A stretch of DNA of 64,000 nt from Blastococcus sp. TF02A-30. GTDB lineage: Bacteria > Actinomycetota > Actinomycetes > Mycobacteriales > Geodermatophilaceae. The stretch is from positions 310,001 to 374,000 of the forward strand of contig NZ_QOHJ01000001.1 in NCBI RefSeq assembly GCF_003319185.1, in the 5' to 3' direction. Every line of letters begins with the position of its first letter. Position 1 is the stretch's first letter. A program made the translations under genes and the position numbers. Shown in pieces: positions 1 through 64,000 of the stretch. A model generated the notes under the pieces. The model saw only the letters and a list, made by a program, of their open reading frames with translations. It had not been told where the DNA came from and did not search any database.

Positions 1-1
1 G

Positions 2-1117
2 CGCGACCTCATCGCCGGGGTGTTCACCGACGACGGGCAGTCGGCGACCGTCGACGACTCCCCCGACCCGTTCGGGGACCAGGAGCGGGTGAACGTGCTC
101 CTGCTGGGCGGGGACGGCGGCGAGGGGCGCGAGGGGGTGCGCACCGACACGGTGATCGTGGCCAGCATCGACACCGACACCGGTGACACGACGCTGTTCA
201 GCCTGCCGCGCAACCTCGAGGAGCTGCCGTTCCCGGCGGACAGCCCGTTGGCCGCCGTCTACCCCGAGGGCTTCGACGCCGGCAGCGAGAGCGAGAGCCT
301 GCTCAACGCGGTGTACCGCAACGGCCCGGCGCAGCACCCCGACATCCTGGGCCCCACCGACAACCCCGGCGCCGACTTCCTCAAGCTCGGCGTCGGCGAG
401 GCGCTCGGGCTGGACATCGACTACTACGTGCTGGTCAACCTCGACGGGTTCAGCCGGCTGGTCGACGCGCTGGGCGGCATCACGGTCAACGTCAACTACT
501 GGGTGCCGATCAACGGGGACCCGGGCACCGGCGAGCTCCCCGACGACTACATCGCGCCGGGCCCCGACCAGCACATGGACGGGTTCACCGCGCTGCAGTT
601 CGCCCGCGGCCGCTTCGGGTTGACCGACTACGACCGGATGGCGCGGCAGCGCTGCACCATCGGTGCGATCGTCGACGCCGCCGATCCCGGCACCCTGCTC
701 ACGAAGTACCAGGAGCTGGCGCGCATGACGCAGGACATCCTGTTCACCGACATCCCCCGGTCGGCGCTGGGCGACTTCGTCGACCTCGGCTTCCTGGTCA
801 AGGACGCCGAGATCCGCAGCGTGGTCTTCGACGTCTCGGTGATCACCCCGGCCTACCCGGACTACGACCTGATGCGCTCGATCGTGTCGGCGGCCCTCGA
901 CCCCGCGCCGGCGGCGCCGTCCGGTGCGCCGTCCGGTGCGCCGGACGACGGCAACGGGACGGGGGACGGGGTCTCCGGTGGCGAGCCGTCGACGGGCTCG
1001 GCGCCGCCGGAGGCCGGCGGGGAGGTCGTCACCGAGGTCGGCGACGCCTGCGCCTACGACCGGGTGCAGGCCGAGGAGGCGCTGGCCGCCGGGAAGCCGC
1101 CGTCGAAGAACGGCTGA
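2..1117 (+). CDS. LytR-CpsA-Psr (LCP) family protein, 5' end outside window
   Basis: LCP proteins are membrane-anchored enzymes that transfer polyprenyl-linked glycopolymers to peptidoglycan or arabinogalactan. The visible part holds the LCP core: RVNVLLLGGD, then RTDTVIVASID, the catalytic-region SLPRNLE, the GLDIDYYVLVNLDGF stretch, and ALQFARGRFG..DYDRMARQR near residue 205. The frame is open to the first base of the window, and a GTG at 20 is internal to the conserved region. The N-terminal cytoplasmic and membrane segments therefore lie upstream and are not visible. The last 80 residues are a Pro/Gly/Ser-rich tail ending in a short segment with one Cys. Family assignment is firm; the exact glycopolymer is unknown. 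Confidence 0.9.
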   Translation, partial: RDLIAGVFTDDGQSATVDDSPDPFGDQERVNVLLLGGDGGEGREGVRTDTVIVASIDTDTGDTTLFSLPRNLEELPFPADSPLAAVYPEGFDAGSESESLLNAVYRNGPAQHPDILGPTDNPGADFLKLGVGEALGLDIDYYVLVNLDGFSRLVDALGGITVNVNYWVPINGDPGTGELPDDYIAPGPDQHMDGFTALQFARGRFGLTDYDRMARQRCTIGAIVDAADPGTLLTKYQELARMTQDILFTDIPRSALGDFVDLGFLVKDAEIRSVVFDVSVITPAYPDYDLMRSIVSAALDPAPAAPSGAPSGAPDDGNGTGDGVSGGEPSTGSAPPEAGGEVVTEVGDACAYDRVQAEEALAAGKPPSKNG

Positions 1118-1123
1118 CCCCCG

Positions 1124-1507
1124 TCACATGGCGGCGATCTGCACCAGGTTGCCGCAGGTGTCGTCGAGGACGGCGGTGGTGACCGGGCCCATCTGCGTGG
1201 GCGGCTGGGTGAACCGGACGCCGAGGGCGGTCAGCCGCTCGTACTCCTGCTGCACGTCGGCCACGGTGAAGGAGTTGTACGGGATCCCGTCGGCGACGAG
1301 CCCCTTCTTGTACGCCTGCGCGGCGGGGTGCTGGTCGGGCTCGAGCACGAGCTCCACGCCGTCGGGGGCCTCGGGGGAGACGACGGTGAGCCAGCGGTGC
1401 TCGCCGAGCGGCACGTCGTTCTTCTTCACGAAGCCGAGCACGTCGGTGTAGAAGCGCAGCGCCTTCTCCTGGTCGTCGACGTGCACGCTGGTCAGGGTGA
1501 TCCGCAC
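1124..1507 (-). CDS. VOC/glyoxalase superfamily protein
   Basis: A 127-residue vicinal-oxygen-chelate protein. It opens with ITLTSVHVDDQEKALRFYTDVLGF, the classic first beta-alpha unit, and ends with a second unit containing TAVLDDTCGNLVQIAAM. One-domain proteins of this type dimerise and act as dioxygenases, isomerases or resistance proteins; substrate cannot be told from sequence. The GTG start is supported by a GAGGAGGGA ribosome site just upstream. Its first codons overlap the end of the upstream ArsR-type gene on the same strand by 16 bases, so the two are probably cotranscribed and the regulator may control this gene. Confidence 0.85.
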   Translation of the reverse strand: MRITLTSVHVDDQEKALRFYTDVLGFVKKNDVPLGEHRWLTVVSPEAPDGVELVLEPDQHPAAQAYKKGLVADGIPYNSFTVADVQQEYERLTALGVRFTQPPTQMGPVTTAVLDDTCGNLVQIAAM

Positions 1508-1839
1508 GGGGTCCCTCCTCGGGGGTCGGTGGCGGGTGGGATGCGCCACCGCTCGGTGATGGCGCGCAGGGGTGAGGTGTCCAGGTCGTGGAACTTGTAG
1601 CGGCCCTCGCGCCGGGTCCGGACCAGCCCGGCGGCCTCGAGGACGTCGAGGTGCTGGGAGACGGCCTGGCGCGAGGAGCTGAGCCCGTGCCGGGAGACCA
1701 GCCGGTTGATCAGCTCGAACAGCGTCTGGCCGGAGCGCTCCTGCAGCTCGTCGAGGATCGCGCGGCGGGTCGGATCGGCGAGGGCCTTGAACACGTCGCC
1801 CACGACCGGAGCATAGGCAAGCAGCTGCTTGCCTGACAA
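1492..1839 (-). CDS. ArsR-family winged-helix transcriptional regulator
   Basis: A 115-residue ArsR/SmtB-type repressor. The core VFKALADPTRRAILDELQER is followed by a recognition helix region SSSRQAVSQHLDVLEAAGLVRTRREGR and the wing. No metal-binding Cys pair (ELCVCDL type) is visible, so it probably does not sense metals in the ArsR manner. This ArsR plus VOC arrangement is common in actinobacteria. The annotated start gives an N-terminal extension (MSGKQLLAYAPV); a start near VVGDVF is also possible. The stop lies inside the downstream VOC gene, implying translational coupling. Confidence 0.88.
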   Translation of the reverse strand: MSGKQLLAYAPVVGDVFKALADPTRRAILDELQERSGQTLFELINRLVSRHGLSSSRQAVSQHLDVLEAAGLVRTRREGRYKFHDLDTSPLRAITERWRIPPATDPRGGTPCGSP

Positions 1840-1883
1840 GCCCCGCGGGCAGGCGCCCGCGCGCCGCGCGGGAGGATGGGGGC

Positions 1884-2438
1884 GTGCCCGAGGTCGACGT
1901 CCGCCCCGTGACCGCCGTCGACGACACCCTCCGGGCCGAGCTGCTGGCCTGCTGGGTCGACGTCACCAACGCCGGCGGCGCGGTCGGGTTCGTCCCGCCG
2001 GTCACCGCGGACGACGTCGCGCCGGTGCTCGACAAGCTGGTGGAGGGCGCGGCCGCCGGCCGCGACGTGCTCTGCGTGCTCGCGGTCGACGGCGCCACCG
2101 CCGGGTTCGCGGCGCTGACGGCCAACGGCAGCCCGCTGCGCCGGCACTGGGGCAGCGTGGTGCGCGTGCAGGTGCACCCGTCGCGGCAGGGGGACGGCCT
2201 GGGCCGGGCGCTCGTGCTGGGCGTGCACCGCATCGCGCGTGAGCGCGGCTACGAGTTCCTCACCCTCTCCACCCGGGACGGCACCGGCGTCGACGCCTTC
2301 TACCGCGGCCTCGGCTACACCGAGGTCGGCCGGCTGCCGGGGGCGATCCGGGTGGCCCCGGGCGACGACCGCGACGAGATCCTGCTGGTCTGCCCGCTCG
2401 GGACCACCGCTGCGCGTCTGGTAGACCCGGACGCATGA
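1884..2438 (+). CDS. GNAT family N-acetyltransferase
   Basis: A 184-residue acetyltransferase using acetyl-CoA on an unknown amine. It carries the GNAT motif A region VVRVQVHPSRQGDGLGRALVLGVHRIA near residues 95-115, containing the Q-x-x-G-x-G/A CoA pyrophosphate loop. The C-terminal DAFYRGLGYTEVGR is the usual beta6/beta7 signature. It is divergent from the ArsR gene, with about 45 bases between the starts. Its stop overlaps the ATG of the next small membrane protein by ATGA, so the two are translationally coupled. Confidence 0.88.
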   Translation: MPEVDVRPVTAVDDTLRAELLACWVDVTNAGGAVGFVPPVTADDVAPVLDKLVEGAAAGRDVLCVLAVDGATAGFAALTANGSPLRRHWGSVVRVQVHPSRQGDGLGRALVLGVHRIARERGYEFLTLSTRDGTGVDAFYRGLGYTEVGRLPGAIRVAPGDDRDEILLVCPLGTTAARLVDPDA

Positions 2439-2647
2439 CCTCCGGCTCTCCCGAACCCTCCCGGAACTCCCGCCGGGAGCGGCAGATCGCGCTGTTCGTG
2501 CTCGGCGTCGCCGTCGTCCTGCTGCTCTCGTCGGTGACATGGTTCGGCAGCGACCGGTCCGGCTGGGGCATCGCGCAACTCGTGGTCGGCCTCGTCGTCG
2601 CCGGGGTCGGCGGGTTCCTCCACCGGCGGGCGACGACCGGCGGCTGA
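2435..2647 (+). CDS. Small two-helix membrane protein
   Basis: A 70-residue protein not recognised by family. After a polar, Arg-rich N-terminus it has two hydrophobic stretches, IALFVLGVAVVLLLSSV and IAQLVVGLVVAGVGGFL. These predict a helical hairpin in the membrane, with a short basic tail (HRRATTGG). It starts inside the stop of the acetyltransferase gene (ATGA overlap), which supports real expression. No function can be inferred. Confidence 0.65.
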   Translation: MTSGSPEPSRNSRRERQIALFVLGVAVVLLLSSVTWFGSDRSGWGIAQLVVGLVVAGVGGFLHRRATTGG

Positions 2648-2691
2648 CCGTCGCTTTGCGGCAGCAGGTGAGCCGCGTCACACTCGCGGTC

Positions 2692-2892
2692 GTGGAACTC
2701 GACAGGCAGGAGCTGGTGCGGATCCTGCGCACCGAGGGCGACAACGACACCGCCGACCGCGTGGAGGCCGAGCTCCCCGATCGGCTGGACACCGCTCGGG
2801 ACGCCGATGCGCTCGCCGCGGTCGGGCTCGACCGCACCCAGCTGATGGCGAAGCTGGCCGGCGGCTCGCTCGGGGGCACGGTCGCGCCGTAG
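2692..2892 (+). CDS. Small conserved acidic protein, paralogue of the one near 38.6 kb
   Basis: A 66-residue protein, unrecognised, that aligns over its length with the 68-residue protein at 38623-38829. Both share an N-terminal (E/I)(L/D)(D/K) segment, then LR(T/S)(E/Q)GD(N/H)D(T/K)A, ELP, (L/V)DT.RDA and a C-terminal KL(A/G)GG run. I chose the GTG at 2692 because it gives the same length and N-terminus as the paralogue; a GTG at 2668 is in frame. The shape suggests a helical hairpin followed by a glycine-rich tail. Function unknown. Confidence 0.6.
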   Translation: MELDRQELVRILRTEGDNDTADRVEAELPDRLDTARDADALAAVGLDRTQLMAKLAGGSLGGTVAP

Positions 2893-2908
2893 GCCCCCGA
2901 GCGCGGGA

Positions 2909-4120
2909 TCAGCCGGTGAAGGGGCGCTCCCGGGCGAGCTCCTCCTTGGCGACGCCGCGGATGTGCACGGCGTCGGGGCCGTCGACGATCCGCAGCGTGC
3001 GCGCCGAGGCGTAGAACCGGGCGAGCACGGTGTCGTTGCTGACGCCGGCGCCGCCGTGCACCTGGATGGCGCGGTCGATGACGTCGAGGGCCACCCGCGG
3101 TGCGGCCACCTTGATCGCGGAGATCTCGGTCTTGGCGCCCTTGGCCCCGTACTTGTCGATCAGGTCGGCGGTCTTGAGCACGTAGAGGCGCGCCTGGTCG
3201 ATCTCGATGCGGGACAGCGCGATCGCCTCGCGCACGGTGCCCTGGTCGGCCAGCGGACGGCCGAACGCCACCCGGTTCTTGGTCCGCTCCACCATGAGCG
3301 CGAGCGCCCGCTCGGCCATGCCGATGGCGCGCATGCAGTGGTGGATCCGGCCGGGGCCCAGCCGGGCCTGGGCGATCATGAAGCCGTCGCCCTCGCCGGA
3401 CAGGATGTTGCCGACCGGCACGCGGACGTCGGTGAACCGCAGCTCCGAGTGTCCGTGCTGGTCCTGGTACCCGAAGACCGGCAGGTGCCGGATGATCTCC
3501 AGGCCGGGGGTGTCGCGGGGGACGAGGACCATCGACTGCTGCCGGTGCGGCGGCCCGTCGGGGTCGGTCTTGCCCATGACGATGAAGATCTGGCACCGCT
3601 CGTCGGCGGCACCCGAGGTCCACCACTTGCGGCCGTTGATCACGTACTCGTCGCCGTCCCGGACGATCGAGGTCTGGATGTTGCGCGCGTCGGAGCTGGC
3701 GACGTCGGGCTCGGTCATCGCGAAGCCCGAGCGGATCTCGCCCTCGAGCAGCGGGTCGAGCCAGCGCTCCTTCTGCTCGGGCGTGCCGAACAGCATGAGC
3801 GTCTCCATGTTGCCGGTGTCCGGCGCGCCCACGTTCATCGCCTCGGGGGCGATGACCGGCGACCAGCCGGTGATCTCGGCGACGGAGGCGTACTCCAGGT
3901 TGGACAGCCCGCCCAGCTCGTGGTGGAAGAGGTTCCACAGCCCGCGCTTGCGCGCCTCGGCCTTCAGCTCCTCCAGGACCGGCGGGTGCTCGTGGTTGTC
4001 GTGGCCCCGCTCGGCGCGCCAGGCGTCGTAGACGGGCTCGGCGGGGAACACGTGCTCGCGCATGAAGTCCCACGCACGGGCGCAGGCGTCCTCGGCCTTG
4101 GCGGAGAGAGCGAAGTCCAT
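2909..4120 (-). CDS. Acyl-CoA dehydrogenase
   Basis: A 403-residue FAD-dependent acyl-CoA dehydrogenase of the kind related to ACAD10/11, acting in fatty-acid or branched acyl-CoA beta-oxidation. Visible signatures are the substrate/FAD motif [17 protein letters not shown] near 138-155, [11 protein letters not shown], the middle beta domain, and the C-terminal helical part with [23 protein letters not shown] and [12 protein letters not shown]. Length is normal for the family. It stands alone on the reverse strand, with no CoA ligase or enoyl-CoA hydratase beside it, so the substrate is unknown. Confidence 0.92.
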
Positions 4121-4210
4121 GCCCGCACGCTAGCGGCGGACGTGACCCGCGTCGCACCGGGGGTGCGCGGCCGGTCAGCCCGGGGGTGGCGGCGGGGTCT
4201 GGGACAGCAG

Positions 4211-4417
4211 CTAGAGGACGGCCAGCGGCGCGAGGACGACGGTGGCGACGGCCAGGACGCCGACGGCGGTCGTCGGGGGCAGCAGCACGAAGGCCGCGAC
4301 CGGCAGTGCCGGCACCAGCGGCCACCACGCCCGGCGCCGCGGCCGTCCACGGCGCAGCATGCTCGACAGGCGCGGGTCGTCGTCGGCCAGCGCGCGCAGG
4401 ACCGGGTCGTCGTCCAC
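4211..4417 (-). CDS. Small membrane protein, DUF3040-like
   Basis: A 68-residue protein with an acidic head (DPVLRALADDDPRLSSML), a basic patch (RRGRPRRRAWW) and then two closely spaced hydrophobic segments. The head followed by basic patch and membrane pair resembles DUF3040 proteins of actinobacteria, but it is short and the link is tentative. It starts 13 bases after the stop of the DUF3068 gene on the same strand, so it probably belongs to that transcript. Function unknown. Confidence 0.5.
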   Translation of the reverse strand: MDDDPVLRALADDDPRLSSMLRRGRPRRRAWWPLVPALPVAAFVLLPPTTAVGVLAVATVVLAPLAVL

Positions 4418-4430
4418 GGCGCCCCCGGGC

Positions 4431-5498
4431 TCACACCCGCTGGCGGGGACGCGACGCGGGGGTGGCGGCCGGCGGCGGGGTGCTGCCGCGCCGGGTGGCG
4501 GCCCGCCGGGCCAGGAACGCCGCGAGGACCAGCAGGAGCAGGCCGAGCCCGAGCGCGACCAGCGGCGCCACCGTGCCGATGAGCGTCAGCTGGGTCGCGC
4601 TGTCGGCGGTGTCGGAGGCGCGGTCGCTGATCGACCGGTCGGTGGAGGCGAGCTCGACGGTGGAGAACGGCACCTCCAGTTCGGTCGGGCCGAGGGCCAG
4701 CCGGGCGGTGATCTCCTGGGTGCTCGCGCCCGAGATGGTGGCGCCCAGCTCGGCGTCGGCGAAGAGGGTGGCCTCGGTCCTGGAGTCGTAGCTCAGGGGG
4801 ATCTGCGCGGGCAGCTGCGGCAGGATCGCCGGCAGCTGGGCGGCCACCTGGGGCGGGACCAGGTCGGCCAGCGCCGGGCCGAGGGCGGCCAGCGCGGCAC
4901 GCGGCAGCGCCGTCGGCAGGCCCAGCGCCTCGGGATCGGCCACCGGCCCCGCCGCGGTGGACCGGAACTCGCGGACGGTGCGCCCCTCGAGGGTCTCGGT
5001 GCCCGCGTACTCCAGCGGGTTGGCGGTCTCGGTGGTCTGGTCCCACAGCGTGTACTCGCCGTCGTCGGTGGACGGGTCGATCGGCAGCGTGAAGACCAGG
5101 CCCTCGCTGTCCAGGACGCCCTCCGCGTCGTCCGGCGGGGCGACCGACTCCGCGGTCTCCCGGTCGACGGCGTAGCGCAGCTCCTGGGCGGGTTCCTCCG
5201 TGCCGCCGATGCTGCGCTCGAGGGTCCTGGTCACGACCATGGTGTCGCCGTCCACGGAGTCGGCGGTCACCTGGCGGGTGGCGGTGACCGGCACGTCCTG
5301 GACGAGCACCTGGGCGCTCTGGCCGGAGAGCGCGGCGGGATCGAGGCCGGAGTAGGTGCCCTAGAACTCCAGGGTGATGTCGAGGTCGGTGGGCAGCTTG
5401 CTGACCGCCGGGACGACGGCGAAGCGCACGACCGCGGCCGCGGCCAGGAGCAGCACACCGATGACGGCGAGGACGATGGCAGACCGGGTTGCTCTCAC
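4431..5498 (-). pseudogene. DUF3068 (PorA-family) membrane protein interrupted by an in-frame amber codon
   Basis: DUF3068 proteins are actinobacterial envelope proteins with a membrane helix at each end and an extracytoplasmic beta-rich domain. Here the frame starts at GTG 5498 behind a GAGGAG ribosome site, runs through an N-terminal helix (IVLAVIGVLLLAAAAVV) and SKLPTDLDITLEF, and then hits TAG at 5361-5363 (codon 46). It resumes at once with GTYSGLDP and continues for 309 more codons, including the WDQTTETANPLEYAGTETLEGRTVREF region and a C-terminal helix near 260-285. A GAG-to-TAG change fits the expected F-E-G-T. Either a recent nonsense mutation or a sequencing error; a GTG at 5309 could allow a headless product. 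Confidence 0.75.
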
Positions 5499-5632
5499 GG
5501 CGCGCTCCTCGGCGGAGTGGGACCTCGAACGCCGTCCAGTCTGGGCGGGTGACGGGGGCGGCCGGAGAGCCGTTCGTCCCCTCCCGCCAGGGTCGGGAGC
5601 CGCCGGGCGCGCGTTCCGTGCCCGGACGCGGT

Positions 5633-5674
5633 CCGGCCCTCCTCCCCCCGCGTGCGCGGAGGGAGGAGGGCCGG
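5633..5674. terminator. Strong hairpin terminator
   Basis: Perfect 14-bp inverted repeat (CCGGCCCTCCTCCC and its complement) enclosing a loop that can itself pair (CCGCG/CGCGG). It lies about 30 bases beyond the stop of the DUF4383 gene on the reverse strand, so it most likely ends that transcript. There is no U-tract, as is usual for actinobacterial hairpins. Confidence 0.7.
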
Positions 5675-5702
5675 ATCGTCGGTCGGTCGTGCCGGGCGCG
5701 GG

Positions 5703-6164
5703 TCAGGCGCGACGGGCGTCCGCCCGGTCGTTCACCGGTCCCAGCGCGATGGCGAGGCCCACCGCGGCGGTCAGGATGTGCAGGACGTTGTCCGCGCCGT
5801 TGAGGTTCAGGAAGTCCCAGTCCTCGCCGACGGCGAACAGGCCGTAGATGAACGCGGCGCCGTAGCCCACGGCCAGCAGCCAGCCGTAGGTGCGGGCCCC
5901 GGCCAGCGTGCGGGCCAGGAGCAGACCGGCAGCACCGATCAGGATGTGCACCACGTTGTGGAACGGGTTGATCATGAACCCGAGCAGGTTCTCGTCCACG
6001 TGGTGGGCGGTGGCGCCGTTCTCGTTGCCGAAGAAGTTCCCGAACCCGGTGATGAAGAAGCCGACGATGCCGATCAGCAGGTAGATCGCACCGAAGGCGA
6101 GCGCCAGCAGCTCGGGCCAGGTCTTGCCCCGACGTGCGGCGGAGCGGTCCGCGGATGCGGCCAT
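5703..6164 (-). CDS. DUF4383 membrane protein
   Basis: A 153-residue membrane protein of the DUF4383 family, widespread in actinobacteria and of unknown function. Four hydrophobic segments are visible: LALAFGAIYLLIGIVGFFITG, FHNVVHILIGAAGLLLA, YGWLLAVGYGAAFIYGLF and VLHILTAAVGLAIALG. The family hallmark is two repeats of N..HN.VH(I/L) around the second helix and N.ADN.LH(I/L) before the fourth; both are present (NPFHNVVHIL and NGADNVLHIL). The ATG follows a GGGAGGAAC ribosome site. A hairpin terminator follows the stop. Confidence 0.88.
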   Translation of the reverse strand: MAASADRSAARRGKTWPELLALAFGAIYLLIGIVGFFITGFGNFFGNENGATAHHVDENLLGFMINPFHNVVHILIGAAGLLLARTLAGARTYGWLLAVGYGAAFIYGLFAVGEDWDFLNLNGADNVLHILTAAVGLAIALGPVNDRADARRA

Positions 6165-6367
6165 GTGTTCCTCCCGGAGGTAGGTGTGCCGCCGGTTCTG
6201 GACGGTCGTGATCCGCTGTACCCCTGGCCGGACCTGCGGTAACGGCAGATCACCCGGTCGGGGGTCTCGCAACCGGATCGTCACCCGGACCGGCGGCGGG
6301 ACGGACGGATCCCCCCGTGTTCGGCGCCGACCGGCCCGGCGGTTCGCCGCGCCGGGCCGGGTCCCGG

Positions 6368-8020
6368 TCAGTCGCCGGTGCGCGAGGTGGCCTTCGCCCG
6401 GCGGACGACGAACGGGCCGATGGCGAGCAGGTCGACCGGAGCCGAGCCGAAGCACTCCAGGGCGTCGCGCGGGTCGTCGACCATCGGCCGGCCGGCGGTG
6501 TTGAGGCTGGTGTTGACCACGACCGGGATGCCCGTGCGCCGCTCGAACGCGGAGATCATGCGGTGCACCAGCGGCTGCTTGTCGGGGTCGATGGTCTGGA
6601 TCCGCGCCGTCCCGTCGACGTGGGTGACCGTGGGGATGCGCTCGCGCCACTCCTCGGCGACGTCGTGCACGAAGAGCATGTACGGCGACGGGATGGGTCC
6701 CCGGCTGAAGATCTCCGGCGCCCGCTCCAGCAGCACCATGGGCGCGACGGGGCGGAACTGCTCGCGGCCCTTCACGTTGTTCATCCGCTCGAGGTTGGCC
6801 TCGTGCCCGGGATGGGCCAGCAGCGAGCGGTGGCCCAGCGCGCGGGGGCCGTACTCGCTGCGCCCCTGGAGCCAGGCGACGATGCCGTTGTCGGCGAGCA
6901 CCTCCGCGACCGCCTCGGCGACGTCGTCCGGGCGCTCGTAGTCGATCGCCGCGGTGACGAGGACCTGCTCGATCTCGTCGTCGCTCCAGCCGCGGCCGAG
7001 CGCGGCGCCGGGCATCGGCTGGGTCTGCTCACCGAGCTCGCGGGCCACGTGCAGCGCGGCACCCAGGGCCGTGCCGGCGTCGCCGGCCGCCGGCTGCACC
7101 CAGACCTGCTCGAACGGGCTCTCGGCCAGGATGCGGGTGTTGGCGACGCAGTTGAGCGCGGTGCCGCCGGCCAGGGTCAGGGTCTTCTCCCCGGTCTGCT
7201 CGTGCACCCAGCGGGCGAGGTCGACGAGCACCTCCTCGAGGCGGGTCTGCACGCTGGCGGCGAGGTCGGCGTGCGCCTCCGTCCAGTCGTCGCCCTTGCC
7301 GAGGCGGGGCGCGAACTCGGCGAAGTCGATCTTCTCGGTGCGGAACCCGCCGTCGTCGGTCGCGCGGATCAGCTCCGACAGCTCGCCGAGGAAGCGCGGC
7401 TTGCCGTACGAGGCCATCGCCATGACCTTGAACTCGTCGGAGCTGCGCAGGAAGCCGAGGTGGTCGGTGAGCTCCTCGTACATCAGGCCCAGCGAGTGGG
7501 GGAGCGCCTGCCCGGCGAGGACCTCCAACTGCCCGTCGACGTAGCGGCCGGCCAGGTGGCTGTGCGCCTCGCCGCGGCCGTCGAGGACGAGGACGGCGTT
7601 GTCCCGCTGCGGGGCGGCGAGCCCGGCGGACGCGGCGTGCGCGACGTGGTGCTTGACGAAGCGGACCTTGGCGGGGTCCAGGCCGGGCAGCGCGTGGGCG
7701 AGGAAGTCCGGGGCCATCTCGGCGTACTGCTTGCGCATGACGTCGCCGTCGTCGAACAGGCCGGTCTCCTCGGGCGTCGTCATCAGGCCCGGGTCGAACG
7801 AGTAGGCGACCGCGTCGAGCTCCTCGGGGCGGATGCCGGCCTGGGCCAGGCACCAGGCGGCGGAGAGCTCGGGCAGCTCCCAGGCGCTCCAGGGCAGCGG
7901 TCGCTTGCCGTGCTTGCGCCGGCTGAACCGCTCCTCCTCCGCGGCGGCCACGGTCTTCCCGTCGACGACGAGGGCCGCCGCGGGGTCGTGGTAGATCGCG
8001 TTGATGCCGAGGACCTTCAC
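6368..8020 (-). CDS. NodU/CmcH-type carbamoyltransferase
   Basis: A 550-residue O-carbamoyltransferase that uses carbamoyl phosphate and ATP to carbamoylate a small molecule. The N-terminal Kae1-like domain shows GINAIYHDPAAALVVDG, EEERFSRRKH and the metal-binding HHVAHAASA near 125. The middle has LAGGTALNCVANT. The C-terminal domain has SEYGPRALGHRSLLAHP, EQFRPVAP and VVNTSLNTAGRPMV. The GTG start sits behind a GGAGGAGGAG ribosome site. No natural-product genes adjoin it, so the acceptor is unknown. Many actinobacteria carry such orphan copies. Confidence 0.93.
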   Translation of the reverse strand: MKVLGINAIYHDPAAALVVDGKTVAAAEEERFSRRKHGKRPLPWSAWELPELSAAWCLAQAGIRPEELDAVAYSFDPGLMTTPEETGLFDDGDVMRKQYAEMAPDFLAHALPGLDPAKVRFVKHHVAHAASAGLAAPQRDNAVLVLDGRGEAHSHLAGRYVDGQLEVLAGQALPHSLGLMYEELTDHLGFLRSSDEFKVMAMASYGKPRFLGELSELIRATDDGGFRTEKIDFAEFAPRLGKGDDWTEAHADLAASVQTRLEEVLVDLARWVHEQTGEKTLTLAGGTALNCVANTRILAESPFEQVWVQPAAGDAGTALGAALHVARELGEQTQPMPGAALGRGWSDDEIEQVLVTAAIDYERPDDVAEAVAEVLADNGIVAWLQGRSEYGPRALGHRSLLAHPGHEANLERMNNVKGREQFRPVAPMVLLERAPEIFSRGPIPSPYMLFVHDVAEEWRERIPTVTHVDGTARIQTIDPDKQPLVHRMISAFERRTGIPVVVNTSLNTAGRPMVDDPRDALECFGSAPVDLLAIGPFVVRRAKATSRTGD

Positions 8021-8127
8021 GCGTGCACTCCTCCTCCTGGGGTCGTCCGGCCCGTTCCTTCGAGGCGCCGACCCGTCCTGGTGCTGATGATCAAGCCCCG
8101 GCGCGGTGCCCGCAGCTCGAGAGCCGT

Positions 8128-9915
8128 TCAGCCGCGGGCGCGCAGCAGGTCGTTGTCGACGACGGCGGCCAGCCCGAGGGTCTTGTAGCCGACCTCGTCG
8201 AACAGCACGGTGATCCGGTCGTCCTCGACGCGCATGACGACGCCGGGGCCCCACTCGCTGTGCTCGACCGGCGTCTCGACCGGGAACGGGGTGTCGTGGT
8301 CGTCGGCGCCCGGGTGCTCCTGGGCGGTGCCGGCGTCGCAGTTGTCGCAGTTGCCGCAGGGCTCGTCGAGCTGCTCGCCGAAGTAGCCGAGCAGGAACTG
8401 GCGGCGGCACTCGGTGGTCTCGGCGTAGCCGCGCATCATCTCGACGCGGCTCTGGTCGACCCGCTCGTGGTGCTCGGCGAGCTCGCGGGCGGCCGCGGCG
8501 GCGTCGCCCGGGCTGGGGGCGCCGTCGGCGGGGTGCGCGGCGCCGTCCTCGTCCAGGACGACGGCGGAGACCTGCTCGAGCAGGTTGAGGTCGCGGGCCA
8601 GCGGGGTGGCGGCCCGGCCGGTCTCCTCGCGGAGGGTCTTGACGTCGACGCCGTCCTCGAGGCCGGCGGCGGGGGCGGCGGCCACCAGCCCGGCGACCTG
8701 CTGCAGCTCCTCCTCGGCGGGGGCGCCGGCGGCGAAGAAGCGGCGCAGGCCGAGGTCCTCCTGCCGGTAGACGAGCAGGGCGAGGGCCGGGTCGCCGTCG
8801 CGACCGGCCCGGCCGATCTCCTGGTAGTAGCTGTCGATCGAGTCCGCCGGCTCGGCGTGGACGACGAAGCGGGTGCCGGGCTTGTCGATGCCCATGCCGA
8901 ACGCGGTGGTCGCGACGACGACGTCCAGCTCGTCGTCCATCCACGCCCGTTGGGTGTCCTCGCGGTCGCCCTTGTTCAGGCCTGCGTGGTAGTGCCGCGC
9001 GCGCAGCCCGCGGTCGGCCAGGTCGGCGGCGATCTGCTCGGTGCCCTTGCGGGTGGCGCTGTAGACGATGCCCGGGCCGCGGCCCTCCCCGATCTCGGCG
9101 AGCACCCGGTCGAGGACGGCGCGGTCCTTGCCGTGGGCGTCGGCGTGCTGCTCGACCTCCAGCCGGATCTCGGGCCGGTCGAACCCGGCGACCACGATCT
9201 CCGGCTCGCGCATGCCCAGCCGCTCGACGATCTCGGCCCGCACCGGCGGGGCGGCGGTGGCGGTGAGCGCGAGGACGGTCGGGTGGCCGAGCTGCTCGAC
9301 GACGGGGCCGAGTCTCAGGTAGTCGGGGCGGAAGTCGTGACCCCAGGCGCTCACGCAGTGCGCCTCGTCGACGACGAAGAGGGCGGGGTGCGCGGCCTCG
9401 AGCGCGTCGACCACCTCCGGCTTGGCCAGCTGCTCGGGGGCGAGGAAGACGAAGCGGACCGTTCCGTCACCGACCTGCTCGAGCACCTCGCGGTGGTCGC
9501 CGGCCGAGAGCGTGGAGTTGAGCTGGGCCGCGCGGCCGGCGCGGTCCTCGAGCTCGGTGAGCCGGTCCACCTGGTCGCGCTGCAGGGCGATCAGCGGCGA
9601 GACGACCACGACCGGGCCGTCGAGGAGCTGACCGGCGACCTGGTAGATCGCCGTCTTGCCGGCGCCCGAGGGCAGGACGGCGAGGGTGTCGTGCCCGCCG
9701 ACGACCGCCTGCATCGCTAGTTCCTGGCCCGGCCGGAAGCTCTCGTAGCCGAGGACGTCGCGGGCGAACTCGCGGATGCGGCGGGTGCGGACCGAGGCGG
9801 TGGCCCCCGCGGGGTTCTCCTCCGCGGGCTTCTCCTCCGCGGGGTCGACGTCGGACGGGGCGGAGGGCGAGGTGCGCGGCACCGGCTCCGTGTCCCCGGT
9901 GCCGCGCCGCGGCAA
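8128..9915 (-). CDS. recQ: RecQ-family ATP-dependent DNA helicase with a PcrA/UvrD-like C-terminal domain
   Basis: A 595-residue SF2 helicase. Visible motifs are FRPGQELAMQAV, Walker A LPSGAGKTAIYQ near 80, VVSPLIALQRDQV, the DEAH box in FVVDEAHCVSAWGHDFRPDY, TATAAPPVR, TAFGMGIDKPGTRFVVH and QEIGRAGRDGDPA. The zinc-binding Cys cluster (CRRQFLLGYFGE..CGNCDNC) follows near 515-540. No HRDC domain is present. Instead the last 55 residues (VEHSEWGPGVVMRVEDDRI then VLFDEVGYKTLGL) resemble the Tudor-like tail of PcrA/UvrD. The start is TTG at 9915; an internal start nearer RTRRIREFARD is possible. Confidence 0.9.
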   Translation of the reverse strand: MPRRGTGDTEPVPRTSPSAPSDVDPAEEKPAEENPAGATASVRTRRIREFARDVLGYESFRPGQELAMQAVVGGHDTLAVLPSGAGKTAIYQVAGQLLDGPVVVVSPLIALQRDQVDRLTELEDRAGRAAQLNSTLSAGDHREVLEQVGDGTVRFVFLAPEQLAKPEVVDALEAAHPALFVVDEAHCVSAWGHDFRPDYLRLGPVVEQLGHPTVLALTATAAPPVRAEIVERLGMREPEIVVAGFDRPEIRLEVEQHADAHGKDRAVLDRVLAEIGEGRGPGIVYSATRKGTEQIAADLADRGLRARHYHAGLNKGDREDTQRAWMDDELDVVVATTAFGMGIDKPGTRFVVHAEPADSIDSYYQEIGRAGRDGDPALALLVYRQEDLGLRRFFAAGAPAEEELQQVAGLVAAAPAAGLEDGVDVKTLREETGRAATPLARDLNLLEQVSAVVLDEDGAAHPADGAPSPGDAAAAARELAEHHERVDQSRVEMMRGYAETTECRRQFLLGYFGEQLDEPCGNCDNCDAGTAQEHPGADDHDTPFPVETPVEHSEWGPGVVMRVEDDRITVLFDEVGYKTLGLAAVVDNDLLRARG

Positions 9916-9931
9916 ACGGTGCCCGTGCTCA

Positions 9932-9955
9932 CCCGCGTTCCTGCGGGAACGCGGG
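9932..9955. repeat. 24-bp near-palindrome with GTTCCTGCGGGAAC core
   Basis: A 24-bp inverted repeat with one mismatched pair, centred on GTTCCTGCGGGAAC and extended by CCCGC/GCGGG flanks. It lies between the start of the RecQ gene and the end of the DUF222-HNH gene, both on the reverse strand. It is one of four related palindromes between 9.9 and 15.4 kb. Confidence 0.7.
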
Positions 9956-9984
9956 TTCGGGTCGGTCGCGCGGAGAGGTGCGGC

Positions 9985-11742
9985 TCACGGCGTTCCCGCG
10001 GGAACGCCGGTGCGGGTGCGGACCTCCTGCTCCGCGGCGAGCCGGCGGACGAGGTCGCGGTTGGTCATGAGGACACCGATCGCGTAGGCCATGTCCAGCC
10101 GCTCGTGGGGCACGTTGCCGGGGACGTGCAGCGCGGGTGCTCCGTCGGGGAAGAGCGCCCGGTCGATCCGCCTGCTCTCCCGTTCCGCTGCCCGCGACGT
10201 GGCGGTCGAGGCGGTCGGTGCACGCCGCGGCCCGGGCCGCCGGCGCGGTCGGAGCTCGGATCGCCGTTCGGTGGGCCTCGACCGCGGGTGGCGCGAGGGC
10301 GTCCTCCGTGCCGGACCGGCCGGCAGCGGGCGTCGGGTGAGGAGGTGGGCACCTGGACCGGTGGCGGGTTCCGTCGCGCTGGGGATCTCGCCGGCCGCGG
10401 GAGCGCCGCCGGGGCGCCGGCCCGCGGTCGTGTCGACCGGGTGGACGCCGGCGAAGGGGTCGTCGCCGCCGGCCGGGTCGGGTGCGGGTCCGTCCAGACC
10501 GGTGGTGAACGCGGCGTCGGCGCCGCCCCAGACCCGGCGCCCGTCCGGACCGGTGACCACGAGGGTGCCGTTCCGGCGGCTGATCACCAGGTCGTGGTCG
10601 TGCACGAGGCCGTGGTCGACGTCGCAGAGCAGCACCATGCCCTCGATGTCGGTGCGCCCGCCGAAGATCCAGTGCCGGGTGTGGTGGGCGTGCAGCCGCT
10701 CGATGCGGGTTTCCGGGCAGCCCGGCCGCACGCAGCCGCCGTCCCGGCGCAGCAGCGCCTGCCTCTGCGCCTTGCTGGCCAGCCGGCGACGCCGGCCCAG
10801 GGCCAGCGGCTCGCGGCCGCGCTCGATCATCGCGACGACGGTGGCCTCGCACAGCAGCCGCCGGGCCTGGGCGGCGGTGAGCGCCGGCCCGCCGTCGACG
10901 TAGGCGCGCCCGGCCGCGGTGTCGGCGGCCAGCACGTCGGCGTCGACGTGCACGACGACCTCGCGACGGGGTGGGTCGCCGGCCCGCCGGTCGGTGTCGG
11001 GGCGGGTGACCAGGTCGGCGAACGCGGCGATGCGGCGGGCGGTGGTGCGTTCCCGCACCAGCGGGGCGGTGGTGTCGTCCAGGCACCGCTGCTCGACCTC
11101 CGGGTCGACGCTGCCGCCCGCGGCGCGGATCCGCTCGTGCGCGGCGGCGGCCAGCTCGGCCTGGGCGCGTTCACGGCGGGCGTCTCGCTCGACCCGGGAC
11201 TCGATCGCGGTCATCACCTCCGCGCCCCGGTCGGCCGGCATGCGGACCTTGATGGTGAGCGTGCCGTCGTCGTCGAACCAGTGCTCGAAGGACTGCTCGC
11301 GCTGCCCGCGCCGGGTGTGGTCGGCGGCGTCGTCGACCCGGCGCCAGGACCGGCAGAACCGCTCCGTCTGCGACGCCGTCGCGGTGAGCGCGAACTCCAG
11401 CAGCGGCTGCTCACAGGACGGATCGGCGATCCGGGTCAGCGCCCGCACCTTGGAGAACGAGAGCCGGCCGGCGGCGAAGGCGGCCTCGATCCGCGGCAGG
11501 CCGGCCAGGGCCCGGGCCACGCGCACGTGCTCCCGGGCCGCGCCCGGCCCCATGCCGCACTGCCAGGCCAGCCAGTGCGCGCAGGACGTGATGCCCGCCC
11601 CGGCCCAGCCCTCCAGCTCGTCGAAGTCCCGCACCAGCCGCAACCAGGCAGCGGTGGCCGCCGCCATCCGCACCGCCCCGGTGGTGATCGCCAGCGCCAG
11701 CTCCGCCAGCGGCACCCGGCCGCCGTCCGCATTCGCACCCAT
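9985..11742 (-). CDS. DUF222 / HNH endonuclease domain protein
   Basis: A 585-residue DUF222 protein of the type found in many copies in actinobacterial genomes (related to the mycobacterial 13E12 repeat family). The N-terminal DUF222 region includes GITSCAHWLAWQCGMGPGAAREHVRVARALAGLP and a FSKVRALTRI segment. The HNH domain near 335-380 has CVRPGCPETRIERLHAHHTRHW and LLCDVDH. The last 180 residues are Pro/Arg-rich and low in complexity. Biological role is not established. No terminal repeats or target duplication mark it as mobile. Its 3' end contains one of the GTTCCCGCGGGAAC palindromes, coding VPAGT. Confidence 0.9.
   Translation of the reverse strand: MGANADGGRVPLAELALAITTGAVRMAAATAAWLRLVRDFDELEGWAGAGITSCAHWLAWQCGMGPGAAREHVRVARALAGLPRIEAAFAAGRLSFSKVRALTRIADPSCEQPLLEFALTATASQTERFCRSWRRVDDAADHTRRGQREQSFEHWFDDDGTLTIKVRMPADRGAEVMTAIESRVERDARRERAQAELAAAAHERIRAAGGSVDPEVEQRCLDDTTAPLVRERTTARRIAAFADLVTRPDTDRRAGDPPRREVVVHVDADVLAADTAAGRAYVDGGPALTAAQARRLLCEATVVAMIERGREPLALGRRRRLASKAQRQALLRRDGGCVRPGCPETRIERLHAHHTRHWIFGGRTDIEGMVLLCDVDHGLVHDHDLVISRRNGTLVVTGPDGRRVWGGADAAFTTGLDGPAPDPAGGDDPFAGVHPVDTTAGRRPGGAPAAGEIPSATEPATGPGAHLLTRRPLPAGPARRTPSRHPRSRPTERRSELRPRRRPGPRRAPTASTATSRAAERESRRIDRALFPDGAPALHVPGNVPHERLDMAYAIGVLMTNRDLVRRLAAEQEVRTRTGVPAGTP
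9988..10009. repeat. 22-bp perfect palindrome with GTTCCCGCGGGAAC core
   Basis: Perfect 22-bp inverted repeat formed by the 14-bp core GTTCCCGCGGGAAC plus complementary CGGC/GCCG flanks. It overlaps the last codons of the DUF222-HNH gene, reading through as Val-Pro-Ala-Gly-Thr. The position right at a gene end would also fit a terminator hairpin. Confidence 0.75.
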
Positions 11743-11814
11743 GTTCGAACAGTAGGAGCGGGCTCCGACAGTTTCCGCAGGTCAGCGCGCTGAAGCTGGG
11801 CGGGGCCATCGCGG

Positions 11815-11838
11815 CGCACGTTCCCGCGGGAACGTGCG
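11815..11838. repeat. 24-bp perfect palindrome with GTTCCCGCGGGAAC core
   Basis: Perfect 24-bp inverted repeat: the same 14-bp core with CGCAC/GTGCG flanks. It lies 5 bases beyond the stop of the DUF2786 gene and upstream of the DUF222-HNH start. It may serve as a terminator for the DUF2786 gene, or as a binding site. Confidence 0.75.
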
Positions 11839-11843
11839 GGCGC

Positions 11844-13055
11844 TCAGGTCAGCGGGGAGCGGCGGGTCCCGACATCGGCGCGTTCGGCCGCCGACCGCCC
11901 CGCGTACCAGCCGCCGGCGTCGACCGACGACCGGCTGCGGCCGGCGCGGACTCTTGGGAAGAGCTCCGCGAGCGCCGCATCGACCGCCTCGCGGCGGTCG
12001 CGCAGCACCGGCAGCAGGTCCACCCCGGTCTCCGCGGCGGCGGCCGCGGTGGCGTCCCGTCGCGCGGTCTGCAGCCGCTCGCCGACGCGCTGCCCGTAGC
12101 CGAGCAGGAAGGCCCGACGGAACGTCCGCGAGCCGGCAGCGCGGGCGTCGCGCCGCTCGGCGGCACCGAGGGCCTGGGCGACCTGCAGCAGCAGCGAGGT
12201 GAACAGCAGCTCGACGGCGTCGAGGTCGGCCCGCCCGCCCACGAGGTTGGCGATCCCGAGCCCCTGGTACCAGACCAGCCGGACGTCGTTGGCCTCGGCG
12301 ACCGCCGCGAGGAGCTGCATCTTGGCCCGGACGTACGGGTCGGCGACGTGCACCCGTCGCGTGTCCACGCCCGCACCGGCGGGGCGGGCGCCGGGGTCGA
12401 GCAGGGCGGCGTCCACCGCGTGCCGGGTCATCAGCTCCTGCGCCTTCGCGGTGAGCGCCTCCGCCTCCTCGGCGAACTCGGTGGATTCGGCCTTGGCCAG
12501 CAGCCCCCGTATCCGGCGCAGGGCGCGCTCCTCGCCCGGCGCTGACGGCGCGGCCGGCTCCGACGGGGCCGGCCCCCACCGCGACGGCGGCGGCACCAGC
12601 ACCTCGATCCGCGCGGCGCCGCGCAGGACGCCGGCGAGCTGCAGCACGATCCGCCACGCCTCCGCCGGCGGACGGCGCTGCGCCCGCTGCCACTCCGGGA
12701 GGACGTCACCGTCGCCGGCGTCGAGCGCACCGAGGTCGCGCAGCTGCTCCACCCAGGCCGCCGGCGCCCGCCGCTCGGCCTCCGTCCGCCGCGCGTGCGC
12801 CCCGATCAGCGCGACCACGAGCGGGACCGACCCGGCGGTGGCGTCCCGCCGGGCCGCGTGCGCGACATCGGCCGGCTGCCAGCCGCGCTCCCAGACCTCG
12901 TCGAGCGCCTCGGTCAGCGCACGAGTGGTCAGCCCGCCCGCGTCGACGTCGGGGACCTGCCGGGCGAGGCGGGCGGCCAGCTCCTGGGCAGCAGCCGCGT
13001 CGAACCGGCGGCGGAGCAGGTCCGTGAGCCAGGCGTCGTCGTCCACGTGCGGCAT
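11844..13055 (-). CDS. DUF2786 domain protein
   Basis: A 403-residue protein with a DUF2786 segment near 178-215 (RRIRGLLAKAESTEFAEEAEALTAKAQELMTRHAVD), the family hallmark. It is followed by a domain with KMQLLAAVAEANDVRLVW and FLLGYGQRVGERLQ, typical of the longer actinobacterial versions. Function is unknown; DUF2786 proteins also occur in phages and plasmids. It is divergent from the molybdenum operon across a 131-base gap and has no obvious link to it. Confidence 0.85.
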   Translation of the reverse strand: MPHVDDDAWLTDLLRRRFDAAAAQELAARLARQVPDVDAGGLTTRALTEALDEVWERGWQPADVAHAARRDATAGSVPLVVALIGAHARRTEAERRAPAAWVEQLRDLGALDAGDGDVLPEWQRAQRRPPAEAWRIVLQLAGVLRGAARIEVLVPPPSRWGPAPSEPAAPSAPGEERALRRIRGLLAKAESTEFAEEAEALTAKAQELMTRHAVDAALLDPGARPAGAGVDTRRVHVADPYVRAKMQLLAAVAEANDVRLVWYQGLGIANLVGGRADLDAVELLFTSLLLQVAQALGAAERRDARAAGSRTFRRAFLLGYGQRVGERLQTARRDATAAAAAETGVDLLPVLRDRREAVDAALAELFPRVRAGRSRSSVDAGGWYAGRSAAERADVGTRRSPLT

Positions 13056-13088
13056 GCTGCCCCGTCCCGCCGACGGCGCGGTCGACGG

Positions 13089-13117
13089 CCTGTGGACGGC
13101 GAGGGTCTGTCCACAGG
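13089..13117. promoter_or_regulatory. Inverted repeat CCTGTGGAC-N11-GTCCACAGG in divergent promoter region
   Basis: Two 9-bp arms, perfectly complementary and 11 bases apart, sit in the gap between the divergent DUF2786 gene and the molybdenum operon. The spacing of arm centres (20 bp, about two helical turns) fits a dimeric regulator site better than a terminator. The regulator is unknown; the HTH-TOBE protein encoded just downstream is a natural candidate. Confidence 0.45.
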
Positions 13118-13186
13118 TCCGCTGTTCCGCGGATGCGGAGGGGCTGCGCCTATGGACATCCGCAGTCGCGGAGCTACAGTGCCGCC

Positions 13187-13579
13187 GTGCCGCACCGCTA
13201 CCGGATCGCCGAGGCCGCCGCCCTGCTGGGGGTGAGCGACGACACCGTCCGCCGGTGGCTGGACGCCGGACGGCTCACCGCGCACCGGGACGGCGGCGGA
13301 CCGGCCACCGTCGACGGGGTCGAGCTCGCCCGGCTGGCCGCGGGCCTGCGCGAGGCACCCGAGCCCGGGACGACGCCGTCGTCGGCCCGCAACCGGCTCA
13401 CCGGCATCGTCACCGGTGTCGTGCGCGACACGGTGATGGCCCAGGTCGAGCTGCAGGCCGGGCCCTTCCGGATCGTCTCGCTCATGTCGCGGGAGGCCGC
13501 CGACGAGCTCGGCCTGGAGGTCGGCGTGCGGGCCGTGGCCACGGTCAAGGCCACGCAGGTCAGCGTGGACGTGCCGTGA
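13187..13579 (+). CDS. HTH and molybdate-binding TOBE domain protein
   Basis: A 130-residue protein with an N-terminal MerR/excisionase-like helix-turn-helix (YRIAEAAALLGVSDDTVRRWLDAGRL) and a C-terminal TOBE/Mop domain (NRLTGIVTGVVRDTVMAQVELQAGPFRIVSLMS then GLEVGVRAVATVKATQVSV). TOBE domains bind molybdate or tungstate. The combination suggests a molybdate-responsive regulator, functionally like ModE but with another DNA-binding domain. It leads the modABC operon, and its stop overlaps the modA GTG by four bases (GTGA). It probably controls this operon, perhaps through the inverted repeat upstream. Confidence 0.85.
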   Translation: MPHRYRIAEAAALLGVSDDTVRRWLDAGRLTAHRDGGGPATVDGVELARLAAGLREAPEPGTTPSSARNRLTGIVTGVVRDTVMAQVELQAGPFRIVSLMSREAADELGLEVGVRAVATVKATQVSVDVP

Positions 13580-14334
13580 GGCGCCGCCTCGCGCTGCTCG
13601 CCGCGACCGGGCTCCTCGCCGGCTGCGGTACCGACGCGTCCGGCGACGACGGGAACGGCCCGAGCGGCACGCTCACCGTCTTCGCCGCGGCCTCGCTCAC
13701 CGACGTCTTCACCGAGCTCGGCGACCAGCTGGAGGACGAGAACGCCGGCCTCGAGGTCCGGTTCAACTTCGCCGGCAGCTCCGCGCTGGCCACCCAGATC
13801 ACCCAGAGCGCACCGGTGGACGTCTTCGCCTCGGCCGACGAGCCGCAGATGCAGGTGGTGGTCGACGCCGGGCTGGCGGACCGGCCGGAGGTCTTCGCCG
13901 CCAACGTCCTCGAGATCGCCGTCCCCCGCGGCAACCCCGGCGGCGTGACCGGGCTGGCCGATCTGGGCCGCGACGAGCTGGCGGTCGCGCTCTGCGCCCC
14001 CGAGGTCCCCTGCGGCAGCGCCGCCGAGCAGGTGCTGGCCTCGGCCGGGATCACGGCTGCCCCGGACACGCTCGACGAGGACGTGCGCGCGGCCCTCACC
14101 AAGGTCGAGCTGGGCGAGGTCGATGCCGCCCTCGTCTACGCCTCCGACGTCGCCACCGCCGGCGGGGAGGTCGAGGGCATCCCGGTGCCGGACGCGGAGG
14201 AGGCGCTCAACGTGTACCCCGTCTGCGTCCTCGCCGACGCCCCCAACCCTGCCGCGGCGCAGGCGTTCGTGGAGCTGCTGCGCTCCGACCGCGGCCGCGA
14301 GGCGCTGGCCGACGCCGGCTTCCGCGAACCGTGA
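13576..14334 (+). CDS. modA: Molybdate ABC transporter substrate-binding lipoprotein ModA
   Basis: A 252-residue extracytoplasmic binding protein that captures molybdate (or tungstate). The signal peptide ends in the lipobox LLAGC (Cys near 17), so it is membrane-anchored. The mature part begins TLTVFAAASLTDVFTELGDQ, the conserved ModA opening whose Ala-Ser contacts the oxyanion. NFAGSSALATQI supplies the second binding loop, and DAALVYASDVATAG lies near 195. It starts on GTG within the stop of the HTH-TOBE gene and overlaps modB by four bases. Confidence 0.95.
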   Translation: MRRRLALLAATGLLAGCGTDASGDDGNGPSGTLTVFAAASLTDVFTELGDQLEDENAGLEVRFNFAGSSALATQITQSAPVDVFASADEPQMQVVVDAGLADRPEVFAANVLEIAVPRGNPGGVTGLADLGRDELAVALCAPEVPCGSAAEQVLASAGITAAPDTLDEDVRAALTKVELGEVDAALVYASDVATAGGEVEGIPVPDAEEALNVYPVCVLADAPNPAAAQAFVELLRSDRGREALADAGFREP

Positions 14335-15134
14335 GCCGGCCGCGCGAGGGCACCGGCGTCCCGCTCCCGCTGGTGGTGCCGGCGGCCCTGGCGGTCGCCT
14401 TCCTGGTCCTGCCGGTGATCGGCCTGCTGGTCCGCACCCCCTGGTCGTCGCTGGGCGAGCAGCTCACCGCTCCGGGCGTGGGGGAGGCGCTGCGGCTCTC
14501 CCTCGTCTCCGCGACGGCGGCCACCGGCGCGTCCCTCTTGCTCGGCGTCCCGCTGGCCTGGGTGCTCGCCCGCTCGCGCATCCGCGGCCGCAGCGTGCTC
14601 CGGGCCCTGGTGACCGTGCCGCTGGTGCTGCCGCCCGTGGTCGGCGGCGTCGCGCTGTTCCTGGTGCTCGGCCGGCAGGGGATCGTCGGCAGCTGGCTCG
14701 ACGACGCCTTCGGGATCACCATCCCCTTCACCACGACCGCCGTCGTGATCGCCGAGACGTTCGTCGCGATGCCCTTCCTCGTCATCAGCGTCGAGGGCGC
14801 GCTGCGCGCGGCCGATGCCCGCTTCGAGGACGTCGCGGCCACCCTCGGTGCCGACCGGTGGACGACGTTCCGCACGGTCACGCTGCCGCTGGTCGCGCCC
14901 GGGATCGCCGCGGGCGCGGTGCTCTGCTGGGCTCGCGCGCTCGGCGAGTTCGGCGCCACCATCACCTTCGCCGGCAACTTCCCGGGCACCACGCAGACGA
15001 TGCCGCTGGCCGTCTACCTCGCCCTGCAGCGCGACCCGGAGGCCGCGGTCGTGCTCTCGCTGGTGCTGCTCGGCGTCTCCCTGGCCACGCTCCTGCTGCT
15101 GCGCGACCGCTGGCTGCGCGGGGCGGCGTCGTGA
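14331..15134 (+). CDS. modB: Molybdate ABC transporter permease ModB
   Basis: A 267-residue integral membrane permease that forms the molybdate channel with ModA and ModC. Hydrophobic helices are evident at VVPAALAVAFLVLPVIGLL, LVTVPLVLPPVVGGVALFLVL, TTAVVIAETFVAMPFLVIS and VVLSLVLLGVSLATLLLL. The coupling-helix EAA-type loop is present as AATLGADRWTTFRTVTLPLVAPGI near 165-190. Length is normal. GTGA overlaps join it to modA upstream and modC downstream. Confidence 0.95.
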   Translation: MSRPREGTGVPLPLVVPAALAVAFLVLPVIGLLVRTPWSSLGEQLTAPGVGEALRLSLVSATAATGASLLLGVPLAWVLARSRIRGRSVLRALVTVPLVLPPVVGGVALFLVLGRQGIVGSWLDDAFGITIPFTTTAVVIAETFVAMPFLVISVEGALRAADARFEDVAATLGADRWTTFRTVTLPLVAPGIAAGAVLCWARALGEFGATITFAGNFPGTTQTMPLAVYLALQRDPEAAVVLSLVLLGVSLATLLLLRDRWLRGAAS

Positions 15135-16183
15135 GCCTCTCCGCCCGGGTGCGCGTCCAGCGCGGGATGTTGCACGTGGAACTCGACCTGGAGGTCGCCG
15201 ACGGCGAGGTGCTCGCCGTCCTCGGCCCCAACGGGGCCGGCAAGTCGACGCTGCTCCGGGTGCTCGCCGGGCTGCTGCCCCCGGACGACGGGCGCGTGAC
15301 CGTCGACGGGAACCCCTGGGACGACGTTCCCGCGGGAACGCGTCTGCCCCCGCACCGCCGCGCACTGGGCATGGTCTTCCAGGACGCGCTGCTCTTCCCG
15401 CACCTCAGCGTGACGGACAACGTCGGCTACGGGCTGCGCACCCGCGGCGTGCCCAGGGCGGGACGCCGGGCCGCCGCCGCGGCCTGGCTCGACCGCGTCG
15501 GCCTCGGCGACCTGGGCGACCGACGGCCGGCGCAGCTCTCCGGCGGTCAGGCGCAGCGGGCGGCGCTGGCCAGGGCGCTGGTCGGGGATCCGGCCCTGCT
15601 CCTGCTCGACGAGCCGCTGTCCGCGCTGGACGCCCGCACCCGGCTGACCGTGCGCGCCGAGCTGCGCCGCCACCTCGCCGCGTTCCGGGGCAGCACGGTG
15701 CTCGTCACCCACGATCCGGTCGACGCGATGGCGCTCGCGGACCGGGTCGTCGTCGTCGAAGGCGGCCGGGTCGTGCAGGAGGGCGCGCCCGCGGAGGTCG
15801 CCCGCCACCCGCGCACCGACTACGTCGCGCGGCTGGTCGGCCTCTCGCTGCTGCCGGGCACGGGCGAGGGGACGACGGTCCGGCTGGACGACGGCGGGGT
15901 CGTCGCGGTCGCCGAGGAGGTGCGCGGACCGGTCTTCGCCGCCGTCCGCCCCGAGTCCGTCGCGCTGTACCGCAGCCGCCCGGACGGCAGCCCCCGCAAC
16001 GTCTGGCGGCTGCGGCTCACCGGGGCGACCCCGCACGGTGCGACGGTCCGCTGCGACCTGGGCGGCGAGGTGCCCCTGGTCGGCGACGTCACCGCGACCG
16101 CCTTCGCGGAGCTGGGCCTGGTCCCCGGCGACGAGGTGTGGGCCGCGGTCAAGGCCTCCGAGGTGTCCGTCTACGAGCGCTGA
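15131..16183 (+). CDS. modC: Molybdate ABC transporter ATPase ModC
   Basis: A 350-residue ATPase that powers molybdate import. Walker A GPNGAGKST is at 32-40. The Q-loop FQDALLFPHLSV, signature LSGGQAQRAALARAL, Walker B LLLLDEPLSALD and the H-loop VTHDPVDA follow in order. The C-terminal 100 residues form a TOBE/Mop molybdate-binding domain ending in WAAVKASEVSVYER. One GTTCCCGCGGGAAC palindrome lies within the gene near codon 67, coding VPAGT. It ends 12 bases before the MocA-like gene, consistent with one transcript. Confidence 0.95.
   Translation: MSLSARVRVQRGMLHVELDLEVADGEVLAVLGPNGAGKSTLLRVLAGLLPPDDGRVTVDGNPWDDVPAGTRLPPHRRALGMVFQDALLFPHLSVTDNVGYGLRTRGVPRAGRRAAAAAWLDRVGLGDLGDRRPAQLSGGQAQRAALARALVGDPALLLLDEPLSALDARTRLTVRAELRRHLAAFRGSTVLVTHDPVDAMALADRVVVVEGGRVVQEGAPAEVARHPRTDYVARLVGLSLLPGTGEGTTVRLDDGGVVAVAEEVRGPVFAAVRPESVALYRSRPDGSPRNVWRLRLTGATPHGATVRCDLGGEVPLVGDVTATAFAELGLVPGDEVWAAVKASEVSVYER
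15325..15340. repeat. 16-bp palindrome with GTTCCCGCGGGAAC core inside modC
   Basis: Perfect 16-bp palindrome, CG-flanked, in frame inside modC where it codes Val-Pro-Ala-Gly-Thr. It is identical in its 14-bp core to the copies at 9992 and 11820. A coding copy shows the motif is tolerated within genes and is not only a terminator. Confidence 0.7.
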
Positions 16184-16195
16184 GAGGGTGGGGGC

Positions 16196-16774
16196 ATGAC
16201 CACAGCCGCCGTCGTCCTGGCCGCCGGGGGCGGCCGCCGCTACGGGATGCCCAAGGCCCTCGTCGAGTTCGAGGGGAGCCTGCTGGTCGAGCGGGCGGTG
16301 CGGACGGCGCGGGCGGCCTGCGACGTCGTGCTCGTCGTGCTCGGTGCGCAGGCGCTCGACGTCTGGCGCACCGCCGACCTCACCGGCGCCACCGTGCTCG
16401 CGAACGCGGAGTGGGAGACCGGCATGGCCTCCTCCCTGCGCACCGGGCTGGAGGGCCTGCGGGGGTTCCCCGGCACGGTCGACGCCGCGCTCATCACCCT
16501 CGTGGACATGCCGGGCATGACCCCGGCGGCGCTGGCCGCCGTCGCCGCGCACGCCGCGCCGGGCGCCCTCGCGGTCGCCACCTACGACGGCGTCCGCAGC
16601 CACCCGGTGCTGCTGGGCCGTGAGCACTGGGCCGGCGTCATCGGGAGCGCGACCGGCGACGAGGGCGCCCGCCGGTACCTCGCCGAGCACGAGGTGACCG
16701 AGGTCGACTGCACCGGTCTGGCCGATCCGGCCGACCTCGACGTCCCGCCGCCCGGGGTACCGTCGGCGCCGTGA
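16196..16774 (+). CDS. MocA-like nucleotidyltransferase (molybdopterin cytidylyltransferase)
   Basis: A 192-residue NTP-transferase of the MobA/MocA group. It has the nucleotide-binding loop VVLAAGGGRRYGMPKAL at the N-terminus, ETGMASSLRTGLEGL in the middle, and the metal-binding Asp in LITLVDMPGMT near 105. MocA enzymes attach CMP to molybdopterin, giving the MCD cofactor used by CO-dehydrogenase-type molybdenum hydroxylases. That matches the coxSLM genes at 52 kb, so MocA activity is preferred over MobA (GMP), but this is inference. The stop overlaps the GTG of moaE by four bases. Confidence 0.85.
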   Translation: MTTAAVVLAAGGGRRYGMPKALVEFEGSLLVERAVRTARAACDVVLVVLGAQALDVWRTADLTGATVLANAEWETGMASSLRTGLEGLRGFPGTVDAALITLVDMPGMTPAALAAVAAHAAPGALAVATYDGVRSHPVLLGREHWAGVIGSATGDEGARRYLAEHEVTEVDCTGLADPADLDVPPPGVPSAP

Positions 16775-17196
16775 TCGCCAGCCCGATGATCGCCCGAGTC
16801 GTCGACGCGCCGCTGTCGGTCGCCGAGCACGAGGAGGCCGTCGCCGACAAGGCCGCCGGCGCCGTCGTCAGCTTCTCCGGGGTGGTCCGCGACCACGACG
16901 GCGGCCGCTCGGTCGCCGAGCTGGAGTACGTGGGCCACCCGACCGCCGAGCAGGTCATCCGGGAGCTGGCCGAGGAGTTCGCGGCCCGCGAGGACGTGCA
17001 CGCCATCGCGGTCAGCCACCGGATCGGGCTGCTGGGCATCGGCGACGTGGCACTGGCCTGCGCGGTCAGCGCCTCGCACCGCGGTCAGGCGTTCGCGGCC
17101 TGCGCGGAGCTCGTCGACGAGGTGAAGAAGCGGCTGCCGATCTGGAAGCGGCAGGTCTTCACCGACGGCGAGGAGGAGTGGGTCGCCTGCCCCTGA
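16771..17196 (+). CDS. moaE: Molybdopterin synthase large subunit MoaE
   Basis: A 141-residue catalytic subunit of molybdopterin synthase, which inserts two dithiolene sulfurs into cyclic pyranopterin monophosphate using thiocarboxylated MoaD. Signatures are GAVVSFSGVVRDHDGGRSVAELEYVGHP, the ISHRIG-like AVSHRIGLLGIGDVALACAVSASHR, and the catalytic KKRLPIWKRQVF with two conserved Lys. It is the last gene of the forward molybdenum operon. Its partner MoaD is encoded about 770 bases on, on the other strand. Confidence 0.95.
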   Translation: MIASPMIARVVDAPLSVAEHEEAVADKAAGAVVSFSGVVRDHDGGRSVAELEYVGHPTAEQVIRELAEEFAAREDVHAIAVSHRIGLLGIGDVALACAVSASHRGQAFAACAELVDEVKKRLPIWKRQVFTDGEEEWVACP

Positions 17197-17211
17197 CCGG
17201 GCGTCCCCTGA

Positions 17212-17706
17212 TCACGTCAGGGGCTCCGGGAGCGGAGGCGGGTCCATGCCGGCCGCCATCAGCGTGCTCAGCATCCGGGCCGCTGCCTCGATGACGGACA
17301 GCTCACGGACCGCGCTGCGCGGCTTGGCCCGGTAGGCGACGCCGCAGAGCGTGCCGAACAGCTCGCCGTCGCGGGTGACCAGCGGGATGCCGACGTAGGC
17401 CGCGATGTCCTGGAGCGGCCCGGTGGTCCGGGACGCGTAGGCCGGCACCGCGGCCGTCACGGTCGCCAGCCGCGGCGCGGTCCCCTCGACCATCTGCCGG
17501 CAGAAGCTGTCCGCCCACGGCAGCACCAGCCCCGGCCGCACCGAGTCGGGCGGTTCGGCCAGCAGGACCACCTGCCGGCCGTCGACCACCTGGGTCACCA
17601 TCCACAGGTCCCAGCCGACGTGCTCGTGCAGGAAGCGCAGCGCTCCCTCCGCGGCCGAGCACCAGTCCGGCCACGGGGCCATGTCGCTGATCCCTTCCGG
17701 AACCAT
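17212..17706 (-). CDS. GAF domain protein
   Basis: A 164-residue stand-alone GAF sensor domain. It shows the fold from ALRFLHEHVGWDLWMVTQV through PWADSFCRQMV to DIAAYVGIPLVTRDGELFGTLCGV, a typical GAF ligand-pocket pattern. No kinase, GGDEF or HTH domain is attached, so it probably works through a partner or as a regulator of unknown input. The ATG at 17706 is chosen; in-frame upstream codons would add an Arg-rich extension. It is convergent with moaE, 15 bases apart. Confidence 0.75.
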   Translation of the reverse strand: MVPEGISDMAPWPDWCSAAEGALRFLHEHVGWDLWMVTQVVDGRQVVLLAEPPDSVRPGLVLPWADSFCRQMVEGTAPRLATVTAAVPAYASRTTGPLQDIAAYVGIPLVTRDGELFGTLCGVAYRAKPRSAVRELSVIEAAARMLSTLMAAGMDPPPLPEPLT

Positions 17707-17755
17707 GTCGACCGTTGTTCCCCGCGGCGCCCCCGCCCAACCGCGGACCCGGCGG

Positions 17756-17959
17756 TCAGCGCGCGCCGGCGAGCCCGTCGTCGTCGGAGCGGTGCGGGTG
17801 CTCCCGGCGCTCCAGCGCCTCTTCCTCGGCCTCCGCCTCGGCGATGTGCGCCTCGCCGGCGGCGGTGGCCGCGGCATCGCCGTGGGACTCGCCGTACACC
17901 TGCTCGGCCCGGCCGAGCAGCTCCTCCGCCTTGGCCTTGGCCTTCTCGAAGATGCTCAT
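17756..17959 (-). CDS. Small charged helical protein
   Basis: A 67-residue, strongly charged protein (SIFEKAKAKAEELLGRAEQVYGE then Ala/Glu-rich). It is predicted to be mostly amphipathic helix. It resembles CsbD-like or MT0933-like small proteins only in composition and N-terminal pattern, so no family is claimed. It starts 4 bases after the moaD stop on the same strand, so it is probably cotranscribed with moaA and moaD. Confidence 0.6.
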   Translation of the reverse strand: MSIFEKAKAKAEELLGRAEQVYGESHGDAAATAAGEAHIAEAEAEEEALERREHPHRSDDDGLAGAR

Positions 17960-17963
17960 GCGC

Positions 17964-18233
17964 TCAGCCTCCTGCGAACGGGGGCAGCACGTCCACCACG
18001 GCGCCCGGCGTCAGGGCCAACGCCCGGTCGCGGGTCGTGGTTCCGTCGACCAGGAACGAGCACGCCGTCAGCACCCGCTCCAGCCGCTCGCCGTGGTCGG
18101 CCACGATCTGCCCGACCAGCTCGTCGAGCGAGCCGGCCTCGCGCTGCTCGGTGTCGACGCCGGAGGCCGCGCGGGCCCCGGCGAAGTAGCGCACGGTGAC
18201 GGTCGCCGGGGTGGCGGGGCGGGTGGACGACAC
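17964..18233 (-). CDS. moaD: Molybdopterin synthase sulfur carrier subunit MoaD
   Basis: An 89-residue ubiquitin-like ThiS/MoaD protein. It has VTVRYFAGARAASGVD at the N-terminal strand pair, SLDELVGQIVADHGERLERVLTACSFLVDG in the middle, and the essential C-terminal Gly-Gly (LPPFAGG) that is adenylated and thiocarboxylated. It is slightly longer than usual because of a polar N-terminal leader. It lies 3 bases downstream of moaA on the same strand. Confidence 0.93.
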   Translation of the reverse strand: MSSTRPATPATVTVRYFAGARAASGVDTEQREAGSLDELVGQIVADHGERLERVLTACSFLVDGTTTRDRALALTPGAVVDVLPPFAGG

Positions 18234-18236
18234 CGC

Positions 18237-19292
18237 TCAGCCCCCGATCGCCGACATGGGGCGGCTGGGCTGCAGGAAGCTGGGGTCGTCGATGCCGTGG
18301 CCGGGCAGCTTGCCCAGGGTCGCGATCCGCCACCGGTCGGCCAGCTCCTGGTCGGTGGCGCCCTCGCGCAGCGGCGTCCGCAGGTCGGACTCCTCGCGGG
18401 CGAACAGGCAGTTGCGCACCTGGCCGTCGGCGGTGAGCCGGGTCCGGTCGCAGGCGCCGCAGAACGAGCGGGTCACCGAGGCGATGACGCCGACCGTCGC
18501 CGGGCCGCCGTCGACCAGCCAGCGCTCCGCCGGCGCCGAGCCGCGCTCCTCGGAGTCCGGCGTCAGCGCGAACCGGGCCGAGAGCCGCTCGAGGATGTCC
18601 TCGGCGGTGACCATGCGGCCCCGGGTCCAGGCGTGGTGCGCGTCCAGCGGCATCTGCTCGATGAAGCGCAGCTGGTAGCCGTGCTCCACGCAGAACTCCA
18701 GCAGCGGGACGGCGTCGACGTCGTTGAGGCCGTGCAGCAGGACGGCGTTGACCTTGACCGGGGTCAGCCCGGCCGCCTGCGCCGCCGCCAGCCCGGCCAG
18801 GACGTCGTCGAGCCGGTCGCGGTGGGTGAGCTGCTTGAAGCGGTCGCGGTCGAGGGTGTCGAGGCTGACGTTGATCCGGTCGAGCCCGGCCTCCGCCAGC
18901 GCCGGCGCCATCCGCGACAGGCCGATCGCGTTCGTCGTGAGGCTCACCTCGGGTCGCGGCCGCAGCGCGGTCGCCGCCGCCACGATCCCCGGCAGGCCGG
19001 GCCGCAGCAGCGGCTCGCCGCCGGTGAAGCGGACCTCGCGGATGCCCAGCTGCTCGACGCCGATGCGCACCAGCCGGACGACCTCGTCGTCGGTGAGCTG
19101 CTCCACCTTGGGCAGCCACTGGAGGCCCTCGGGCGGCATGCAGTAGGTGCAGCGCAGGTTGCAGCGGTCGGTGAGCGACACGCGGAGGTCGGTGGCCACC
19201 CGGCCGTGCCGGTCGACCAGCCCGCCGGACCCGGGGGCGGGCACCGGGTCGGCGCGGCGCACCACCGGATCGGGGAGCTCGGCGCCGGTCAT
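18237..19292 (-). CDS. moaA: GTP 3',8-cyclase MoaA
   Basis: A 351-residue radical SAM enzyme that starts molybdopterin synthesis by cyclising GTP. The N-terminal cluster motif CNLRCTYC (CxxxCxxC) is near 45. The SAM-region FTGGEPLLRPGLP, SLTTNAIGL and NVSLDTLD follow. The C-terminal cluster motif is CGACDRTRLTADGQVRNCLF (CxxCx13C) near 275-295. It ends in the required Gly-Gly (MSAIGG). MoaC and MogA are not in the window, so they must be elsewhere. It is divergent from the MFS gene downstream. Confidence 0.96.
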   Translation of the reverse strand: MTGAELPDPVVRRADPVPAPGSGGLVDRHGRVATDLRVSLTDRCNLRCTYCMPPEGLQWLPKVEQLTDDEVVRLVRIGVEQLGIREVRFTGGEPLLRPGLPGIVAAATALRPRPEVSLTTNAIGLSRMAPALAEAGLDRINVSLDTLDRDRFKQLTHRDRLDDVLAGLAAAQAAGLTPVKVNAVLLHGLNDVDAVPLLEFCVEHGYQLRFIEQMPLDAHHAWTRGRMVTAEDILERLSARFALTPDSEERGSAPAERWLVDGGPATVGVIASVTRSFCGACDRTRLTADGQVRNCLFAREESDLRTPLREGATDQELADRWRIATLGKLPGHGIDDPSFLQPSRPMSAIGG

Positions 19293-19405
19293 GGCCCGAA
19301 TGTAGCCGCGCGGACGACGAAACGCGGTGCCGCCGTCCACCCGGCCGCGGCTAGGCTCGCGCCGCCACCCGAGAGCCCGGCGGAGCACGAGACCCGCACT
19401 CGCCC

Positions 19406-20683
19406 GTGGCCAGGAAGCGCGAGAAGCCCGTGTTCCCCCGCAAGCTGTTCGGTCCCTACCTGCGCCTGTTCGCCGTTCCCGGCGCCCTCGCCTTCTCCGC
19501 CGCCGGCTGGGTGGGCCGCCTCCCGGCCCCCATGCTGGGTCTGGGCGCGGTCCTCCTGGTGGAGGGCGAGACCGGCAGCTACGGCGTGGCCGGCGCGGTG
19601 TCGGGCACCCTGGCGCTGAGCTTCGCGCTCGCCGGCCCGCAGTGGGCGCGGGCGATGGACCGCCGGGGCCAGGGCCCCGTGCTGCGGGTCGCCATGGTCG
19701 GCCTGCTGCTGGCGGGGATCGCGTTCGTCACCGCGGTCGAGGTCGGTGCCCCGCGGTGGAGCTGGTTCGCGCTCGCCGCGCTCACCGGCGGTTTCGGGCC
19801 GAACATCGGCTCGATGGTGCGGGCGCGCTGGTCCGCCGCGCTGGACCGGGAGGGCACGCAGACCGCCTACGCCTTCGAGGCCGTCGCCGACGAGGTGGTC
19901 TTCGTGCTCGGCCCGCCCCTGGTCACGCTGCTGGCGACGCTGATCGCCCCGCCGGTCGGCTTCCTCACCGGCATCGTCTCCGGCGTCGTCGGCGGCTTCT
20001 GGCTCTCCGGGCTGCGCGCGACCGAGCCGCCGCTGCACCCGGTCGACGACGCCGCGCCCCGCAGGCGCCGGTCGGTGCTGACCCCGGCGCTGCTGGTCGT
20101 CACGGTCACCTACCTGGCGGTGGGCACCGTGTTCGGCGCGATCGACGTCGTCGTCGTCGGGTTCGCCGAGCACGAGGGCGCGCAGGCGCTGTCCGGCCTG
20201 GTGCTGGCGGTGTTCGCGGGCGGCAGCCTGGTCGCCGGGCTCGCCTACGGCCTGGCGAAGCTGCCCGGCACGCTGGCCCAGCGCTTCGTCGGGACGGCGC
20301 TCGCCTTCGCACTGGCCGCGCAGCTGCTGTGGGGCGTCGGCTCGCTGCCGGTGCTGGTCGCCTGCGGGTTCCTCGCCGGGCTGACCATCGCACCGGTGCT
20401 GGTCTCGGGAACCTCGCTGGTCGAGTCGCGCGTCGCCCCCGGCGTGCTGACCGAGTCGCTGGCGTGGACGATCACCGGGCTCACCGTCGGTGTCACGGCC
20501 GGCTCGGCGCTGGCCGGGGCCGCCGTCGACGCGTGGGGCGCCGAGGAGGCCTTCGCCGTCCCCGCGACGGCGGCGGCGATGGCCGCCGTGCTCGCGCTGC
20601 TCGGGGCGCCGTTGCTGCGCTCCCGCGACGCGGCCGAGGGCTCTCCTGCCGCGACCTTGGTTGAGGACCGCATCAACGGGTAG
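19406..20683 (+). CDS. MFS transporter
   Basis: A 425-residue major facilitator protein with about 12 hydrophobic segments. After a basic N-terminus (ARKREKPVFPRKLF) come YLRLFAVPGALAFSAAGWVGRLP, a cytoplasmic loop RAMDRRGQGPVLR between helices 2 and 3, and a charged middle loop (APRRRRS) separating the two six-helix halves. It is of the drug/metabolite exporter kind; substrate unknown. It is 113 bases from moaA, in the opposite direction. Confidence 0.85.
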   Translation: MARKREKPVFPRKLFGPYLRLFAVPGALAFSAAGWVGRLPAPMLGLGAVLLVEGETGSYGVAGAVSGTLALSFALAGPQWARAMDRRGQGPVLRVAMVGLLLAGIAFVTAVEVGAPRWSWFALAALTGGFGPNIGSMVRARWSAALDREGTQTAYAFEAVADEVVFVLGPPLVTLLATLIAPPVGFLTGIVSGVVGGFWLSGLRATEPPLHPVDDAAPRRRRSVLTPALLVVTVTYLAVGTVFGAIDVVVVGFAEHEGAQALSGLVLAVFAGGSLVAGLAYGLAKLPGTLAQRFVGTALAFALAAQLLWGVGSLPVLVACGFLAGLTIAPVLVSGTSLVESRVAPGVLTESLAWTITGLTVGVTAGSALAGAAVDAWGAEEAFAVPATAAAMAAVLALLGAPLLRSRDAAEGSPAATLVEDRING

Positions 20684-20758
20684 GGCGCGACGGGCCGGTT
20701 GTGCACCGCCGATCGCGGCGGCCCCGGCTCTCCCCCCGACCGTGGAAAGGACATCCCT

Positions 20759-21604
20759 GTGGCTTCTGCCCCAGTGCCCGGCATCGCCCTCAACAACGGC
20801 GTCGAGATCCCGCAGCTCGGTTTCGGCGTCTACCAGGTCCCGCCGGAGGACACCGCCGACGTCGTCGCCCAGGCGCTCGAGGTCGGCTACCGGCACATCG
20901 ACACCGCCGAGATGTACGGCAACGAGAAGGGTGTCGGCGAGGCGATCGCCCGCTCCGGCCTCGACCGCGCCGAGGTCTTCGTCACCAGCAAGCTCAACAA
21001 CGGCTTCCACCGCCGGGACGACGCCCTGCGCGCGTTCGACCGGACGCTGGCCGACCTCGGCCTCGAGCAGCTCGACCTGTTCCTCATCCACTGGCCGCTG
21101 CCGGGCATCGACGTCGACTACGTCGAGACCTGGAAGGCGATGGAGGAGATCTACCGGTCCGGCCGCTGCCGCGCGATCGGCGTCTCGAACTTCAACCCGC
21201 ACCACCTGAACCGGCTGTTCGACGAGACCGAGGTGGTCCCGGCGGTCAACCAGATCGAGGTGCACCCCTACCTCGCGCAGGACGACGTCCGCGCCTTCGA
21301 CGCCCAGCACGGCATCGTCACCGAGGCGTGGTCGCCCATCGCGCAGGGCAAGGTCCTCGACGACCCGGCGATCACCGCGATCGCCGAGCGGGTGGGCCGG
21401 ACCCCGGCGCAGGTCGTGCTCCGCTGGCACGTCCAGCGCGGCGACGTCGTCTTCCCGAAGTCCGTGTCCCGCGAACGCATGGCGCAGAACTTCGCGCTGT
21501 TCGACTTCGAGCTGGGCCAGGACGACATGGCCACGCTGACCGGGCTGGACCGCGCCGAGCGCACCGGACCCGATCCCGACACCTTCAACTACATCCCCGG
21601 CTGA
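20759..21604 (+). CDS. Aldo/keto reductase
   Basis: A 281-residue NADPH-dependent TIM-barrel reductase. It shows LNNGVEIPQLGFGVYQVP, GYRHIDTAEMYGNEKGVGEAI (catalytic Asp and Tyr), FVTSKL (catalytic Lys), LDLFLIHWP (catalytic His), AIGVSNFNPHHL, and VNQIEVHPYL. This composition matches the 2,5-diketo-D-gluconate reductase/prostaglandin synthase subgroup (AKR5-like), whose members reduce many small carbonyls. The GTG start has GGAAAGG upstream. A strong hairpin follows the stop. Confidence 0.92.
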   Translation: MASAPVPGIALNNGVEIPQLGFGVYQVPPEDTADVVAQALEVGYRHIDTAEMYGNEKGVGEAIARSGLDRAEVFVTSKLNNGFHRRDDALRAFDRTLADLGLEQLDLFLIHWPLPGIDVDYVETWKAMEEIYRSGRCRAIGVSNFNPHHLNRLFDETEVVPAVNQIEVHPYLAQDDVRAFDAQHGIVTEAWSPIAQGKVLDDPAITAIAERVGRTPAQVVLRWHVQRGDVVFPKSVSRERMAQNFALFDFELGQDDMATLTGLDRAERTGPDPDTFNYIPG

Positions 21605-21611
21605 ACCACCC

Positions 21612-21648
21612 CGAACGGGCCCGTCCGCGCCGCGGACGGGACCGTTCG
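21612..21648. terminator. Hairpin terminator after aldo/keto reductase
   Basis: Inverted repeat of 18 bp per arm with a single mismatch (CGAACGG..CCCGTCCGCG and its complement) and almost no loop. It starts 8 bases after the aldo/keto reductase stop and ends about 55 bases before the PadR gene. Confidence 0.8.
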
Positions 21649-21683
21649 CGTGTCGGTGCCTAGACGCTGGACGTGGGCATACC

Positions 21684-21697
21684 GAGTATGCATACTC
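21684..21697. promoter_or_regulatory. Probable PadR operator (palindrome GAGTATGCATACTC)
   Basis: Perfect 14-bp, AT-rich palindrome in otherwise GC-rich DNA, 7 bases upstream of the PadR start codon. Neighbouring half-sites GCATAC and GTATCC lie on either side. The position suggests autoregulation of the PadR-ABC transporter operon. Confidence 0.6.
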
Positions 21698-21704
21698 CGT
21701 ATCC

Positions 21705-22280
21705 ATGTCCATCCGACACGGTCTGCTCGCGCTCCTGGAGCGCGGTCCCCGCCACGGCTACCAGCTGCGCGCCGAGTTCGACGCTGCCACCGGAGCCACC
21801 TGGCCGCTGAACGTCGGGCAGGTCTACTCGACCCTCGACCGGCTCGAGCGCGACGGCCTCGTCGCCCAGGACGGCGACCCCGATCCCGACGGCCGCATCG
21901 CCTACCGGCTGACCGACACCGGGCACGCCGAGGTGCGCGGCTGGTTCGCCTCCCCGGTCAGCCCCAAGGGCGCGCCGCGCGACGAGCTGGCCATCAAGCT
22001 GGCGCTGGCCGTGACGACGCCGGGCGTCGACGTCCTCTCCGTCGTCCAGACGCAGCGGACCGGCACGATGACCGCGCTGCAGGAGCTCACCCGGCTGAAG
22101 ACCCGCGCAGCCGGCGACGACCTCGCCTGGTCGCTGGTGCTCGACTCGCTGGTCTTCCGCGCCGAGGCCGAGATCCGCTGGCTGGACCACTGCGAGGCGC
22201 GCGTCGCGCGGGCCGCCGCCGCCCGTCCGCAGAACGCCGTCGTCCCTGTCTCCACGACCGGTCCGGCGGTGCGGCGGTGA
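21705..22280 (+). CDS. PadR-family transcriptional regulator
   Basis: A 191-residue winged-helix regulator. The N-terminal PadR domain reads LLALLERGPRHGYQLRAEFD..TGATWPLNVGQVYSTLDRLERDGLV followed by AYRLTDTGHAEVRGWF. The C-terminal half is the helical dimerisation domain (VirR-like). It heads an operon with an ABC exporter, starting inside a GTGA overlap with the ATPase gene. PadR-ABC sets are typically drug- or lipid-responsive, with the regulator repressing its own operon. The AT-rich palindrome just upstream is the likely operator. Confidence 0.92.
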   Translation: MSIRHGLLALLERGPRHGYQLRAEFDAATGATWPLNVGQVYSTLDRLERDGLVAQDGDPDPDGRIAYRLTDTGHAEVRGWFASPVSPKGAPRDELAIKLALAVTTPGVDVLSVVQTQRTGTMTALQELTRLKTRAAGDDLAWSLVLDSLVFRAEAEIRWLDHCEARVARAAAARPQNAVVPVSTTGPAVRR

Positions 22281-23005
22281 GCGCCCCGGTGCTGGTCCTG
22301 TCCGGCGTCACCCGCGAGCACCGGCAGGGCGACACGGTCGTGCACGCGCTGCGCGGCGTGGACCTCGCGGTGCACCCCGGCGAGCTGGTGGCGGTCATGG
22401 GCCCCTCGGGGTCGGGCAAGTCCACGCTGCTGCACGTCGCCGGCGGGCTCGACACCCCCACCGCCGGCCGGGTGCTGGTCGAGGACCGCGACCTCGCCGA
22501 GCTGTCGGCCGCCCAGGTGGCCGCCGTCCGCCGGCGCAGCATCGGGTACGTCTTCCAGGACCTCAACCTGCTGCCCTCGCTCACCGCGCTGGAGAACGTC
22601 TCGCTGCCGCTGGAGCTCGACGGCACCCGCGGCGGGCTCGCCCGGCGGGCGGCCCGCGACGCGCTGGACGAGGTCGGTGTCGGCCACCTCGCCGGGCGCT
22701 TCCCCGACGACATGTCCGGCGGCCAGCAGCAGCGGGTGGCGATCGCCCGCGCGCTGGTGGGGCCGCGCCGGCTGCTCCTCGCCGACGAGCCCACCGGGGC
22801 GCTGGACTCCACCACCGGCGAGGAGGTGCTGCGCGTGCTCCGCGCCCGCTGCGAGGCCGGCGCCGCCGGCGTCCTCGTCACGCACGAGGCCCGGCACGCC
22901 GCGTGGGCCGACCGGGTGGTCTTCCTGCGCGACGGCGTCGTGGTCGACCAGAGCGGCCCGGCCGCGGGGGCGGAGTCGCTGCTGACCGCCGGCGGCGGGG
23001 CGTGA
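22277..23005 (+). CDS. ABC transporter ATP-binding protein (MacB/LolD type)
   Basis: A 242-residue ATPase for a FtsX-type exporter. Walker A is GPSGSGKSTLLHVAGGLD, the Q-loop region FQDLNLLPSLTALENVSLPLELD, signature MSGGQQQRVAIARALV, Walker B LLLADEPTGALD, and H-loop VTHEARHA. The Q-D-L-N-L-L-P-S-L-T-A pattern is typical of the LolD/MacB group. It pairs with the permease that follows, overlapping it by four bases. Confidence 0.93.
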   Translation: MSAPVLVLSGVTREHRQGDTVVHALRGVDLAVHPGELVAVMGPSGSGKSTLLHVAGGLDTPTAGRVLVEDRDLAELSAAQVAAVRRRSIGYVFQDLNLLPSLTALENVSLPLELDGTRGGLARRAARDALDEVGVGHLAGRFPDDMSGGQQQRVAIARALVGPRRLLLADEPTGALDSTTGEEVLRVLRARCEAGAAGVLVTHEARHAAWADRVVFLRDGVVVDQSGPAAGAESLLTAGGGA

Positions 23006-25653
23006 GCGGCTGGCTGTCCCGGTGGCGGCTGGCGCTGCGCATCGCGCGGCGTGACGCGCGGCGGCACAGGGGCCGCACGCTGCTGGTCGTGCTCATGGTC
23101 GGGTTGCCGGTGCTGGTGATCACCGGGGGCGACACGCTGTTCCGGACCGAGGGCGTCACCGCGGCCGAGGAGCTGCCCGCACGCCTCGGTGGCGCCGACG
23201 TGCGGATCACCGGGGAGTCCCGGCAGGAGGTCTGGGCCGACCCCGCGACGGGCATCGTCTGGGGGAAGGGGCGGTTCGCCGACCCGCCGTGGACCGCGGA
23301 CGAGGTGCAGGGCCTGCTCCCGGCCGGTTCCCGGTTGGTGGAGGCCGCAACCGGCTGGCTCTACCTGCGCACCGACGGGGGCTACGCCCGCGTGGAGGCG
23401 TACGCCGAGGACGCCGCGGACCCGATGATCGACGGCCGCTACGAGGTGCTCGACGGCCGGCTCCCGGACCGGCCCGGGGAGGTCGCGGTCAGCCCGGACG
23501 TCGCCGACCGCGTCGGCGGCCTCGGCGAGGAGGTCGCGCTCACCCGCGACGAGGTCCCCGCGGAGGTCGTCGGCGTCGTGCGCCGGCCCTTCGAGTCCGG
23601 CGACCTGCTCGTCGTCCCGGGCGAGGACGCCGACCTGCTGTCCGACCCGCTGAGCCGGTTCTTCGCCGACGTGCCCGCGGGTCTGGACTGGGCCGCGGTG
23701 CAGGCGCTCAACCGGCGCGGGCTCTCCGTCCTCTCCCGCGAGGTGGCCCTGGACCCGCCGCCGGAGGCCGCCTGGCTGCCGCCGCAGGCCGTCGGCTACT
23801 CCCAGCCGGGCAGCGATGCCGCCGAGATCGCGGTCATCGCCCTGGTCGTGGCCGCACTCGTCCTGGAGGTGGTGCTGCTGGCCGGCCCCGCCTTCGCCGT
23901 CGGCGTCCGCAGGCAGCGGCGCGACCTGGCCCTGATCGGCGCCACCGGCGGCTCGGCCGGCGACCTGCGCCGGATCGTGCTCGCCAACGGCGTGGTCCTC
24001 GGCGGCGGGGCCGGGGTCCTGGGCGCGGCGGCCGGGATCGGGTTGGCCGCCGCGGCGGTCCCGGTCATCGAGGCGCGCACCGACCTGGTGTTCGGGCCGT
24101 TCGACGTCCCGGTCCTCGAGGTGCTGCTGGTCGTGGCGGTCGCGGTGCTCGCGGGGCTGGCGGCCGCCTGGTTCCCGGCACGGCAGGCGGCGCGCACCGA
24201 CGTCGTCGACGCCCTGGCCGGCCGGCGCGGGCAGATCCGCACCTCCTGGCGTTCCCCGGTGGCCGGCCTGGTGGCCGGCGCCGCGGGGTTGGCCCTCGTC
24301 GTCCTCGGCGCGCGGGGCACGGAACTCGCCGTCGCCGCCGGAGCGGCGCTGCTGATCATCGGCATCGTGGTCGCCACCCCCTGGTTGGTGGGCCTGCTCG
24401 CCCCGCTCGCGGAGCGGCTGCCGGTGCCCGGCCGGCTGGCCGTCCGGGATGCCACCCGGAACCGCAGCCGGACCGCGCCCGCCGTCGCCGCCGTCATGGC
24501 GACGGTCGCCGGCATCACCGCGCTGGTCATCGGCAGCGCCAGCGACAGCGCCCAGGCGCGGCGCGACTACGTGCCGTCGGCCCCGCTGGGCGCGGGTCAG
24601 GTGCACGGCGGCACGGACATGGCGGAATCCGACTGGGACGCGGTGGTGGCCGTGCTGGAGGGCGAGGCGCCGGACCGTCCGGTGCACCGGCTGCGCGGCA
24701 ACACCTACGCCGGGACGGGGGTGCAGGACGAACTGGTCGCGATCGAGGACGGCTGCACCGGCGCCGTCACCTCCTGCCGCTGGTTCCCGGTCGGGTCGAA
24801 CGTCATGACGACCGCCGGCGAGCTGCTCGTCGCCGACTCCGCCGCGCTGCGTGCGGTCGCCGGCGACCAGGTCCCCGATGAGGTGCTGGCGGCGGTCGAC
24901 GCCGGCCGGGTCGCCGTGCTCGGGGACGGCGCCGTCGGCGAGGACGGGGTGGTGACCCTGGCCGGCGCGCGGTACGACGGCGCGGGCGGCAGCACGACGC
25001 TCGGCACGGCGCAGCTGCCCGCGGTGGAGGTGCAGCTGCCCGGCGCCACGCAGCGGGCGATCAGCGTGCCCGCGCTCGTCGTCGTCCCCCCGTCCCTGCT
25101 GGACCGGCTGCCGATCCCGGTGGAGACCACCGGCCTGGTCACCGGCGGACCGGACGACCCGGTGACCGAGGCGCAGGAGCAGCGGATCGACGAGGCGCTG
25201 GCCGTCACGGCGGGCGAGGGCGGGATCTCCGTCGAGCGGGGCTGGCAGGACGACCTCGCCCTGGCGCGCGTGATCCTCGTCCTGGTCGGCGGCGCCCTGG
25301 TGCTGATCGCCACGCTCACCGCCACGGGGCTGGCGCTCACCGACGCCCGGCCGGACTTCGCCACCCTCGCCGCCGTCGGCGCGGCGCCGCGGACCCGCCG
25401 GTTCATGGCGATGGCCTCGGCCGCGGTGGTCGGCGGGGGAGGGGCGCTGCTCGGGGTGCTCGTCGGCATCGCGCCCGGGATCGCGGTCGCCTACCCGCTG
25501 ACCAGCACCGACTACGGTTCGGGCGCCCAGCCGGTGGTGGACGTCCCGTGGGGAGTGCTGGCGGCCGTCGGGATCGCCGTCCCGCTGGTGGCCGTCGCCG
25601 TCACCGGCCTGTTCGTGCGGTCCCGCCTGCCGATGGCCCGCCGGATGGGCTAG
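23002..25653 (+). CDS. ABC transporter permease, FtsX family
   Basis: An 883-residue membrane protein with two FtsX/MacB_PCD units: an N-terminal helix (LLVVLMVGLPVLVI), an extracytoplasmic domain, helices near 275-430, a second extracytoplasmic domain, and final helices near 760-880. VGVRRQRRDLALIGATGGSAGDLRRIVLANGVVLGG is the conserved FtsX cytoplasmic loop. Such MacB-like pumps act mechanically on envelope substrates, lipids or peptides. Its stop overlaps, tail to tail, the stop of the DUF3097 gene in a shared CTAG. Confidence 0.9.
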   Translation: MSGWLSRWRLALRIARRDARRHRGRTLLVVLMVGLPVLVITGGDTLFRTEGVTAAEELPARLGGADVRITGESRQEVWADPATGIVWGKGRFADPPWTADEVQGLLPAGSRLVEAATGWLYLRTDGGYARVEAYAEDAADPMIDGRYEVLDGRLPDRPGEVAVSPDVADRVGGLGEEVALTRDEVPAEVVGVVRRPFESGDLLVVPGEDADLLSDPLSRFFADVPAGLDWAAVQALNRRGLSVLSREVALDPPPEAAWLPPQAVGYSQPGSDAAEIAVIALVVAALVLEVVLLAGPAFAVGVRRQRRDLALIGATGGSAGDLRRIVLANGVVLGGGAGVLGAAAGIGLAAAAVPVIEARTDLVFGPFDVPVLEVLLVVAVAVLAGLAAAWFPARQAARTDVVDALAGRRGQIRTSWRSPVAGLVAGAAGLALVVLGARGTELAVAAGAALLIIGIVVATPWLVGLLAPLAERLPVPGRLAVRDATRNRSRTAPAVAAVMATVAGITALVIGSASDSAQARRDYVPSAPLGAGQVHGGTDMAESDWDAVVAVLEGEAPDRPVHRLRGNTYAGTGVQDELVAIEDGCTGAVTSCRWFPVGSNVMTTAGELLVADSAALRAVAGDQVPDEVLAAVDAGRVAVLGDGAVGEDGVVTLAGARYDGAGGSTTLGTAQLPAVEVQLPGATQRAISVPALVVVPPSLLDRLPIPVETTGLVTGGPDDPVTEAQEQRIDEALAVTAGEGGISVERGWQDDLALARVILVLVGGALVLIATLTATGLALTDARPDFATLAAVGAAPRTRRFMAMASAAVVGGGGALLGVLVGIAPGIAVAYPLTSTDYGSGAQPVVDVPWGVLAAVGIAVPLVAVAVTGLFVRSRLPMARRMG

Positions 25654-26459
25654 TCCGTCGTCACGAAGTCGATGAGCTCCTCGACCCGGCCGATCAGCTG
25701 CGGCTCGAGGTCGGTCCAGGTGCGCACGCGGGCCAGGATCCGCTGGGCCCACACGTAGCCGGTGTCGTCCTCCCAGCCCAGCCGCCTGCAGACGCCGGTC
25801 TTCCAGTCCTCGCCCTTCGGCACGGTCGGCCAGGCCGCGATCCCGACGACCGAGGGCTTCACCGCCTGCCAGATGTCGATGTACGGGTGGCCGACGACCA
25901 GGGCGTGCTCGCCGGTGATCTGCTCGGCGATCCGGCTCTCCTTGGAGCCGCGCACCAGGTGGTCCACGAGCACGCCGAGCCGCCGGCCGGAGGACGGGCG
26001 GAACTCGCGCACGATGCCCGGCAGGTCGTCCACGCCGTGCAGCGGCTCGACGACGACGCCCTCGATCCGCAGGTCGTGGCCCCACACCTTCTCGACGAGC
26101 TCGGCGTCGTGCTTGCCCTCGACGTAGATGCGGCCCTCGCGCGCGACCCGGGCGCGGGCGCCGGCCACGTAGGTGGAGCCGGATGCGCTGCGGGCCGGGC
26201 CGGCCGGCGCCTTCGGCTTGGGCCGCACCAGGACCACCGGCCGGCCGTCGACCCAGAAGCCGGGGCCCAGGGGGTAGGCGCGCACCTTCCCGAAGCGGTC
26301 CTCCAGGTGGACGACGTCCTTCTCGCACCGCACCACGGCTCCGACGAAGCCCGAGCTCGGGTCCTCCACCACGAGGTCGTGCTCCGCCTCCACCTGCGGT
26401 GACGGCTTCTTGACCGTGCGCGGGTGGACGAGGTTGTCGTAGGGGGAACGCGGCGGCAT
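25650..26459 (-). CDS. DUF3097 protein
   Basis: A 269-residue DUF3097 protein, an actinobacterial family. Visible features: KKPSPQVEAEHDLVVEDPSSGFVGAVV, a strand-rich N-terminal domain, then RIYVEGKHDAELVEKVWGHDLRIEGVVVEPLHGVDDL. The latter resembles a TOPRIM-like core (EGKHD, and GVLVDHLV). The C-terminus holds HPYIDIWQAVKP. Function is unknown; a nucleic-acid role is suggested only by the TOPRIM-like motif. The ATG at 26459 is preferred over longer in-frame versions that begin in low-complexity sequence. Confidence 0.88.
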   Translation of the reverse strand: MPPRSPYDNLVHPRTVKKPSPQVEAEHDLVVEDPSSGFVGAVVRCEKDVVHLEDRFGKVRAYPLGPGFWVDGRPVVLVRPKPKAPAGPARSASGSTYVAGARARVAREGRIYVEGKHDAELVEKVWGHDLRIEGVVVEPLHGVDDLPGIVREFRPSSGRRLGVLVDHLVRGSKESRIAEQITGEHALVVGHPYIDIWQAVKPSVVGIAAWPTVPKGEDWKTGVCRRLGWEDDTGYVWAQRILARVRTWTDLEPQLIGRVEELIDFVTTD

Positions 26460-26796
26460 GCCTCCATGCTGAGCAGCCGGACCCGCCGCACGGCGACGAC
26501 GCGCCGGAGAGCGGACCGTTCCGACACGCCCGGGCGCGGCCCGGTCGCGGACCGTCACCGGTCCCGCCGGTCGTTGGACTGTGCAACGGCCGATCCGGTT
26601 GTGCCCCGCGCATCGGCCGGTGACCTGCGGAAACCGGCCAGGAGCGATACCGGGTCACAGGTACCCGCCGGTCCGGCAGGGCGCCCGGACACCCGTCGCG
26701 GACCGATGCGAACCGGCCGCGGCCGTTTCGCCGTGCCGGTGGGGGTCACCCAGAAGAGTGACCGCGAACACCGCTGAGATGGGAGCGAACCCAACG
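26460..26796. other. Intergenic region between divergent genes, no gene seen
   Basis: This stretch separates the DUF3097 gene (leftward) from the PRC-barrel gene (rightward) and should hold both promoters. I see no convincing ORF, RNA gene, strong hairpin or clear -35/-10 pair. The only local signal is the GGGAGCG ribosome site ahead of the PRC-barrel start at 26797. Confidence 0.6.
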
Positions 26797-27648
26797 ATGA
26801 TCGGCACCGAAACCCTCGACCGCGTGATCGGCAAGGACGTCTACGACGAGTCCGGGCAGAAGATCGGCTCCGCCTCCGAGGTCTACCTCGACGACGAGAC
26901 GGGACGGCCGGAGTGGGTCACCGTCAAGACCGGCATGTTCGGCACGAAGGAGTCCTTCGTCCCCATCCGGGACGCCGACCTGACCGATGACGGCCTCCGC
27001 GTACCGATCAGCAAGGAGCGGGTCAAGGACGCCCCCAAGATCGACACCGACGGTCACCTGTCCCCGCAGGAGGAGCAGGAGCTCTACCACTACTACGGCA
27101 TGGGCACCGGCACCGGCACGACCGGGCGGACCACCGACACCATGACGACCACCGAGTCCACGACCGGCATGGCCGGGACGGGGACGGCGGGCACCGGGAT
27201 GGCCGCGGGCGGCACGACCGACGTCAACCGCCACGGGACGGTCGGCCACGACACCTCCGGCCCGACCACCGACGACGCCATGACCCGCTCCGAGGAGCGG
27301 CTGAACGTCGGTACCCGCAGCGAGGAGGTCGGCCGCGCCCGCCTGCGCAAGTACGTGGTCACCGAGAACGTGACCGAGACCGTGCCGGTGAGCCGCGAGG
27401 AGGTCCGCGTCGAGCGCGAGCCGATCACCGACGCGAACGTCGGCAACGCGCTGGACGGCCCCGCCATCAGCGAGGAGGAGCACGAGGTCACGCTCCGCGC
27501 CGAGCGCCCCGTGGTGGAGAAGGAGGCCGTCCCCGTCGAGCGCGTCCGCCTGGACAAGGAGACCGTCACCGACCAGGAGACCGTCAGCGCCGACGTCCGC
27601 AAGGAGGAGATCGAGGTGGACGGCGCCCGGGACGACCGGCGCATGTGA
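26797..27648 (+). CDS. PRC-barrel and DUF2382 domain protein
   Basis: A 283-residue soluble protein. A PRC-barrel occupies the first 75 residues (LDRVIGKDVYDESGQKIGSASEVYLDDETGRPEWVTVKTG then FVPI.DADL). A Thr/Gly/Met-rich linker of about 70 residues follows, then DUF2382 from near 165 (SEERLNVGTRSEEVGRARLRKYVVTENVTETVPVSREEVRVEREPI), with alternating charged strands. This architecture is common in radiation- and desiccation-tolerant actinobacteria and is often stress-induced, but its role is unproven. An in-frame ATG at 26779 is an alternative start. Confidence 0.9.
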   Translation: MIGTETLDRVIGKDVYDESGQKIGSASEVYLDDETGRPEWVTVKTGMFGTKESFVPIRDADLTDDGLRVPISKERVKDAPKIDTDGHLSPQEEQELYHYYGMGTGTGTTGRTTDTMTTTESTTGMAGTGTAGTGMAAGGTTDVNRHGTVGHDTSGPTTDDAMTRSEERLNVGTRSEEVGRARLRKYVVTENVTETVPVSREEVRVEREPITDANVGNALDGPAISEEEHEVTLRAERPVVEKEAVPVERVRLDKETVTDQETVSADVRKEEIEVDGARDDRRM

Positions 27649-27683
27649 CACAGCACCCCTCCTCGGAGGGGGCCGGATCAGCC

Positions 27684-27721
27684 GCGGCCGGCCGGGCGAC
27701 CACGATGCCCCGGCCGGCCGC
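27684..27721. terminator. Bidirectional hairpin terminator
   Basis: Perfect 13-bp inverted repeat (GCGGCCGGCCGGG and its complement) with a 12-base loop, between the convergent PRC-barrel and M18 aminopeptidase genes. It can terminate both. Confidence 0.8.
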
Positions 27722-27739
27722 CGGGCTGCCCGCCGTCGG

Positions 27740-29020
27740 TCAGTCCGCCAGGCAGGCGGTCAGGGCCGACACCACGTGCGGGACGTCGAGCGCCGAGGTC
27801 AGCTCCCGGCAGGAGTGCATGGCCAGCATCGGGGCGCCGACGTCGACCGTCGCGATCCCGAGCCGGGTGGCCGTCAGCGGGCCGATCGTGCTCCCGCAGG
27901 GCAGGTCGGCGCGGGTGACGAACATCTGCAGCGGGACGCCCGCCTCGGCGCAGCGCTCCCGGAACCAGCCGCCGGTCGCGGCGTCGGTCGCGTAGGACTG
28001 GTTCGCGTTGACCTTCAGCACGGGGCCGCCGCCCAGCTGCGGCTGGTGCGCCGGCTCGTGCCGGTCGGACCGGGTCGGGTGCACCGCGTGCGCCATGTCG
28101 GCCGACACCAGCACCGAGCGCGCGATCGCCCGGTGCACCGCCTGCGCGTCCGCGGGATCGGCGAGGCCGGCCAGCCGGCGGAGCACGTCCTCGAGGAAGC
28201 TGCCGCGGGCGCCGGCCATCGAGCCGCTGCCCACCTCCTCGTGGTCGTTGCAGACCAGCACCTGGGTGCGTTCCCCCGCCGGCGCGGCCAGCAGGGCCAG
28301 CAGCCCGGCGTGGCACGAGGCGAGGTTGTCCAGCCGCGGCGCGGCGATCCAGGTGCCGTCGGCCCCAGCCCGGCCCGCCGGCTGGGTGTCGGCGAGCACG
28401 AGGTCGTGCCCCACCACGTCGGCCACGTCGACGCCGGCGGCCTCGGCCAGCGCGGCGAGCAGCCCCGGCTCGTCGCCCAGGTCGCGTGACCAGACCGGCA
28501 CCAGGTGGCGCTGCGGATCGAGGGTCAGCCCCTCCCGCACGCCGCGGTCGAGGTGGATGGCCAGCGACGGCAGCCGGAGCGGCGCGCCCGGCAGCCGGAC
28601 CAGGGTGGTCGTCCCACCTCGGAGCGCCACCCGCCCGGCGACGGTGAGCTCGCGGTCGAGCCAGGTGTGCCACAGCCCGCCGCCGTAGGGCTCCACGCCG
28701 ACCAGGCGGTAGCCGGCCTGGCGGACGTCGGAGTTCGGCCGGACCTTGAAGGTGGGGGAGTCGGTGTGCGCGCCGACCACGCGGAAGCCGCTCTCCGCGG
28801 GCGCCGCCGTCCCGACCCGGAACGCGACGATGCTGCCGTGCCGCACCACGAAGTGCCGGCCGCCCGGGGCCGGGGCCCAGCGGTCGGCCTCGGCCAGCTC
28901 GGTGAAGCCGGCGGCGGTCAGCCGCCGCGCGAGCTCGGCGACGGCGTGCGACGGCGAGGGGGACGCGTCGACGAAGGCCCGCAGGTCGTCGCCCGCGGCG
29001 AGGGCGTCGGGAGTCGGCAT
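27740..29020 (-). CDS. M18 family aminopeptidase
   Basis: A 426-residue dinuclear zinc aminopeptidase of the aspartyl aminopeptidase family, which removes acidic N-terminal residues in the cytoplasm. Metal and catalytic motifs are VVGAHTDSPTFKVRPN near 85, RLDNLASCHAGLLAL, VCNDHEEVGSGSMAGARG near 265, SADMAHAVHPT near 315, and the C-terminal GAPMLAMHSCRELTS. Length is normal for bacterial M18 enzymes (ApeB type). It stands alone and is divergent from the MoxR operon. Confidence 0.93.
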   Translation of the reverse strand: MPTPDALAAGDDLRAFVDASPSPSHAVAELARRLTAAGFTELAEADRWAPAPGGRHFVVRHGSIVAFRVGTAAPAESGFRVVGAHTDSPTFKVRPNSDVRQAGYRLVGVEPYGGGLWHTWLDRELTVAGRVALRGGTTTLVRLPGAPLRLPSLAIHLDRGVREGLTLDPQRHLVPVWSRDLGDEPGLLAALAEAAGVDVADVVGHDLVLADTQPAGRAGADGTWIAAPRLDNLASCHAGLLALLAAPAGERTQVLVCNDHEEVGSGSMAGARGSFLEDVLRRLAGLADPADAQAVHRAIARSVLVSADMAHAVHPTRSDRHEPAHQPQLGGGPVLKVNANQSYATDAATGGWFRERCAEAGVPLQMFVTRADLPCGSTIGPLTATRLGIATVDVGAPMLAMHSCRELTSALDVPHVVSALTACLAD

Positions 29021-29078
29021 GGGCTCATCGTCTCCCGCCGCCGACGGGTGGGTGGCGCCGGGTGGGATGCTGCTGCGT

Positions 29079-29966
29079 GTGAGCGAGCGCACGGTCCCCG
29101 CCGACCCCGACGAGCTGGCCGCCGCCCTGGAGCGGACCGGCTACCTGCCCGACGAGGGGCTGGCGACGGCCGCCTACCTGGCGCTGGCCATGCACCGGCC
29201 GCTGTTCCTCGAGGGCGAGGCGGGTGTGGGCAAGACCGCGCTGGCGCACGCGCTGGCCGAGGTCACCGGCCGGCCGCTGCACCGGCTGCAGTGCTACGAG
29301 GGGCTGGAGGCCAGCCAGGCGCTCTACGACTGGGACTTCGGCCGCCAGCTGCTGCACCTGCGGGCCGCCGAGGCCGCCCACGCGACCGGCGACACCGAGC
29401 AGCTGGAGGCCTCGCTCTACGACCGGCGGTTCCTGCTCGCCCGCCCGCTGCTGCGCGCGCTCGAGGACTCCCCCAGCGTGCTGCTGGTCGACGAGGTGGA
29501 CCGCGCCGACGACGAGTTCGAGGCGTTCCTGCTCGAGGTGCTCAGCGACTTCACCATCTCCATCCCCGAGCTCGGCACGGTGCGGGCGCAGACCCCGCCG
29601 CTGGTCGTCCTCACCTCCAACCGCACCCGCGAGGTGCACGACGCGCTCAAGCGGCGCTGCCTCTACCACTGGCTGCAGCACCCCGACTTCGACCGCGAGG
29701 TGGCGATCCTGCGGCGCCGGCTGCCCGACGTCACCGAGCAGCTGGCCCGCGAGGTGGCCCGGGCGACCGCAAAGCTGCGCACCCTGGACCTGCTCAAGCC
29801 GCCCGGCATCGCCGAGGCGATGGACTGGGCCACGGCGCTGCACACGCTGGGCGCGAAGGAGCTCGACCCCGACCTGGCCGCGCGCACGCTCGGCGCTGTC
29901 CTCAAGTACCGGGAGGACACCGAGCGGGTCCAGGGTGCGGTGAAGGAGGCCCTCTTCGGTGCCTAG
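29079..29966 (+). CDS. MoxR-type AAA+ ATPase (CoxD-like)
   Basis: A 295-residue AAA+ ATPase. Walker A is EGEAGVGKTALAHALAE, Walker B LLVDEVDRADDEFEAFLLEVLSD, sensor 1 VVLTSNRTREVHDALKRRCLYHWLQHPD, and the C-terminal lid follows. MoxR ATPases act as metallocluster or cofactor chaperones with VWA partners. In CO-dehydrogenase loci the equivalent CoxD helps form the Mo/Cu site. Here it leads an operon with a VWA protein, XdhC and MOSC, so maturation of a molybdenum hydroxylase is the likely job. A longer start at ATG 29067 is in frame. Confidence 0.9.
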   Translation: MSERTVPADPDELAAALERTGYLPDEGLATAAYLALAMHRPLFLEGEAGVGKTALAHALAEVTGRPLHRLQCYEGLEASQALYDWDFGRQLLHLRAAEAAHATGDTEQLEASLYDRRFLLARPLLRALEDSPSVLLVDEVDRADDEFEAFLLEVLSDFTISIPELGTVRAQTPPLVVLTSNRTREVHDALKRRCLYHWLQHPDFDREVAILRRRLPDVTEQLAREVARATAKLRTLDLLKPPGIAEAMDWATALHTLGAKELDPDLAARTLGAVLKYREDTERVQGAVKEALFGA

Positions 29967-31080
29967 GCGCGACGTGGTCGACACCGTGCTCGGCTTCGCC
30001 CGGACGCTGCGGACCGCCGGCGTGGCGGCCTCGCCCGACCGCGTCGAGGCGATGCTCGGCGCCCTCGGACACCTCGACGTGCTCCAGCCCTCCGACGTCT
30101 ACTGGGCCGGACGACTGACCCTCTGCTCGGGACCGGACGACCTGGATCGCTACGACGCCGCGTTCGCCGCCTGGTTCTCCGGCGAGCGCCCCCGGCGCTC
30201 GCGCCCGGCTCAGCACGAACCGCCGCAGCTGGCCGCATCGGCCCCGCTGGACGCCGGGACCGGCAGCGGGGACGACGACCCCGACACCCCCGACCTCGCC
30301 GCCAAGGCCAGCGCCGAGGAGCTGCTGCGGCACCGCGACGTCGCCGAGCTGACGATCGCCGAGCGGGAGCACCTGCGCCGGCTGTTCGCCCTGCTGGTGC
30401 CGGCCCAGCCCATGCGGCCGGCCCGCCGGCGCCGGCCGAGCTCCCTGGGGCAGGTCCACCCCGCCCGAACCGTCCGCCGGGCGCTGCGCGAGGGCGGTGA
30501 GGTGACCCGCCTGATGCACCGCCGGCGCCGGCCGCGCCCGCGCCGCGTCGTCCTGCTGGTCGACGTCTCCGGCTCGATGGCCCCCTACGCCGACGCGCTG
30601 CTGCGCTTCGCGCACGCGGCGGTGCGGGCCCGGCCCGCCTCGACAGAGGTGTTCACCATCGGCACCCGGCTGACCCGCGTCACCCGCGAGCTGCGGCTGC
30701 GCGACGCCGACCGGGCGCTCGCCGCCAGCGGCTCGGCGATCCCCGACTGGTCCGGCGGCACGCGGCTGGGCGAGGTGCTCAAGGCGTTCCTGGATCGGTG
30801 GGGGCAGCGCGGCACGGCCCGCGGCGCGATCGTCGTCGTCTGCAGCGACGGCTGGGAGCGCGGCGGCACGGAGCTGCTGGGCGAGCAGATGGCGCGGCTG
30901 CGCCGGCTCGCGCACGCCGTGGTCTGGGTCAACCCGCACAAGGGCCGCAGCGGCTACGAGCCGCTGACCGGCGGCATGCAGGCGGCGCTGCCGTCGATCG
31001 ACGCCTTCGTGGCCGGGCACAGCATGGCCGCGTTCGAGGAGCTGACAGGGGTGATCGCGCATGCGGGACGTTCTCGATGA
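29959..31080 (+). CDS. VWA domain protein (CoxE-like)
   Basis: A 373-residue protein with a C-terminal von Willebrand A domain. The MIDAS motif is VVLLVDVSGSMAPYADALL near 196-205. Later MIDAS parts are the Thr in WSGGTRLGEVL and the Asp in VVVCSDGWERGG. The N-terminal part is helical and charged, as in CoxE. VWA proteins pair with MoxR ATPases to act on a client enzyme. It overlaps the ATPase gene by 8 bases and the XdhC gene by 20 bases, which argues for tightly coupled expression. Confidence 0.9.
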   Translation: MPRRDVVDTVLGFARTLRTAGVAASPDRVEAMLGALGHLDVLQPSDVYWAGRLTLCSGPDDLDRYDAAFAAWFSGERPRRSRPAQHEPPQLAASAPLDAGTGSGDDDPDTPDLAAKASAEELLRHRDVAELTIAEREHLRRLFALLVPAQPMRPARRRRPSSLGQVHPARTVRRALREGGEVTRLMHRRRRPRPRRVVLLVDVSGSMAPYADALLRFAHAAVRARPASTEVFTIGTRLTRVTRELRLRDADRALAASGSAIPDWSGGTRLGEVLKAFLDRWGQRGTARGAIVVVCSDGWERGGTELLGEQMARLRRLAHAVVWVNPHKGRSGYEPLTGGMQAALPSIDAFVAGHSMAAFEELTGVIAHAGRSR

Positions 31081-32182
31081 GCTGATCGGCTGGTGGCAGG
31101 CGGGGGAGACCGTCGGCGTGGGCACGGTGGTGGGCACCTGGCGCTCGGCGCCCCGGCCGGCGGGTGCGGCGATGCTCGTCGGCCCCGACGGCACCGCGGT
31201 GGGCAGCGTCTCCGGCGGCTGCGTCGAGGGCGCGGTCTACGAGGAGGCCAAGGACGCCGTCGAGTCCGGCACCCCGGTCCTGCAGCGCTACGGCGTCAGC
31301 GACGACGACGCCTTCGCCGTCGGGCTGACCTGCGGCGGGATCCTCGACGTCTTCGTCGAGCCGGTGTCGCGCGAGTCGTTCCCCGAGCTGGGCGACATCG
31401 CCGAGTCGGTCGGGCGGCACGAGCCGGTCGCCGTCGTCACCGTGGTCGCCGGGCCGGACGACCGGCTGGGCCGCCGGCTGGTGCTGTGGCCGGACCGGGC
31501 CTCGGGCTCGCTGGGGGCGCAGCGGCTGGACGACGCCGTCGCCGACGACGCCCGCGGCATGCTGGCCGCCGGCCGCACCGGGCTGCTGCACGTCGGCCAC
31601 GACGGCGAGCGGCGCGGCGACGACCTGACCCTCTTCGTGAACTCCTTCGCGCCCGCCGCCCGCATGGTGGTGTTCGGCGCGATCGACTTCGCCGCGGCCG
31701 TCGCCCGCGTAGGGGCCTTCCTCGGCTACCGGGTGACCGTGTGCGACGCCCGGCCGGTGTTCGCGACGCCGAAGCGCTTCCCCGAGGCGCACGAGGTCGT
31801 CGTCGAGTGGCCGCACCGGTATCTCCAGGCCGAGGTCGACGCCGGGCGGCTGGACGAGCGCACGGTGCTGTGCGTGCTCACCCACGACCCCAAGTTCGAC
31901 GTCCCGCTGCTGGAGGTGGCGCTGCGGCTGCCGGTCGCCTACGTCGGCGCGATGGGCTCGCGGCGCACCCACGACGAGCGGATGGCGCGGTTGCGCGAGG
32001 CGGGGCTCACCGAGGAGGAGCTGGGCAGGCTGTCCTCGCCGATCGGCCTGGACCTGGGCGCCCGCACGCCGGAGGAGACCGCGGTGTCGATCGCGGCCGA
32101 GATCATCGCCGGCCGGTGGGGCGGCTCGGGGGAGCGGCTGGCCGGCACCGAGGGCCCCATCCACCGGACGGCCGACCGCTGA
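31061..32182 (+). CDS. XdhC/CoxF-family molybdenum cofactor maturation protein
   Basis: A 373-residue XdhC/CoxI-type protein that binds and helps sulfurate molybdenum cofactor before insertion in xanthine-oxidase-family enzymes. The N-terminal XdhC domain has GTVVGTWRSAPRPAGAAMLVGPDG, SVSGGCVEGAVYEEA and GLTCGGILDVFVEP. The C-terminal Rossmann domain has MVVFGAIDFAAAVARVGAFLGYRVTVCDARPVFAT and YVGAMGSRRTHDERMARLREAG. It normally accompanies coxSLM-type genes. The related structural genes lie 20 kb away. Confidence 0.92.
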   Translation: MRDVLDELIGWWQAGETVGVGTVVGTWRSAPRPAGAAMLVGPDGTAVGSVSGGCVEGAVYEEAKDAVESGTPVLQRYGVSDDDAFAVGLTCGGILDVFVEPVSRESFPELGDIAESVGRHEPVAVVTVVAGPDDRLGRRLVLWPDRASGSLGAQRLDDAVADDARGMLAAGRTGLLHVGHDGERRGDDLTLFVNSFAPAARMVVFGAIDFAAAVARVGAFLGYRVTVCDARPVFATPKRFPEAHEVVVEWPHRYLQAEVDAGRLDERTVLCVLTHDPKFDVPLLEVALRLPVAYVGAMGSRRTHDERMARLREAGLTEEELGRLSSPIGLDLGARTPEETAVSIAAEIIAGRWGGSGERLAGTEGPIHRTADR

Positions 32183-32763
32183 GCGAGGGCCCCTTCCCCG
32201 GGTGGGCGCACGCGTACGACGTCGAGGTCGTCGGGCTGGTCGTCTCGGCGGAGCACCGCTACGCCGGGCGCCCGGGCACGGCGGTGCCCGAGCAGGCCGC
32301 GGACCGCCGCGACCGCATCGAGGTCCGCGGCGGGGTCGGCGTCGTCGGCGACCGCTACGCCGGCAAGGGCGCGCACCGCGACGCGCAGCTGACCGTGCTC
32401 GCCGCCGAGGCGGTGGAGGCGCTGGCCGCCGAGCTCGGCACCGGCCCGCTCGATCCGCTCCTGGCCCGGCGCACCGTCGTCCTGCGAGGGGCGGAGGTCG
32501 AGGCGCTGCGCGGCGCCGAGTTCTCCCTCGACTGCGGGGAGGGCGAGGTGCGGCTGCGTGGCGGCCGCCCGGCCAACCCCTGCGCCTGGCTGGACACCGC
32601 CCTGGCCCCCGGGGCGCACCGCGGGATGCGCGGCCGGGCCGGGATCCGCTGCGCGGCCCTGTCCGACGGTGCCCTGCGGCTCGGACCTGCGGTGCTGCGC
32701 AGCGCCGTCCCACTGGACCCTCGACGCGCAGGGATCCCGCGCCGCCCGACACGCCACCCCTGA
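32179..32763 (+). CDS. MOSC domain protein
   Basis: About 194 residues, a stand-alone MOSC (Moco sulfurase C-terminal) domain: VEVVGLVVSAEHRYAGRPG, RGGVGVVGDRYAGKGAHRDAQLTVLAAEAVEAL, RTVVLRGAEVEALRGAEF and RPANPCAWLD with the conserved Cys near 139. MOSC proteins handle the Moco sulfur. The start is a problem: the domain needs the segment right after the XdhC stop, yet there is no ATG, GTG or TTG between the overlap and VEVVG. A CTG at 32179 overlapping the XdhC stop, or a GTG about 65 bases inside xdhC, are the options. Confidence 0.8.
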   Translation: MSEGPFPGWAHAYDVEVVGLVVSAEHRYAGRPGTAVPEQAADRRDRIEVRGGVGVVGDRYAGKGAHRDAQLTVLAAEAVEALAAELGTGPLDPLLARRTVVLRGAEVEALRGAEFSLDCGEGEVRLRGGRPANPCAWLDTALAPGAHRGMRGRAGIRCAALSDGALRLGPAVLRSAVPLDPRRAGIPRRPTRHP

Positions 32764-32841
32764 GTTCCCTGCAGGTCACCTGCACACTGCACGATGACGC
32801 CCGGCCCGGACCGCCGGGTTCCGACCCGACGAAGGAGATCC

Positions 32842-33513
32842 ATGCGCATCCGCCAGCTCACCGCCACGGCCGGCGTGGCAGCCGCCGCCCTGCTGCTCAC
32901 CGCCTGCGGGAGCGACAGCCCCCTCGAGGGCAAGAGCGGCGAGGAGGTCGCGGCCATGGCCGCCGACGCCCTCGAGGAGGCCGGCGCCGTGCACGTCACC
33001 GGCACGATGGAGCAGGACGGCGAGGAGGGCGAGATCGACCTCCAGCTGCAGGGTGACGACGTCTCCGGCTCGATCTCCCTGGGCGGCGTCGAGATCGGGC
33101 TCATCGTCGCCGACGGCGAGGTGTTCATGCAGGCCCCGGCCGACTTCTGGGCGGGCTTCGGCATGCCCGAGGAGGCCGCCGCCGAGTTCGACGACGCCTG
33201 GGTGATCGTCCCCTCGGACGCGGCTGCCGACTTCGCCGACTTCTCGCTCGCCGGGATCGCCGACGAGCTGCGCGACCCCGACGGCGACGTCAAGGAGGAG
33301 ACCCGCAGCGACGAGCTGGACGGCGACCCGGTGCGCATCGTCGAGCAGGAGGACGGCAGCACCCTCACCGTCGCCGACGACGACCCGGCCTACCCGCTGG
33401 CCATGTCGAACGAGGAGGAGGGCAGCGAGCTCACCTTCAGCGACTTCGGCGAGGAGCAGGACATCTCCGCGCCCGCCGACGCCATCGACCTCACCGAGAT
33501 GATGGCCGGCTGA
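32842..33513 (+). CDS. Secreted lipoprotein, LppX/LprG-like
   Basis: A 223-residue lipoprotein. The signal peptide RIRQLTATAGVAAAALLLTAC ends in the lipobox LTAC at about residue 20. The mature part is acidic and strand-rich (VHVTGTMEQDGEEGEIDLQLQGDDVSGSI), a pattern like the LppX/LprAFG beta-sheet lipoproteins that carry lipids in mycobacteria. That family link is only by pattern. The start is well supported by GAAGGAGATCC before ATG. It is convergent with the VWA gene, with a strong hairpin between. Confidence 0.75.
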   Translation: MRIRQLTATAGVAAAALLLTACGSDSPLEGKSGEEVAAMAADALEEAGAVHVTGTMEQDGEEGEIDLQLQGDDVSGSISLGGVEIGLIVADGEVFMQAPADFWAGFGMPEEAAAEFDDAWVIVPSDAAADFADFSLAGIADELRDPDGDVKEETRSDELDGDPVRIVEQEDGSTLTVADDDPAYPLAMSNEEEGSELTFSDFGEEQDISAPADAIDLTEMMAG

Positions 33514-33533
33514 GCTCCGCCCACCGCACGGCG

Positions 33534-33569
33534 ACGGCCGGCCGGGACCGCACGGTTCCGGCCGGCCGT
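33534..33569. terminator. Bidirectional hairpin terminator
   Basis: A 16-bp stem with one G-T wobble (ACGGCCGGCCGGGACC with its complement) and a 4-base loop, between the convergent lipoprotein and VWA genes. It ends 9 bases before the VWA stop. Confidence 0.82.
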
Positions 33570-33578
33570 CCCCGTTCC

Positions 33579-34586
33579 TCAGCCCAGGAGCTCCCGCACG
33601 GCCGACGGGGCCTGGGTGGGCCGGTGCAGGGCGGCGACCCGGCCGCCCCCGGCGGCGGCCAGCGCCGCGCAGGAGGTCATCGCCTCCTCCTCGGGCGACA
33701 GCGCCAGCACCTGGAGCCGTGCCGGGATGCGGGCCAGCGCCGCGGCGGCGGCCAGCGGATCGGGGCTCTCGGTGGGGACGCCGTCGGACAGGAGGAGCAC
33801 CTGCCGGTCGGCCGCCCGCGAGCGGGCGATCTGCGCCGCGGCCGTGCGCAGGCCCAGCTCGAGGTCGGTCGTGCCGCCGCCGCGCAGGTCGCACAGCCGG
33901 TCGACGACGACGTCGACCCGGGGATCGGCCGACAGCGGGCGCAGCACCACCGCGGTGGACCAGAACGCGACCACCCCGAGCTCGTCCCCCGGGCGCATCC
34001 GCTGCACCAGCGCGGCGGCGGTGAGCACGGCGGCGGCCAGCTCGTCCCCGGCCACGGACCCCGACGCGTCGACCAGCAGCACCGTCGCCCGGCCGGTGGA
34101 CCGCCACCCGCGGGTGTGCAGGTGCTCGGCCCGCCAGTGCGGTTCCGCCCCGCGGGCGGCCAGGGTGGCGTCGAGGTCGACGTCGGAGCCGGTCGGCTCC
34201 TGCCGCGTCACGACCCGGCTGGTGCCCGGGCGGTCGGCGGTGCCGCGGCGCGGCGTGCCGAGCGGCAGGCGGGCGGCCAGCGCCCGGGCGGCGGCCCGCA
34301 GGCCGGGGTCGAACGCCCGCGCGGCGGCGGCCAGCACCCGGGCTGCCGCATCGGGGTCGCGGGCCGCCAGGTCGGCCACCGCGGCGGCGTCGAGCTCGCC
34401 GGCCCGCGGCGAGACGGCGTCGAAGCCGGGGGTGCCGCGGGAGAGCTGGTCGCGGCTGCTGCGGCGCGCGGCCGAGGAGCGGAGGAGGTCGGCGACCGCC
34501 TCCGGGTCCTCCACCACCCGGGGCGCCCGCCCGCCGGGCGGCAGACCGCCGGACGACGGCACCGACCCGGAGGCCCCGGGCGTCAC
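33579..34586 (-). CDS. VWA domain protein in the alcohol dehydrogenase operon
   Basis: A 335-residue protein with a C-terminal VWA domain. The MIDAS is VLLVDASGSVAGDELAAAV near 168-175, with the later GGGTTDLELGL and LLLSDGVPTESPDP. The N-terminal 160 residues are Ala/Arg-rich and helical. It differs from the VWA protein at 30 kb in length and N-terminus. It overlaps the AAA ATPase gene by four bases; that gene in turn lies 19 bases after an NDMA-type alcohol dehydrogenase. I infer a client-activation pair like NorQ/NorD or CbbQ/CbbO acting on the dehydrogenase; this is not established. Confidence 0.85.
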   Translation of the reverse strand: MTPGASGSVPSSGGLPPGGRAPRVVEDPEAVADLLRSSAARRSSRDQLSRGTPGFDAVSPRAGELDAAAVADLAARDPDAAARVLAAAARAFDPGLRAAARALAARLPLGTPRRGTADRPGTSRVVTRQEPTGSDVDLDATLAARGAEPHWRAEHLHTRGWRSTGRATVLLVDASGSVAGDELAAAVLTAAALVQRMRPGDELGVVAFWSTAVVLRPLSADPRVDVVVDRLCDLRGGGTTDLELGLRTAAAQIARSRAADRQVLLLSDGVPTESPDPLAAAAALARIPARLQVLALSPEEEAMTSCAALAAAGGGRVAALHRPTQAPSAVRELLG

Positions 34587-35467
34587 GCTTTTCCCGGCTC
34601 CTCACCCGCCCGGCGCCAGATGTCGGCGACGACGTCCTCCACCGGCCGGGCGACGCCGTCGGCCAGGGTGACCTTGCCGGTCATCGCGGCCAGGGCGGCG
34701 TCGAGCCCGGTGCCGTCCTCGTGCGCCGCCGTCCCGCGCACGGTGGCGAGCTCCGCGGCGATCAGCACGGCGTCGATCGCGCCGCGCACGGAGGCGCCGA
34801 GGCGCAGCTCCGGGTGGTCGCGGGTGATCCGCACCGCCCGCACCGCCCGGGCGACGAGCGCGTCCGGCGCCCCGGTGGCGGCCGAGACCACGCGCCGCTC
34901 GGCCTCCTCGTCCTGGTAGCCCATCGCCACGCGGCAGGAGCGGTCGTACAGCGCCGGGGTGACCCGCGCGGTGCCGACGGCGTCGAACGGGTTCATGGCC
35001 GCGACCAGCCGGAACGTCGCCCGGGCGGCCACCGGGCCGTAGCGGGGCACGTGCATCTCCCGCTCGGACAGCACGCCGAGCAGGACGTTCATCGTCTCCT
35101 CGGGGACGCGGTTGAACTCCTCGACGTAGAGCAGCGCCCCCTCGGTCATGGCGCGGGTGAGCGGGCCGGGCACGAAGTTCTCGGGCCGGTAGTCCTCGGC
35201 CAGCACCCGGGAGGCGTCGTGGTGGCCGACCAGGCGGGTGGGGGTGAGCTCGGCGTTGCCCTCCACCAGCACCAGCGGGACTCCGGCGCCGTCGGCCAGC
35301 GACCGCAGCAGCGTCGTCTTCCCGGTGCCGGGCGGCCCCTCCAGGATGACGTTGCGCCCGGCGGACAGGGCCGCCGCCACGACCTCCGCCTCGCGGAGGC
35401 GCGCGACGACCCTGTCCCGGGCGACCCGCACCATGCCGCCGACGTCGAGCCGGGCGGCGGTGCTCAC
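34583..35467 (-). CDS. AAA+ ATPase of the MoxR/CbbQ/NorQ type in the alcohol dehydrogenase operon
   Basis: A 294-residue AAA+ ATPase. Walker A is LEGPPGTGKTTLLRSLAD, followed by VEGNAELTPTRLVGHHD, the loop FVPGPLTRAMTEGALLYVEEFNRVPEETMNVLLGVLSE with Walker B, and sensor 1 RLVAAMNPFDAVGT. It is closer to the CbbQ/NorQ pattern than the MoxR ATPase at 29 kb, so the two are not recent duplicates. It sits between the dehydrogenase (19 bases upstream) and the VWA gene (four-base overlap). The usual role of such ATPases is remodelling a metalloenzyme to activate it. Confidence 0.88.
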   Translation of the reverse strand: MSTAARLDVGGMVRVARDRVVARLREAEVVAAALSAGRNVILEGPPGTGKTTLLRSLADGAGVPLVLVEGNAELTPTRLVGHHDASRVLAEDYRPENFVPGPLTRAMTEGALLYVEEFNRVPEETMNVLLGVLSEREMHVPRYGPVAARATFRLVAAMNPFDAVGTARVTPALYDRSCRVAMGYQDEEAERRVVSAATGAPDALVARAVRAVRITRDHPELRLGASVRGAIDAVLIAAELATVRGTAAHEDGTGLDAALAAMTGKVTLADGVARPVEDVVADIWRRAGEEPGKA

Positions 35468-35486
35468 GGAAACGGGGAACCCCGGA

Positions 35487-36614
35487 TCAGTCGTAGACGA
35501 TGACGCCGCGCAGGTTCTTGCCGTCGTGCAGGTCGGCGTAGCCCTGGTTGATGTCGTCGAGCGTGTAGCGGGTGGTGATCAGCTCGTCGAGCTTGATCTT
35601 CCCCTCCTGGTAGAGCCGGAGCATCTTCTGCATGTCGGAGCTGGGGTTCTGGTCGCCGAACAGCGCGCCGCGGATCTCCTTGGTGAACAGCGCCAGCATG
35701 CTCGGGTTGATCGGGATGCCGACGTCGGTGAGGTCGCCCAGGCCGGTGATGACGACGCGGCCGCCCTTGCCGATGGCGTCGAACGCCTGGGCGACGTGCT
35801 CGCCCTTCAGCACCCCGACGGTGACCAGCGCCTTGTCGGCACCCTGCCCGTTGGTGACGCTGCGGGCGAAGTCGGCGGCCTCCTCGATGCTCGCGAAGGT
35901 CTCGGTCGCGCCGAGCTCCATCGCCTTCTCCCGCTTGAAGGCCACCGGGTCGACGGCGATGACGTGGCTGGCCCCGGCGTGCGCCGCGCCCTGGACGGCG
36001 TTGATGCCGATGCCCCCGACGCCCATCACGATCACCGTGTCGCCCGCGCGCACCTCGCCGGCCTGCACGGCGGTCCCCCAGCCGGTGCCCACCCCGCACC
36101 CCACGAGGCAGGCCACCTCGAGCGGGATGCTCTTGTCGATCTTCACCGTCGAGCGGATGTCGACCGTCGTGATCTCGGCGAACGTGCCGAGCCCGCACAT
36201 CTGGCCGACCTCCTCGCCGTCGGCGGTCGTCACGCGGAAGCTCGTCGCGTCGTCCCACCGGGAGCCCACCAGCAGGTTGGCGCCGGAGTCGCAGATGTAC
36301 TGCTGGCCGTTCGCGCAGTACCGGCAGCGGCCGCACCCGGGCAGGAACGAGAAGACGACGTGGTCGCCCTCCTCGTAGCCCTTCACACCGGGGCCGACCT
36401 TGGTGACGACGCCGGCACCCTCGTGCCCGCCCAGGAACGGGTACTTGCCGACGGGCATGTCCCCCGTGGCGATGTGGTCGTCGGAGTGGCACAGCCCGGA
36501 GGCGGCCAGCTTGACCTGCAGCTCGCCCTCCTGCGGGTCATCGACGACGAGGTCGACGACCTCCCACGAGCCGGGGGCCGAACGCATGATCGCGCCACGG
36601 GTGTTGACGGGCAC
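35487..36614 (-). CDS. NDMA-dependent (mycofactocin-linked) alcohol dehydrogenase
   Basis: A 375-residue zinc-dependent medium-chain alcohol dehydrogenase. Zinc and fold motifs are SGLCHSDDHIATGDMPVGKYPFLGGHEGAGVV (catalytic Cys and His) and the structural zinc cysteines GCGRCRYCANGQQYIC. The Rossmann loop is VIVMGVGGIGINAVQGAAHAGA. Overall it matches the N,N-dimethyl-4-nitrosoaniline-dependent group, which holds NAD(H) tightly and re-oxidises it through mycofactocin instead of exchanging it. The mft genes start about 2.2 kb away, which fits. GTG start behind GAGGAGG. It leads an operon with AAA and VWA genes. Confidence 0.9.
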   Translation of the reverse strand: MPVNTRGAIMRSAPGSWEVVDLVVDDPQEGELQVKLAASGLCHSDDHIATGDMPVGKYPFLGGHEGAGVVTKVGPGVKGYEEGDHVVFSFLPGCGRCRYCANGQQYICDSGANLLVGSRWDDATSFRVTTADGEEVGQMCGLGTFAEITTVDIRSTVKIDKSIPLEVACLVGCGVGTGWGTAVQAGEVRAGDTVIVMGVGGIGINAVQGAAHAGASHVIAVDPVAFKREKAMELGATETFASIEEAADFARSVTNGQGADKALVTVGVLKGEHVAQAFDAIGKGGRVVITGLGDLTDVGIPINPSMLALFTKEIRGALFGDQNPSSDMQKMLRLYQEGKIKLDELITTRYTLDDINQGYADLHDGKNLRGVIVYD

Positions 36615-36650
36615 AGGGACCTCCTCGTCGCCCTCGTCGTCGAGGGCCGT

Positions 36651-36664
36651 CCGCGCATGCGCGG
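36651..36664. promoter_or_regulatory. Palindrome CCGCGCATGCGCGG upstream of the alcohol dehydrogenase
   Basis: Perfect 14-bp palindrome, 37 bases upstream of the dehydrogenase start in the divergent gap. A second GCGCATG half-site follows 7 bases on. It could be an operator, but CG-rich palindromes are common in DNA of this composition. No MftR-like TGGCAC-N3-GTGCCA site is present in this gap. Confidence 0.35.
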
Positions 36665-36787
36665 GTCGCGCATGACCGGTTCGCACGTTATGGCCCAGGT
36701 CACACCGCGGGGAAGGGCCCTGCAACCTTCCCGGCGGGGCGAGCGCGCGCCGTGCAACGTGCAGCACCGCTCGGGGAGACTGGCGCG

Positions 36788-38254
36788 GTGCCCGCGGAGC
36801 CCGTCGTCGTCGTGGGTGCCGGGCCGGTCGGGCTGACCGCCGCGCTGCTGCTCGCGCGGCGCGGGCTGCGGGTCGTCGTCCTGGAGCGGCACCGCGCGCC
36901 CTACCCGCTGCCCCGCGCCGTCCACTTGGACGACGAGGTGTTCCGGGCGCTGCAGGCCGCGGGGGTGGCCGACGCGGTCGTCGCCCGCAGCCGCCCGATG
37001 GCCGGGCTGCGGCTGCTGGACGGCCGGCACCGGGTGCTGGCCGAGTTCGCCCGCCGTCCCGACGCCGGGCTGCACGGCTGGCCGCAGGGCTCGCTGGTGC
37101 ACCAGCCCGACCTGGAGGAGGTGCTCGCCGCGGCCGTCGCAGCGGAGCCGGCCGTCGAGCTGCGCCGCGGCGTGGAGGTCACCGGCCTGGGGCAGGACGA
37201 CGACGGCGTGACCGTGACGGCGACCGGGCGGGACGGTGGTGCGGACCGGTCCGTCCGCGCATCGGCGGTGCTGGGCTGCGACGGCGCCAACAGCACGGTG
37301 CGGGACCTGATCGGTGCGCGGATGCGCGACCTCGGCCCGGCCGACCGCTGGCTGGTGCTCGACGTGCGCTCCCCGGTGGAGCTGCCGGTGTGGCCCGGCG
37401 CGCACCAGGTGTGCGACTCGCACCGCCCGGCCACGTTCATGCCGGTCACCGGCGACCGGTACCGCTGGGAGAGCCGGCTGGCGCCGGGGGAGACGGTCGA
37501 CGACGCCACCACGCCCCGGCGGCTGGCCGAGCTGCTCGCGCCGGTGGACCCGGGCCTGGTGGAGGTCGTGCGCGCGGTCGAGTACACGTTCCGCGCCCAG
37601 GTCGCCGACCGCTGGCGGGCCGGCCGAGTGCTGCTCGCCGGCGACGCGGCGCACCTCTCGCCGCCGTTCATCGGCCAGGGCATGGGCCTCGGACTGCGCG
37701 ACGTGCACCAGCTGGCCTGGAAGCTCGCCGCCGTCCTGCGCGGGGACGTCGGCGAGGAGCTGCTGGACACCCACCAGCTCGAGCGGGAGCCGCACGCCCG
37801 CGCGCTGATCCGGGTCGCGCAGCTGCTGGGCCGGCTGATGACCGGCGGTGGGCGGGGTGGCGACGTCGCCCGCCGGGGGGTGCTGGCCGGCGTGCGCCGG
37901 CTCCCGGCGGTCGCCCGGCTGGCCACCGACAGCCGCACACCGCCCCTGCGCGGCGGGCCGCTCGTCGACCGCCGCGGGCGGGCGGGACGGCGGCTGGCGG
38001 GGACGCTGGTGCCGCAGCCGGAGGTGCTGGTCGACGGCCGCCCGTGCCGGCTGGACGACGTCCTCGGCGACGGCGCCGCGGAGCTCACCGCCGACCTCGA
38101 GGTGCGTCGCGACGACGGGACGGCGGTGCGGGTCGAGGACCCCAGCGGCGCCCTGCGGCGCTGGCTGGCCGGCGCGACGTCGGTGCGGATCCGCCCGGAC
38201 CGCATCGTGCGGGCCGCCGAAACCCGGTCGCGTGCGGGGCGCGCACGCGGCTAG
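36788..38254 (+). CDS. FAD-dependent aromatic monooxygenase (MhpA-like)
   Basis: A 488-residue group A flavoprotein hydroxylase. The N-terminal dinucleotide motif is VVVVGAGPVGLTAALLLARRGLRVVVLERH. The DG motif is LGCDGANSTVRDLIGA near 160, and the second FAD motif is RVLLAGDAAHLSPPFIGQGMGLGLRDVHQLAWKL near 285. The C-terminus has a thioredoxin-like region. The closest named type is 3-(3-hydroxyphenyl)propionate hydroxylase. No ring-cleavage gene adjoins it, so substrate is unsure. It is divergent from the alcohol dehydrogenase. Confidence 0.87.
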   Translation: MPAEPVVVVGAGPVGLTAALLLARRGLRVVVLERHRAPYPLPRAVHLDDEVFRALQAAGVADAVVARSRPMAGLRLLDGRHRVLAEFARRPDAGLHGWPQGSLVHQPDLEEVLAAAVAAEPAVELRRGVEVTGLGQDDDGVTVTATGRDGGADRSVRASAVLGCDGANSTVRDLIGARMRDLGPADRWLVLDVRSPVELPVWPGAHQVCDSHRPATFMPVTGDRYRWESRLAPGETVDDATTPRRLAELLAPVDPGLVEVVRAVEYTFRAQVADRWRAGRVLLAGDAAHLSPPFIGQGMGLGLRDVHQLAWKLAAVLRGDVGEELLDTHQLEREPHARALIRVAQLLGRLMTGGGRGGDVARRGVLAGVRRLPAVARLATDSRTPPLRGGPLVDRRGRAGRRLAGTLVPQPEVLVDGRPCRLDDVLGDGAAELTADLEVRRDDGTAVRVEDPSGALRRWLAGATSVRIRPDRIVRAAETRSRAGRARG

Positions 38255-38265
38255 CCTCGCCCGCC

Positions 38266-38592
38266 GTGTCCACGCGCACCTACCGAGTGACCGTCCGCGG
38301 CGTGTTCGACGGCCTCGACGACGACCAGCGGGCCGCCCTCCGCGCGCGGTCGGCCGAGCACGACCTGATCACCTCCGGGTTCAGCGAGCAGGGCGCGCTC
38401 GCCTACGACGCCGCGCTGCGCGCCTTCAGCCACCGCGTCGTCGTCCGGGTGCCGGCCGGCCCCGACGAGGAGGCCGAGGCCCTCACCGCCGGCGAGCTCT
38501 CGGCGATCGACCGGCTCGGCGCGCTGGGCGTCGGCTACCGCGAGCTGCGCGTGTCGGCCGTCTGCGCGGACGACATCCGCATCCGCCGCTAG
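38266..38592 (+). CDS. DUF6204 family protein
   Basis: A 108-residue soluble protein: TYRVTVRGVFDGLDDDQRAALRARSAEHDLITSGFSEQGALAYDAALRAFSHRVVVRV. This is the pattern of the small actinobacterial DUF6204 family, function unknown. It starts 11 bases after the monooxygenase stop and is probably cotranscribed with it. Confidence 0.75.
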   Translation: MSTRTYRVTVRGVFDGLDDDQRAALRARSAEHDLITSGFSEQGALAYDAALRAFSHRVVVRVPAGPDEEAEALTAGELSAIDRLGALGVGYRELRVSAVCADDIRIRR

Positions 38593-38622
38593 ACCGCGGT
38601 CGATCGGGGTACCGCAGGCGGC

Positions 38623-38829
38623 ATGAACATCGACAAGGACCAGATCCTGCAGCTGCTGCGCTCGCAGGGCGACCACGACAAGGCCCAGCAGGCCGACCAG
38701 GAGCTCCCCGGCCAGGTGGACACCGACCGCGACGCCGGCCTGCTCTCGAAGTTCGGCATCGACCCGATGGACCTGGTGAAGAAGCTCGGCGGCGGCGGGG
38801 GTCTGGGCGGCCTGCTCGGCAAGGACTGA
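38623..38829 (+). CDS. Small conserved protein, paralogue of the one near 2.7 kb
   Basis: A 68-residue protein: NIDKDQILQLLRSQGDHDKAQQADQELPGQVDTDRDAGLLSKFGIDP followed by a Gly-rich end (KKLGGGGGLGGLLGKD). It aligns throughout with the 66-residue protein at 2692-2892. Predicted helical, then a flexible Gly tail. Function unknown. It follows the DUF6204 gene by 30 bases and converges on mftD. Confidence 0.7.
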   Translation: MNIDKDQILQLLRSQGDHDKAQQADQELPGQVDTDRDAGLLSKFGIDPMDLVKKLGGGGGLGGLLGKD

Positions 38830-38853
38830 CCCCCGTCGGGCAGGCGCGCCGGG

Positions 38854-40059
38854 TCAGCCCTCCGGGGAGTCGGCTCCGGGGACCGCGCCGAGGCGCCGTT
38901 CGAAGGCCGGGGGGACTACCAGGTCGTCCGGGGAGAACTGGTCGATCGAGGTGTGGCCGAGGCCGATCATGGCCGAGCCCAGGCCGTCCCGGAGCAGGTC
39001 CAGGACGTTGCCGACGCCGGCCTCGCCGTTGGCGGCCAGGCCCCACAGGTAGGCGCGGCCGATCATGACCGCCCTGGCCCCCAGGGCCAGCGCCTTGGCG
39101 ACGTCGCCGCCGCGCCGGATGCCGCCGTCCATCAGCACCTCGACGTCGTCGCCCACGGCGTCGGCGATCACCGGCAGCGCCCGGATCGCGGCGGGGGTGC
39201 CGTCGAGGTTGTTGCCACCGTGGTTGGACACCGAGATCGCGGTGACGCCCGCGTCGACGGCCCGCTTGGCGTCGTCGACCCGCATGACGCCCTTGAGCAT
39301 GAACGGTGCCTCGGGCCACTGCTGGCGCAGCCACGCGACGTCGTCCCAGGTGGGCATCGGGGACTGCATCCACTGGCCGTAGGCCTCGAAGAACGTGGGG
39401 GCCGGGGCGCCGGGCGTCGGCACCATGTTGGGCACCGTCAGGTCGGGCAGCTTTCGGGTCTTCGCGAACTCCCACAGCCAGCGCGGCCTCAGCGCCACCT
39501 GCGGGGCGTAGCGGCGGACGGCCTCGAAGTCGATCCGCTCGGGGATGAACGGGCTGCCCCAGTCGCGGCCGTAGGAGAACGACCAGTCCAGGGTGGCGAT
39601 GATGCCGGCCGCGCCGGCGCTGCGGGCCCGCTCCACCTTCGCGGCCATGACGTCGCGGTCCCCGACCCAGTAGAGCTGGAAGAAGGTCTTCGGGTTGGCC
39701 GCGATGACCTCCTCCATCGGCTTGCTGGCCATCGACGACAGCCCCATCGCGGTGCCCCGGGAGGCCGCGGCCCGCGCGACGGCCACCTCGCCGTCGGGGT
39801 TGACGGCCTGCACGCCGGTGGGGCTGATCAGCACCGGGAGGGAGATCTCCTGGCCCATCACCGTGGTCGCCATCTGCTTGTCGTTGGCCAGCCCGGCCGT
39901 GTGCGGGGCGAAGCCGAGCTCGGCGAAGGCCGCGATGTTGTCGTCGACGGTGAGGCCGCGCTCGGAGCCGGCCACGAGCGCGCCGTACACGCCCTTGGGC
40001 AGCCGCTTCTTCGCCCGGCGCTGCGCCTCGGCCACGGTCTCGAACCACGCGTTCGCCAC
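38854..40059 (-). CDS. mftD: Pre-mycofactocin synthase MftD
   Basis: A 401-residue FMN enzyme of the L-lactate dehydrogenase/glycolate oxidase family that oxidatively deaminates the Val-Tyr-derived AHDP intermediate to pre-mycofactocin. Markers are WFETVAEAQRRAKKRLPKGVYGALVAGSERGLTVDDN, typical of MftD, SLPVLISPTGVQAVNPDGEVAVARAA, ISVSNHGGNNLDGTPAAI (active-site His), and VLMDGGIRRGGDVAKALALGARAVMIGRAYLWG. GTG start with GGAGG upstream. It is divergent from the coupled SDR across a gap holding a palindrome also found before mftA. Confidence 0.95.
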   Translation of the reverse strand: MANAWFETVAEAQRRAKKRLPKGVYGALVAGSERGLTVDDNIAAFAELGFAPHTAGLANDKQMATTVMGQEISLPVLISPTGVQAVNPDGEVAVARAAASRGTAMGLSSMASKPMEEVIAANPKTFFQLYWVGDRDVMAAKVERARSAGAAGIIATLDWSFSYGRDWGSPFIPERIDFEAVRRYAPQVALRPRWLWEFAKTRKLPDLTVPNMVPTPGAPAPTFFEAYGQWMQSPMPTWDDVAWLRQQWPEAPFMLKGVMRVDDAKRAVDAGVTAISVSNHGGNNLDGTPAAIRALPVIADAVGDDVEVLMDGGIRRGGDVAKALALGARAVMIGRAYLWGLAANGEAGVGNVLDLLRDGLGSAMIGLGHTSIDQFSPDDLVVPPAFERRLGAVPGADSPEG

Positions 40060-40105
40060 TTGCCGACCTCCGTCGTCGCCCGCCGCGCCGGCCCTCGACG
40101 CCGGG

Positions 40106-40120
40106 TGGCACTGAGTGCCA
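40106..40120. promoter_or_regulatory. Candidate MftR operator in the mftD/SDR promoter gap
   Basis: Palindrome TGGCACTGAGTGCCA (7-bp arms around one base). It matches the site at 41660-41674 in 14 of 15 bases, and 15 of 16 with the preceding G. It lies in the 133-base gap between the divergent mftD and SDR starts, 46 bases from mftD and 72 from the SDR gene, so it could control both. Confidence 0.75.
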
Positions 40121-40192
40121 AGCTACCGCACGGCGAGACCCACGCCACAGTTCGCGGGCGCCCCGCCCGCGTGGACGGAGGAGGACGAACGC

Positions 40193-41014
40193 ATGAGCGG
40201 ACGGCTGGACGGCAAGGTCGCCTTCATCACCGGGGCCGCGCGCGGCCAGGGGCGGGCGCACGCGGTGCGACTGGCCCGGGAGGGCGCCGACGTCCTCGCC
40301 CTGGACATCGCCGGGCCGCTGCCCGCGGGCGTCCCCTACGACCCGGCGACGCCGGAGGACCTCGCCGAGACCGCCCGGCTGGTGGAGGGAACCGGCCGGC
40401 GGGTGCTGACCCGCGAGGGCGACGTCCGCGACCTCGAGGGGCTCCAGGCCTTCGTCGCCGAGGGCGTGGCGGCCTTCGGGCGGCTGGACGTCGTCGTCGC
40501 CAACGCCGGCATCTGCATCCCGATGACCTGGGACGAGACGACGCCGCAGGTCTTCCAGGACACGCTGGACATCAACGTCACCGGCGTCTGGAACACGGTG
40601 ATGGCCGCGGCGCCGCACATGGTCGAGGCCGGCAACGGCGGCTCGATCGTGCTGACCAGCTCCTACGCCGGCAAGAAGATGCAGCCGTTCATGATCCACT
40701 ACACGACCAGCAAGCACGCGGTCACCGGCATGACCCGCGCGTTCGCCGCCGAGCTCGGCAGGCACCGCATCCGGGTCAACTCCATCCACCCCGGCGGCGT
40801 GGCCACCCCCATGGGCGGCGGCGACATGATCACCGCGATCGAGCGCACCAACGCCAGCAACCCGAAGCTGGCCGCCATGGGCACGCCCTTCATCGACCCG
40901 GGCTACGCCGAGGCGGACCAGATCGCCGACGCGGTCGCGTTCCTGGCCTCCGACGAGGCGTCGTTCATCACCGCCGAGCACCTGTCGATCGACGGTGGGT
41001 CGCAGTACTTCTGA
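40193..41014 (+). CDS. Mycofactocin-coupled SDR family oxidoreductase
   Basis: A 273-residue short-chain dehydrogenase of the mycofactocin-coupled subgroup, which keeps a non-exchangeable nicotinamide. Markers are KVAFITGAARGQGRAHAVRLAREGADVLALDI (TGxxxGxG), the extended loop PLPAGVPYDPATPEDLAETARLV typical of this subgroup, VANAGI, catalytic SSYAGKK and YTTSKHA, and HPGGVATPM. Start ATG behind GGAGGAGGACGAAC. It is divergent from mftD, and its last 47 bases overlap the end of the oppositely oriented mftR gene. Substrate is probably a small alcohol or terpenoid; unknown here. Confidence 0.92.
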   Translation: MSGRLDGKVAFITGAARGQGRAHAVRLAREGADVLALDIAGPLPAGVPYDPATPEDLAETARLVEGTGRRVLTREGDVRDLEGLQAFVAEGVAAFGRLDVVVANAGICIPMTWDETTPQVFQDTLDINVTGVWNTVMAAAPHMVEAGNGGSIVLTSSYAGKKMQPFMIHYTTSKHAVTGMTRAFAAELGRHRIRVNSIHPGGVATPMGGGDMITAIERTNASNPKLAAMGTPFIDPGYAEADQIADAVAFLASDEASFITAEHLSIDGGSQYF

Positions 41015-41603
41015 GCGCGGGGAAGCCGCCGGCGAGCTCGTCGAAGGCGCGGTGCAGGTGCACCCGCAGGGACGACGGCTCGTCGGCGAGCCACGCCTCG
41101 AAGGCCGCCGTAGCGGCCGCCCGGCTGGTCCCGGCGACGAGGCGGGGGAGCAGCCCGCCGGCGTCGTCCCCGGTGCACCGGGCGACGAACTCGGCCACCA
41201 CCCGGTCGACCTCGGCGTAGCGCAGCTGCGAGTGGGCCTGCAGGGCCGGCTCGGAGAGGATCAGCCGCATCCGCTCGCGCAGCACCGGCAGGTCGTCGGC
41301 GCCGTAGTCGTTGGCCTCGACGTAGGCGTCGCAGATGGTGCGGACCGGGGCCTGTGCCGGGTCGGCGGCCCGCAGCAGCCCGTCCAGCCGGGCGACGTGA
41401 CCGGTGAAGTCGCCCCACACGGCGTCGGCCTTGGTCGCGTAGTGGCGGAAGAAGGTGCGGCGGCTGATGCCGGCGGCCTCGGCCACCTCGTCGGCGGTCA
41501 CGGCGTCGAACCCGCGGCGGGCGAACAGCGCCAGGGCCGCGCGGTCCACCCGGGCGCGGGTCTCCGCGGCCGCCGGCCCCGTCTCCGTCACGCCGCTGAT
41601 CAT
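40968..41603 (-). CDS. mftR: TetR-family mycofactocin regulator MftR
   Basis: A 211-residue TetR-type repressor. The N-terminal HTH reads ARVDRAALALFARRGFDAVTADEVAEAAGISRRTFFRHYATKADAVW. The C-terminal ligand domain has LPVLRERMRLILSEPALQAHS and ends in a polar tail. In mycobacteria MftR represses the mft genes and is released by long-chain acyl-CoA. The ATG at 41603 is preferred because it places the HTH at the usual distance. The gene runs opposite to mftA and shares its upstream region, where a 15-bp palindrome sits 57 bases before this start. Its 3' end overlaps the SDR gene. Confidence 0.93.
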   Translation of the reverse strand: MISGVTETGPAAAETRARVDRAALALFARRGFDAVTADEVAEAAGISRRTFFRHYATKADAVWGDFTGHVARLDGLLRAADPAQAPVRTICDAYVEANDYGADDLPVLRERMRLILSEPALQAHSQLRYAEVDRVVAEFVARCTGDDAGGLLPRLVAGTSRAAATAAFEAWLADEPSSLRVHLHRAFDELAGGFPALRSTATHRRSTGARR

Positions 41604-41659
41604 GCCGGTCGACCGCCCCGGGTGGATGCTGGTCCCGGCCCGGGAACCCTCCTTGCCGG

Positions 41660-41674
41660 TGGCACTGGGTGCCA
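41660..41674. promoter_or_regulatory. Candidate MftR operator between mftR and mftA
   Basis: Palindrome TGGCACTGGGTGCCA, extended by one more pair (G before, C after). It is nearly identical to the site in the mftD/SDR gap. It is 57 bases from the mftR start and 58 from the mftA start, in the right place to repress both. Confidence 0.78.
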
Positions 41675-41732
41675 CTAGCGTGGGCCGCCCGAGGGTGACG
41701 CCGCTCACCCGCTCGATCTCCAGGGAGTGCAG

Positions 41733-41852
41733 ATGCCCGAGACGCAGCAGGACACCCGGCCCGCCGAGACGACCGCCCCCGCCGCCGAGGAGCTGGTGGA
41801 GGAGTCGCTGGTCGAGGAGGTCTCCATCGACGGCATGTGCGGCGTCTACTGA
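41733..41852 (+). CDS. mftA: Mycofactocin precursor peptide MftA
   Basis: A 39-residue precursor, too short for most gene finders. The acidic leader (PAAEELVEESLVEEV) is the recognition part for MftB, and the core ends SIDGMCGVY with the invariant IDGMCGVY tail. MftC decarboxylates and cross-links the final Val-Tyr pair; MftE then releases Gly-AHDP-type dipeptide. The ATG is preceded by CAGGGAG. It is the first gene of mftA-mftB-mftC and ends 7 bases before mftB. Confidence 0.97.
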   Translation: MPETQQDTRPAETTAPAAEELVEESLVEEVSIDGMCGVY

Positions 41853-41859
41853 GCCGACG

Positions 41860-42147
41860 ATGACCGTCCCGGTCGAGGTGGCCTTCGACCCCGGTCTCCC
41901 CTGGCAGCGCGCCCGCTCGGTCGCGCTCCGGCCGGAGCCCTTCGGCGCGCTGGTCTACTCCTTCCGCAACCGGAAGCTGTCCTTCCTCAAGTCGAGGACG
42001 CTCGTCGCCGTCGTCGAGGCGCTGGCCGAGCACCCGTCCGCCGACGCCGCGCTGACCGCGTGCGGCGTGACCGACGCCCAGCGGGGTGCCTACGTGAAGG
42101 CGCTGGCCGACCTCGCCCGTTCCGAGATGATCGAGGTGCGCGCATGA
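41860..42147 (+). CDS. mftB: Mycofactocin peptide chaperone MftB
   Basis: A 95-residue RiPP recognition element (PqqD-like winged helix) that binds the MftA leader and presents the core to MftC. It shows VALRPEPFGALVYSFRNRKLSFLKSRTLVAVVEALAEHPSADAAL, the conserved MftB stretch. The ATG lies 7 bases after the mftA stop, and its stop overlaps the mftC start (ATGA). Confidence 0.95.
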   Translation: MTVPVEVAFDPGLPWQRARSVALRPEPFGALVYSFRNRKLSFLKSRTLVAVVEALAEHPSADAALTACGVTDAQRGAYVKALADLARSEMIEVRA

Positions 42148-43358
42148 CCGCCGTCGTCCCCCAGCGTCCCGTGGGCGGGCGGCTGGTCGACCAGTTCGAG
42201 TACGGCCTGGACGCCCCGATCTGCCTGACCTGGGAGCTCACGTACGCCTGCAACCTGGCGTGCGCGCACTGCCTGTCCTCCTCCGGACGGCGCGACCCGC
42301 GCGAGCTGTCCACCGCCGAGGCCGAGGCGGTCATCGACGAGCTGCAGCGGATGCAGGTCTTCTACGTCAACGTCGGTGGCGGCGAGCCCACGGTCCGGCC
42401 GGACTTCTGGCACCTGCTCGACTACGCCATCGGGCACGACGTCGGCGTCAAGTTCTCCACCAACGGCGTGAAGCTGGACAAGGCGCGGGCCGCGCAGCTG
42501 GCGGCGACCGACTACGTCGACGTGCAGATCTCCCTGGACGGCGCCACCGCCGAGGTCAACGACCGCGTCCGCGGCACCGGCTCCTACGCCACGGCGATCC
42601 GCGCCCTGGAGAACCTGGCCGAGGCCGGGATGAAGGACTTCAAGGTCTCCGTCGTCGTCACCCGCGAGAACGCGGGGCAGCTCGACGAGTTCAAGGCGCT
42701 CACCGACTCCTTCGGCGCCCAGCTGCGGATCACCCGGCTTCGCCCCTCCGGCCGCGGGGCCGACGTCTGGGACCAGCTGCACCCGACGGCGCAGCAGCAG
42801 CGCGAGCTGTACTCGTGGCTGCTGGCCAACGGCGACGGCGTCCTCACCGGCGACTCGTTCTTCCACCTCTCCGCGTTCGGCGAGGCGCTGCCCGGCCTCA
42901 ACCTGTGCGGCGCCGGGCGGGTGGTCTGCCTGATCGACCCGGTCGGCGACGTCTACGCCTGCCCGTTCGCCATCCACGAGAACTTCCTCGCCGGCAACGT
43001 CCGGGACGAGGGCGGCTTCCAGCGGGTGTGGCAGCAGAGCGAGCTGTTCGCCGACCTGCGCAGCCCGCAGACCGGGGGCGCCTGCACGAAGTGCGCGCAC
43101 TTCGACGCCTGCCGGGGCGGCTGCATGGCGGCGAAGTTCTTCACCGGCCTGCCCCTCGACGGGCCCGATCCCGAGTGCGTGCAGGGCTACGGCGAGGCCG
43201 CGCTGGCCGCCCGCGACCTCGACCTGGCGACGCCGCGCAGCTCCGTCGACCACTCGCACACCGGGCCGGTGCGCGGCCAGCCCACGCTGCTCGGTATGCC
43301 GGCGATCCCCGCCAAGCCGTGCAACGAGTCACCGCTGGCGGGAACCGGCCTGGGCTAG
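42144..43358 (+). CDS. mftC: Mycofactocin radical SAM maturase MftC
   Basis: A 404-residue radical SAM/SPASM enzyme that oxidatively decarboxylates the C-terminal Tyr of MftA and forms the Val-Tyr carbon-carbon bond. The SAM cluster motif CNLACAHC is at 36-43, followed by [13 protein letters not shown] and STNGV. The SPASM auxiliary cluster cysteines are in [27 protein letters not shown] and [22 protein letters not shown]. The C-terminus ends KPCNESPL-type, as usual. Its stop shares a CTAG with the stop of the convergent PPOX gene. Confidence 0.97.
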
Positions 43359-43834
43359 AGGTCGACCTTCTCGTTCTTCCCGGCGTCGATGCGCTCACCG
43401 GTGGCCTTGGCCTTCACGAAGCTGAACGCCGTCGCGAGCCGCCCGCCGGGGCTGTCCCAGTACTCCGCGGAATCGCCCTCGACCTTCAGCAGCACGACCT
43501 CCGGGTCCTCGGGGCCGTTCGGGAACCAGGCCTCGACCGCGCCGTTCCACAGCTCCTTCTTCTTCGCGAGGTCTTCGACGACGCGGGCGTGACCGGTCAG
43601 CGAGACCCAGGTGCCGCCGGACCCGATGCCCACGTTGACCTGCGGCGACGCGGTGATGTGCGCCACCGGGGAGGAGCTGCGCTCGGCGAAGAACCACAGG
43701 TCGCCGTCGAACTCGACCTCCTGCAGCGTCATCGGGCGGCTGGTCAGCTTCCCCCCGGGCATGACGGTGGTGAGGAAGCCGAAGCGCTCCCCCTTGATCA
43801 GCTCGGCGACCTTGCGGGTGTCCTCTGCGCTCAT
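43355..43834 (-). CDS. PPOX-class flavin-binding protein (general stress protein 26-like)
   Basis: A 159-residue pyridoxamine-5'-phosphate-oxidase-fold protein: [52 protein letters not shown] then [43 protein letters not shown]. This pattern matches the Pyridox_oxase_2/GSP26 group, which binds FMN, FAD or F420; the exact cofactor is unknown. It sits inside the mycofactocin region between mftC and mftE but on the other strand, so a role in that pathway is only a possibility. Confidence 0.87.
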
Positions 43835-43871
43835 GCGACGCACGTGCCCACGCCGGGTGGCCGCGACACCC

Positions 43872-44248
43872 TCACACCGCGTCGAGGTAGCGCCAGGCGC
43901 CGTCCTCGCGCAGGAACCGGCTGAGCTCGTGCTGGTCGCCCGAGCGGCCGCCGGCGGCCCAGTGCGCGCGGAACTCCACGGTGCCCTCGGTGGTGAGCAT
44001 GCCGCCGCCGGTCGTGGCCAGGACCTCCAGCCCGGTCCAGCGCAGGTCCGGGTCCAGCGCGAGGGAGGACGGCCGGGTCCTGGAGTGCAGGTGGCCAGCA
44101 GGTACGCCGCGTCGCCGACGGCGAAGGCGCTGTACCGCGAGCGCATCAGCTGCTCGGCCGTCGCCGCGGCCGCGGTGCCCTCGTGCAGCCGGCCGCAGCA
44201 GTCGGCGTAGGTCGGGCCGGTGCCGCACGGGCAGGGACGGGGTGCCAT
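43872..44248 (-). pseudogene. YchJ (UPF0225, SEC-C) protein with a one-base frameshift
   Basis: The gene begins ATG at 44248 with the zinc-binding SEC-C motif [19 protein letters not shown], then the conserved [24 protein letters not shown]. At about 44097 the frame is lost: the next conserved block, [45 protein letters not shown] to the end at 43872, is in another frame. Restoring one G (TGC to TGGC) rebuilds the family's expected T-W-H-S. No slippery heptamer is present, so programmed shifting is unlikely. Either a recent mutation or a sequencing error. Confidence 0.8.
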
Positions 44249-44281
44249 GGGGCCAGTCTGCCGTCGTGCGAGGCTGCGCCG

Positions 44282-44977
44282 GTGACGTCCCTCGGGAGCA
44301 CCACCTGGCCGGAGATCCCCGAGCGGCCGCTGCTCGTCGTCCCGCTCGGCGCGGTCGAGCAGCACGGGCCGCACCTGCCGCTGGCGACCGACACCGCGCA
44401 GGCCGAGGCGGTGGCCCGCGCCGCGCTGCCCGACCTGGGCCGGGCGTTGCTCGCCCCGGCGCTGGCCTACGGGGCGAGCGGCGAGCACGAGGGGTTCTCC
44501 GGGACGGTGTCGCTCGGCACCGCGGCGCTGACGGCGGTGCTCGTCGAGTACGGGCGCTCGGCCTGCCGGTGGGCGGGGCGGCTGCTGGTGGTCAACGGGC
44601 ACGGGGGCAACTACGACGCCCTGCGCGCGGCGGTGCCCCAGCTGCGGCAGGAGGGGCGGGACGTCGCCTGGTTCCCGCTCGCCGTGCCGGGAGCGGATGC
44701 GCACGCGGGGCGCACCGAGACGTCGCTGATGTTGCACGTGGAACCGGCTGGGGTGCACGAGGACCGGGCGGAGGCGGGGGAGACGGCGCCGCTCCGCGAG
44801 ATCCTGCCGCGGATGCGGGCCGAGGGCGTGCGGGCGGTCAGCCCGAACGGCGTGCTCGGCGATCCGGCCGGCGCCTCGGCCGCGGAGGGTGCGCGGCTGG
44901 TGGCCGAGCTGGCCGGCCGGCTGGCCGGAGCGGTGCGGGAGTGGCGGGTGGACCCCGCCGGGCGGCTCGTCGGCTGA
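44282..44977 (+). CDS. mftE: Mycofactocin peptidase MftE (creatininase family)
   Basis: A 231-residue metal-dependent amidohydrolase of the creatininase family that cuts the modified C-terminal dipeptide from MftA. Metal ligands are visible in [21 protein letters not shown] (Glu, His, Asp), [13 protein letters not shown] and [14 protein letters not shown]. It opens with LGSTTWPEI, the usual MftE start. Length is normal. GTG start at 44282. It is separated from mftC by two reverse-strand genes, so it needs its own promoter. Confidence 0.94.
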
Positions 44978-44999
44978 GCGCCCGGCGGGGTCCGGTGGA

Positions 45000-45998
45000 T
45001 CAGCCGCCGAGGGCGTCGGCGAACAGCGGGACGGTGTTCTCCAGGGCGTAGCGGATGCCCGGCGCCGTGCCGATCGAGAAGGCGTTGGCCAGGGTGGTGT
45101 CCTCCAGCACGACGGCGCGGCCCTCGGCCACGGACGGCAGCGCCTGCCACAGCGGGTTGCCGGTGAACTCCGAGGCCTCGACGAAGATCGGGAAGGCGAC
45201 GGTCAGGTCGGCGTCGAGCAGGTTGACGTTCTCCTGGCTGATCGGCACGAAGAAGCTCTCCGTGGCCTGGTCCTGGATGGCCGGCTTGTTCGTGAAGCCG
45301 AGCTGCTCCATGAAGTCGACCCGGGCGTCGCCCCGGACGTAGGCGCCGAAGCCGTCGGAGGTGAAGGCCGCGACGACGACCTCCTTCCCCGCGAACTCGG
45401 GGTGCTCCGCGGCGGCGTCCTCGAACGCCTGCTGCACGTCGGCGGCGACGTCCTCGGCCTCGTCGGTGCGGCCCAGCGCCTGGCCGACCAGCTCGAGCTG
45501 CTGGTCCCAGGTCGTCTGGTACGGGTCGACGCCCTCGGGCATGCCGACGGTGGGGGCGATCTCGCTGAGCAGGTCGTAGCGCTCCTGCGTGCCGTCGGAC
45601 TTGGTGTCGAGGATCAGGTCGGGCTCCAGGGCGGCGATCGCCTCGAAGCTCGGCTCCATCGTCTCGATGATCTCCGGCGCCTCGTCGTAGCGGCCCTCCG
45701 ACCACGGCCCGACGCCTTCGCCGCCGAAGGCCAGCCAGTCGCTGGCCCCGACCGGCTGCACGCCGAGGGCCAGCGCGGTCTCGGCGTCGCCCCAGCCGAG
45801 CGCCACCACGCGGGTCGGCTCCTCCTCGATGGTCACGTCGCCGAACTGGGTCGAGACGGTCACCGGGAAGGCGTCGGACGACGACGCCGACCCGCCCCCA
45901 CCCTGCGACTCCGGCTCGTCGTCGGAGCCGCAGCCCGACACGAGGAGGGCGGTGGCGGCCAGGACGGCGGCACCGCGGACGGCGATACGGGCGGGCAT
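45000..45998 (-). CDS. Iron-siderophore ABC transporter substrate-binding lipoprotein
   Basis: A 332-residue FecB/FepB-type binding protein. The signal peptide ends in the lipobox LLVSGC (Cys near 23), followed by a Gly/Ser linker. The fold is shown by [45 protein letters not shown] and the C-terminal [17 protein letters not shown]. It captures a ferric siderophore outside the membrane. An IdeR-type iron box lies 22 bases before the start. No permease or ATPase partner is in the window, so the importer components must be elsewhere. ATG behind GAGGAGAACC. Confidence 0.92.
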
Positions 45999-46020
45999 GC
46001 GGTTCTCCTCCGGGAACGAC

Positions 46021-46039
46021 TCAGGTAAGGCGAACCTAA
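46021..46039. promoter_or_regulatory. IdeR/DmdR iron box
   Basis: TCAGGTAAGGCGAACCTAA matches the 19-bp iron-box consensus TTAGGTTAGGCTAACCTAA at 16 positions and keeps the dyad. It overlaps the expected promoter of the siderophore-binding lipoprotein, predicting repression by an IdeR/DmdR regulator when iron is plentiful. Confidence 0.85.
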
Positions 46040-46108
46040 GCACACGTCGATCACGGGGAGGTCACCGCCGGTCCCGCGGCCTCCCGGCGCCCGGGAGATG
46101 ATCGCGGT

Positions 46109-46657
46109 GTGACCGCAGCGGATCTCGAGGGCTGGCTCGTCGTCGTCGACCTCCAGAACGTGTTCGGCGACGAGGGCTCGCCGTGGACCGCGCCGCGCTT
46201 CGAGGAGGCCCGCGCCCGGGTCCGGCGGCTCGTGGCGGCCTACGGCGACCGCGTCGTCTGGACCCGCTTCGTCGCGCCGGCCGAGCCGGTCGGGGCCTGG
46301 AAGGAGTACTACGAGCAGTACGACTTCGCGCTCCAGCCGCCGGACTCCCCGCTCTACCAGCTGGTCGAGGACCCGGGCGACGCGCCGGTCGTCGACGCCA
46401 CGACGTTCGGCAAGTGGGTGCCGGAGCTGATCGACGTCGTGGGCCAGGGGCCGCTCACCGTCGTCGGCGTGGCCACCGACTGCTGCGTGCTGTCCACCGT
46501 GCTGCCGGCCGCCGACGCCGGGGTGCCGGTGCGCGTGGTCGGCGACGCGTGCGCCGGGTCCTGCGACGAGGACCACGAACGCGCGCTGCGGATCATGGGC
46601 CTGTACGCCCCGCTGGTGGAGATCACCTCCACCGACGAGGTGCTGGCCGGCCGATGA
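46109..46657 (+). CDS. Isochorismatase-family cysteine hydrolase
   Basis: A 182-residue cysteine hydrolase. The catalytic triad is visible as Asp in WLVVVDLQNVF, Lys in TFGKWVPEL and Cys in GVATDCCVLSTVLPAADAG. Members hydrolyse isochorismate, nicotinamide or N-carbamoyl amides, and the substrate cannot be read from sequence. Its stop overlaps the start of mftF (ATGA), so it is translationally coupled to a mycofactocin gene. The iron box upstream faces the other way but lies within its promoter gap. Confidence 0.88.
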   Translation: MTAADLEGWLVVVDLQNVFGDEGSPWTAPRFEEARARVRRLVAAYGDRVVWTRFVAPAEPVGAWKEYYEQYDFALQPPDSPLYQLVEDPGDAPVVDATTFGKWVPELIDVVGQGPLTVVGVATDCCVLSTVLPAADAGVPVRVVGDACAGSCDEDHERALRIMGLYAPLVEITSTDEVLAGR

Positions 46658-48042
46658 GCCCGTCGGGCCGGCTGCCCGACGGGTTCGCCGTCCGGCTCGA
46701 CCCGGCGGTCCGCCGGCGGGACGGCGGTGCGGTGCTGCTCGGCGGCTCCCCCCTGCGGCAGCTCCGGCTGTCGCCCCGCGCCCGAGCGCTGCTGGCCGGG
46801 GACCGGCTGGTTGTCCGGGACGACGTCACCGCCGCGCTGGCCGCCCGGCTGCTCGACGGGGGGCTGGCGCACCCCGACCTGGCGCCGGTCCCGGTCGACG
46901 GCGTCACCGTCGTCGTCCCGGTCAAGGACCGCCAGGCGGAGCTGGCCCGGCTGCTGGCCGCCCTGCGCGCGGACCCGGCGACGGCGGAGCTGCCCGTCGT
47001 CGTGGTCGACGACGGCTCGGCGGTGCCGGTGACCGCCGACGGCGCCACGGTCCTGCGGCTGGCCGCGAACCGGGGCCCGGCCGCCGCCCGCAACGCCGGG
47101 CTGCGCGCGGCGACCACCCCCTTCGTCGCCTTCCTCGACAGCGACTGCGTCCCCCGGCCGGGGTGGCTGGGCCGCCTGCTGGCGCACCTGGCCGACCCTC
47201 GGCTGGCGGCCGTCGCCCCGCGGATCACCGCGCTGCCCGGCCGCGGCTGGGCGGCGCCGTACGAGGCGGCGGTGAGCGCGCTCGACATGGGCCCGCGCCC
47301 GGCGCCGGTGCGGCCGCTGTCCGCGGTCGCGTACGTGCCCAGCGCCGCGCTCCTGGTCCGGCGCGCGGCGCTCGGCGACGGTTTCGACGAGTCGATGCGG
47401 GTGGCCGAGGACGTCGACCTGGTCTGGCGGCTGACCGCTGCCGGGCAGCGGGTGCGCTACGACCCGGCGGCGGAGGTCGCGCACGAGCACCCCGGGACGA
47501 CGGCGGGGTGGCTGCGCCGCCGCGCCTTCTACGGCACCGGCGCCGCGCTGCTCGCCGCCCGCCACGGCAGCGCCGTCTCCCCGCTGGTGATCGCGCCGGA
47601 GACGGCGGCGACCTGGGCGCTGGCGCTCGCCGGCGGGAGATGGGGCCGGCTCGCGGCGGCCGCCTGGCTGGCCCGGACGTCGGTCCGCCTCGCCGCCCGG
47701 CTGGCCGGCCCGGACGAGCCGCCGCCGGTCGGGCTCACCGCGGGGCTGGTCGTCCGGGGCGCGGGGGCCGCGGGCGCCGCGCTGGCGCGCTCGGTCACCC
47801 GGCACCACTGGCCGCTCGCCGTCGTCGCAGCGCTGGTCTCGCGGCGGGGCCGGCGGGTCGTCGTCGCGGTGGCGGTCGCCGACGGGCTGCTGGCGTGGCG
47901 GCCGCACCGCGGGCGGGTGGGACCGGTCCGTTTCACCGTCGCCCGGCGGCTGGAGGACCTCGCCTACGGGGCGGGGCTGTGGGCCGGGGCGGTGCGGGCC
48001 CGCGACCCGCGGGCGCTGCTGCCGGCGCGCCCGCCGCGGTGA
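46654..48042 (+). CDS. mftF: Mycofactocin glycosyltransferase MftF
   Basis: A 462-residue GT2-type glycosyltransferase that adds beta-1,4-glucose units to pre-mycofactocin. The N-terminal 85 residues form the MftF-specific head (LPDGFAVRLDPAVRRRDGGAVLLGGSPLRQLRLSP). The GT-A domain has VTVVVPVKDRQAELARLLAAL, VVVVDDGSA, NRGPAAARNAGLRAA, the metal-binding FLDSDCVP, and MRVAEDVDLVWRL (ED near 255). The C-terminus has weakly hydrophobic helices. It follows the cysteine hydrolase with an ATGA overlap. Confidence 0.94.
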   Translation: MSPSGRLPDGFAVRLDPAVRRRDGGAVLLGGSPLRQLRLSPRARALLAGDRLVVRDDVTAALAARLLDGGLAHPDLAPVPVDGVTVVVPVKDRQAELARLLAALRADPATAELPVVVVDDGSAVPVTADGATVLRLAANRGPAAARNAGLRAATTPFVAFLDSDCVPRPGWLGRLLAHLADPRLAAVAPRITALPGRGWAAPYEAAVSALDMGPRPAPVRPLSAVAYVPSAALLVRRAALGDGFDESMRVAEDVDLVWRLTAAGQRVRYDPAAEVAHEHPGTTAGWLRRRAFYGTGAALLAARHGSAVSPLVIAPETAATWALALAGGRWGRLAAAAWLARTSVRLAARLAGPDEPPPVGLTAGLVVRGAGAAGAALARSVTRHHWPLAVVAALVSRRGRRVVVAVAVADGLLAWRPHRGRVGPVRFTVARRLEDLAYGAGLWAGAVRARDPRALLPARPPR

Positions 48043-48058
48043 CGCGCCGACGGGCGGA

Positions 48059-49363
48059 ATGCGCCGCGCGGCGCAGGACTTGCCGTCCCTCGTGACCTGC
48101 ACCGAGGACCAGCCCCGCGTCGACGCCCCAGTGACGGCCGCGCGGGCGCCGGGGATCGCCCGGCTGGCGCTGCTCCTCGGCGGCTTCGTCGCCATCGGGC
48201 CGCTCACCATCGACATGTACCTGCCGGCGCTGCCGACCATCGAGCGCGAGCTCGAGACGACGTCGGCCGCGGTGCAGCTGACGCTGACCGGCACGCTGAT
48301 CGGCCTCGCGCTGGGCCAGCTGGTCCTCGGCCCCGTGTCCGACGCCCTGGGGCGCAAGCGCCCGCTGCTCGCCGGCACCGCGCTGCACGTGCTCGCGTCG
48401 CTGCTGGTCCTCGTGGCGCCGAACCTCGCGGTGCTCGGCGCGCTGCGCGTGCTCCAGGGCGTCGGGACGGCGGCCGGCGCGGTCATCGCCATCGCGATCG
48501 TGCGCGACCTCTACGACGGCCGGGCCGCGGCGACCATGCTGTCGCGGCTGTTCCTCGTCCTCGGGGCGGCGCCGGTGCTGGCGCCCACGATCGGCGGGGA
48601 GCTGCTGCGCTTCACGTCCTGGCGCGGGATCTTCGCCTTCCTCGCCGTCTACGGGGTGCTGATGATCCTGGTCGGGGCCCGCGCCCTCCCCGAGACGCTG
48701 CCCGCCGAGCGGCGGCAGAGCAGCGGGGTGCGGGGCACGCTGCGCGGCTACCGCGCGCTGTTCCGCGACCGCGCCTACGTCGGCCTGGTGCTGGTCGCCG
48801 GGCTCACGATGGCCGGGCTGTTCAGCTACGTGTCCGGCTCCGCCTTCGTCTACCAGGGCCAGTTCGGCCTCGACGAGCAGCAGTTCGGCCTGCTCTTCGG
48901 CGCCGGCGCCTTCTGGCTGATCGCCGCCACCCAGCTCAACCCGGTGCTGCTGCGCGTCTGGTCGCCCCAGCAGCTGCTCGTCGCGGGCACCGTCGCCGGG
49001 GCGGCGGCCGGTGCCGCGCTCGTGGTGCTGGCCGGGACCGGGACCGGCGGGCTGCCCGCCGTCGCCGGATCGCTGTGGGGCGTGCTCGCCGCCTGCGGCC
49101 TCGCCCTGCCCAACGCGCCGGCGCTCGCGCTCTCCCGGCACGGCGACACCGCCGGCACCGCGGCCGCGCTGCTCGGGGCGATCCAGTTCGGCGTGGGTGC
49201 GGTCGTGTCGCCCGTCGTCGGGCTGCTCGAGAACGACGCGGTCGCCATCGGCACCGTCGTCGTCACCGCCCTGGTGCTGGCGCTCGTGGTCCTCGCGGTC
49301 GTCGTCCGGCCGTGGGAGCTGCCCGTGCCGGACGACGACGCGCTGCCCGCCGTCGCGCACTGA
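48059..49363 (+). CDS. Bcr/CflA-type MFS multidrug transporter
   Basis: A protein of up to 434 residues with 12 membrane segments of the DHA1 family. The Bcr/CflA signature is ARLALLLGGFVAIGPLTIDMYLPALPTIERELETTSAAVQLTLT, then GLALGQLVLGPVSDALGRKRPLL (motif A), RVLQGVGTAAGAVIAIAIVRDLY and LAPTIGGELL (motif C-like). It exports drugs or metabolites. Its start is unsure: ATG 48059, GTG 48092 and GTG 48131 are all in frame, the last being closest to the first helix. It is 16 bases after mftF and may share its transcript. Confidence 0.9.
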   Translation: MRRAAQDLPSLVTCTEDQPRVDAPVTAARAPGIARLALLLGGFVAIGPLTIDMYLPALPTIERELETTSAAVQLTLTGTLIGLALGQLVLGPVSDALGRKRPLLAGTALHVLASLLVLVAPNLAVLGALRVLQGVGTAAGAVIAIAIVRDLYDGRAAATMLSRLFLVLGAAPVLAPTIGGELLRFTSWRGIFAFLAVYGVLMILVGARALPETLPAERRQSSGVRGTLRGYRALFRDRAYVGLVLVAGLTMAGLFSYVSGSAFVYQGQFGLDEQQFGLLFGAGAFWLIAATQLNPVLLRVWSPQQLLVAGTVAGAAAGAALVVLAGTGTGGLPAVAGSLWGVLAACGLALPNAPALALSRHGDTAGTAAALLGAIQFGVGAVVSPVVGLLENDAVAIGTVVVTALVLALVVLAVVVRPWELPVPDDDALPAVAH

Positions 49364-49555
49364 GCCCTCCCCCCTGGTCAAAACCGGTGGTGGGGGTCAC
49401 GATGTCGGGGACATGAGCTCCTGCGCGGGTGCCCGCTGACCGCGGCCTCCCCCTGGCTGGCCCTCGCCGGGCGCCAGCCGGGTCCAGCCCTGACCCGGCG
49501 GCTCCGTGCCGCCCACGAGCAGCTCCTCACCGGCGCGGGCGAACCGTCCGACGAC

Positions 49556-50773
49556 GTGCTGCGCACGGTCGTGCGGGACTCGTGGCGGCGCAGCCTCGGG
49601 CACGGCGTGGACCCCGACGGCGGGGCGCCCCCGGTCGAGCTGCTCGACGCCGACCTGATCGCCTACCGGGAGGCGCACCCGCTGGCCCCGGTCATGCCGG
49701 TCGTCCGCCGGCTCCTGGTCCAGGACGCCGAGGCCGACCAGGTGATCGTCGCCGTCACCGACGCAGCCGGCCGGATGCTGTGGGTGGAGGGCGACGCCCG
49801 GCTGCGCTCGCGCGCGGAGGGGATGAACTTCGTCGAGGGCGCCCGATGGGCCGAGGACGTCGCCGGCACCAACGCGCCGGGCACCGCGCTGGCCCTCGAC
49901 CACGCCGTCCAGATCTACGGCAGCGAGCACTACCGCCGCCCGGTCCAGCCCTGGAGCTGCTCGGCCGCCCCGGTGCACGACCCGCACACCGGCGCGCTGC
50001 TCGGCGCCATCGACGTGACCGGCGGCGACGCGGTGGCCGGGCCGCACGTGCTCACCCTGGTGCGGGCGACCGTGGCCGCGGTGGAGGCCGAGCTGCGCTG
50101 GCTGCGGCGGGAGCAGGCGCCCTCCCGGCCCGTGCCGCGCCCGGCTGCCGCGCCCCGGCTGCAGGTGCTCGGCCGGGAGCGGGCCCGCCTGGTGCTGCCC
50201 TCCGGCCCGGTCGAGCTCTCACCGCGGCACTCCGAGCTGCTCCTGCTGCTCGCCGACGCCGCCGGGGAGGGCCGCAGCTCGGCCCGGCTCGCCGCCGAGG
50301 TGCACCCCGGCGACACGGCGGCGGTGACGGTGCGCGCCGAGCTGTCCCGGCTGCGCCGGCTCGTCGGCGCCGACCTGGTGGGCTCGCGGCCCTACCGGCT
50401 GCTGCGCCGGGTGGAGTCCGACGCCGACGCGGTGCGCCGCCTGCTGGCGCAGGGAGCGGTCGGCCCGGCGCTGGAGCGCTACGCCGGCCCGGTGCTGCCG
50501 ACGTCGACCGCGCCCGGGGTGGTCGCCGTCCGCGATCGGCTCGGCGCGCTGCTGCGCGGGGCGGTCCTGCGCAGCCGCCGTCCCGAGCTGCTGCTGCGGT
50601 ACGCGCGGCTGCCCGAGGCCCGCGACGACGCCGGCGTCTGGCAGGCCTGCGTCGAGCTACTGCCCGCGGGCACGCCGGGGCGGGCGACCGCCGCGGCGAA
50701 TCTGCTGCGGCTGCGCGGGAACAACGGGCGGCACCCGGCGCTTCGCACGGGGAGTGAGCTCCGCCCCCGCTGA
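49556..50773 (+). CDS. GAF-domain transcriptional regulator
   Basis: A 405-residue regulator. The N-terminal part has the VVRDSWRRSLGHGVDPD signature of sigma54-activator-like GAF proteins. The GAF domain has MLWVEGDARLRSRAEGMNFVEGARWAEDVAGTNAPGTALAL and GSEHYRRPVQPWSCSAAPVHDP. A C-terminal winged helix (VELSPRHSELLLLLADAAGEG then LSRLRRLVGADLVGSRPYRL) follows. In frame upstream, LRAAHEQLLTGAGEPSDD looks like real family sequence back to about 49436. There is no ATG, GTG or TTG in that stretch, so the true start may be a CTG. Such regulators often govern alcohol or ketone metabolism. Confidence 0.8.
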   Translation: MLRTVVRDSWRRSLGHGVDPDGGAPPVELLDADLIAYREAHPLAPVMPVVRRLLVQDAEADQVIVAVTDAAGRMLWVEGDARLRSRAEGMNFVEGARWAEDVAGTNAPGTALALDHAVQIYGSEHYRRPVQPWSCSAAPVHDPHTGALLGAIDVTGGDAVAGPHVLTLVRATVAAVEAELRWLRREQAPSRPVPRPAAAPRLQVLGRERARLVLPSGPVELSPRHSELLLLLADAAGEGRSSARLAAEVHPGDTAAVTVRAELSRLRRLVGADLVGSRPYRLLRRVESDADAVRRLLAQGAVGPALERYAGPVLPTSTAPGVVAVRDRLGALLRGAVLRSRRPELLLRYARLPEARDDAGVWQACVELLPAGTPGRATAAANLLRLRGNNGRHPALRTGSELRPR

Positions 50774-51995
50774 CGCGCCCGCGCCGTCCCCCGCCCGTCT
50801 CGTCGCCGCGATCGTCGCGCTCGCCCTGGGCGGCTTCGCGATCGGCACGACCGAGTTCGTGACCATGGGGCTGCTGCCGGACGTCGCCGAGGGCGTGGAC
50901 ATCTCCATCCCGACCGCGGGGCACGTGATCTCCGCCTACGCGGTGGGCGTGGTCGTCGGGGCGCCGGTCATCGCCGCGCTGAGCACCCGGCTGCCGCGCC
51001 GGGCCGTGCTGATCTGGCTGATGGTCGCCTTCGTCGTGGGCAACTCCCTCACCGCGCTGGCCTCCGGCTACGGCCCGCTGCTGGCCGCCCGCTTCCTCGC
51101 CGGGCTGCCGCACGGCGCCTACTTCGGCGTCGCCTCGCTGGTGGCCGCCTCGCTCGTGGCGCCGCACCTGCGCGGGCGGGCGGTGAGCTCGGTGATGCTC
51201 GGGCTGGCGGTGTCCAACGTGGCCGGCGTCCCCGCCGCGACGTGGCTCGGGCAGCAGCTGGGCTGGCGCAGCGCCTACTGGGCCGTGGTGGTGGTCGGCG
51301 CGCTGACGAGCCTCGCGGTGGCCGCCGTCGTCCCGTCCAGCCCGGGGAACCGGGAGGCGACGGTGCGCACCGAGCTGGGGGCGCTGCGCCGCCCGCAGGT
51401 GCTGCTGACGCTGGTCGTGGGCGTCGTCGGGTTCGGCGGCATGTTCGCCGTCTACAGCTACATCGCGCCGCTGGTCACCGACGTCACCGGCATGTCCCGC
51501 GGCTCCGTGCCCCTGGTGCTGCTCGCGTTCGGCCTCGGCGGCGTCCTGGGGACGGCGCTCGGCGGCCGGCTGGCCGACGTCGCGCTGTTCCGCTCGCTGG
51601 TGGGCGCCAACGTGGTCACCGGCGTCCTGCTGGCGCTGGTCCAGCTGGCCGCCCGCACCCCAGTCACGATCGTCGCACTGGTGTTCCTCTTCGCGGCCAG
51701 CGCCTCCACCCTGGTGGTCTGCCTGCAGATGCGGCTCATGGAGGTCGCCGGCGAGGCGCAGATGCTCGGCGCCGCGCTCAACCACTCGGCGCTCAACGCC
51801 GCCAACGCCCTCGGCGCGTGGCTCGGCGGCGTGGTCATCGCGGCCGGCCTCGGCTACACGGCGCCCGGGCTGGTCGGCGCCGGCCTGGCGGTGCTCGGCC
51901 TCGTCGCGCTCACCGCGTCCGGGCTGCTGCGCCGCCGCGAGCTGCGTGCGGCGGCGGGTGCGCGCCTCGCGCGGGAGCAGCTGGCCACCGCCTGA
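50754..51995 (+). CDS. MFS transporter, AraJ/YdhP-like
   Basis: A 413-residue DHA1-type exporter with 12 segments: ALALGGFAIGTTEFVTMGLLPDVAEG is the AraJ/PbuE-type opening, GVVVGAPVIAALSTRLPRRAVL the first loop, and FLAGLPHGAYFGVASLVAASLV the fourth helix. Substrate is unknown, and purines, arabinose or drugs are exported by relatives. The GTG start lies 20 bases inside the end of the GAF regulator gene, suggesting that the regulator and pump form a unit. A large hairpin follows. Confidence 0.9.
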   Translation: MSSAPADAPAPSPARLVAAIVALALGGFAIGTTEFVTMGLLPDVAEGVDISIPTAGHVISAYAVGVVVGAPVIAALSTRLPRRAVLIWLMVAFVVGNSLTALASGYGPLLAARFLAGLPHGAYFGVASLVAASLVAPHLRGRAVSSVMLGLAVSNVAGVPAATWLGQQLGWRSAYWAVVVVGALTSLAVAAVVPSSPGNREATVRTELGALRRPQVLLTLVVGVVGFGGMFAVYSYIAPLVTDVTGMSRGSVPLVLLAFGLGGVLGTALGGRLADVALFRSLVGANVVTGVLLALVQLAARTPVTIVALVFLFAASASTLVVCLQMRLMEVAGEAQMLGAALNHSALNAANALGAWLGGVVIAAGLGYTAPGLVGAGLAVLGLVALTASGLLRRRELRAAAGARLAREQLATA

Positions 51996-52000
51996 CCGTT

Positions 52001-52047
52001 GCGCGCTGAGCGTGGTCCCGACGGCGGGACGACCACGCTGGGCGCGC
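52001..52047. terminator. Hairpin terminator after the MFS gene
   Basis: A 17-bp stem with two mismatches (GCGCGC..AGCGTGGTC paired with GACCACGCT..GCGCGC) around a 13-base loop, 5 bases after the MFS stop. It isolates the cox operon from upstream transcription. Confidence 0.75.
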
Positions 52048-52208
52048 AGCCGCTCGGTCTGCAACTCCGTCGCAACGTCGTGGGCGCCCGAAATCGCAGG
52101 TCGCGAAGGCACCGCGCAGGTAAGTGTGGCCTCAGTCACGTCTCTGTTGCCAGACTCCGCTCGAGGCCCCCGGGGCCGGTGGGACCCCTGCAACGGAGCG
52201 GAGGACGT

Positions 52209-52703
52209 GTGAGCCAGATCAGCGTGCGGGTCGACGGGGTGGACTACGTCGACGAGGTCGAACCGCGGACCCTCCTGGTCCACTACCTGCGGGAGCAGCT
52301 GGGCAAGGTCGGCACCGTCGTCGGGTGCGACACCAGCAACTGCGGGGCGTGCACCGTCCACCTCGACGGCGAGGCGGTGAAGAGCTGCACCGTGCTGGCC
52401 GTCCAGGCCGACGGTGCCGAGGTGACCACCATCGAGGGCGTCGGCCGCGACGGCGCCCTGCACCCGGTGCAGAAGGCCTTCCACGAGATGCACGGCCTGC
52501 AGTGCGGGTTCTGCACCCCGGGGATGATCATGGCCTCCATCGACCTGCTGGCCGACAACGCGGACCCCAGCGAGGACGAGGTGCGCGAGGGCATCGAGGG
52601 CAACCTCTGCCGCTGCACCGGCTACCAGAACATCGTCCGCGCGGTGCAGGCCGCCGCCGCGGAGATGGGTACGGCCGAGATGGGCACGGGGGCCCAGGCA
52701 TGA
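52209..52703 (+). CDS. coxS: Molybdenum hydroxylase iron-sulfur subunit, CoxS-like
   Basis: A 164-residue [2Fe-2S] subunit that passes electrons from the molybdenum site to FAD. The plant-ferredoxin-type cluster cysteines are C40, C45, C48 and C60 ([14 protein letters not shown] to SC). The second cluster is in [12 protein letters not shown] and [10 protein letters not shown] near 100 and 137. GTG start behind GGAGCGGAGGAC. It overlaps coxL by four bases. Gene order S-L-M is that of form II loci. Confidence 0.95.
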
Positions 52704-55177
52704 CCGCCGTCGAGGACGCGCCGGCCACCACCGCCCCGGAGCGCGAGGTCGGCAAGGCGCGCCGCCGCAAGGAGGACGCGCGGCTCATCACCGGCCGCAC
52801 CACGTGGACCGACAACATGGTGCTGCCCGGGATGCTGCACCTCGCCGTCGTCCGCAGCCCCGTCGCGCACGCCAAGATCACGAACGTCGACGTCTCGGCG
52901 GCGCGCGAGGCGCCCGGCGTCGTCGCCGTCCTCACCGGCCGCGACCTCGCCGACGAGCAGGGTTCGATCCCCTGCGCCTGGCCGGTGACGCCGGACATGG
53001 TCAACCCCGGGCACCCGTCGGTCGCCGTCGACGAGGTCAACCACGTGGGCGAGGCCGTCGCGATCGTCGTCGGCCGCAGCCGGACCGCCGCCGTCGACGC
53101 GCTGGAGCTGGTCGACGTCGACTACGAGCCGCTGCCCGTGGTGCTCGACATGGAGCAGGCGCTGGCCGAGCAGCCCGACCTCTGCCACGACCACCTGCAG
53201 TCCAACCAGTCGTTCCGGTTCGTCTTCGACGCCGGCGAGGCGGGCACCGGGCAGGACACCGAGCAGGCGTTCGCCGAGGCCGACGTCGTGGTCAGCCGCC
53301 GGTTCGTGCAGCAGCGGCTGATCCCGGCGTTCATGGAGCCGCGCGCCGTCGTCGTCCAGCCGCAGGGCGACAACTACACGATGTGGTCCTCGACCCAGGT
53401 GCCGCACATCCTGCGGCTGATGCTGGCGATGATCACCGGCATCCCGGAGCACAAGCTGCGCGTGGTCGCGCCCGACGTGGGCGGCGGGTTCGGCGGGAAG
53501 CTGCAGGTCACGCCGGAGGAGGTGCTCTCGCTGCTGGTCGCCCGCCGGCTGGGCAAGCCGGTGAAGTGGGTGGAGACCCGCAGCGAGTCGCTGATGAGCG
53601 CCCACCACGGCCGCGACCAGATCCAGTACATCGACATCGCCGCCGACCGCGAGGGCAACGTCAAGGGGCTGCGCTGCCGGATCCTGTCGGACATGGGCGC
53701 CTACCTGCGCCTGGTCAGCCCGGGCGTGCCGGTGCTGGGCGCGTTCATGTACGTCGGCATCTACAAGTTCCCGGCCTACCGCTTCGACTGCCAGGGCGTC
53801 TTCACCAACAAGACGCCCACCGACGCCTACCGCGGCGCCGGCCGGCCGGAGGCCACCTTCGCGATCGAGCGGATCATGGACGAGCTCGCCGTCGAGCTCG
53901 GCATGGACCCGCTGGAGCTGCGGCGGAAGAACTGGATCAAGGCCGAGGAGTTCCCGTTCACCACGGCCGCCGGCCTCGAGTACGACAGCGGCGACTACGA
54001 CACCGCCACCCAGCAGGCGCTGCAGCTGCTCGGCTACGACGAGCTCCGCGAGGAGCAGCGCCGCCGCCGGGAGTCCGGGGACCCGGTCCAGCTGGGCATC
54101 GGGTTCTCCACCTTCACCGAGATGTGCGGGCTGGCGCCGTCGCGGGTGCTCGGCTCGCTGTCCTACGGCGCCGGCGGGTGGGAGCACGCCTCGATCCGGA
54201 TGCTGCCCACCGGCAAGGTCGAGGTCGTCACCGGCTCGACGCCGCACGGGCAGGGCCACGAGACGGCGTGGAGCCAGCTGGTCGCCGACGAGCTCGGCGT
54301 GCCGTTCGAGGACGTCGAGGTGCTGCACGGCGACACGTCGGTCTCCCCGCGCGGCCTGGACACCTACGGCTCCCGCTCGCTGGTGGTGGGCGGGGCCGCG
54401 GTGGTCAACGCCGCGCAGAAGGTGATCGCCAAGGCCCGCAAGGTCGCCGCGCACCTGCTGGAGGCCAGCGAGGACGACCTCGACTTCACCGGCGGCTCGT
54501 TCTCCGTGCGCGGCACACCCGGTACCGGGGTCAGCATCCAGGAGATCGCGCTGGCCACCTTCGCGGCGCACAACTTCCCCGAGGGCGTGGAGCCCTCGAT
54601 CGACGCCGACGCCACGTTCGACCCGGTCAACTTCTCCTTCCCGCACGGCACGCACATCTGCGCGATGGAGGTCGACACCGAGACCGGGTTCGTGAAGATC
54701 CGCAAGTACGCCTGCGTGGACGACGTCGGCACGATCGTGAACCCGCTGATCGTCGAGGGGCAGGTGCACGGCGGACTGGCGCAGGGCATCGCCCAGGCGC
54801 TGTACGAGGAGGCCGTCTACGACGACGACGGCAACCTCACCACCGGCACGTTCGTCGACTACCTGGTGCCCTCGGCCGCCGACCTGCCGCACTTCGACAC
54901 CGGCAACACGGTGCACGCGGCACCCGGCAACCCGATCGGCGCCAAGGGCGTCGGCGAGGCGGGGTGCATCGCCTCGACGCCCGCCGTCGTCAACGCCGCC
55001 CTCGACGCCGTCCGGCACCTGGGCGTCAGCGACATCCGCATGCCGCTGACGCCGGAACGGGTGTGGCGCGCCGTCCACCTCGGTGGGGACGGCGGGGACC
55101 GGGCACCGGACCGCACCAACGCCCAGGCCGTGGACTCGGCCCAGGCCGCTTCGATCGCGCAGGGAGGGGACCTGTGA
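52700..55177 (+). CDS. coxL: Molybdenum hydroxylase large subunit, form II CoxL-like
   Basis: An 825-residue xanthine-oxidase-family catalytic subunit that binds the molybdenum cofactor. Key motifs: [16 protein letters not shown], the active-site loop AYRGAGR at 376-382, [35 protein letters not shown], and the C-terminal catalytic Glu in [16 protein letters not shown]. True aerobic CO dehydrogenases (form I) carry AYxCSFR with a copper-binding Cys. AYRGAGR marks form II, whose substrate is mostly unproven. So this may not oxidise CO; another aldehyde or N-heterocycle is as likely. A short Ala/Gln-rich tail follows the family's usual end. Confidence 0.93.
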
Positions 55178-56031
55178 TTCCCGCACCGTTCGCCTACGCC
55201 CGGCCCACCTCGGTCGACGAGGCGCTGCAGGCCATCGCCGACGGCGGCGAGGACGTGAAGATCCTCGCCGGAGGGCAGTCGCTCATCCCGGTCATGCGGC
55301 TGCGGCTGGCCGCGCCGGAGACCGTGGTCGACCTCGGCCGGGTCGCCGGGCTTCGCGGCGTCCGCGAGGAGGACGACGCCATCGTGGTCGGCGCGATGAC
55401 CACCCACTCCGACGTCATCGCCGACCCGCTCGTGCAGCAGTGGGCGCCGATCGTGGCGCAGGCGACCGAGACCGTCGCCGACCGGCAGGTGCGCCACCGC
55501 GGCACGTTCGGCGGGGCGCTGGCGCACGCGGACCCGGCCGGCGACCTGCCGGCGGTCGCGCTGGCCCTGGAGGCGGAGTTCGTGATCGCCGGGCTCTCCG
55601 GCCGGCGCACGGTGCCGGCCGTGGAGTTCTTCGTCGACTACCTGACGACGGCGCTGGAGGAGGGTGAGCTGCTCGTCGAGATCCGGCTGCCGAAGCTGGC
55701 CGGCACCTGGGGCATGCACTACGAGAAGTTCAACCGGGTCGCGCAGGCGTGGTCGATCGTCGCGGTCGCGGCGCTGGTGCGCCGCGAGGGGGACCGGATC
55801 GCCGAGGCGCGGATCGGGCTCACCAACATGGGCCCCACCCCGCTGCGGGCCTCCGCGGCGGAGGCGGCGCTGGCCGGGGTGCCGGCCACGCGGGAGGCCG
55901 TCGCGGAGGCGGCGGCGCACGCGGCGGAGAACACCAGCCCCAGCAGCGACCTGAATGCGCAGGCGGACTACCGGCACCACCTGGCGCAGGTGCTGACGCG
56001 CCGGGCGGTGATCGCCGCCGCAGGGCTGTAG
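55174..56031 (+). CDS. coxM: Molybdenum hydroxylase FAD subunit, CoxM-like
   Basis: A 285-residue FAD-binding subunit that takes electrons from the iron-sulfur clusters to an acceptor. Markers are FAYARPTSVDEALQAIADGGEDVKILAGGQSLIPVMRLRLA (FAD-binding AGGQS) and VADRQVRHRGTFGGALAHADPAGDLPAVALAL (second FAD loop), then the CODH C-terminal domain (RVAQAWSIVAVAALVRR). GTG start overlaps the coxL stop by four bases. A perfect 13-bp hairpin lies beyond the stop. Confidence 0.94.
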   Translation: MIPAPFAYARPTSVDEALQAIADGGEDVKILAGGQSLIPVMRLRLAAPETVVDLGRVAGLRGVREEDDAIVVGAMTTHSDVIADPLVQQWAPIVAQATETVADRQVRHRGTFGGALAHADPAGDLPAVALALEAEFVIAGLSGRRTVPAVEFFVDYLTTALEEGELLVEIRLPKLAGTWGMHYEKFNRVAQAWSIVAVAALVRREGDRIAEARIGLTNMGPTPLRASAAEAALAGVPATREAVAEAAAHAAENTSPSSDLNAQADYRHHLAQVLTRRAVIAAAGL

Positions 56032-56065
56032 CTTGGCCTTTCCGCCGGTCCGTACTCGTCCGTCT

Positions 56066-56097
56066 CGGTCCGGCCCACGTGGTGGTGGGCCGGACCG
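56066..56097. terminator. Hairpin between coxM and coxG
   Basis: Perfect 13-bp inverted repeat (CGGTCCGGCCCAC and its complement) with a 6-base loop, in the 93-base gap between coxM and coxG. It could end the coxSLM transcript or act as an attenuator, lowering coxG expression relative to the enzyme subunits. Confidence 0.7.
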
Positions 56098-56124
56098 GGG
56101 CGCAGTGGTCAGAAGGGTCCAGAC

Positions 56125-57177
56125 GTGCAGCTGGAGAACTCGTTCACCGTGCCCGTTCCCGTCGACGAGGCGTGGCGGGTGCTCCTGGACATCGAGCGGA
56201 TCGCGCCGTGCATGCCCGGAGCCGCGCTGGACTCCGTCGACGGCGACGACTTCACCGGCCGGGTGAAGGTGAAGCTCGGCCCGATCAACCTGACCTACCA
56301 GGGCAAGGCGTCCTTCGTCGAGAAGGACGAGGCCGCGCACCGCGCCGTCATCGACGCCCGCGGCAAGGACCAGCGCGGCAACGGCACGGCGGCGGCGATC
56401 GTGACCGCGACGCTGGCCGCCGAGGGTGCGATCACGCGGGTCGACGTGCTCACCGACCTGAACATCACCGGCCGCCCGGCCCAGTTCGGCCGCGGCGTCA
56501 TGACCGACGTCGGCAACAAGCTGCTCGGCCAGTTCGCCGACAAGCTCGCCGCCCAGCTCGGCCAGGGCGAAGCCCAGGGCGACGCGGAGCGCGCCGCGGC
56601 CGCGGCCGAGCCGGGTCCCGTGGCGAAGGCCGCGGCCACCGCGACCGGGGCGGTCGAGGAGATCGCCGCGTCCGCCGAGGGGGCCGCCGCCGAGGGCTCC
56701 GCGGCGAAGAAGGCGGCCGCCGCGACCAAGAAGGCCGCCGCGAGCGCGACCGAGGCCGTGTCGGAGCCGGCCGCGGAGAAGCCGGCGAAGAAGGCAGCCC
56801 CGGCCAAGAAGCAGGCGCCCGCGGCGAAGAAGACCGCGCCCGCGAAGAAGGCGGCGGCCGCCGCTGCGGGGAACGGTGCCGCGGAGCCGGCCGCCCCGCC
56901 GGCCCCCGTGACGGCGTCGGTGCCGCGGCCCAGCGGTCCGCCGAGCGGCCCGTCGGCCCCGCCGGCGCGGCCGGCCACCGGGGCGCCGGTGCGGAGCGTG
57001 CCCTCGGCCGGACCGCGGCAGATCCAGTCGGCCGAGCCCGAGCCGATCGACCTGCTCGAGGTGGCCGGTGGTGCAGCGGTCAGCCGGTTCGCCCCCGCGA
57101 TCGGGGTGACCGCCGCGGTCGTGCTCGTCGTCCTGCTGGTCCGGCGGCGGCGCAGGAAGTCCCGCCGTCTCGGCTGA
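56125..57177 (+). CDS. coxG: CoxG-like SRPBCC protein with membrane anchor
   Basis: A 350-residue protein. The N-terminal 150 residues are a CoxG-type SRPBCC domain (ENSFTVPVPVDEAWRVLLDIERIAPCMPGAAL then FTGRVKVKLGPINLTYQGKASFVE and GRPAQFGRGVMTDVGNKLLGQFADKLAAQL). A 150-residue Ala/Lys-rich, then Pro-rich, linker follows (repeats like AKKAAP), and a C-terminal helix (AIGVTAAVVLVVLLV) before a basic tail. CoxG in CO oxidisers anchors the enzyme to the membrane. Here the linker and tail helix fit that role. It follows coxM after a hairpin. Confidence 0.88.
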   Translation: MQLENSFTVPVPVDEAWRVLLDIERIAPCMPGAALDSVDGDDFTGRVKVKLGPINLTYQGKASFVEKDEAAHRAVIDARGKDQRGNGTAAAIVTATLAAEGAITRVDVLTDLNITGRPAQFGRGVMTDVGNKLLGQFADKLAAQLGQGEAQGDAERAAAAAEPGPVAKAAATATGAVEEIAASAEGAAAEGSAAKKAAAATKKAAASATEAVSEPAAEKPAKKAAPAKKQAPAAKKTAPAKKAAAAAAGNGAAEPAAPPAPVTASVPRPSGPPSGPSAPPARPATGAPVRSVPSAGPRQIQSAEPEPIDLLEVAGGAAVSRFAPAIGVTAAVVLVVLLVRRRRRKSRRLG

Positions 57178-57199
57178 CGGGCGGTCTCGGCTGACGGGC
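57167..57199. repeat. Tandem 17-bp repeat spanning the coxG stop
   Basis: Two copies of GTCTCGGCTGACGGGC, one base apart. The first contains the coxG stop codon, so the second duplicates it. It looks like a small slippage duplication. Confidence 0.6.
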
Positions 57200-57245
57200 A
57201 CCTGACCAGCGAGAACTGTCGGACCCCCGCCGTAGGTTCGCTCAC

Positions 57246-58775
57246 GTGTTCGACGGAGGTGGGTTCGGGGTCGCCGTGACGGTGGCTCAGCTCGCTGCGC
57301 CGTCGAGGCCGGTGGAGCAGCTCCCCGACGGCGTCGTGTCCCGGCCGACCCGCCTCGGCGAGGTCGTCCCCGTGCGCGCGCGGTCCGATGCGGAGCTGGC
57401 GGCCGAGCTGCAGCGCGTCGAGCGGGGCGAATCCGCGCTGGCCGCCTACAAGCTCGAGCTCGTCGCCGCGCTCGCCTCCCGCCGACCGGCCGAGCGCGAC
57501 CTGCCCCAGGGCGCAGCGGGTGCTGCGTCCCCGGACTGGGCACCGGGCCCCGGCAACGCGCCGGCCGAGGGGGTCAGCGAGTTCTTCGCCGACGAGCTGG
57601 CGCTGGTGCTGAACTGCTCCCGGTCGTCGGCAACCCGGCTGGCGGATGCGTCCGCCGTGCTCGTCCACGAGCTGCCGACGACGTGGGCGGCGCTGGCCGA
57701 CGGGCAGCTCGACTGGCCGCGTGCCCGTGCCCTCGCGGCCGAGCTGTCCGAGCCCGCGAGGGAAGTCGAGCCCGCCGTGCTCGCCGCGGTCGAGGCTGCG
57801 GTCCTGCCGCGGGCATCCGGGCTGTCCATCCCGGGTCTGCGGGCGCTGGCCCGCAAGGAGCTGATCCAGCGCGATGCTGCGGCCGCCGAACGGCGTCGGC
57901 GGCAGGCGGAGAAGGCTGCTGACGTCACCGTCCGGCCGATGCGCGACGGGATGGCGGAGTTCCGGGCGTTCCTGCCGCAGCCGATGGCCGCGGCCCTGCG
58001 GGAGACCATCGACGGTTACGCGCGGCTGGCCGAGTCCGCAGGGGAGCCGGGAACCATCGGCCAGTTGCGGACCGGTGTCCTCGCCGACCTGGTGCTGCGC
58101 CCGTGGGACAGCAGCCGCCCGCCGGTCACGGCGCACCTGCAGGTCATCGCACCGCTGGGCACGGTGCGCGGCCAGTGCTGCGGCGACGGGGAACCGGCCG
58201 AGGTGAACGGTGAACCGATCACCACCGCCCAGCTGCGCGACCTGCTCGAGCAGCTCGACGCGCTCTGCCCGGGCGGCCTGCAGGCCCCCGTCGGCGGCAC
58301 CCTCCACCTGGCCCTCGTCGATCCGCGCACCGGCGCGCTGCGTGCCACGGTGAGCCGGGCCGAGCTGGAACGGCTGGTCCGCCGTGGGTGCCCCGACCAC
58401 CCCGACGGTGACTGCGCCTGCCCGGTCCTGGCCCGACCCGGTCCGGTCGACCGCTACCGGCCCAGCGCTGCCCAGCGCCGTTTCCTCGAAGCCCGGGACC
58501 GCACCTGCCGGCATCCCGGGTGCCGCAACCGCGCCGGCTGGGCCGACCTCGACCACGTCGTCGCGCACGCCGAGGGCGGGGAGACGGCGTGCGAGAACCT
58601 CTGCTGCCTGTGCCGCCGCCATCACCGGCTCAAGACCTTCGCCCCCGGCTGGGTCTTCGCCATGGACCACGACGGCGTGCTCACCGTGACCACCTCCAGC
58701 GGCGTCACCCGGGTCACGCGACCGCCAGGTCTCCGCGCACCCGACACCGGGGACGACGACCCGCCGCCGTTCTAG
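57246..58775 (+). CDS. DUF222 / HNH endonuclease domain protein
   Basis: A 509-residue DUF222 protein, the second in the window. The N-terminal half has ALAAYKLELVAALASRRP, LVLNCSRSSATRLADASAVLVHELPTTWAALADGQLDWPRARALAAEL and VRPMRDGMAEFRAFLPQPMAAAL. The HNH domain near 415-465 has RFLEARDRTCRHPGCRNRAGWADLDHVVAHAEGG and LCCLCRRHHRLKT, with both His and the Cys pairs in place. It is more complete in its HNH than the copy at 10 kb and lacks that copy's long Pro/Arg-rich tail. Its stop shares CTAG with the convergent hydrolase gene. Confidence 0.92.
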   Translation: MFDGGGFGVAVTVAQLAAPSRPVEQLPDGVVSRPTRLGEVVPVRARSDAELAAELQRVERGESALAAYKLELVAALASRRPAERDLPQGAAGAASPDWAPGPGNAPAEGVSEFFADELALVLNCSRSSATRLADASAVLVHELPTTWAALADGQLDWPRARALAAELSEPAREVEPAVLAAVEAAVLPRASGLSIPGLRALARKELIQRDAAAAERRRRQAEKAADVTVRPMRDGMAEFRAFLPQPMAAALRETIDGYARLAESAGEPGTIGQLRTGVLADLVLRPWDSSRPPVTAHLQVIAPLGTVRGQCCGDGEPAEVNGEPITTAQLRDLLEQLDALCPGGLQAPVGGTLHLALVDPRTGALRATVSRAELERLVRRGCPDHPDGDCACPVLARPGPVDRYRPSAAQRRFLEARDRTCRHPGCRNRAGWADLDHVVAHAEGGETACENLCCLCRRHHRLKTFAPGWVFAMDHDGVLTVTTSSGVTRVTRPPGLRAPDTGDDDPPPF

Positions 58776-59392
58776 GCCGGGAGCACCTCGGTGAGCCAGG
58801 ACATCGCCGCGGCGGCCACCAGGCCGGGGTTCTTCCTGAGCGAGTGGTCGCCCGGCACGGCGTAGACCGAGGCGTGCCCGACGCCGGCCAGCGCGGCGGC
58901 GACGTCCTCCGGCCGGCCGAAGGCGTCGGTCTCCCCCTGGACCACGACCAGCGGCACCCGCACGCCGGTCAGCTCCGGGGCCCGGCTCTTCTCCGGCCTG
59001 CCCGGCGGGTGCAGCGGGAAGGCGAGCGCGAGCACCCCGGCCGCGCCCTCGGCCGCCGCCGTCCGGCAGGCGACCCGCGCCCCGGCGCTGCGGCCGGCCA
59101 GCACCAGTCGCCCGGGGAGCCGGTCGGTCAGCCGGAGCCGGTCCAGGACCGCGCCCCACGCCTCGTCCAGCCGCGGTGGGGCGGGCGCGATCTTCTTCCC
59201 GGCGACCCGCCACGGCTGGTCCACCCGGTGCACCAGCCAGCCGGCGTCCGCGGCCTCGCCGGCCAGCGCGGCCAGGTCCGCCGATTCCGACCCACCGCCG
59301 GCGCCGTGCCCGAGCACCAGGGTCCCGGCCGCGCCGGAGCCGGCGGACAGCACCCGCGCCGGGCCGTGCGGGGTGTCGACGAGGTCGCTCAC
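58772..59392 (-). CDS. Alpha/beta hydrolase (Tex30/KANL3-like)
   Basis: A 206-residue hydrolase. It has TLVLGHGAGGGSESADL (oxyanion region), LVLAGRSAGARVACRTAA (nucleophile Ser in GRSAGA), LALAFPLHPPGRPEKSR, LVVVQGETDAFGRPEDV (acid) and AVPGDHSLRKN (His). This set, with HGAGGG and GRSxGGR-like elbow, is the bacterial Tex30/KANL3-type family of unknown substrate. It is translationally coupled to the HAD gene upstream by a four-base overlap. Confidence 0.87.
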   Translation of the reverse strand: MSDLVDTPHGPARVLSAGSGAAGTLVLGHGAGGGSESADLAALAGEAADAGWLVHRVDQPWRVAGKKIAPAPPRLDEAWGAVLDRLRLTDRLPGRLVLAGRSAGARVACRTAAAEGAAGVLALAFPLHPPGRPEKSRAPELTGVRVPLVVVQGETDAFGRPEDVAAALAGVGHASVYAVPGDHSLRKNPGLVAAAAMSWLTEVLPA

Positions 59393-60057
59393 GCCGGCAG
59401 GGCGAGCAGGGCGTCGATCGCACCCGCCAAGTCGCCGGCCTGCACGTGCGGGGCCTCGTAGACGGTCGGGTAGCTGCGCTCGCCGCGCGGGAACCACGCC
59501 CCGGTCAGCCCGGCCCGCTGCGCGCCGAGGACGTCCCAGCCGTGCGCCGCCACCAGCGCGAGGCGGTCGGGCGCCACCCCGCAGGAGCCGGCCGCCCACA
59601 GGTAGACCTCGCGGGCCGGCTTCCACGCGCGGATCGCCTCGCTGGACAGCGTCGCCGACACCAGCGGCGTGATGCCGCCCCGCTCGAGCGCTGCCTCGGC
59701 CACGCCGGGGGAGCCGTGGGACAGCGTCACCACGCGCACGCCCGCCTCGACCAGCCGGCGCAGCGCGGGCTCGACGTCCGGGTGCGGTGCCAGCTCCCCG
59801 AACGCGGCGACGACGTCGGCCCGGGCGGCGGGGGAGAGGTCGCTCTCCTGGGCCAGCGCCGCGTCGAAGGCGTCGCGGAACGAGCACCAGGTGCCGGTCA
59901 CCGTCGCGGCGAACCCGGTGAGCAGCGTCCGGGCGAAGACCGTGCGGAGCAGGTCGGCCGGCTGACCTGCCTCCACCAGGCGGGCCCGCACCGGCGCGAG
60001 GTCGAGGAGGGTCTCGTTGACGTCGAAGGCGACGACGTCGGGCCGGGCCCGGGTCAT
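59389..60057 (-). CDS. HAD-family hydrolase, type II haloacid dehalogenase-like
   Basis: A 222-residue HAD enzyme. The nucleophile motif is VVAFDVNETLLDLAPVR, as in L-2-haloacid dehalogenases. Motif II is VTLSHGSPG, then WKPAREVYLWAAG (motif III Lys) and LVAAHGWDVLGAQRAGLTGAWFPRG (motif IV). The second Asp of the phosphatase-type DxD is Asn here, consistent with the dehalogenase branch. It overlaps both neighbours by four bases within a DedA-HAD-hydrolase operon. Confidence 0.9.
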   Translation of the reverse strand: MTRARPDVVAFDVNETLLDLAPVRARLVEAGQPADLLRTVFARTLLTGFAATVTGTWCSFRDAFDAALAQESDLSPAARADVVAAFGELAPHPDVEPALRRLVEAGVRVVTLSHGSPGVAEAALERGGITPLVSATLSSEAIRAWKPAREVYLWAAGSCGVAPDRLALVAAHGWDVLGAQRAGLTGAWFPRGERSYPTVYEAPHVQAGDLAGAIDALLALPA

Positions 60058-60740
60058 GCCTCGTCGCGCTCGTCGGCCGGCAGGTTCGCCCCGGCCGTCG
60101 GCGGGCGGCGCAGCCGCCCGGTGGCCTTCTTCCAGACGAACCAGCCGACGGCGGCGATGACGACCGCCGCGACCACGTAGTCCAGGTAGTGCAGGTTCCG
60201 CTCGACGAAGTCGCCCGCGGCCACGCCAAGGCCGATGAGCAGGCTGTTCCAGATCAGGCTTCCGGCCGCGGTGAACACCAGGAACTGCCAGAAGGGCATG
60301 CGCACGACGCCCGCGGGCACCGAGATGAAGCTGCGCACGATCGGCACCATGCGGCCGAAGAACACCGCCGAGCGCCCGTGCCGCTCGAACCAGGCGAAGG
60401 TCTTGTCCACGTCCTCGGTCTCCACCAGCGGCAGCCGGTCGAGGAACGCGTGCGACCGGCGGGGCCCGAGCGCGCGGCCCACGTAGTAGAAGAAGACCGC
60501 CCCGAGGATCGAGCCGAGCGTGGCGAACAGCACCACGGGCACGACCGCCAGGTCGCCGCTGTTGATCAGCACACCGGCGAGCCCGAGCACCGCCTCGCTG
60601 GGGATCGGCGGGATGACGGTCTCGGCCAGGATGCTGAGCCCGACGCCGACGGCGCCCAGGTCGCGCACCAGGTCCAGCAGGAAAGCGGTGATCCCACCCT
60701 CGTCGGAGGCGGCAGCGGCGAGGAGGTCCATGGGGCCCAC
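60054..60740 (-). CDS. DedA family membrane protein
   Basis: A 228-residue DedA/VTT protein, a likely lipid scramblase or undecaprenyl-phosphate-type flippase. Signatures are SILAETVIPPIPSEAVLGLAGVLI, GSILGAVFFYYVGRALG, FFGRMVPIVRSFISVPAGVVRMPFWQF (the essential Arg and Gly) and the C-terminal helix VVAAVVIAAVGWFVW. It is the first gene of the reverse operon. ATG at 60731 (MDLLAAA) is an in-frame alternative three codons in. Confidence 0.92.
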   Translation of the reverse strand: MGPMDLLAAAASDEGGITAFLLDLVRDLGAVGVGLSILAETVIPPIPSEAVLGLAGVLINSGDLAVVPVVLFATLGSILGAVFFYYVGRALGPRRSHAFLDRLPLVETEDVDKTFAWFERHGRSAVFFGRMVPIVRSFISVPAGVVRMPFWQFLVFTAAGSLIWNSLLIGLGVAAGDFVERNLHYLDYVVAAVVIAAVGWFVWKKATGRLRRPPTAGANLPADERDEA

Positions 60741-60803
60741 GGTATCGGCGCCGCCGGAGCGCTGCCGCGACGCACGGGGGGAGCGGCACTAGCGTCGGCA
60801 GGC

Positions 60804-62102
60804 ATGCGCCAGCGCTTCACCGCCCGCGCCGCCGTGGTCGGGGACCGCGCCGGCACCGTCGTCCCCGATGCCGTCGTGGACGTCGACGACGGCCGGATCG
60901 GCTACGTCGGCCCGGCCGCGGAGGCACCGGACGCCGGGGACGCCGAGGTGGTCGCCCTCCCCGGCGTCCTCACGCCGGGCCTGGTCAACGCCCACTCGCA
61001 CGCGCCGATGGTGCTGTTCCGCGGGCAGGGCGAGGGGCTGCCGCTGGAGCGCTGGCTGCGCGAGGTCATGTGGCCGCGGGAGGCCCGGCTCACCCCCGAG
61101 GACGTCGAGGTGGCGATGACCGCGGCCTCGGCGGAGATGCTCGGCAACGGCATCACCACCAGCGTGGAGATGTACTTCCACCCGGAGCGGATCGCCGCCG
61201 CCGTCGGCGCCACCGGGGCGCGGGCGGTCATCGCCACCCCGCTGCTGCCGCTGCCGGGTCTGCCGCCCATGGAGGAGCAGCTGCGGGCCGCCGTCGCGCT
61301 GGCCGCCACGGCGCCCGACGACGGCACCGTCGAGTACGGCCTCGGCCCGCACGCCGCCTACACCGTGCCGCTGCCCCTGCTCGCCGACGCCGCCGCGGCC
61401 GCCCGCGAGCACGGCCTGCTGCTGCACCTGCACGTGGCGGAGACCGCCACCGAGGGCGCCGACCTGCTCGCCGCGCACGGGCTGTCGGTCCCGGGGCTGC
61501 TGGCGTCCTACGACGTCCTCGGCGGCCGGGTGCTCGGCGCGCACTGCGTGCACATGGACGACGGCGACCTCGACCTCTGGCAGGAGTACGACGTCGCCGT
61601 GGCGCACTGCCCGGCCAGCAACGCCAAGCTCGCCAGCGGCGTCGCCCGGCTGCGGGACATGCTCGACCGCGGCATCCGGGTGGGGCTGGGCACCGACGGG
61701 CCGGCGTCCAACGACTCGCTCGACCTGCTCGCCGACACCCGGCTCGCCGCCGCCATGGCCCGGCTGGCCGGGCGCTCGGCCACGGCGCTCACCGCCGCGG
61801 AGGCGTTCTGGCTGGCGACCGGGGCCTCGGCCGACGCCATCGGCCGGCCCGACCTGGGGCAGCTGGCAGCCGGCCGGCGCGCCGACCTCGTGCACGTCGA
61901 CACCCGGGACCTGGTCTTCGAGCCGGTCGGCGATCCCGAGGACCTGCTGGCCCACCTGGTGTGGTCGGCCGACGGACGGCACGTGCGCGACGTGTGGGTG
62001 GGAGGGGCCCCCGTCGTCCGGGACGGCCGCTCCACCCGCGTCGACGTGGACGTCCTGCGCGCCGACGTCGCCGAGCGGGCCGCGCGCCTCGCCACCGGCT
62101 GA
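60804..62102 (+). CDS. Amidohydrolase (TRZ/ATZ, MtaD-like deaminase)
   Basis: A 432-residue metal-dependent deaminase/hydrolase of the ATZ/TRZ group that includes 5'-methylthioadenosine/S-adenosylhomocysteine deaminase. Metal ligands are LVNAHSHAPM near 67, HLHVAETATEGADL near 212, GAHCVHMD near 250 and GLGTDGPASNDSLDLL near 300. EVMWPREARLTPEDV and GITTSVEMYF fit the family. The last 60 residues form the urease-type beta-sandwich (RADLVHVDTRDLVFEP). Substrate is likely an aminopurine or similar ring; unproven. Confidence 0.9.
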   Translation: MRQRFTARAAVVGDRAGTVVPDAVVDVDDGRIGYVGPAAEAPDAGDAEVVALPGVLTPGLVNAHSHAPMVLFRGQGEGLPLERWLREVMWPREARLTPEDVEVAMTAASAEMLGNGITTSVEMYFHPERIAAAVGATGARAVIATPLLPLPGLPPMEEQLRAAVALAATAPDDGTVEYGLGPHAAYTVPLPLLADAAAAAREHGLLLHLHVAETATEGADLLAAHGLSVPGLLASYDVLGGRVLGAHCVHMDDGDLDLWQEYDVAVAHCPASNAKLASGVARLRDMLDRGIRVGLGTDGPASNDSLDLLADTRLAAAMARLAGRSATALTAAEAFWLATGASADAIGRPDLGQLAAGRRADLVHVDTRDLVFEPVGDPEDLLAHLVWSADGRHVRDVWVGGAPVVRDGRSTRVDVDVLRADVAERAARLATG

Positions 62103-62109
62103 CGCTTCT

Positions 62110-62125
62110 TCAACCAAGCGGTTGA
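62110..62125. promoter_or_regulatory. Upstream ArsR operator TCAACC-N4-GGTTGA
   Basis: Dyad TCAACCAAGCGGTTGA overlapping the -35 element. It shares CAACC-N4-GGTTG with the second dyad 45 bases downstream. Likely bound by the ArsR protein encoded next. Confidence 0.7.
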
Positions 62126-62151
62126 CAACCGCTGGAGTCCGGTCCTACGGT
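62122..62151 (+). promoter_or_regulatory. Promoter of the ArsR-SRPBCC operon
   Basis: TTGACA (-35) and TACGGT (-10-like), 18 bases apart. The -35 overlaps the upstream operator and the expected start site falls in the downstream operator, so a bound repressor would block initiation. Confidence 0.6.
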
Positions 62152-62154
62152 GTT

Positions 62155-62174
62155 GTTCAACCGCAAGGTTGAAC
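62155..62174. promoter_or_regulatory. Downstream ArsR operator GTTCAACC-N4-GGTTGAAC
   Basis: Perfect 8-bp arms around GCAA, 13 bases before the ArsR start codon. The ribosome site (GAGGAGGAC) follows directly. Confidence 0.75.
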
Positions 62175-62187
62175 GAGGAGGACGTGC

Positions 62188-62541
62188 ATGGCGGCGGATC
62201 CGCTCTCCCGGGTGTTCTCGGCGCTGGCCGACCCCACCCGGCGGGACATCGTGGCGCGGCTCGCGGTCGCCGACGCCACGGTCAACGAGCTCGCCGCGCC
62301 CTACGACGTGACCGTCCAGGCCGTGTCCAAGCACCTCAAGGTGCTCGAGGACGCCGGCCTGGTGAGCCGGAGCCGGGAGGCGCAGCGCCGCCCGGTGCAC
62401 CTCGAGGCGGAGGTCTTCGACCTCATGACCAAGTGGATCGAGCGCTACCGCCGCCAGGCCGAGGAGCGCTACCGCCGTCTCGACGACGTCCTGCGGTCGA
62501 TGCCGGACGCCCCGCCCGCCCCTGGAGGAGATCCGTCATGA
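62188..62541 (+). CDS. ArsR-family transcriptional regulator
   Basis: A 117-residue winged-helix repressor: SRVFSALADPTRRDIVARLAVADATVNELAAPYDVTVQAVSKHLKVLEDAGLVSRSREAQRRPVHL. This is the metal-independent ArsR subgroup that accompanies SRPBCC (AHSA1-like) genes; no metal-binding Cys is present. The ATG follows GAGGAGGACGTGC. Two matching dyads in the promoter suggest autorepression. The stop overlaps the start of the first SRPBCC gene (ATGA). Confidence 0.93.
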   Translation: MAADPLSRVFSALADPTRRDIVARLAVADATVNELAAPYDVTVQAVSKHLKVLEDAGLVSRSREAQRRPVHLEAEVFDLMTKWIERYRRQAEERYRRLDDVLRSMPDAPPAPGGDPS

Positions 62542-63038
62542 CGAACACCGTGCCCAGCGAGGCCCGGATCACCGCGGACCCCGACGTCCCGCTGATCCGG
62601 ACCACCCGCGAGTTCGACGCACCGAAGGAGAAGGTGTTCCGGGCGCACGCCGATCCCGACCTCGCCGCCCGGTGGCTGGGGCCGAACGGCACGCGGACCC
62701 GGATCGACCGGTGGGAGTGCCGCACCGGGGGCTACTTCCGGTACGTGTCCGTCAACGACGGCGAGGAGTACGGCTCCGGCCAGGAGTTCGCCTTCTTCGG
62801 CAGCTTCCACCAGGTCCGGCCCGGCGAGCTGATCGTGCAGACCTTCACCTACGAGGGCGTCCCCGACGGGGTCTTCCTGGAGAGGCTGCACCTGGAGGAC
62901 ATCGGCGGCGGGCGCAGCCGGCTGACCTCCACCTCGCTCTGCGACTCGTTCGCCGATCGCGACGCCATGCTCTCCGGCATGGACGTCGGCGTGCACGAGG
63001 GCTACGCCAAGCTCGACGAGCTGCTGGCCCGCGGCTGA
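62538..63038 (+). CDS. SRPBCC (AHSA1-like) domain protein
   Basis: A 166-residue START-like/AHSA1 ligand-binding protein: VPLIRTTREFDAPKEKVFRAHADPDLAARWLGP then WECRTGGYFRYVSVNDGEEYGSGQEFAFFGSFHQVRPGELIVQTFTYEG and LHLEDIGGGRSRLTSTSLCDSFADRD. Such proteins next to ArsR often bind hydrophobic small molecules; role unknown. It is about half identical by eye to the next gene, indicating a tandem duplication. Confidence 0.9.
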   Translation: MTNTVPSEARITADPDVPLIRTTREFDAPKEKVFRAHADPDLAARWLGPNGTRTRIDRWECRTGGYFRYVSVNDGEEYGSGQEFAFFGSFHQVRPGELIVQTFTYEGVPDGVFLERLHLEDIGGGRSRLTSTSLCDSFADRDAMLSGMDVGVHEGYAKLDELLARG

Positions 63039-63069
63039 GAGTTCCCACCCACCCAGGAGGAGAAGTGGC

Positions 63070-63552
63070 ATGACCAGCACGCAGCACCGCGAGACCCAGA
63101 TCGTCCTCGACCCCGACGTCCCGCTCGTCCGGATCGTGCGCGAGTTCGACGCCCGGCCCGAGAAGGTCTTCCGGGCGCACGTCGACCCGGAGCTGTTCGC
63201 CCGGTGGACCGGCCCGAGGGACATGGAGATCCGGATCGACCGGCACGACTGCCGCACCGGCGGCTCCTACCGGTACGTGATGTCGCAGGACGGCGAGGAG
63301 TACGCCTTCAACGGCGCCTTCCACGAGGTGCGGGAGAACGAGCTCATCGTCCAGACGTTCGCCTTCGAGGGAATGCCCGACGACGTCGCCCTGGAGAAGA
63401 TCGTGCTCGAGGACCTCGGGAACGGGCGCACGCGGCTCACCTCGACGTCGCTGGTCGACTCGTTCGAGGGGCGCGACGGTTTCGTCGCCAGCGGCATGGA
63501 GGTCGGCGTGAACGAGGGCTACGAGAAGCTCGACGAGCTGCTGGCCGGCTGA
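63070..63552 (+). CDS. SRPBCC (AHSA1-like) domain protein, tandem paralogue
   Basis: A 160-residue paralogue of the preceding protein: VPLVRIVREFDARPEKVFRAHVDPELFARWTGP, then HDCRTGGSYRYVMSQDGEEYAFNGAFHEVRENELIVQTFAFEG and EDLGNGRTRLTSTSLVDSF. It lacks the short loop before the second strand seen in its neighbour. ATG behind CAGGAGGAGAAG, 31 bases after the first copy, so one transcript is likely. Confidence 0.9.
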   Translation: MTSTQHRETQIVLDPDVPLVRIVREFDARPEKVFRAHVDPELFARWTGPRDMEIRIDRHDCRTGGSYRYVMSQDGEEYAFNGAFHEVRENELIVQTFAFEGMPDDVALEKIVLEDLGNGRTRLTSTSLVDSFEGRDGFVASGMEVGVNEGYEKLDELLAG

Positions 63553-63784
63553 CCGGTCAGGCGCCGGCGAGCGTGGCGTCGTCGGTCCAGGCGTAGAGGT
63601 GGTCGTCCACCACGACGGCCACCTCTACGCCTGGCACAGGCGGGCCTGCTCGCCGGCGAGGTCGGGCCAGCTGCCGCCGCCGTCGAACGGCATGCCGACG
63701 AGCCTGGTCGAGCAGGGGATCCGCCCGCGTCGGGCGGGGCGGTGATCCTCGGCGGCGATCGCGTCCGCCCGGGGGATGACCCGG
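63553..63784 (-). pseudogene. Possible decayed reading frame with inverted repeat
   Basis: No intact gene. On the reverse strand two fragments in different frames look protein-like: one reads MPFDGGGSWPDLAGEQARLCQA then stops, the other VVDDHLYAWTDDATLAGA then stops. Together they suggest a short frameshifted remnant, family unknown. The alternative is chance open frame in GC-rich intergenic DNA. The inverted repeat at 63587-63634 lies inside. Confidence 0.3.
63587..63634. terminator. 16-bp inverted repeat, possible bidirectional terminator
   Basis: Perfect 16-bp arms (CCAGGCGTAGAGGTGG and its complement) around 16 bases that can pair further (GTCGT/ACGAC). It lies between the convergent SRPBCC operon and MBL-fold gene. 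It is less GC-rich than the other terminators and may be an inverted duplication of coding DNA. Confidence 0.55.
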
Positions 63785-64000
63785 CTACGCGCGCAGGCTG
63801 ATCGTCTCGCCGCGGTGCACCGTGCGCAGCTCGCCCGGAAGGCGGCGGCGCCGCACCTCCGCGACGAAGTCGCCGAGCGGGGACTTGAAGCGGTCGTAGT
63901 CGTCGAAGTGGATCGGCACGGTCACCGGCGGCTTGAGCAGCTCCACGAGGTCCGCGCCCTGGCGGTCGTCCATCGTCACCGTGAGGCCCAGTGCCTTGGT
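63785..64000 (-). CDS. MBL-fold metal-dependent hydrolase, C-terminal part only
   Basis: The last 71 or so residues of a gene that runs out of the window: TVTMDDRQGADLVELLKPPVTVPIHFDDYDRFKSPLGDFVAEV. The PVTVPIHFDDYDRFKSPL block, with a metal-ligand His, is the C-terminal signature of UlaG-like metallo-beta-lactamase-fold hydrolases of actinobacteria. N-terminal HxHxDH is outside the window. Substrate unknown. Confidence 0.8.
   Translation of the reverse strand, partial: TKALGLTVTMDDRQGADLVELLKPPVTVPIHFDDYDRFKSPLGDFVAEVRRRRLPGELRTVHRGETISLRA

Follow-up and report, generated by a model that had tools for sequence, protein, structure and literature searches.

An AAA+/VWA pair that accompanies mycofactocin-dependent dehydrogenases and may act as a nicotinoprotein activase

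An AAA+ ATPase and a VWA protein, encoded directly behind a zinc alcohol dehydrogenase (ADH) in the 64,000-nucleotide stretch of Blastococcus DNA analysed here (the window), form a pair that recurs beside mycofactocin-dependent dehydrogenases and is nearly confined to genomes carrying mftC. The assignment of these dehydrogenases as the clients of the pair is strong. The first-pass annotation had proposed a dedicated activase or loader for the ADH; the dedicated partnership stands, on gene order and restriction to mftC genomes, while the loading of zinc is not supported, given the SDR partners described below. We infer that the pair is an activase that uses ATP to open these nicotinoproteins so that NAD can be loaded or repaired, a reading to which, with its NAD step, we give about an even chance. 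No description of an AAA+/VWA helper for mycofactocin dehydrogenases was found among the open-licence papers listed as matches.

The three-gene unit and its surroundings

The three genes lie on the reverse strand in exactly the layout that had been claimed for them. The gene for the NDMA-dependent, mycofactocin-associated zinc ADH (35487..36614; 375 aa) starts with GTG at 36614 and its stop codon ends at 35487; 19 bases (35468-35486) separate it from the gene for the MoxR-type AAA+ ATPase (34583..35467; 294 aa; GTG at 35467, stop ending at 34583), which overlaps by 4 bases with the VWA gene (33579..34586; 335 aa; GTG at 34586, stop ending at 33579). This spacing suggests that ADH, AAA, and VWA are cotranscribed. 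On the same strand, 3′ of the VWA gene at approximately 33533..33570, a hairpin folds strongly (−51.1 kcal/mol; z = −4.1 versus 200 shuffles), as the first-pass annotation had noted in calling it the close of the unit, but it has no T-run and a consensus terminator scan returned no terminator. The hairpin may be a shared end for the three-gene operon and a convergent lipoprotein gene. A profile scan of the flanks identified the genes around the pair as the ADH, a flavin monooxygenase, the lipoprotein, and mft genes; no nitric oxide reductase link appeared among these scanned flanking genes, which sets the pair apart from NorQ/NorD proper. The window also holds a second AAA+/VWA pair, of the CoxD/CoxE (MadB/MadC) kind, at 29106-31080.

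The ADH scored 583.8 bits against the NDMA-dependent ADH model TIGR03989 (cut-off 440), and from this membership tightly bound NAD and NDMA activity would be expected. Mycofactocin genes and a mycofactocin SDR, absent from the first-pass annotation, occupy 38854-48042. On the minus strand are mftD, for the pre-mycofactocin synthase (38854..40059; TIGR03966, 683.5 bits), and mftR, for a TetR-type regulator (40968..41708), whose 222.5 bits fall slightly below the cut-off of 224.9. The plus strand carries the gene for a mycofactocin-coupled SDR oxidoreductase (40190..41014; TIGR03971, 344.2 bits, cut-off 300), mftA for the mycofactocin precursor with the C-terminal end IDGMCGVY (41727..41852), mftB for the peptide chaperone (41878..42147), mftC for the radical SAM maturase (42186..43358, start approximate), mftE for the creatininase-family peptidase (44183..44977), and mftF for the glycosyltransferase (46183..48042). 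With mftA to mftF all above their own cut-offs (6 of 6), the window encodes a mycofactocin system.

Predicted folds of the ATPase and the VWA protein

A profile search matched the ATPase to AAA_5 (7e-29), and its motifs are intact: Walker A GPPGTGKT, Walker B LLYVEE, and AMNPFD. Walker A is present in 103 of 103 aligned AAA rows and the Walker B pattern used in 102, the exception being the CoxD outgroup. The top 21 Foldseek PDB matches to the predicted model are all NorQ or CbbQ (E = 3.7e-17 to 9.8e-13), at about 25% identity in the NorQ comparison, and by the closeness of this predicted fold the protein is a MoxR-type AAA+ of the CbbQ/NorQ group. When a sequence profile of the family was used instead, the best PDB matches were midasins, with 2r44, NorQ, and CbbQ ranking below them. 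The protein fell short of the MadB (CoxD) model NF047784 (65.4 bits; cut-off 475) and of the GvpN model TIGR02640 (95.4 bits; cut-off 266.8).

The VWA protein consists of a helical N-terminal part of about 110 residues followed by the VWA domain, and it matched VWA_2 (1.8e-12) and VWA_CoxE (3.1e-10) in profile searches. It has a complete MIDAS (DxSxS, T, D; here D173-A-S175-G-S177, T240, and D268), and all five residues, D173, S175, S177, T240, and D268, are invariant in 41 sequences, as in a NorD-type adaptor. The top Foldseek match to its single-chain predicted model is NorD (about 21% identity), with generic VWA folds scoring just below; the VIA-align rows for the same model hold generic VWA folds and no NorD, which is still compatible with a NorD-like fold. 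Searched against the PDB, the VWA profile has NorD as its fourth match (E = 1.3e-6), in an alignment that begins ahead of the VWA domain. The two genes are fused in 10 loci of the surveyed set, and three Chloroflexota loci have such an AAA-VWA fusion with an ADH upstream. These fusions and the gene overlap lend indirect support to a putative complex of a hexameric ATPase with its VWA partner.

The gene order recurs beyond one strain

The first-pass annotation had proposed surveying the three-gene order and its co-occurrence with mft genes. We surveyed the loci of the best 80 of 559 AAA relatives, a choice that favours close relatives. An ADH stands directly upstream of the AAA gene in 69 of these 80; the order is ADH-AAA-VWA in 65, and in 4 more the contig ends after ADH-AAA, before the VWA gene. 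SDR-AAA-VWA, with a mycofactocin-coupled SDR, accounts for 5 of the 80. A same-strand dehydrogenase directly upstream is lacking at L096, L101, L119, L122, and L143, of which L119 has a TIGR03989 ADH placed divergently and L101 a mycofactocin SDR further upstream, not as immediate neighbour; L137 is interrupted by a contig end. Among 75 pair copies sampled in the window organism's taxonomic order (the order sample), 55 adjoin a mycofactocin-type dehydrogenase, with an ADH upstream in 28, an SDR upstream in 17, a convergent ADH after the VWA gene in 9, and a divergent SDR in 1. For the other 20, the 1.5-2 kb of flank examined shows no dehydrogenase of this type; among the neighbours scanned there are MFS, AMP-binding, amidase, NlpC/P60, and flavin enzymes. 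Half of these copies (10 of 20) are found no more than 28 kb from mftC.

The arrangement was found again across Actinomycetota and in three genomes of Chloroflexota, so it is not unique to this strain; two Rhodococcus plasmids show the same pattern. On the AAA tree the partner type switches 4 times, or 3 if L101 is left out, with hand-assigned partner labels for L119 and the SDR loci. Among the genomes sampled, G041 is probably Rubrobacter xylanophilus, from which the model name Rxyl_3153 would derive, and family f2 is probably Mycobacteriaceae. Conservation on this scale indicates that chance does not account for the order.

The pair is nearly restricted to mycofactocin genomes

Across the phylum sample, mftC was found in 16 of 17 pair carriers versus 12 of 229 other genomes (p = 9e-17); these carriers exclude G032 and G043, whose AAA matches are weak (E = 8e-50 and 4e-62) and whose inclusion gives 16 of 19. 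The order sample yielded mftC in 55 of 56 carrier genomes versus 67 of 193 others (122 of 249 overall), and mftC is no more than 30 kb away from 50 of its 75 copies. The genome of the window is itself included in all three totals (17, 56, and 75). Within the best 80 of 559 relatives, 74 loci sit in genomes with mft genes, 35 having them locally and 39 elsewhere. Together with the gene-order counts, this co-occurrence rules out a chance neighbourhood. Not every mftC genome has the pair: it is missing from 12 of 28 in the phylum sample, 67 of 122 in the window organism's order, and, at the thresholds used, 10 of 13 in a Chloroflexota sample. That last sample was built around G282, which contains L122 and carries the pair without mftC. 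Because over half of the order's mycofactocin genomes are without it, the pair is not universally required by the dehydrogenase class. The GMC oxidoreductase model TIGR04542 gave no match anywhere, and its controls were also silent.

The near restriction to mycofactocin genomes would also fit a pair that serves mycofactocin, not NAD, by delivering, docking, or releasing this bulky glycosylated molecule at the dehydrogenase or by coupling the dehydrogenase to the next electron carrier, and in some clusters the pair does stand amid mft genes (between mftC and mftD at L059-L061, before mftE and mftF at L120 and L124). We consider this rather unlikely, since mftC and dehydrogenases of this class occur together in many genomes that lack the pair. 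PMC6529628 describes the alcohol growth of M. smegmatis as dependent on mft genes and MSMEG_6242, which would speak against it too if that genome lacks the pair. The 20 order-sample copies with varied neighbours, and the stress roles described for some MoxR proteins, could instead point to a chaperone or stress module of general purpose that co-travels with alcohol-oxidation genes and has its true client elsewhere; the recurrent pairing with two dehydrogenase folds and the near absence of the pair outside mycofactocin genomes make this improbable.

Dehydrogenases of two unrelated folds accompany the pair

In one scan, all 10 upstream SDRs, standing as first or second gene, scored above the NCBIfam cut-off for mycofactocin-coupled SDRs, as did all 8 order-sample SDRs scanned (7 upstream, 1 divergent). 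The remainder of the 17 SDR-upstream copies were assigned by BLAST identity, that of L242 from a 22-residue match only, and 2 of the 9 convergent ADHs were checked by NCBIfam. The SDR fold has no catalytic or structural zinc. Since the pair thus accompanies two unrelated dehydrogenase folds, one of them without zinc, zinc loading is unlikely, and zinc insertion was dropped as a common function. The ADH of the window, a zinc enzyme, has both of its sites complete (catalytic-site residues C42, H64, E65, and C173; structural cysteines 94, 97, 100, and 108), but these eight residues are identical in 80 pair-linked and 31 unlinked ADHs. A role of the pair in inserting or replacing zinc, in the manner of NorQD iron insertion or CoxD help with metal clusters, is therefore very improbable, although PMC13036017 records metal roles of relatives and CoxD is described as assisting metal-cluster assembly.

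Also very improbable is a part in mycofactocin biosynthesis, dropped despite the position of the pair in or beside mft clusters of several lineages, as the majority of mftC genomes in both the order sample and the Chloroflexota sample (67 of 122 and 10 of 13, at the thresholds used) do without it and its usual immediate neighbour is a dehydrogenase.

Unlinked ADHs also occur in pair-carrying genomes. Four ADH columns differ between linked and unlinked enzymes, W179, N205, V207, and F226, and on alignment to human ADH each of them falls in the NAD-binding part; they were picked post hoc from all columns, and no sign test was significant in a tree-aware comparison with 4 independent pairs on well-supported branches. 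The tree had two rows removed as duplicates and is missing the G230 ADH, the other copy having already been dropped as identical. We keep this possible signature of pair-linked ADHs as a lead.

Dehydrogenases of both partner folds hold NAD firmly and use mycofactocin as their acceptor. PMC5264612 describes the NAD of mycobacterial TIGR03971 SDRs as buried and non-exchanging. The pairing with a putative ATP-powered remodelling machine suggests that enzymes holding NAD this tightly need mechanical assistance to gain or keep their activity.

A proposed activase and its known counterparts

Support for the activase reading comes from the gene order, the restriction to mycofactocin genomes, the two unrelated client folds, the fusions, the intact motifs, and the NorQ/NorD-like predicted folds. 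We infer complex formation, client contact, and the NAD site as the target. The two proteins would form a NorQ/NorD-like remodelling complex in which the ATPase is a hexamer and the VWA protein an adaptor with its MIDAS toward the client, here the adjacent zinc ADH and in relatives also mycofactocin-coupled SDRs. ATP-driven pulling would open the client for a short time. Such opening could let the firmly held, non-exchangeable NAD enter at assembly; alternatively, it could free a damaged or inhibitory occupant (e.g., ADP-ribose), whose replacement would restore turnover with mycofactocin. Insertion or reset of the nicotinamide cofactor is the role that we favour. The broader proposal, a mycofactocin-linked nicotinoprotein activase for any client fold and the first MoxR/VWA machine acting on an organic redox cofactor (buried NAD), by loading or repairing it, is more tentative, and we think it somewhat likelier to fail than to hold.

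On the activase reading, the mycofactocin system would gain an ATP-dependent component, and how nicotinoproteins acquire or renew non-exchanging NAD would become open to test. The results suggest that one kind of pair may serve two unrelated dehydrogenase folds. Lack of these partners might also be a practical cause of poor activity in recombinant mycofactocin dehydrogenases. Relatives with known biochemistry act in metal insertion or sugar-phosphate release, and NAD is not among their targets; if the reading is true, the known clients of MoxR/VWA machines, so far defined by metal or sugar-phosphate sites, would come to include NAD enzymes, and the pair would do for nicotinoproteins what rubisco activase does for rubisco.

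NorQ/NorD is the best Foldseek match for both window proteins and likewise joins a MoxR-type AAA+ to a MIDAS-bearing VWA partner, but the helical N-terminal part of the window VWA protein is small and its whole length is 335 aa, compared to 646 for NorD in the solved entry, and the neighbours of the window pair are mycofactocin dehydrogenases. The rubisco activase CbbQ/CbbO, described as freeing the rubisco active site by enzyme remodelling, has an ATPase of the same AAA+ class and differs in client and VWA architecture; no rubisco gene was found among the window proteins scanned. CoxD/CoxE (MadB/MadC) shares the AAA+/VWA organisation, yet on the MadB model (cut-off 475) the window ATPase reaches about 65 bits and its Cox-type neighbour 268. 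The Nudix activator Act of Bacillus methanol dehydrogenase is an accessory that relieves ADH inhibition, by removal of ADP-ribose according to PMC12926040, but it is an unrelated hydrolase without an ATPase and its client is a type III, iron-type ADH. Finally, MftG, an accessory that PMC11778925 places almost entirely in mft-bearing genomes, resembles the window pair in this near restriction to the mft context; it is a mycofactocin-oxidising flavoenzyme, whereas the AAA+/VWA pair is no oxidoreductase.

Gene organization around the dehydrogenase

The alcohol dehydrogenase (ADH) gene of the window (minus strand, 36614-35487) scores 583.8 bits, over the cut-off, on TIGR03989, the NDMA-dependent alcohol dehydrogenase model. 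It is followed on the same strand by genes for an AAA protein (the ATPase; 35467-34583), which has an AAA_5 match and passes no model's cut-off in the NCBIfam scan, and for a VWA protein (34586-33579) with VWA_2 and VWA_CoxE matches. The coordinates bear out the 19-base gap and the 4-base overlap reported by the first-pass annotation, and the three genes are probably cotranscribed, judging by their spacing. The hairpin described there as closing the unit, 3' of the VWA gene, is indeed strong (-51 kcal/mol, z -4.1), and a T-run is absent from it.

Genes for mftD, a mycofactocin-coupled SDR, mftR, mftA, mftB, mftC, mftE and mftF lie at 38854-48042, so that the unit stands a few kb from the makers of the cofactor expected to serve its ADH. 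Directly 3' of mftF is a gene for a Bcr/CflA-type efflux transporter (48059-49363). A flavin monooxygenase gene (36752-38254) diverges from the ADH gene, and a similar position is kept in loci L066-L078, L080 and L098 of the survey below. A second AAA+/VWA pair, of the CoxD/CoxE type and followed by an XdhC/CoxI-type gene, occupies 29106-32182, its ATPase reaching 268 bits, short of the cut-off, on the MadB model; coxE-coxD genes downstream of the unit were also seen in L067-L075, L077, L078 and L098. The genome holds a single ATPase of this family and one further ADH over the TIGR03989 cut-off (contig C38), with no AAA/VWA pair within the surrounding 20 kb.

The pair is conserved and accompanies mycofactocin genes

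We searched a 20-sequence alignment of the ATPase against genome contigs and took the best 80 of 559 relatives. The order ADH-AAA-VWA was present in 65 of these 80 loci and is thus not unique to this strain; another 4 showed ADH-AAA and then the contig end, 5 showed SDR-AAA-VWA, 5 lacked an ADH or SDR as immediate same-strand neighbour upstream, and 1 locus was cut on that side. Taxa among the 80 include Geodermatophilaceae, Actinomycetospora, Microbacteriaceae and Acidimicrobiales. An mft biosynthesis gene was found in the surrounding DNA examined at 35 of the 80 loci, and mftC was present elsewhere in the genome for 39 of the other 45; the remaining 6 genomes are metagenome-assembled.

Tandem TIGR03989-like ADHs precede AAA-VWA in L105, L106, L108, L111, L121, L126, L128, L129, L135, L140 and L144, as if two clients shared one pair; these loci mostly diverge from mft genes, and the first ADH copies mostly form one clade. 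In L120, L124, L101 and L131, AAA-VWA lies between the dehydrogenase and mftE and/or mftF, inside the mft cluster. L106 and L124 come from metagenome bins titled Bifidobacterium breve. These bins contain mft clusters and, on the trees, fall among uncultured Actinomycetota; their titles look wrong.

Among 246 Actinomycetota genomes, the ATPase was detected in 19, mftC in 28 and TIGR03989 over cut-off in 27. With two weak ATPase outliers excluded, mftC was present in 16 of 17 carriers versus 12 of 229 other genomes (p 9e-17), and a TIGR03989 ADH in 17/17 carriers. In 249 genomes of the window's own order, 56 carriers held 75 ATPase copies, and mftC occurred in 122 genomes, including 55 of the 56 carriers. 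Directly upstream of these copies was an ADH in 28 cases and an SDR in 17; a convergent ADH behind the VWA gene (9) and a divergent SDR (1) were also seen, and 20 copies had no such dehydrogenase within the flanking 1.5-2 kb examined. mftC lay within 30 kb of 50 of the 75 copies, including 10 of these 20. G249, the genome of L072, has three mftC matches on different contigs; in G074, two equal-score matches near both ends of one contig are probably an assembly overlap.

In a sample of 201 Chloroflexota genomes centred on that of L122, ATPase matches came from 6, of which 4 were strong. Three of these 4 combined mftC with an ADH gene immediately preceding a fused AAA-VWA gene; G282, the genome of L122 and the fourth strong match, showed neither feature, nor did the two weak ones. 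We conclude that the pair is genuine and conserved, an accessory module all but confined to mycofactocin genomes, and its genomic context gives good support to mycofactocin-dependent dehydrogenases as its clients. Gene order and mftC co-occurrence uphold the central idea of the first-pass annotation, a dedicated helper pair for such a dehydrogenase; its zinc part is not supported, as set out below.

The pair is absent from 12/28 mftC genomes of the phylum sample and 67/122 of the order sample, and since so many lack it, it is no general requirement. Family f2 of the order sample, presumably Mycobacteriaceae, has one carrier (G643). On the ADH tree (79 ADHs linked to a pair, 31 unlinked, 1 divergent and 12 that come first in a tandem pair), the linked enzymes are scattered, with 15 changes of the label on the best tree, 11 of them forced by well-supported branches, which indicates frequent gain and loss of pairing.

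Two dehydrogenase folds and a proposed site of action

All 10 upstream SDRs of a first set scanned against NCBIfam, and all 8 of a further set (7 upstream, 1 divergent), scored above the threshold of a model for mycofactocin-coupled SDRs, either TIGR03971 or TIGR04504. At E 1e-30, the ATPase was found in only two plasmid records, both Rhodococcus, in which annotated mycofactocin-coupled SDRs adjoin genes for a VWA protein and a MoxR ATPase. In R. qingshengii the ATPase gene shares 4 bases with that of the SDR, and in R. ruber the pair stands between two SDRs encoded on the opposite strand. Partner type switches 4 times on the ATPase tree (3 if L101 is excluded). L054, L057 and L122 have two successive AAA copies, the second fused to VWA, which in L054 and L057 come after mycofactocin-coupled SDRs; such ATPases might conceivably work as a pair, perhaps in a mixed ring.

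Zinc loading, offered as one role of the pair, is unlikely, as the same pair also accompanies SDRs, a fold not known to carry zinc. From traits common to both client folds we infer instead that the pair may act on the NAD site: the family models tie both kinds of partner to mycofactocin, and the ADH family binds NAD firmly. In mycobacterial TIGR03971 SDRs, NMR tests detected no exchange of the NAD, which lies buried in the protein (PMC5264612). Four ADH positions differing between linked and unlinked enzymes all fall in the NAD-binding part, an association that was not significant in a tree-aware test.

The VWA protein would be the contact through which the pair binds the dehydrogenase, and ATP-driven pulling would open the enzyme, which could then take up NAD at assembly or shed a dead or inhibitory occupant. 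There is precedent for such a problem in a different alcohol dehydrogenase, whose hidden inhibitor, ADP-ribose, is removed by an accessory protein (PMC12926040).

Comparison with known AAA+/VWA systems

Walker motifs are kept across the ATPase family alignment and all MIDAS residues are invariant in the VWA alignment. AAA-VWA occurs as a single polypeptide in 10 loci and in three more in Chloroflexota; these fusions support a physical complex of the two proteins.

Among the open-licence titles and abstract openings listed we found no description of a pair of this kind beside mycofactocin/NDMA dehydrogenases, and the words 'AAA' and 'chaperone' are absent from the available text of the founding mycofactocin analysis (PMC3023750). 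The pair belongs to the MoxR AAA+/VWA kind; its likely client class is new. By sequence profile, midasins and 2r44 ranked above NorQ/CbbQ for the ATPase, and its predicted structure (pLDDT 92) had NorQ or CbbQ as all of its top 21 matches. For the VWA protein (predicted structure, pLDDT 87), Foldseek placed NorD first, and generic VWA domains scored nearly as well; in the search with a profile built from 41 VWA proteins, NorD came fourth (E 1.3e-6), and the matched region begins ahead of the VWA domain. In NorQD, a finger of the VWA protein enters the pore of the ATPase; the proposal is that this finger is twisted as ATP is turned over and that the client is thereby opened (PMC13036017). MIDAS residues are required for client activity and dispensable for ATPase binding (PMC9976466). 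The predicted folds and the NorD-like profile match suggest that the window's pair, as modeled from sequence, resembles NorQ/NorD.
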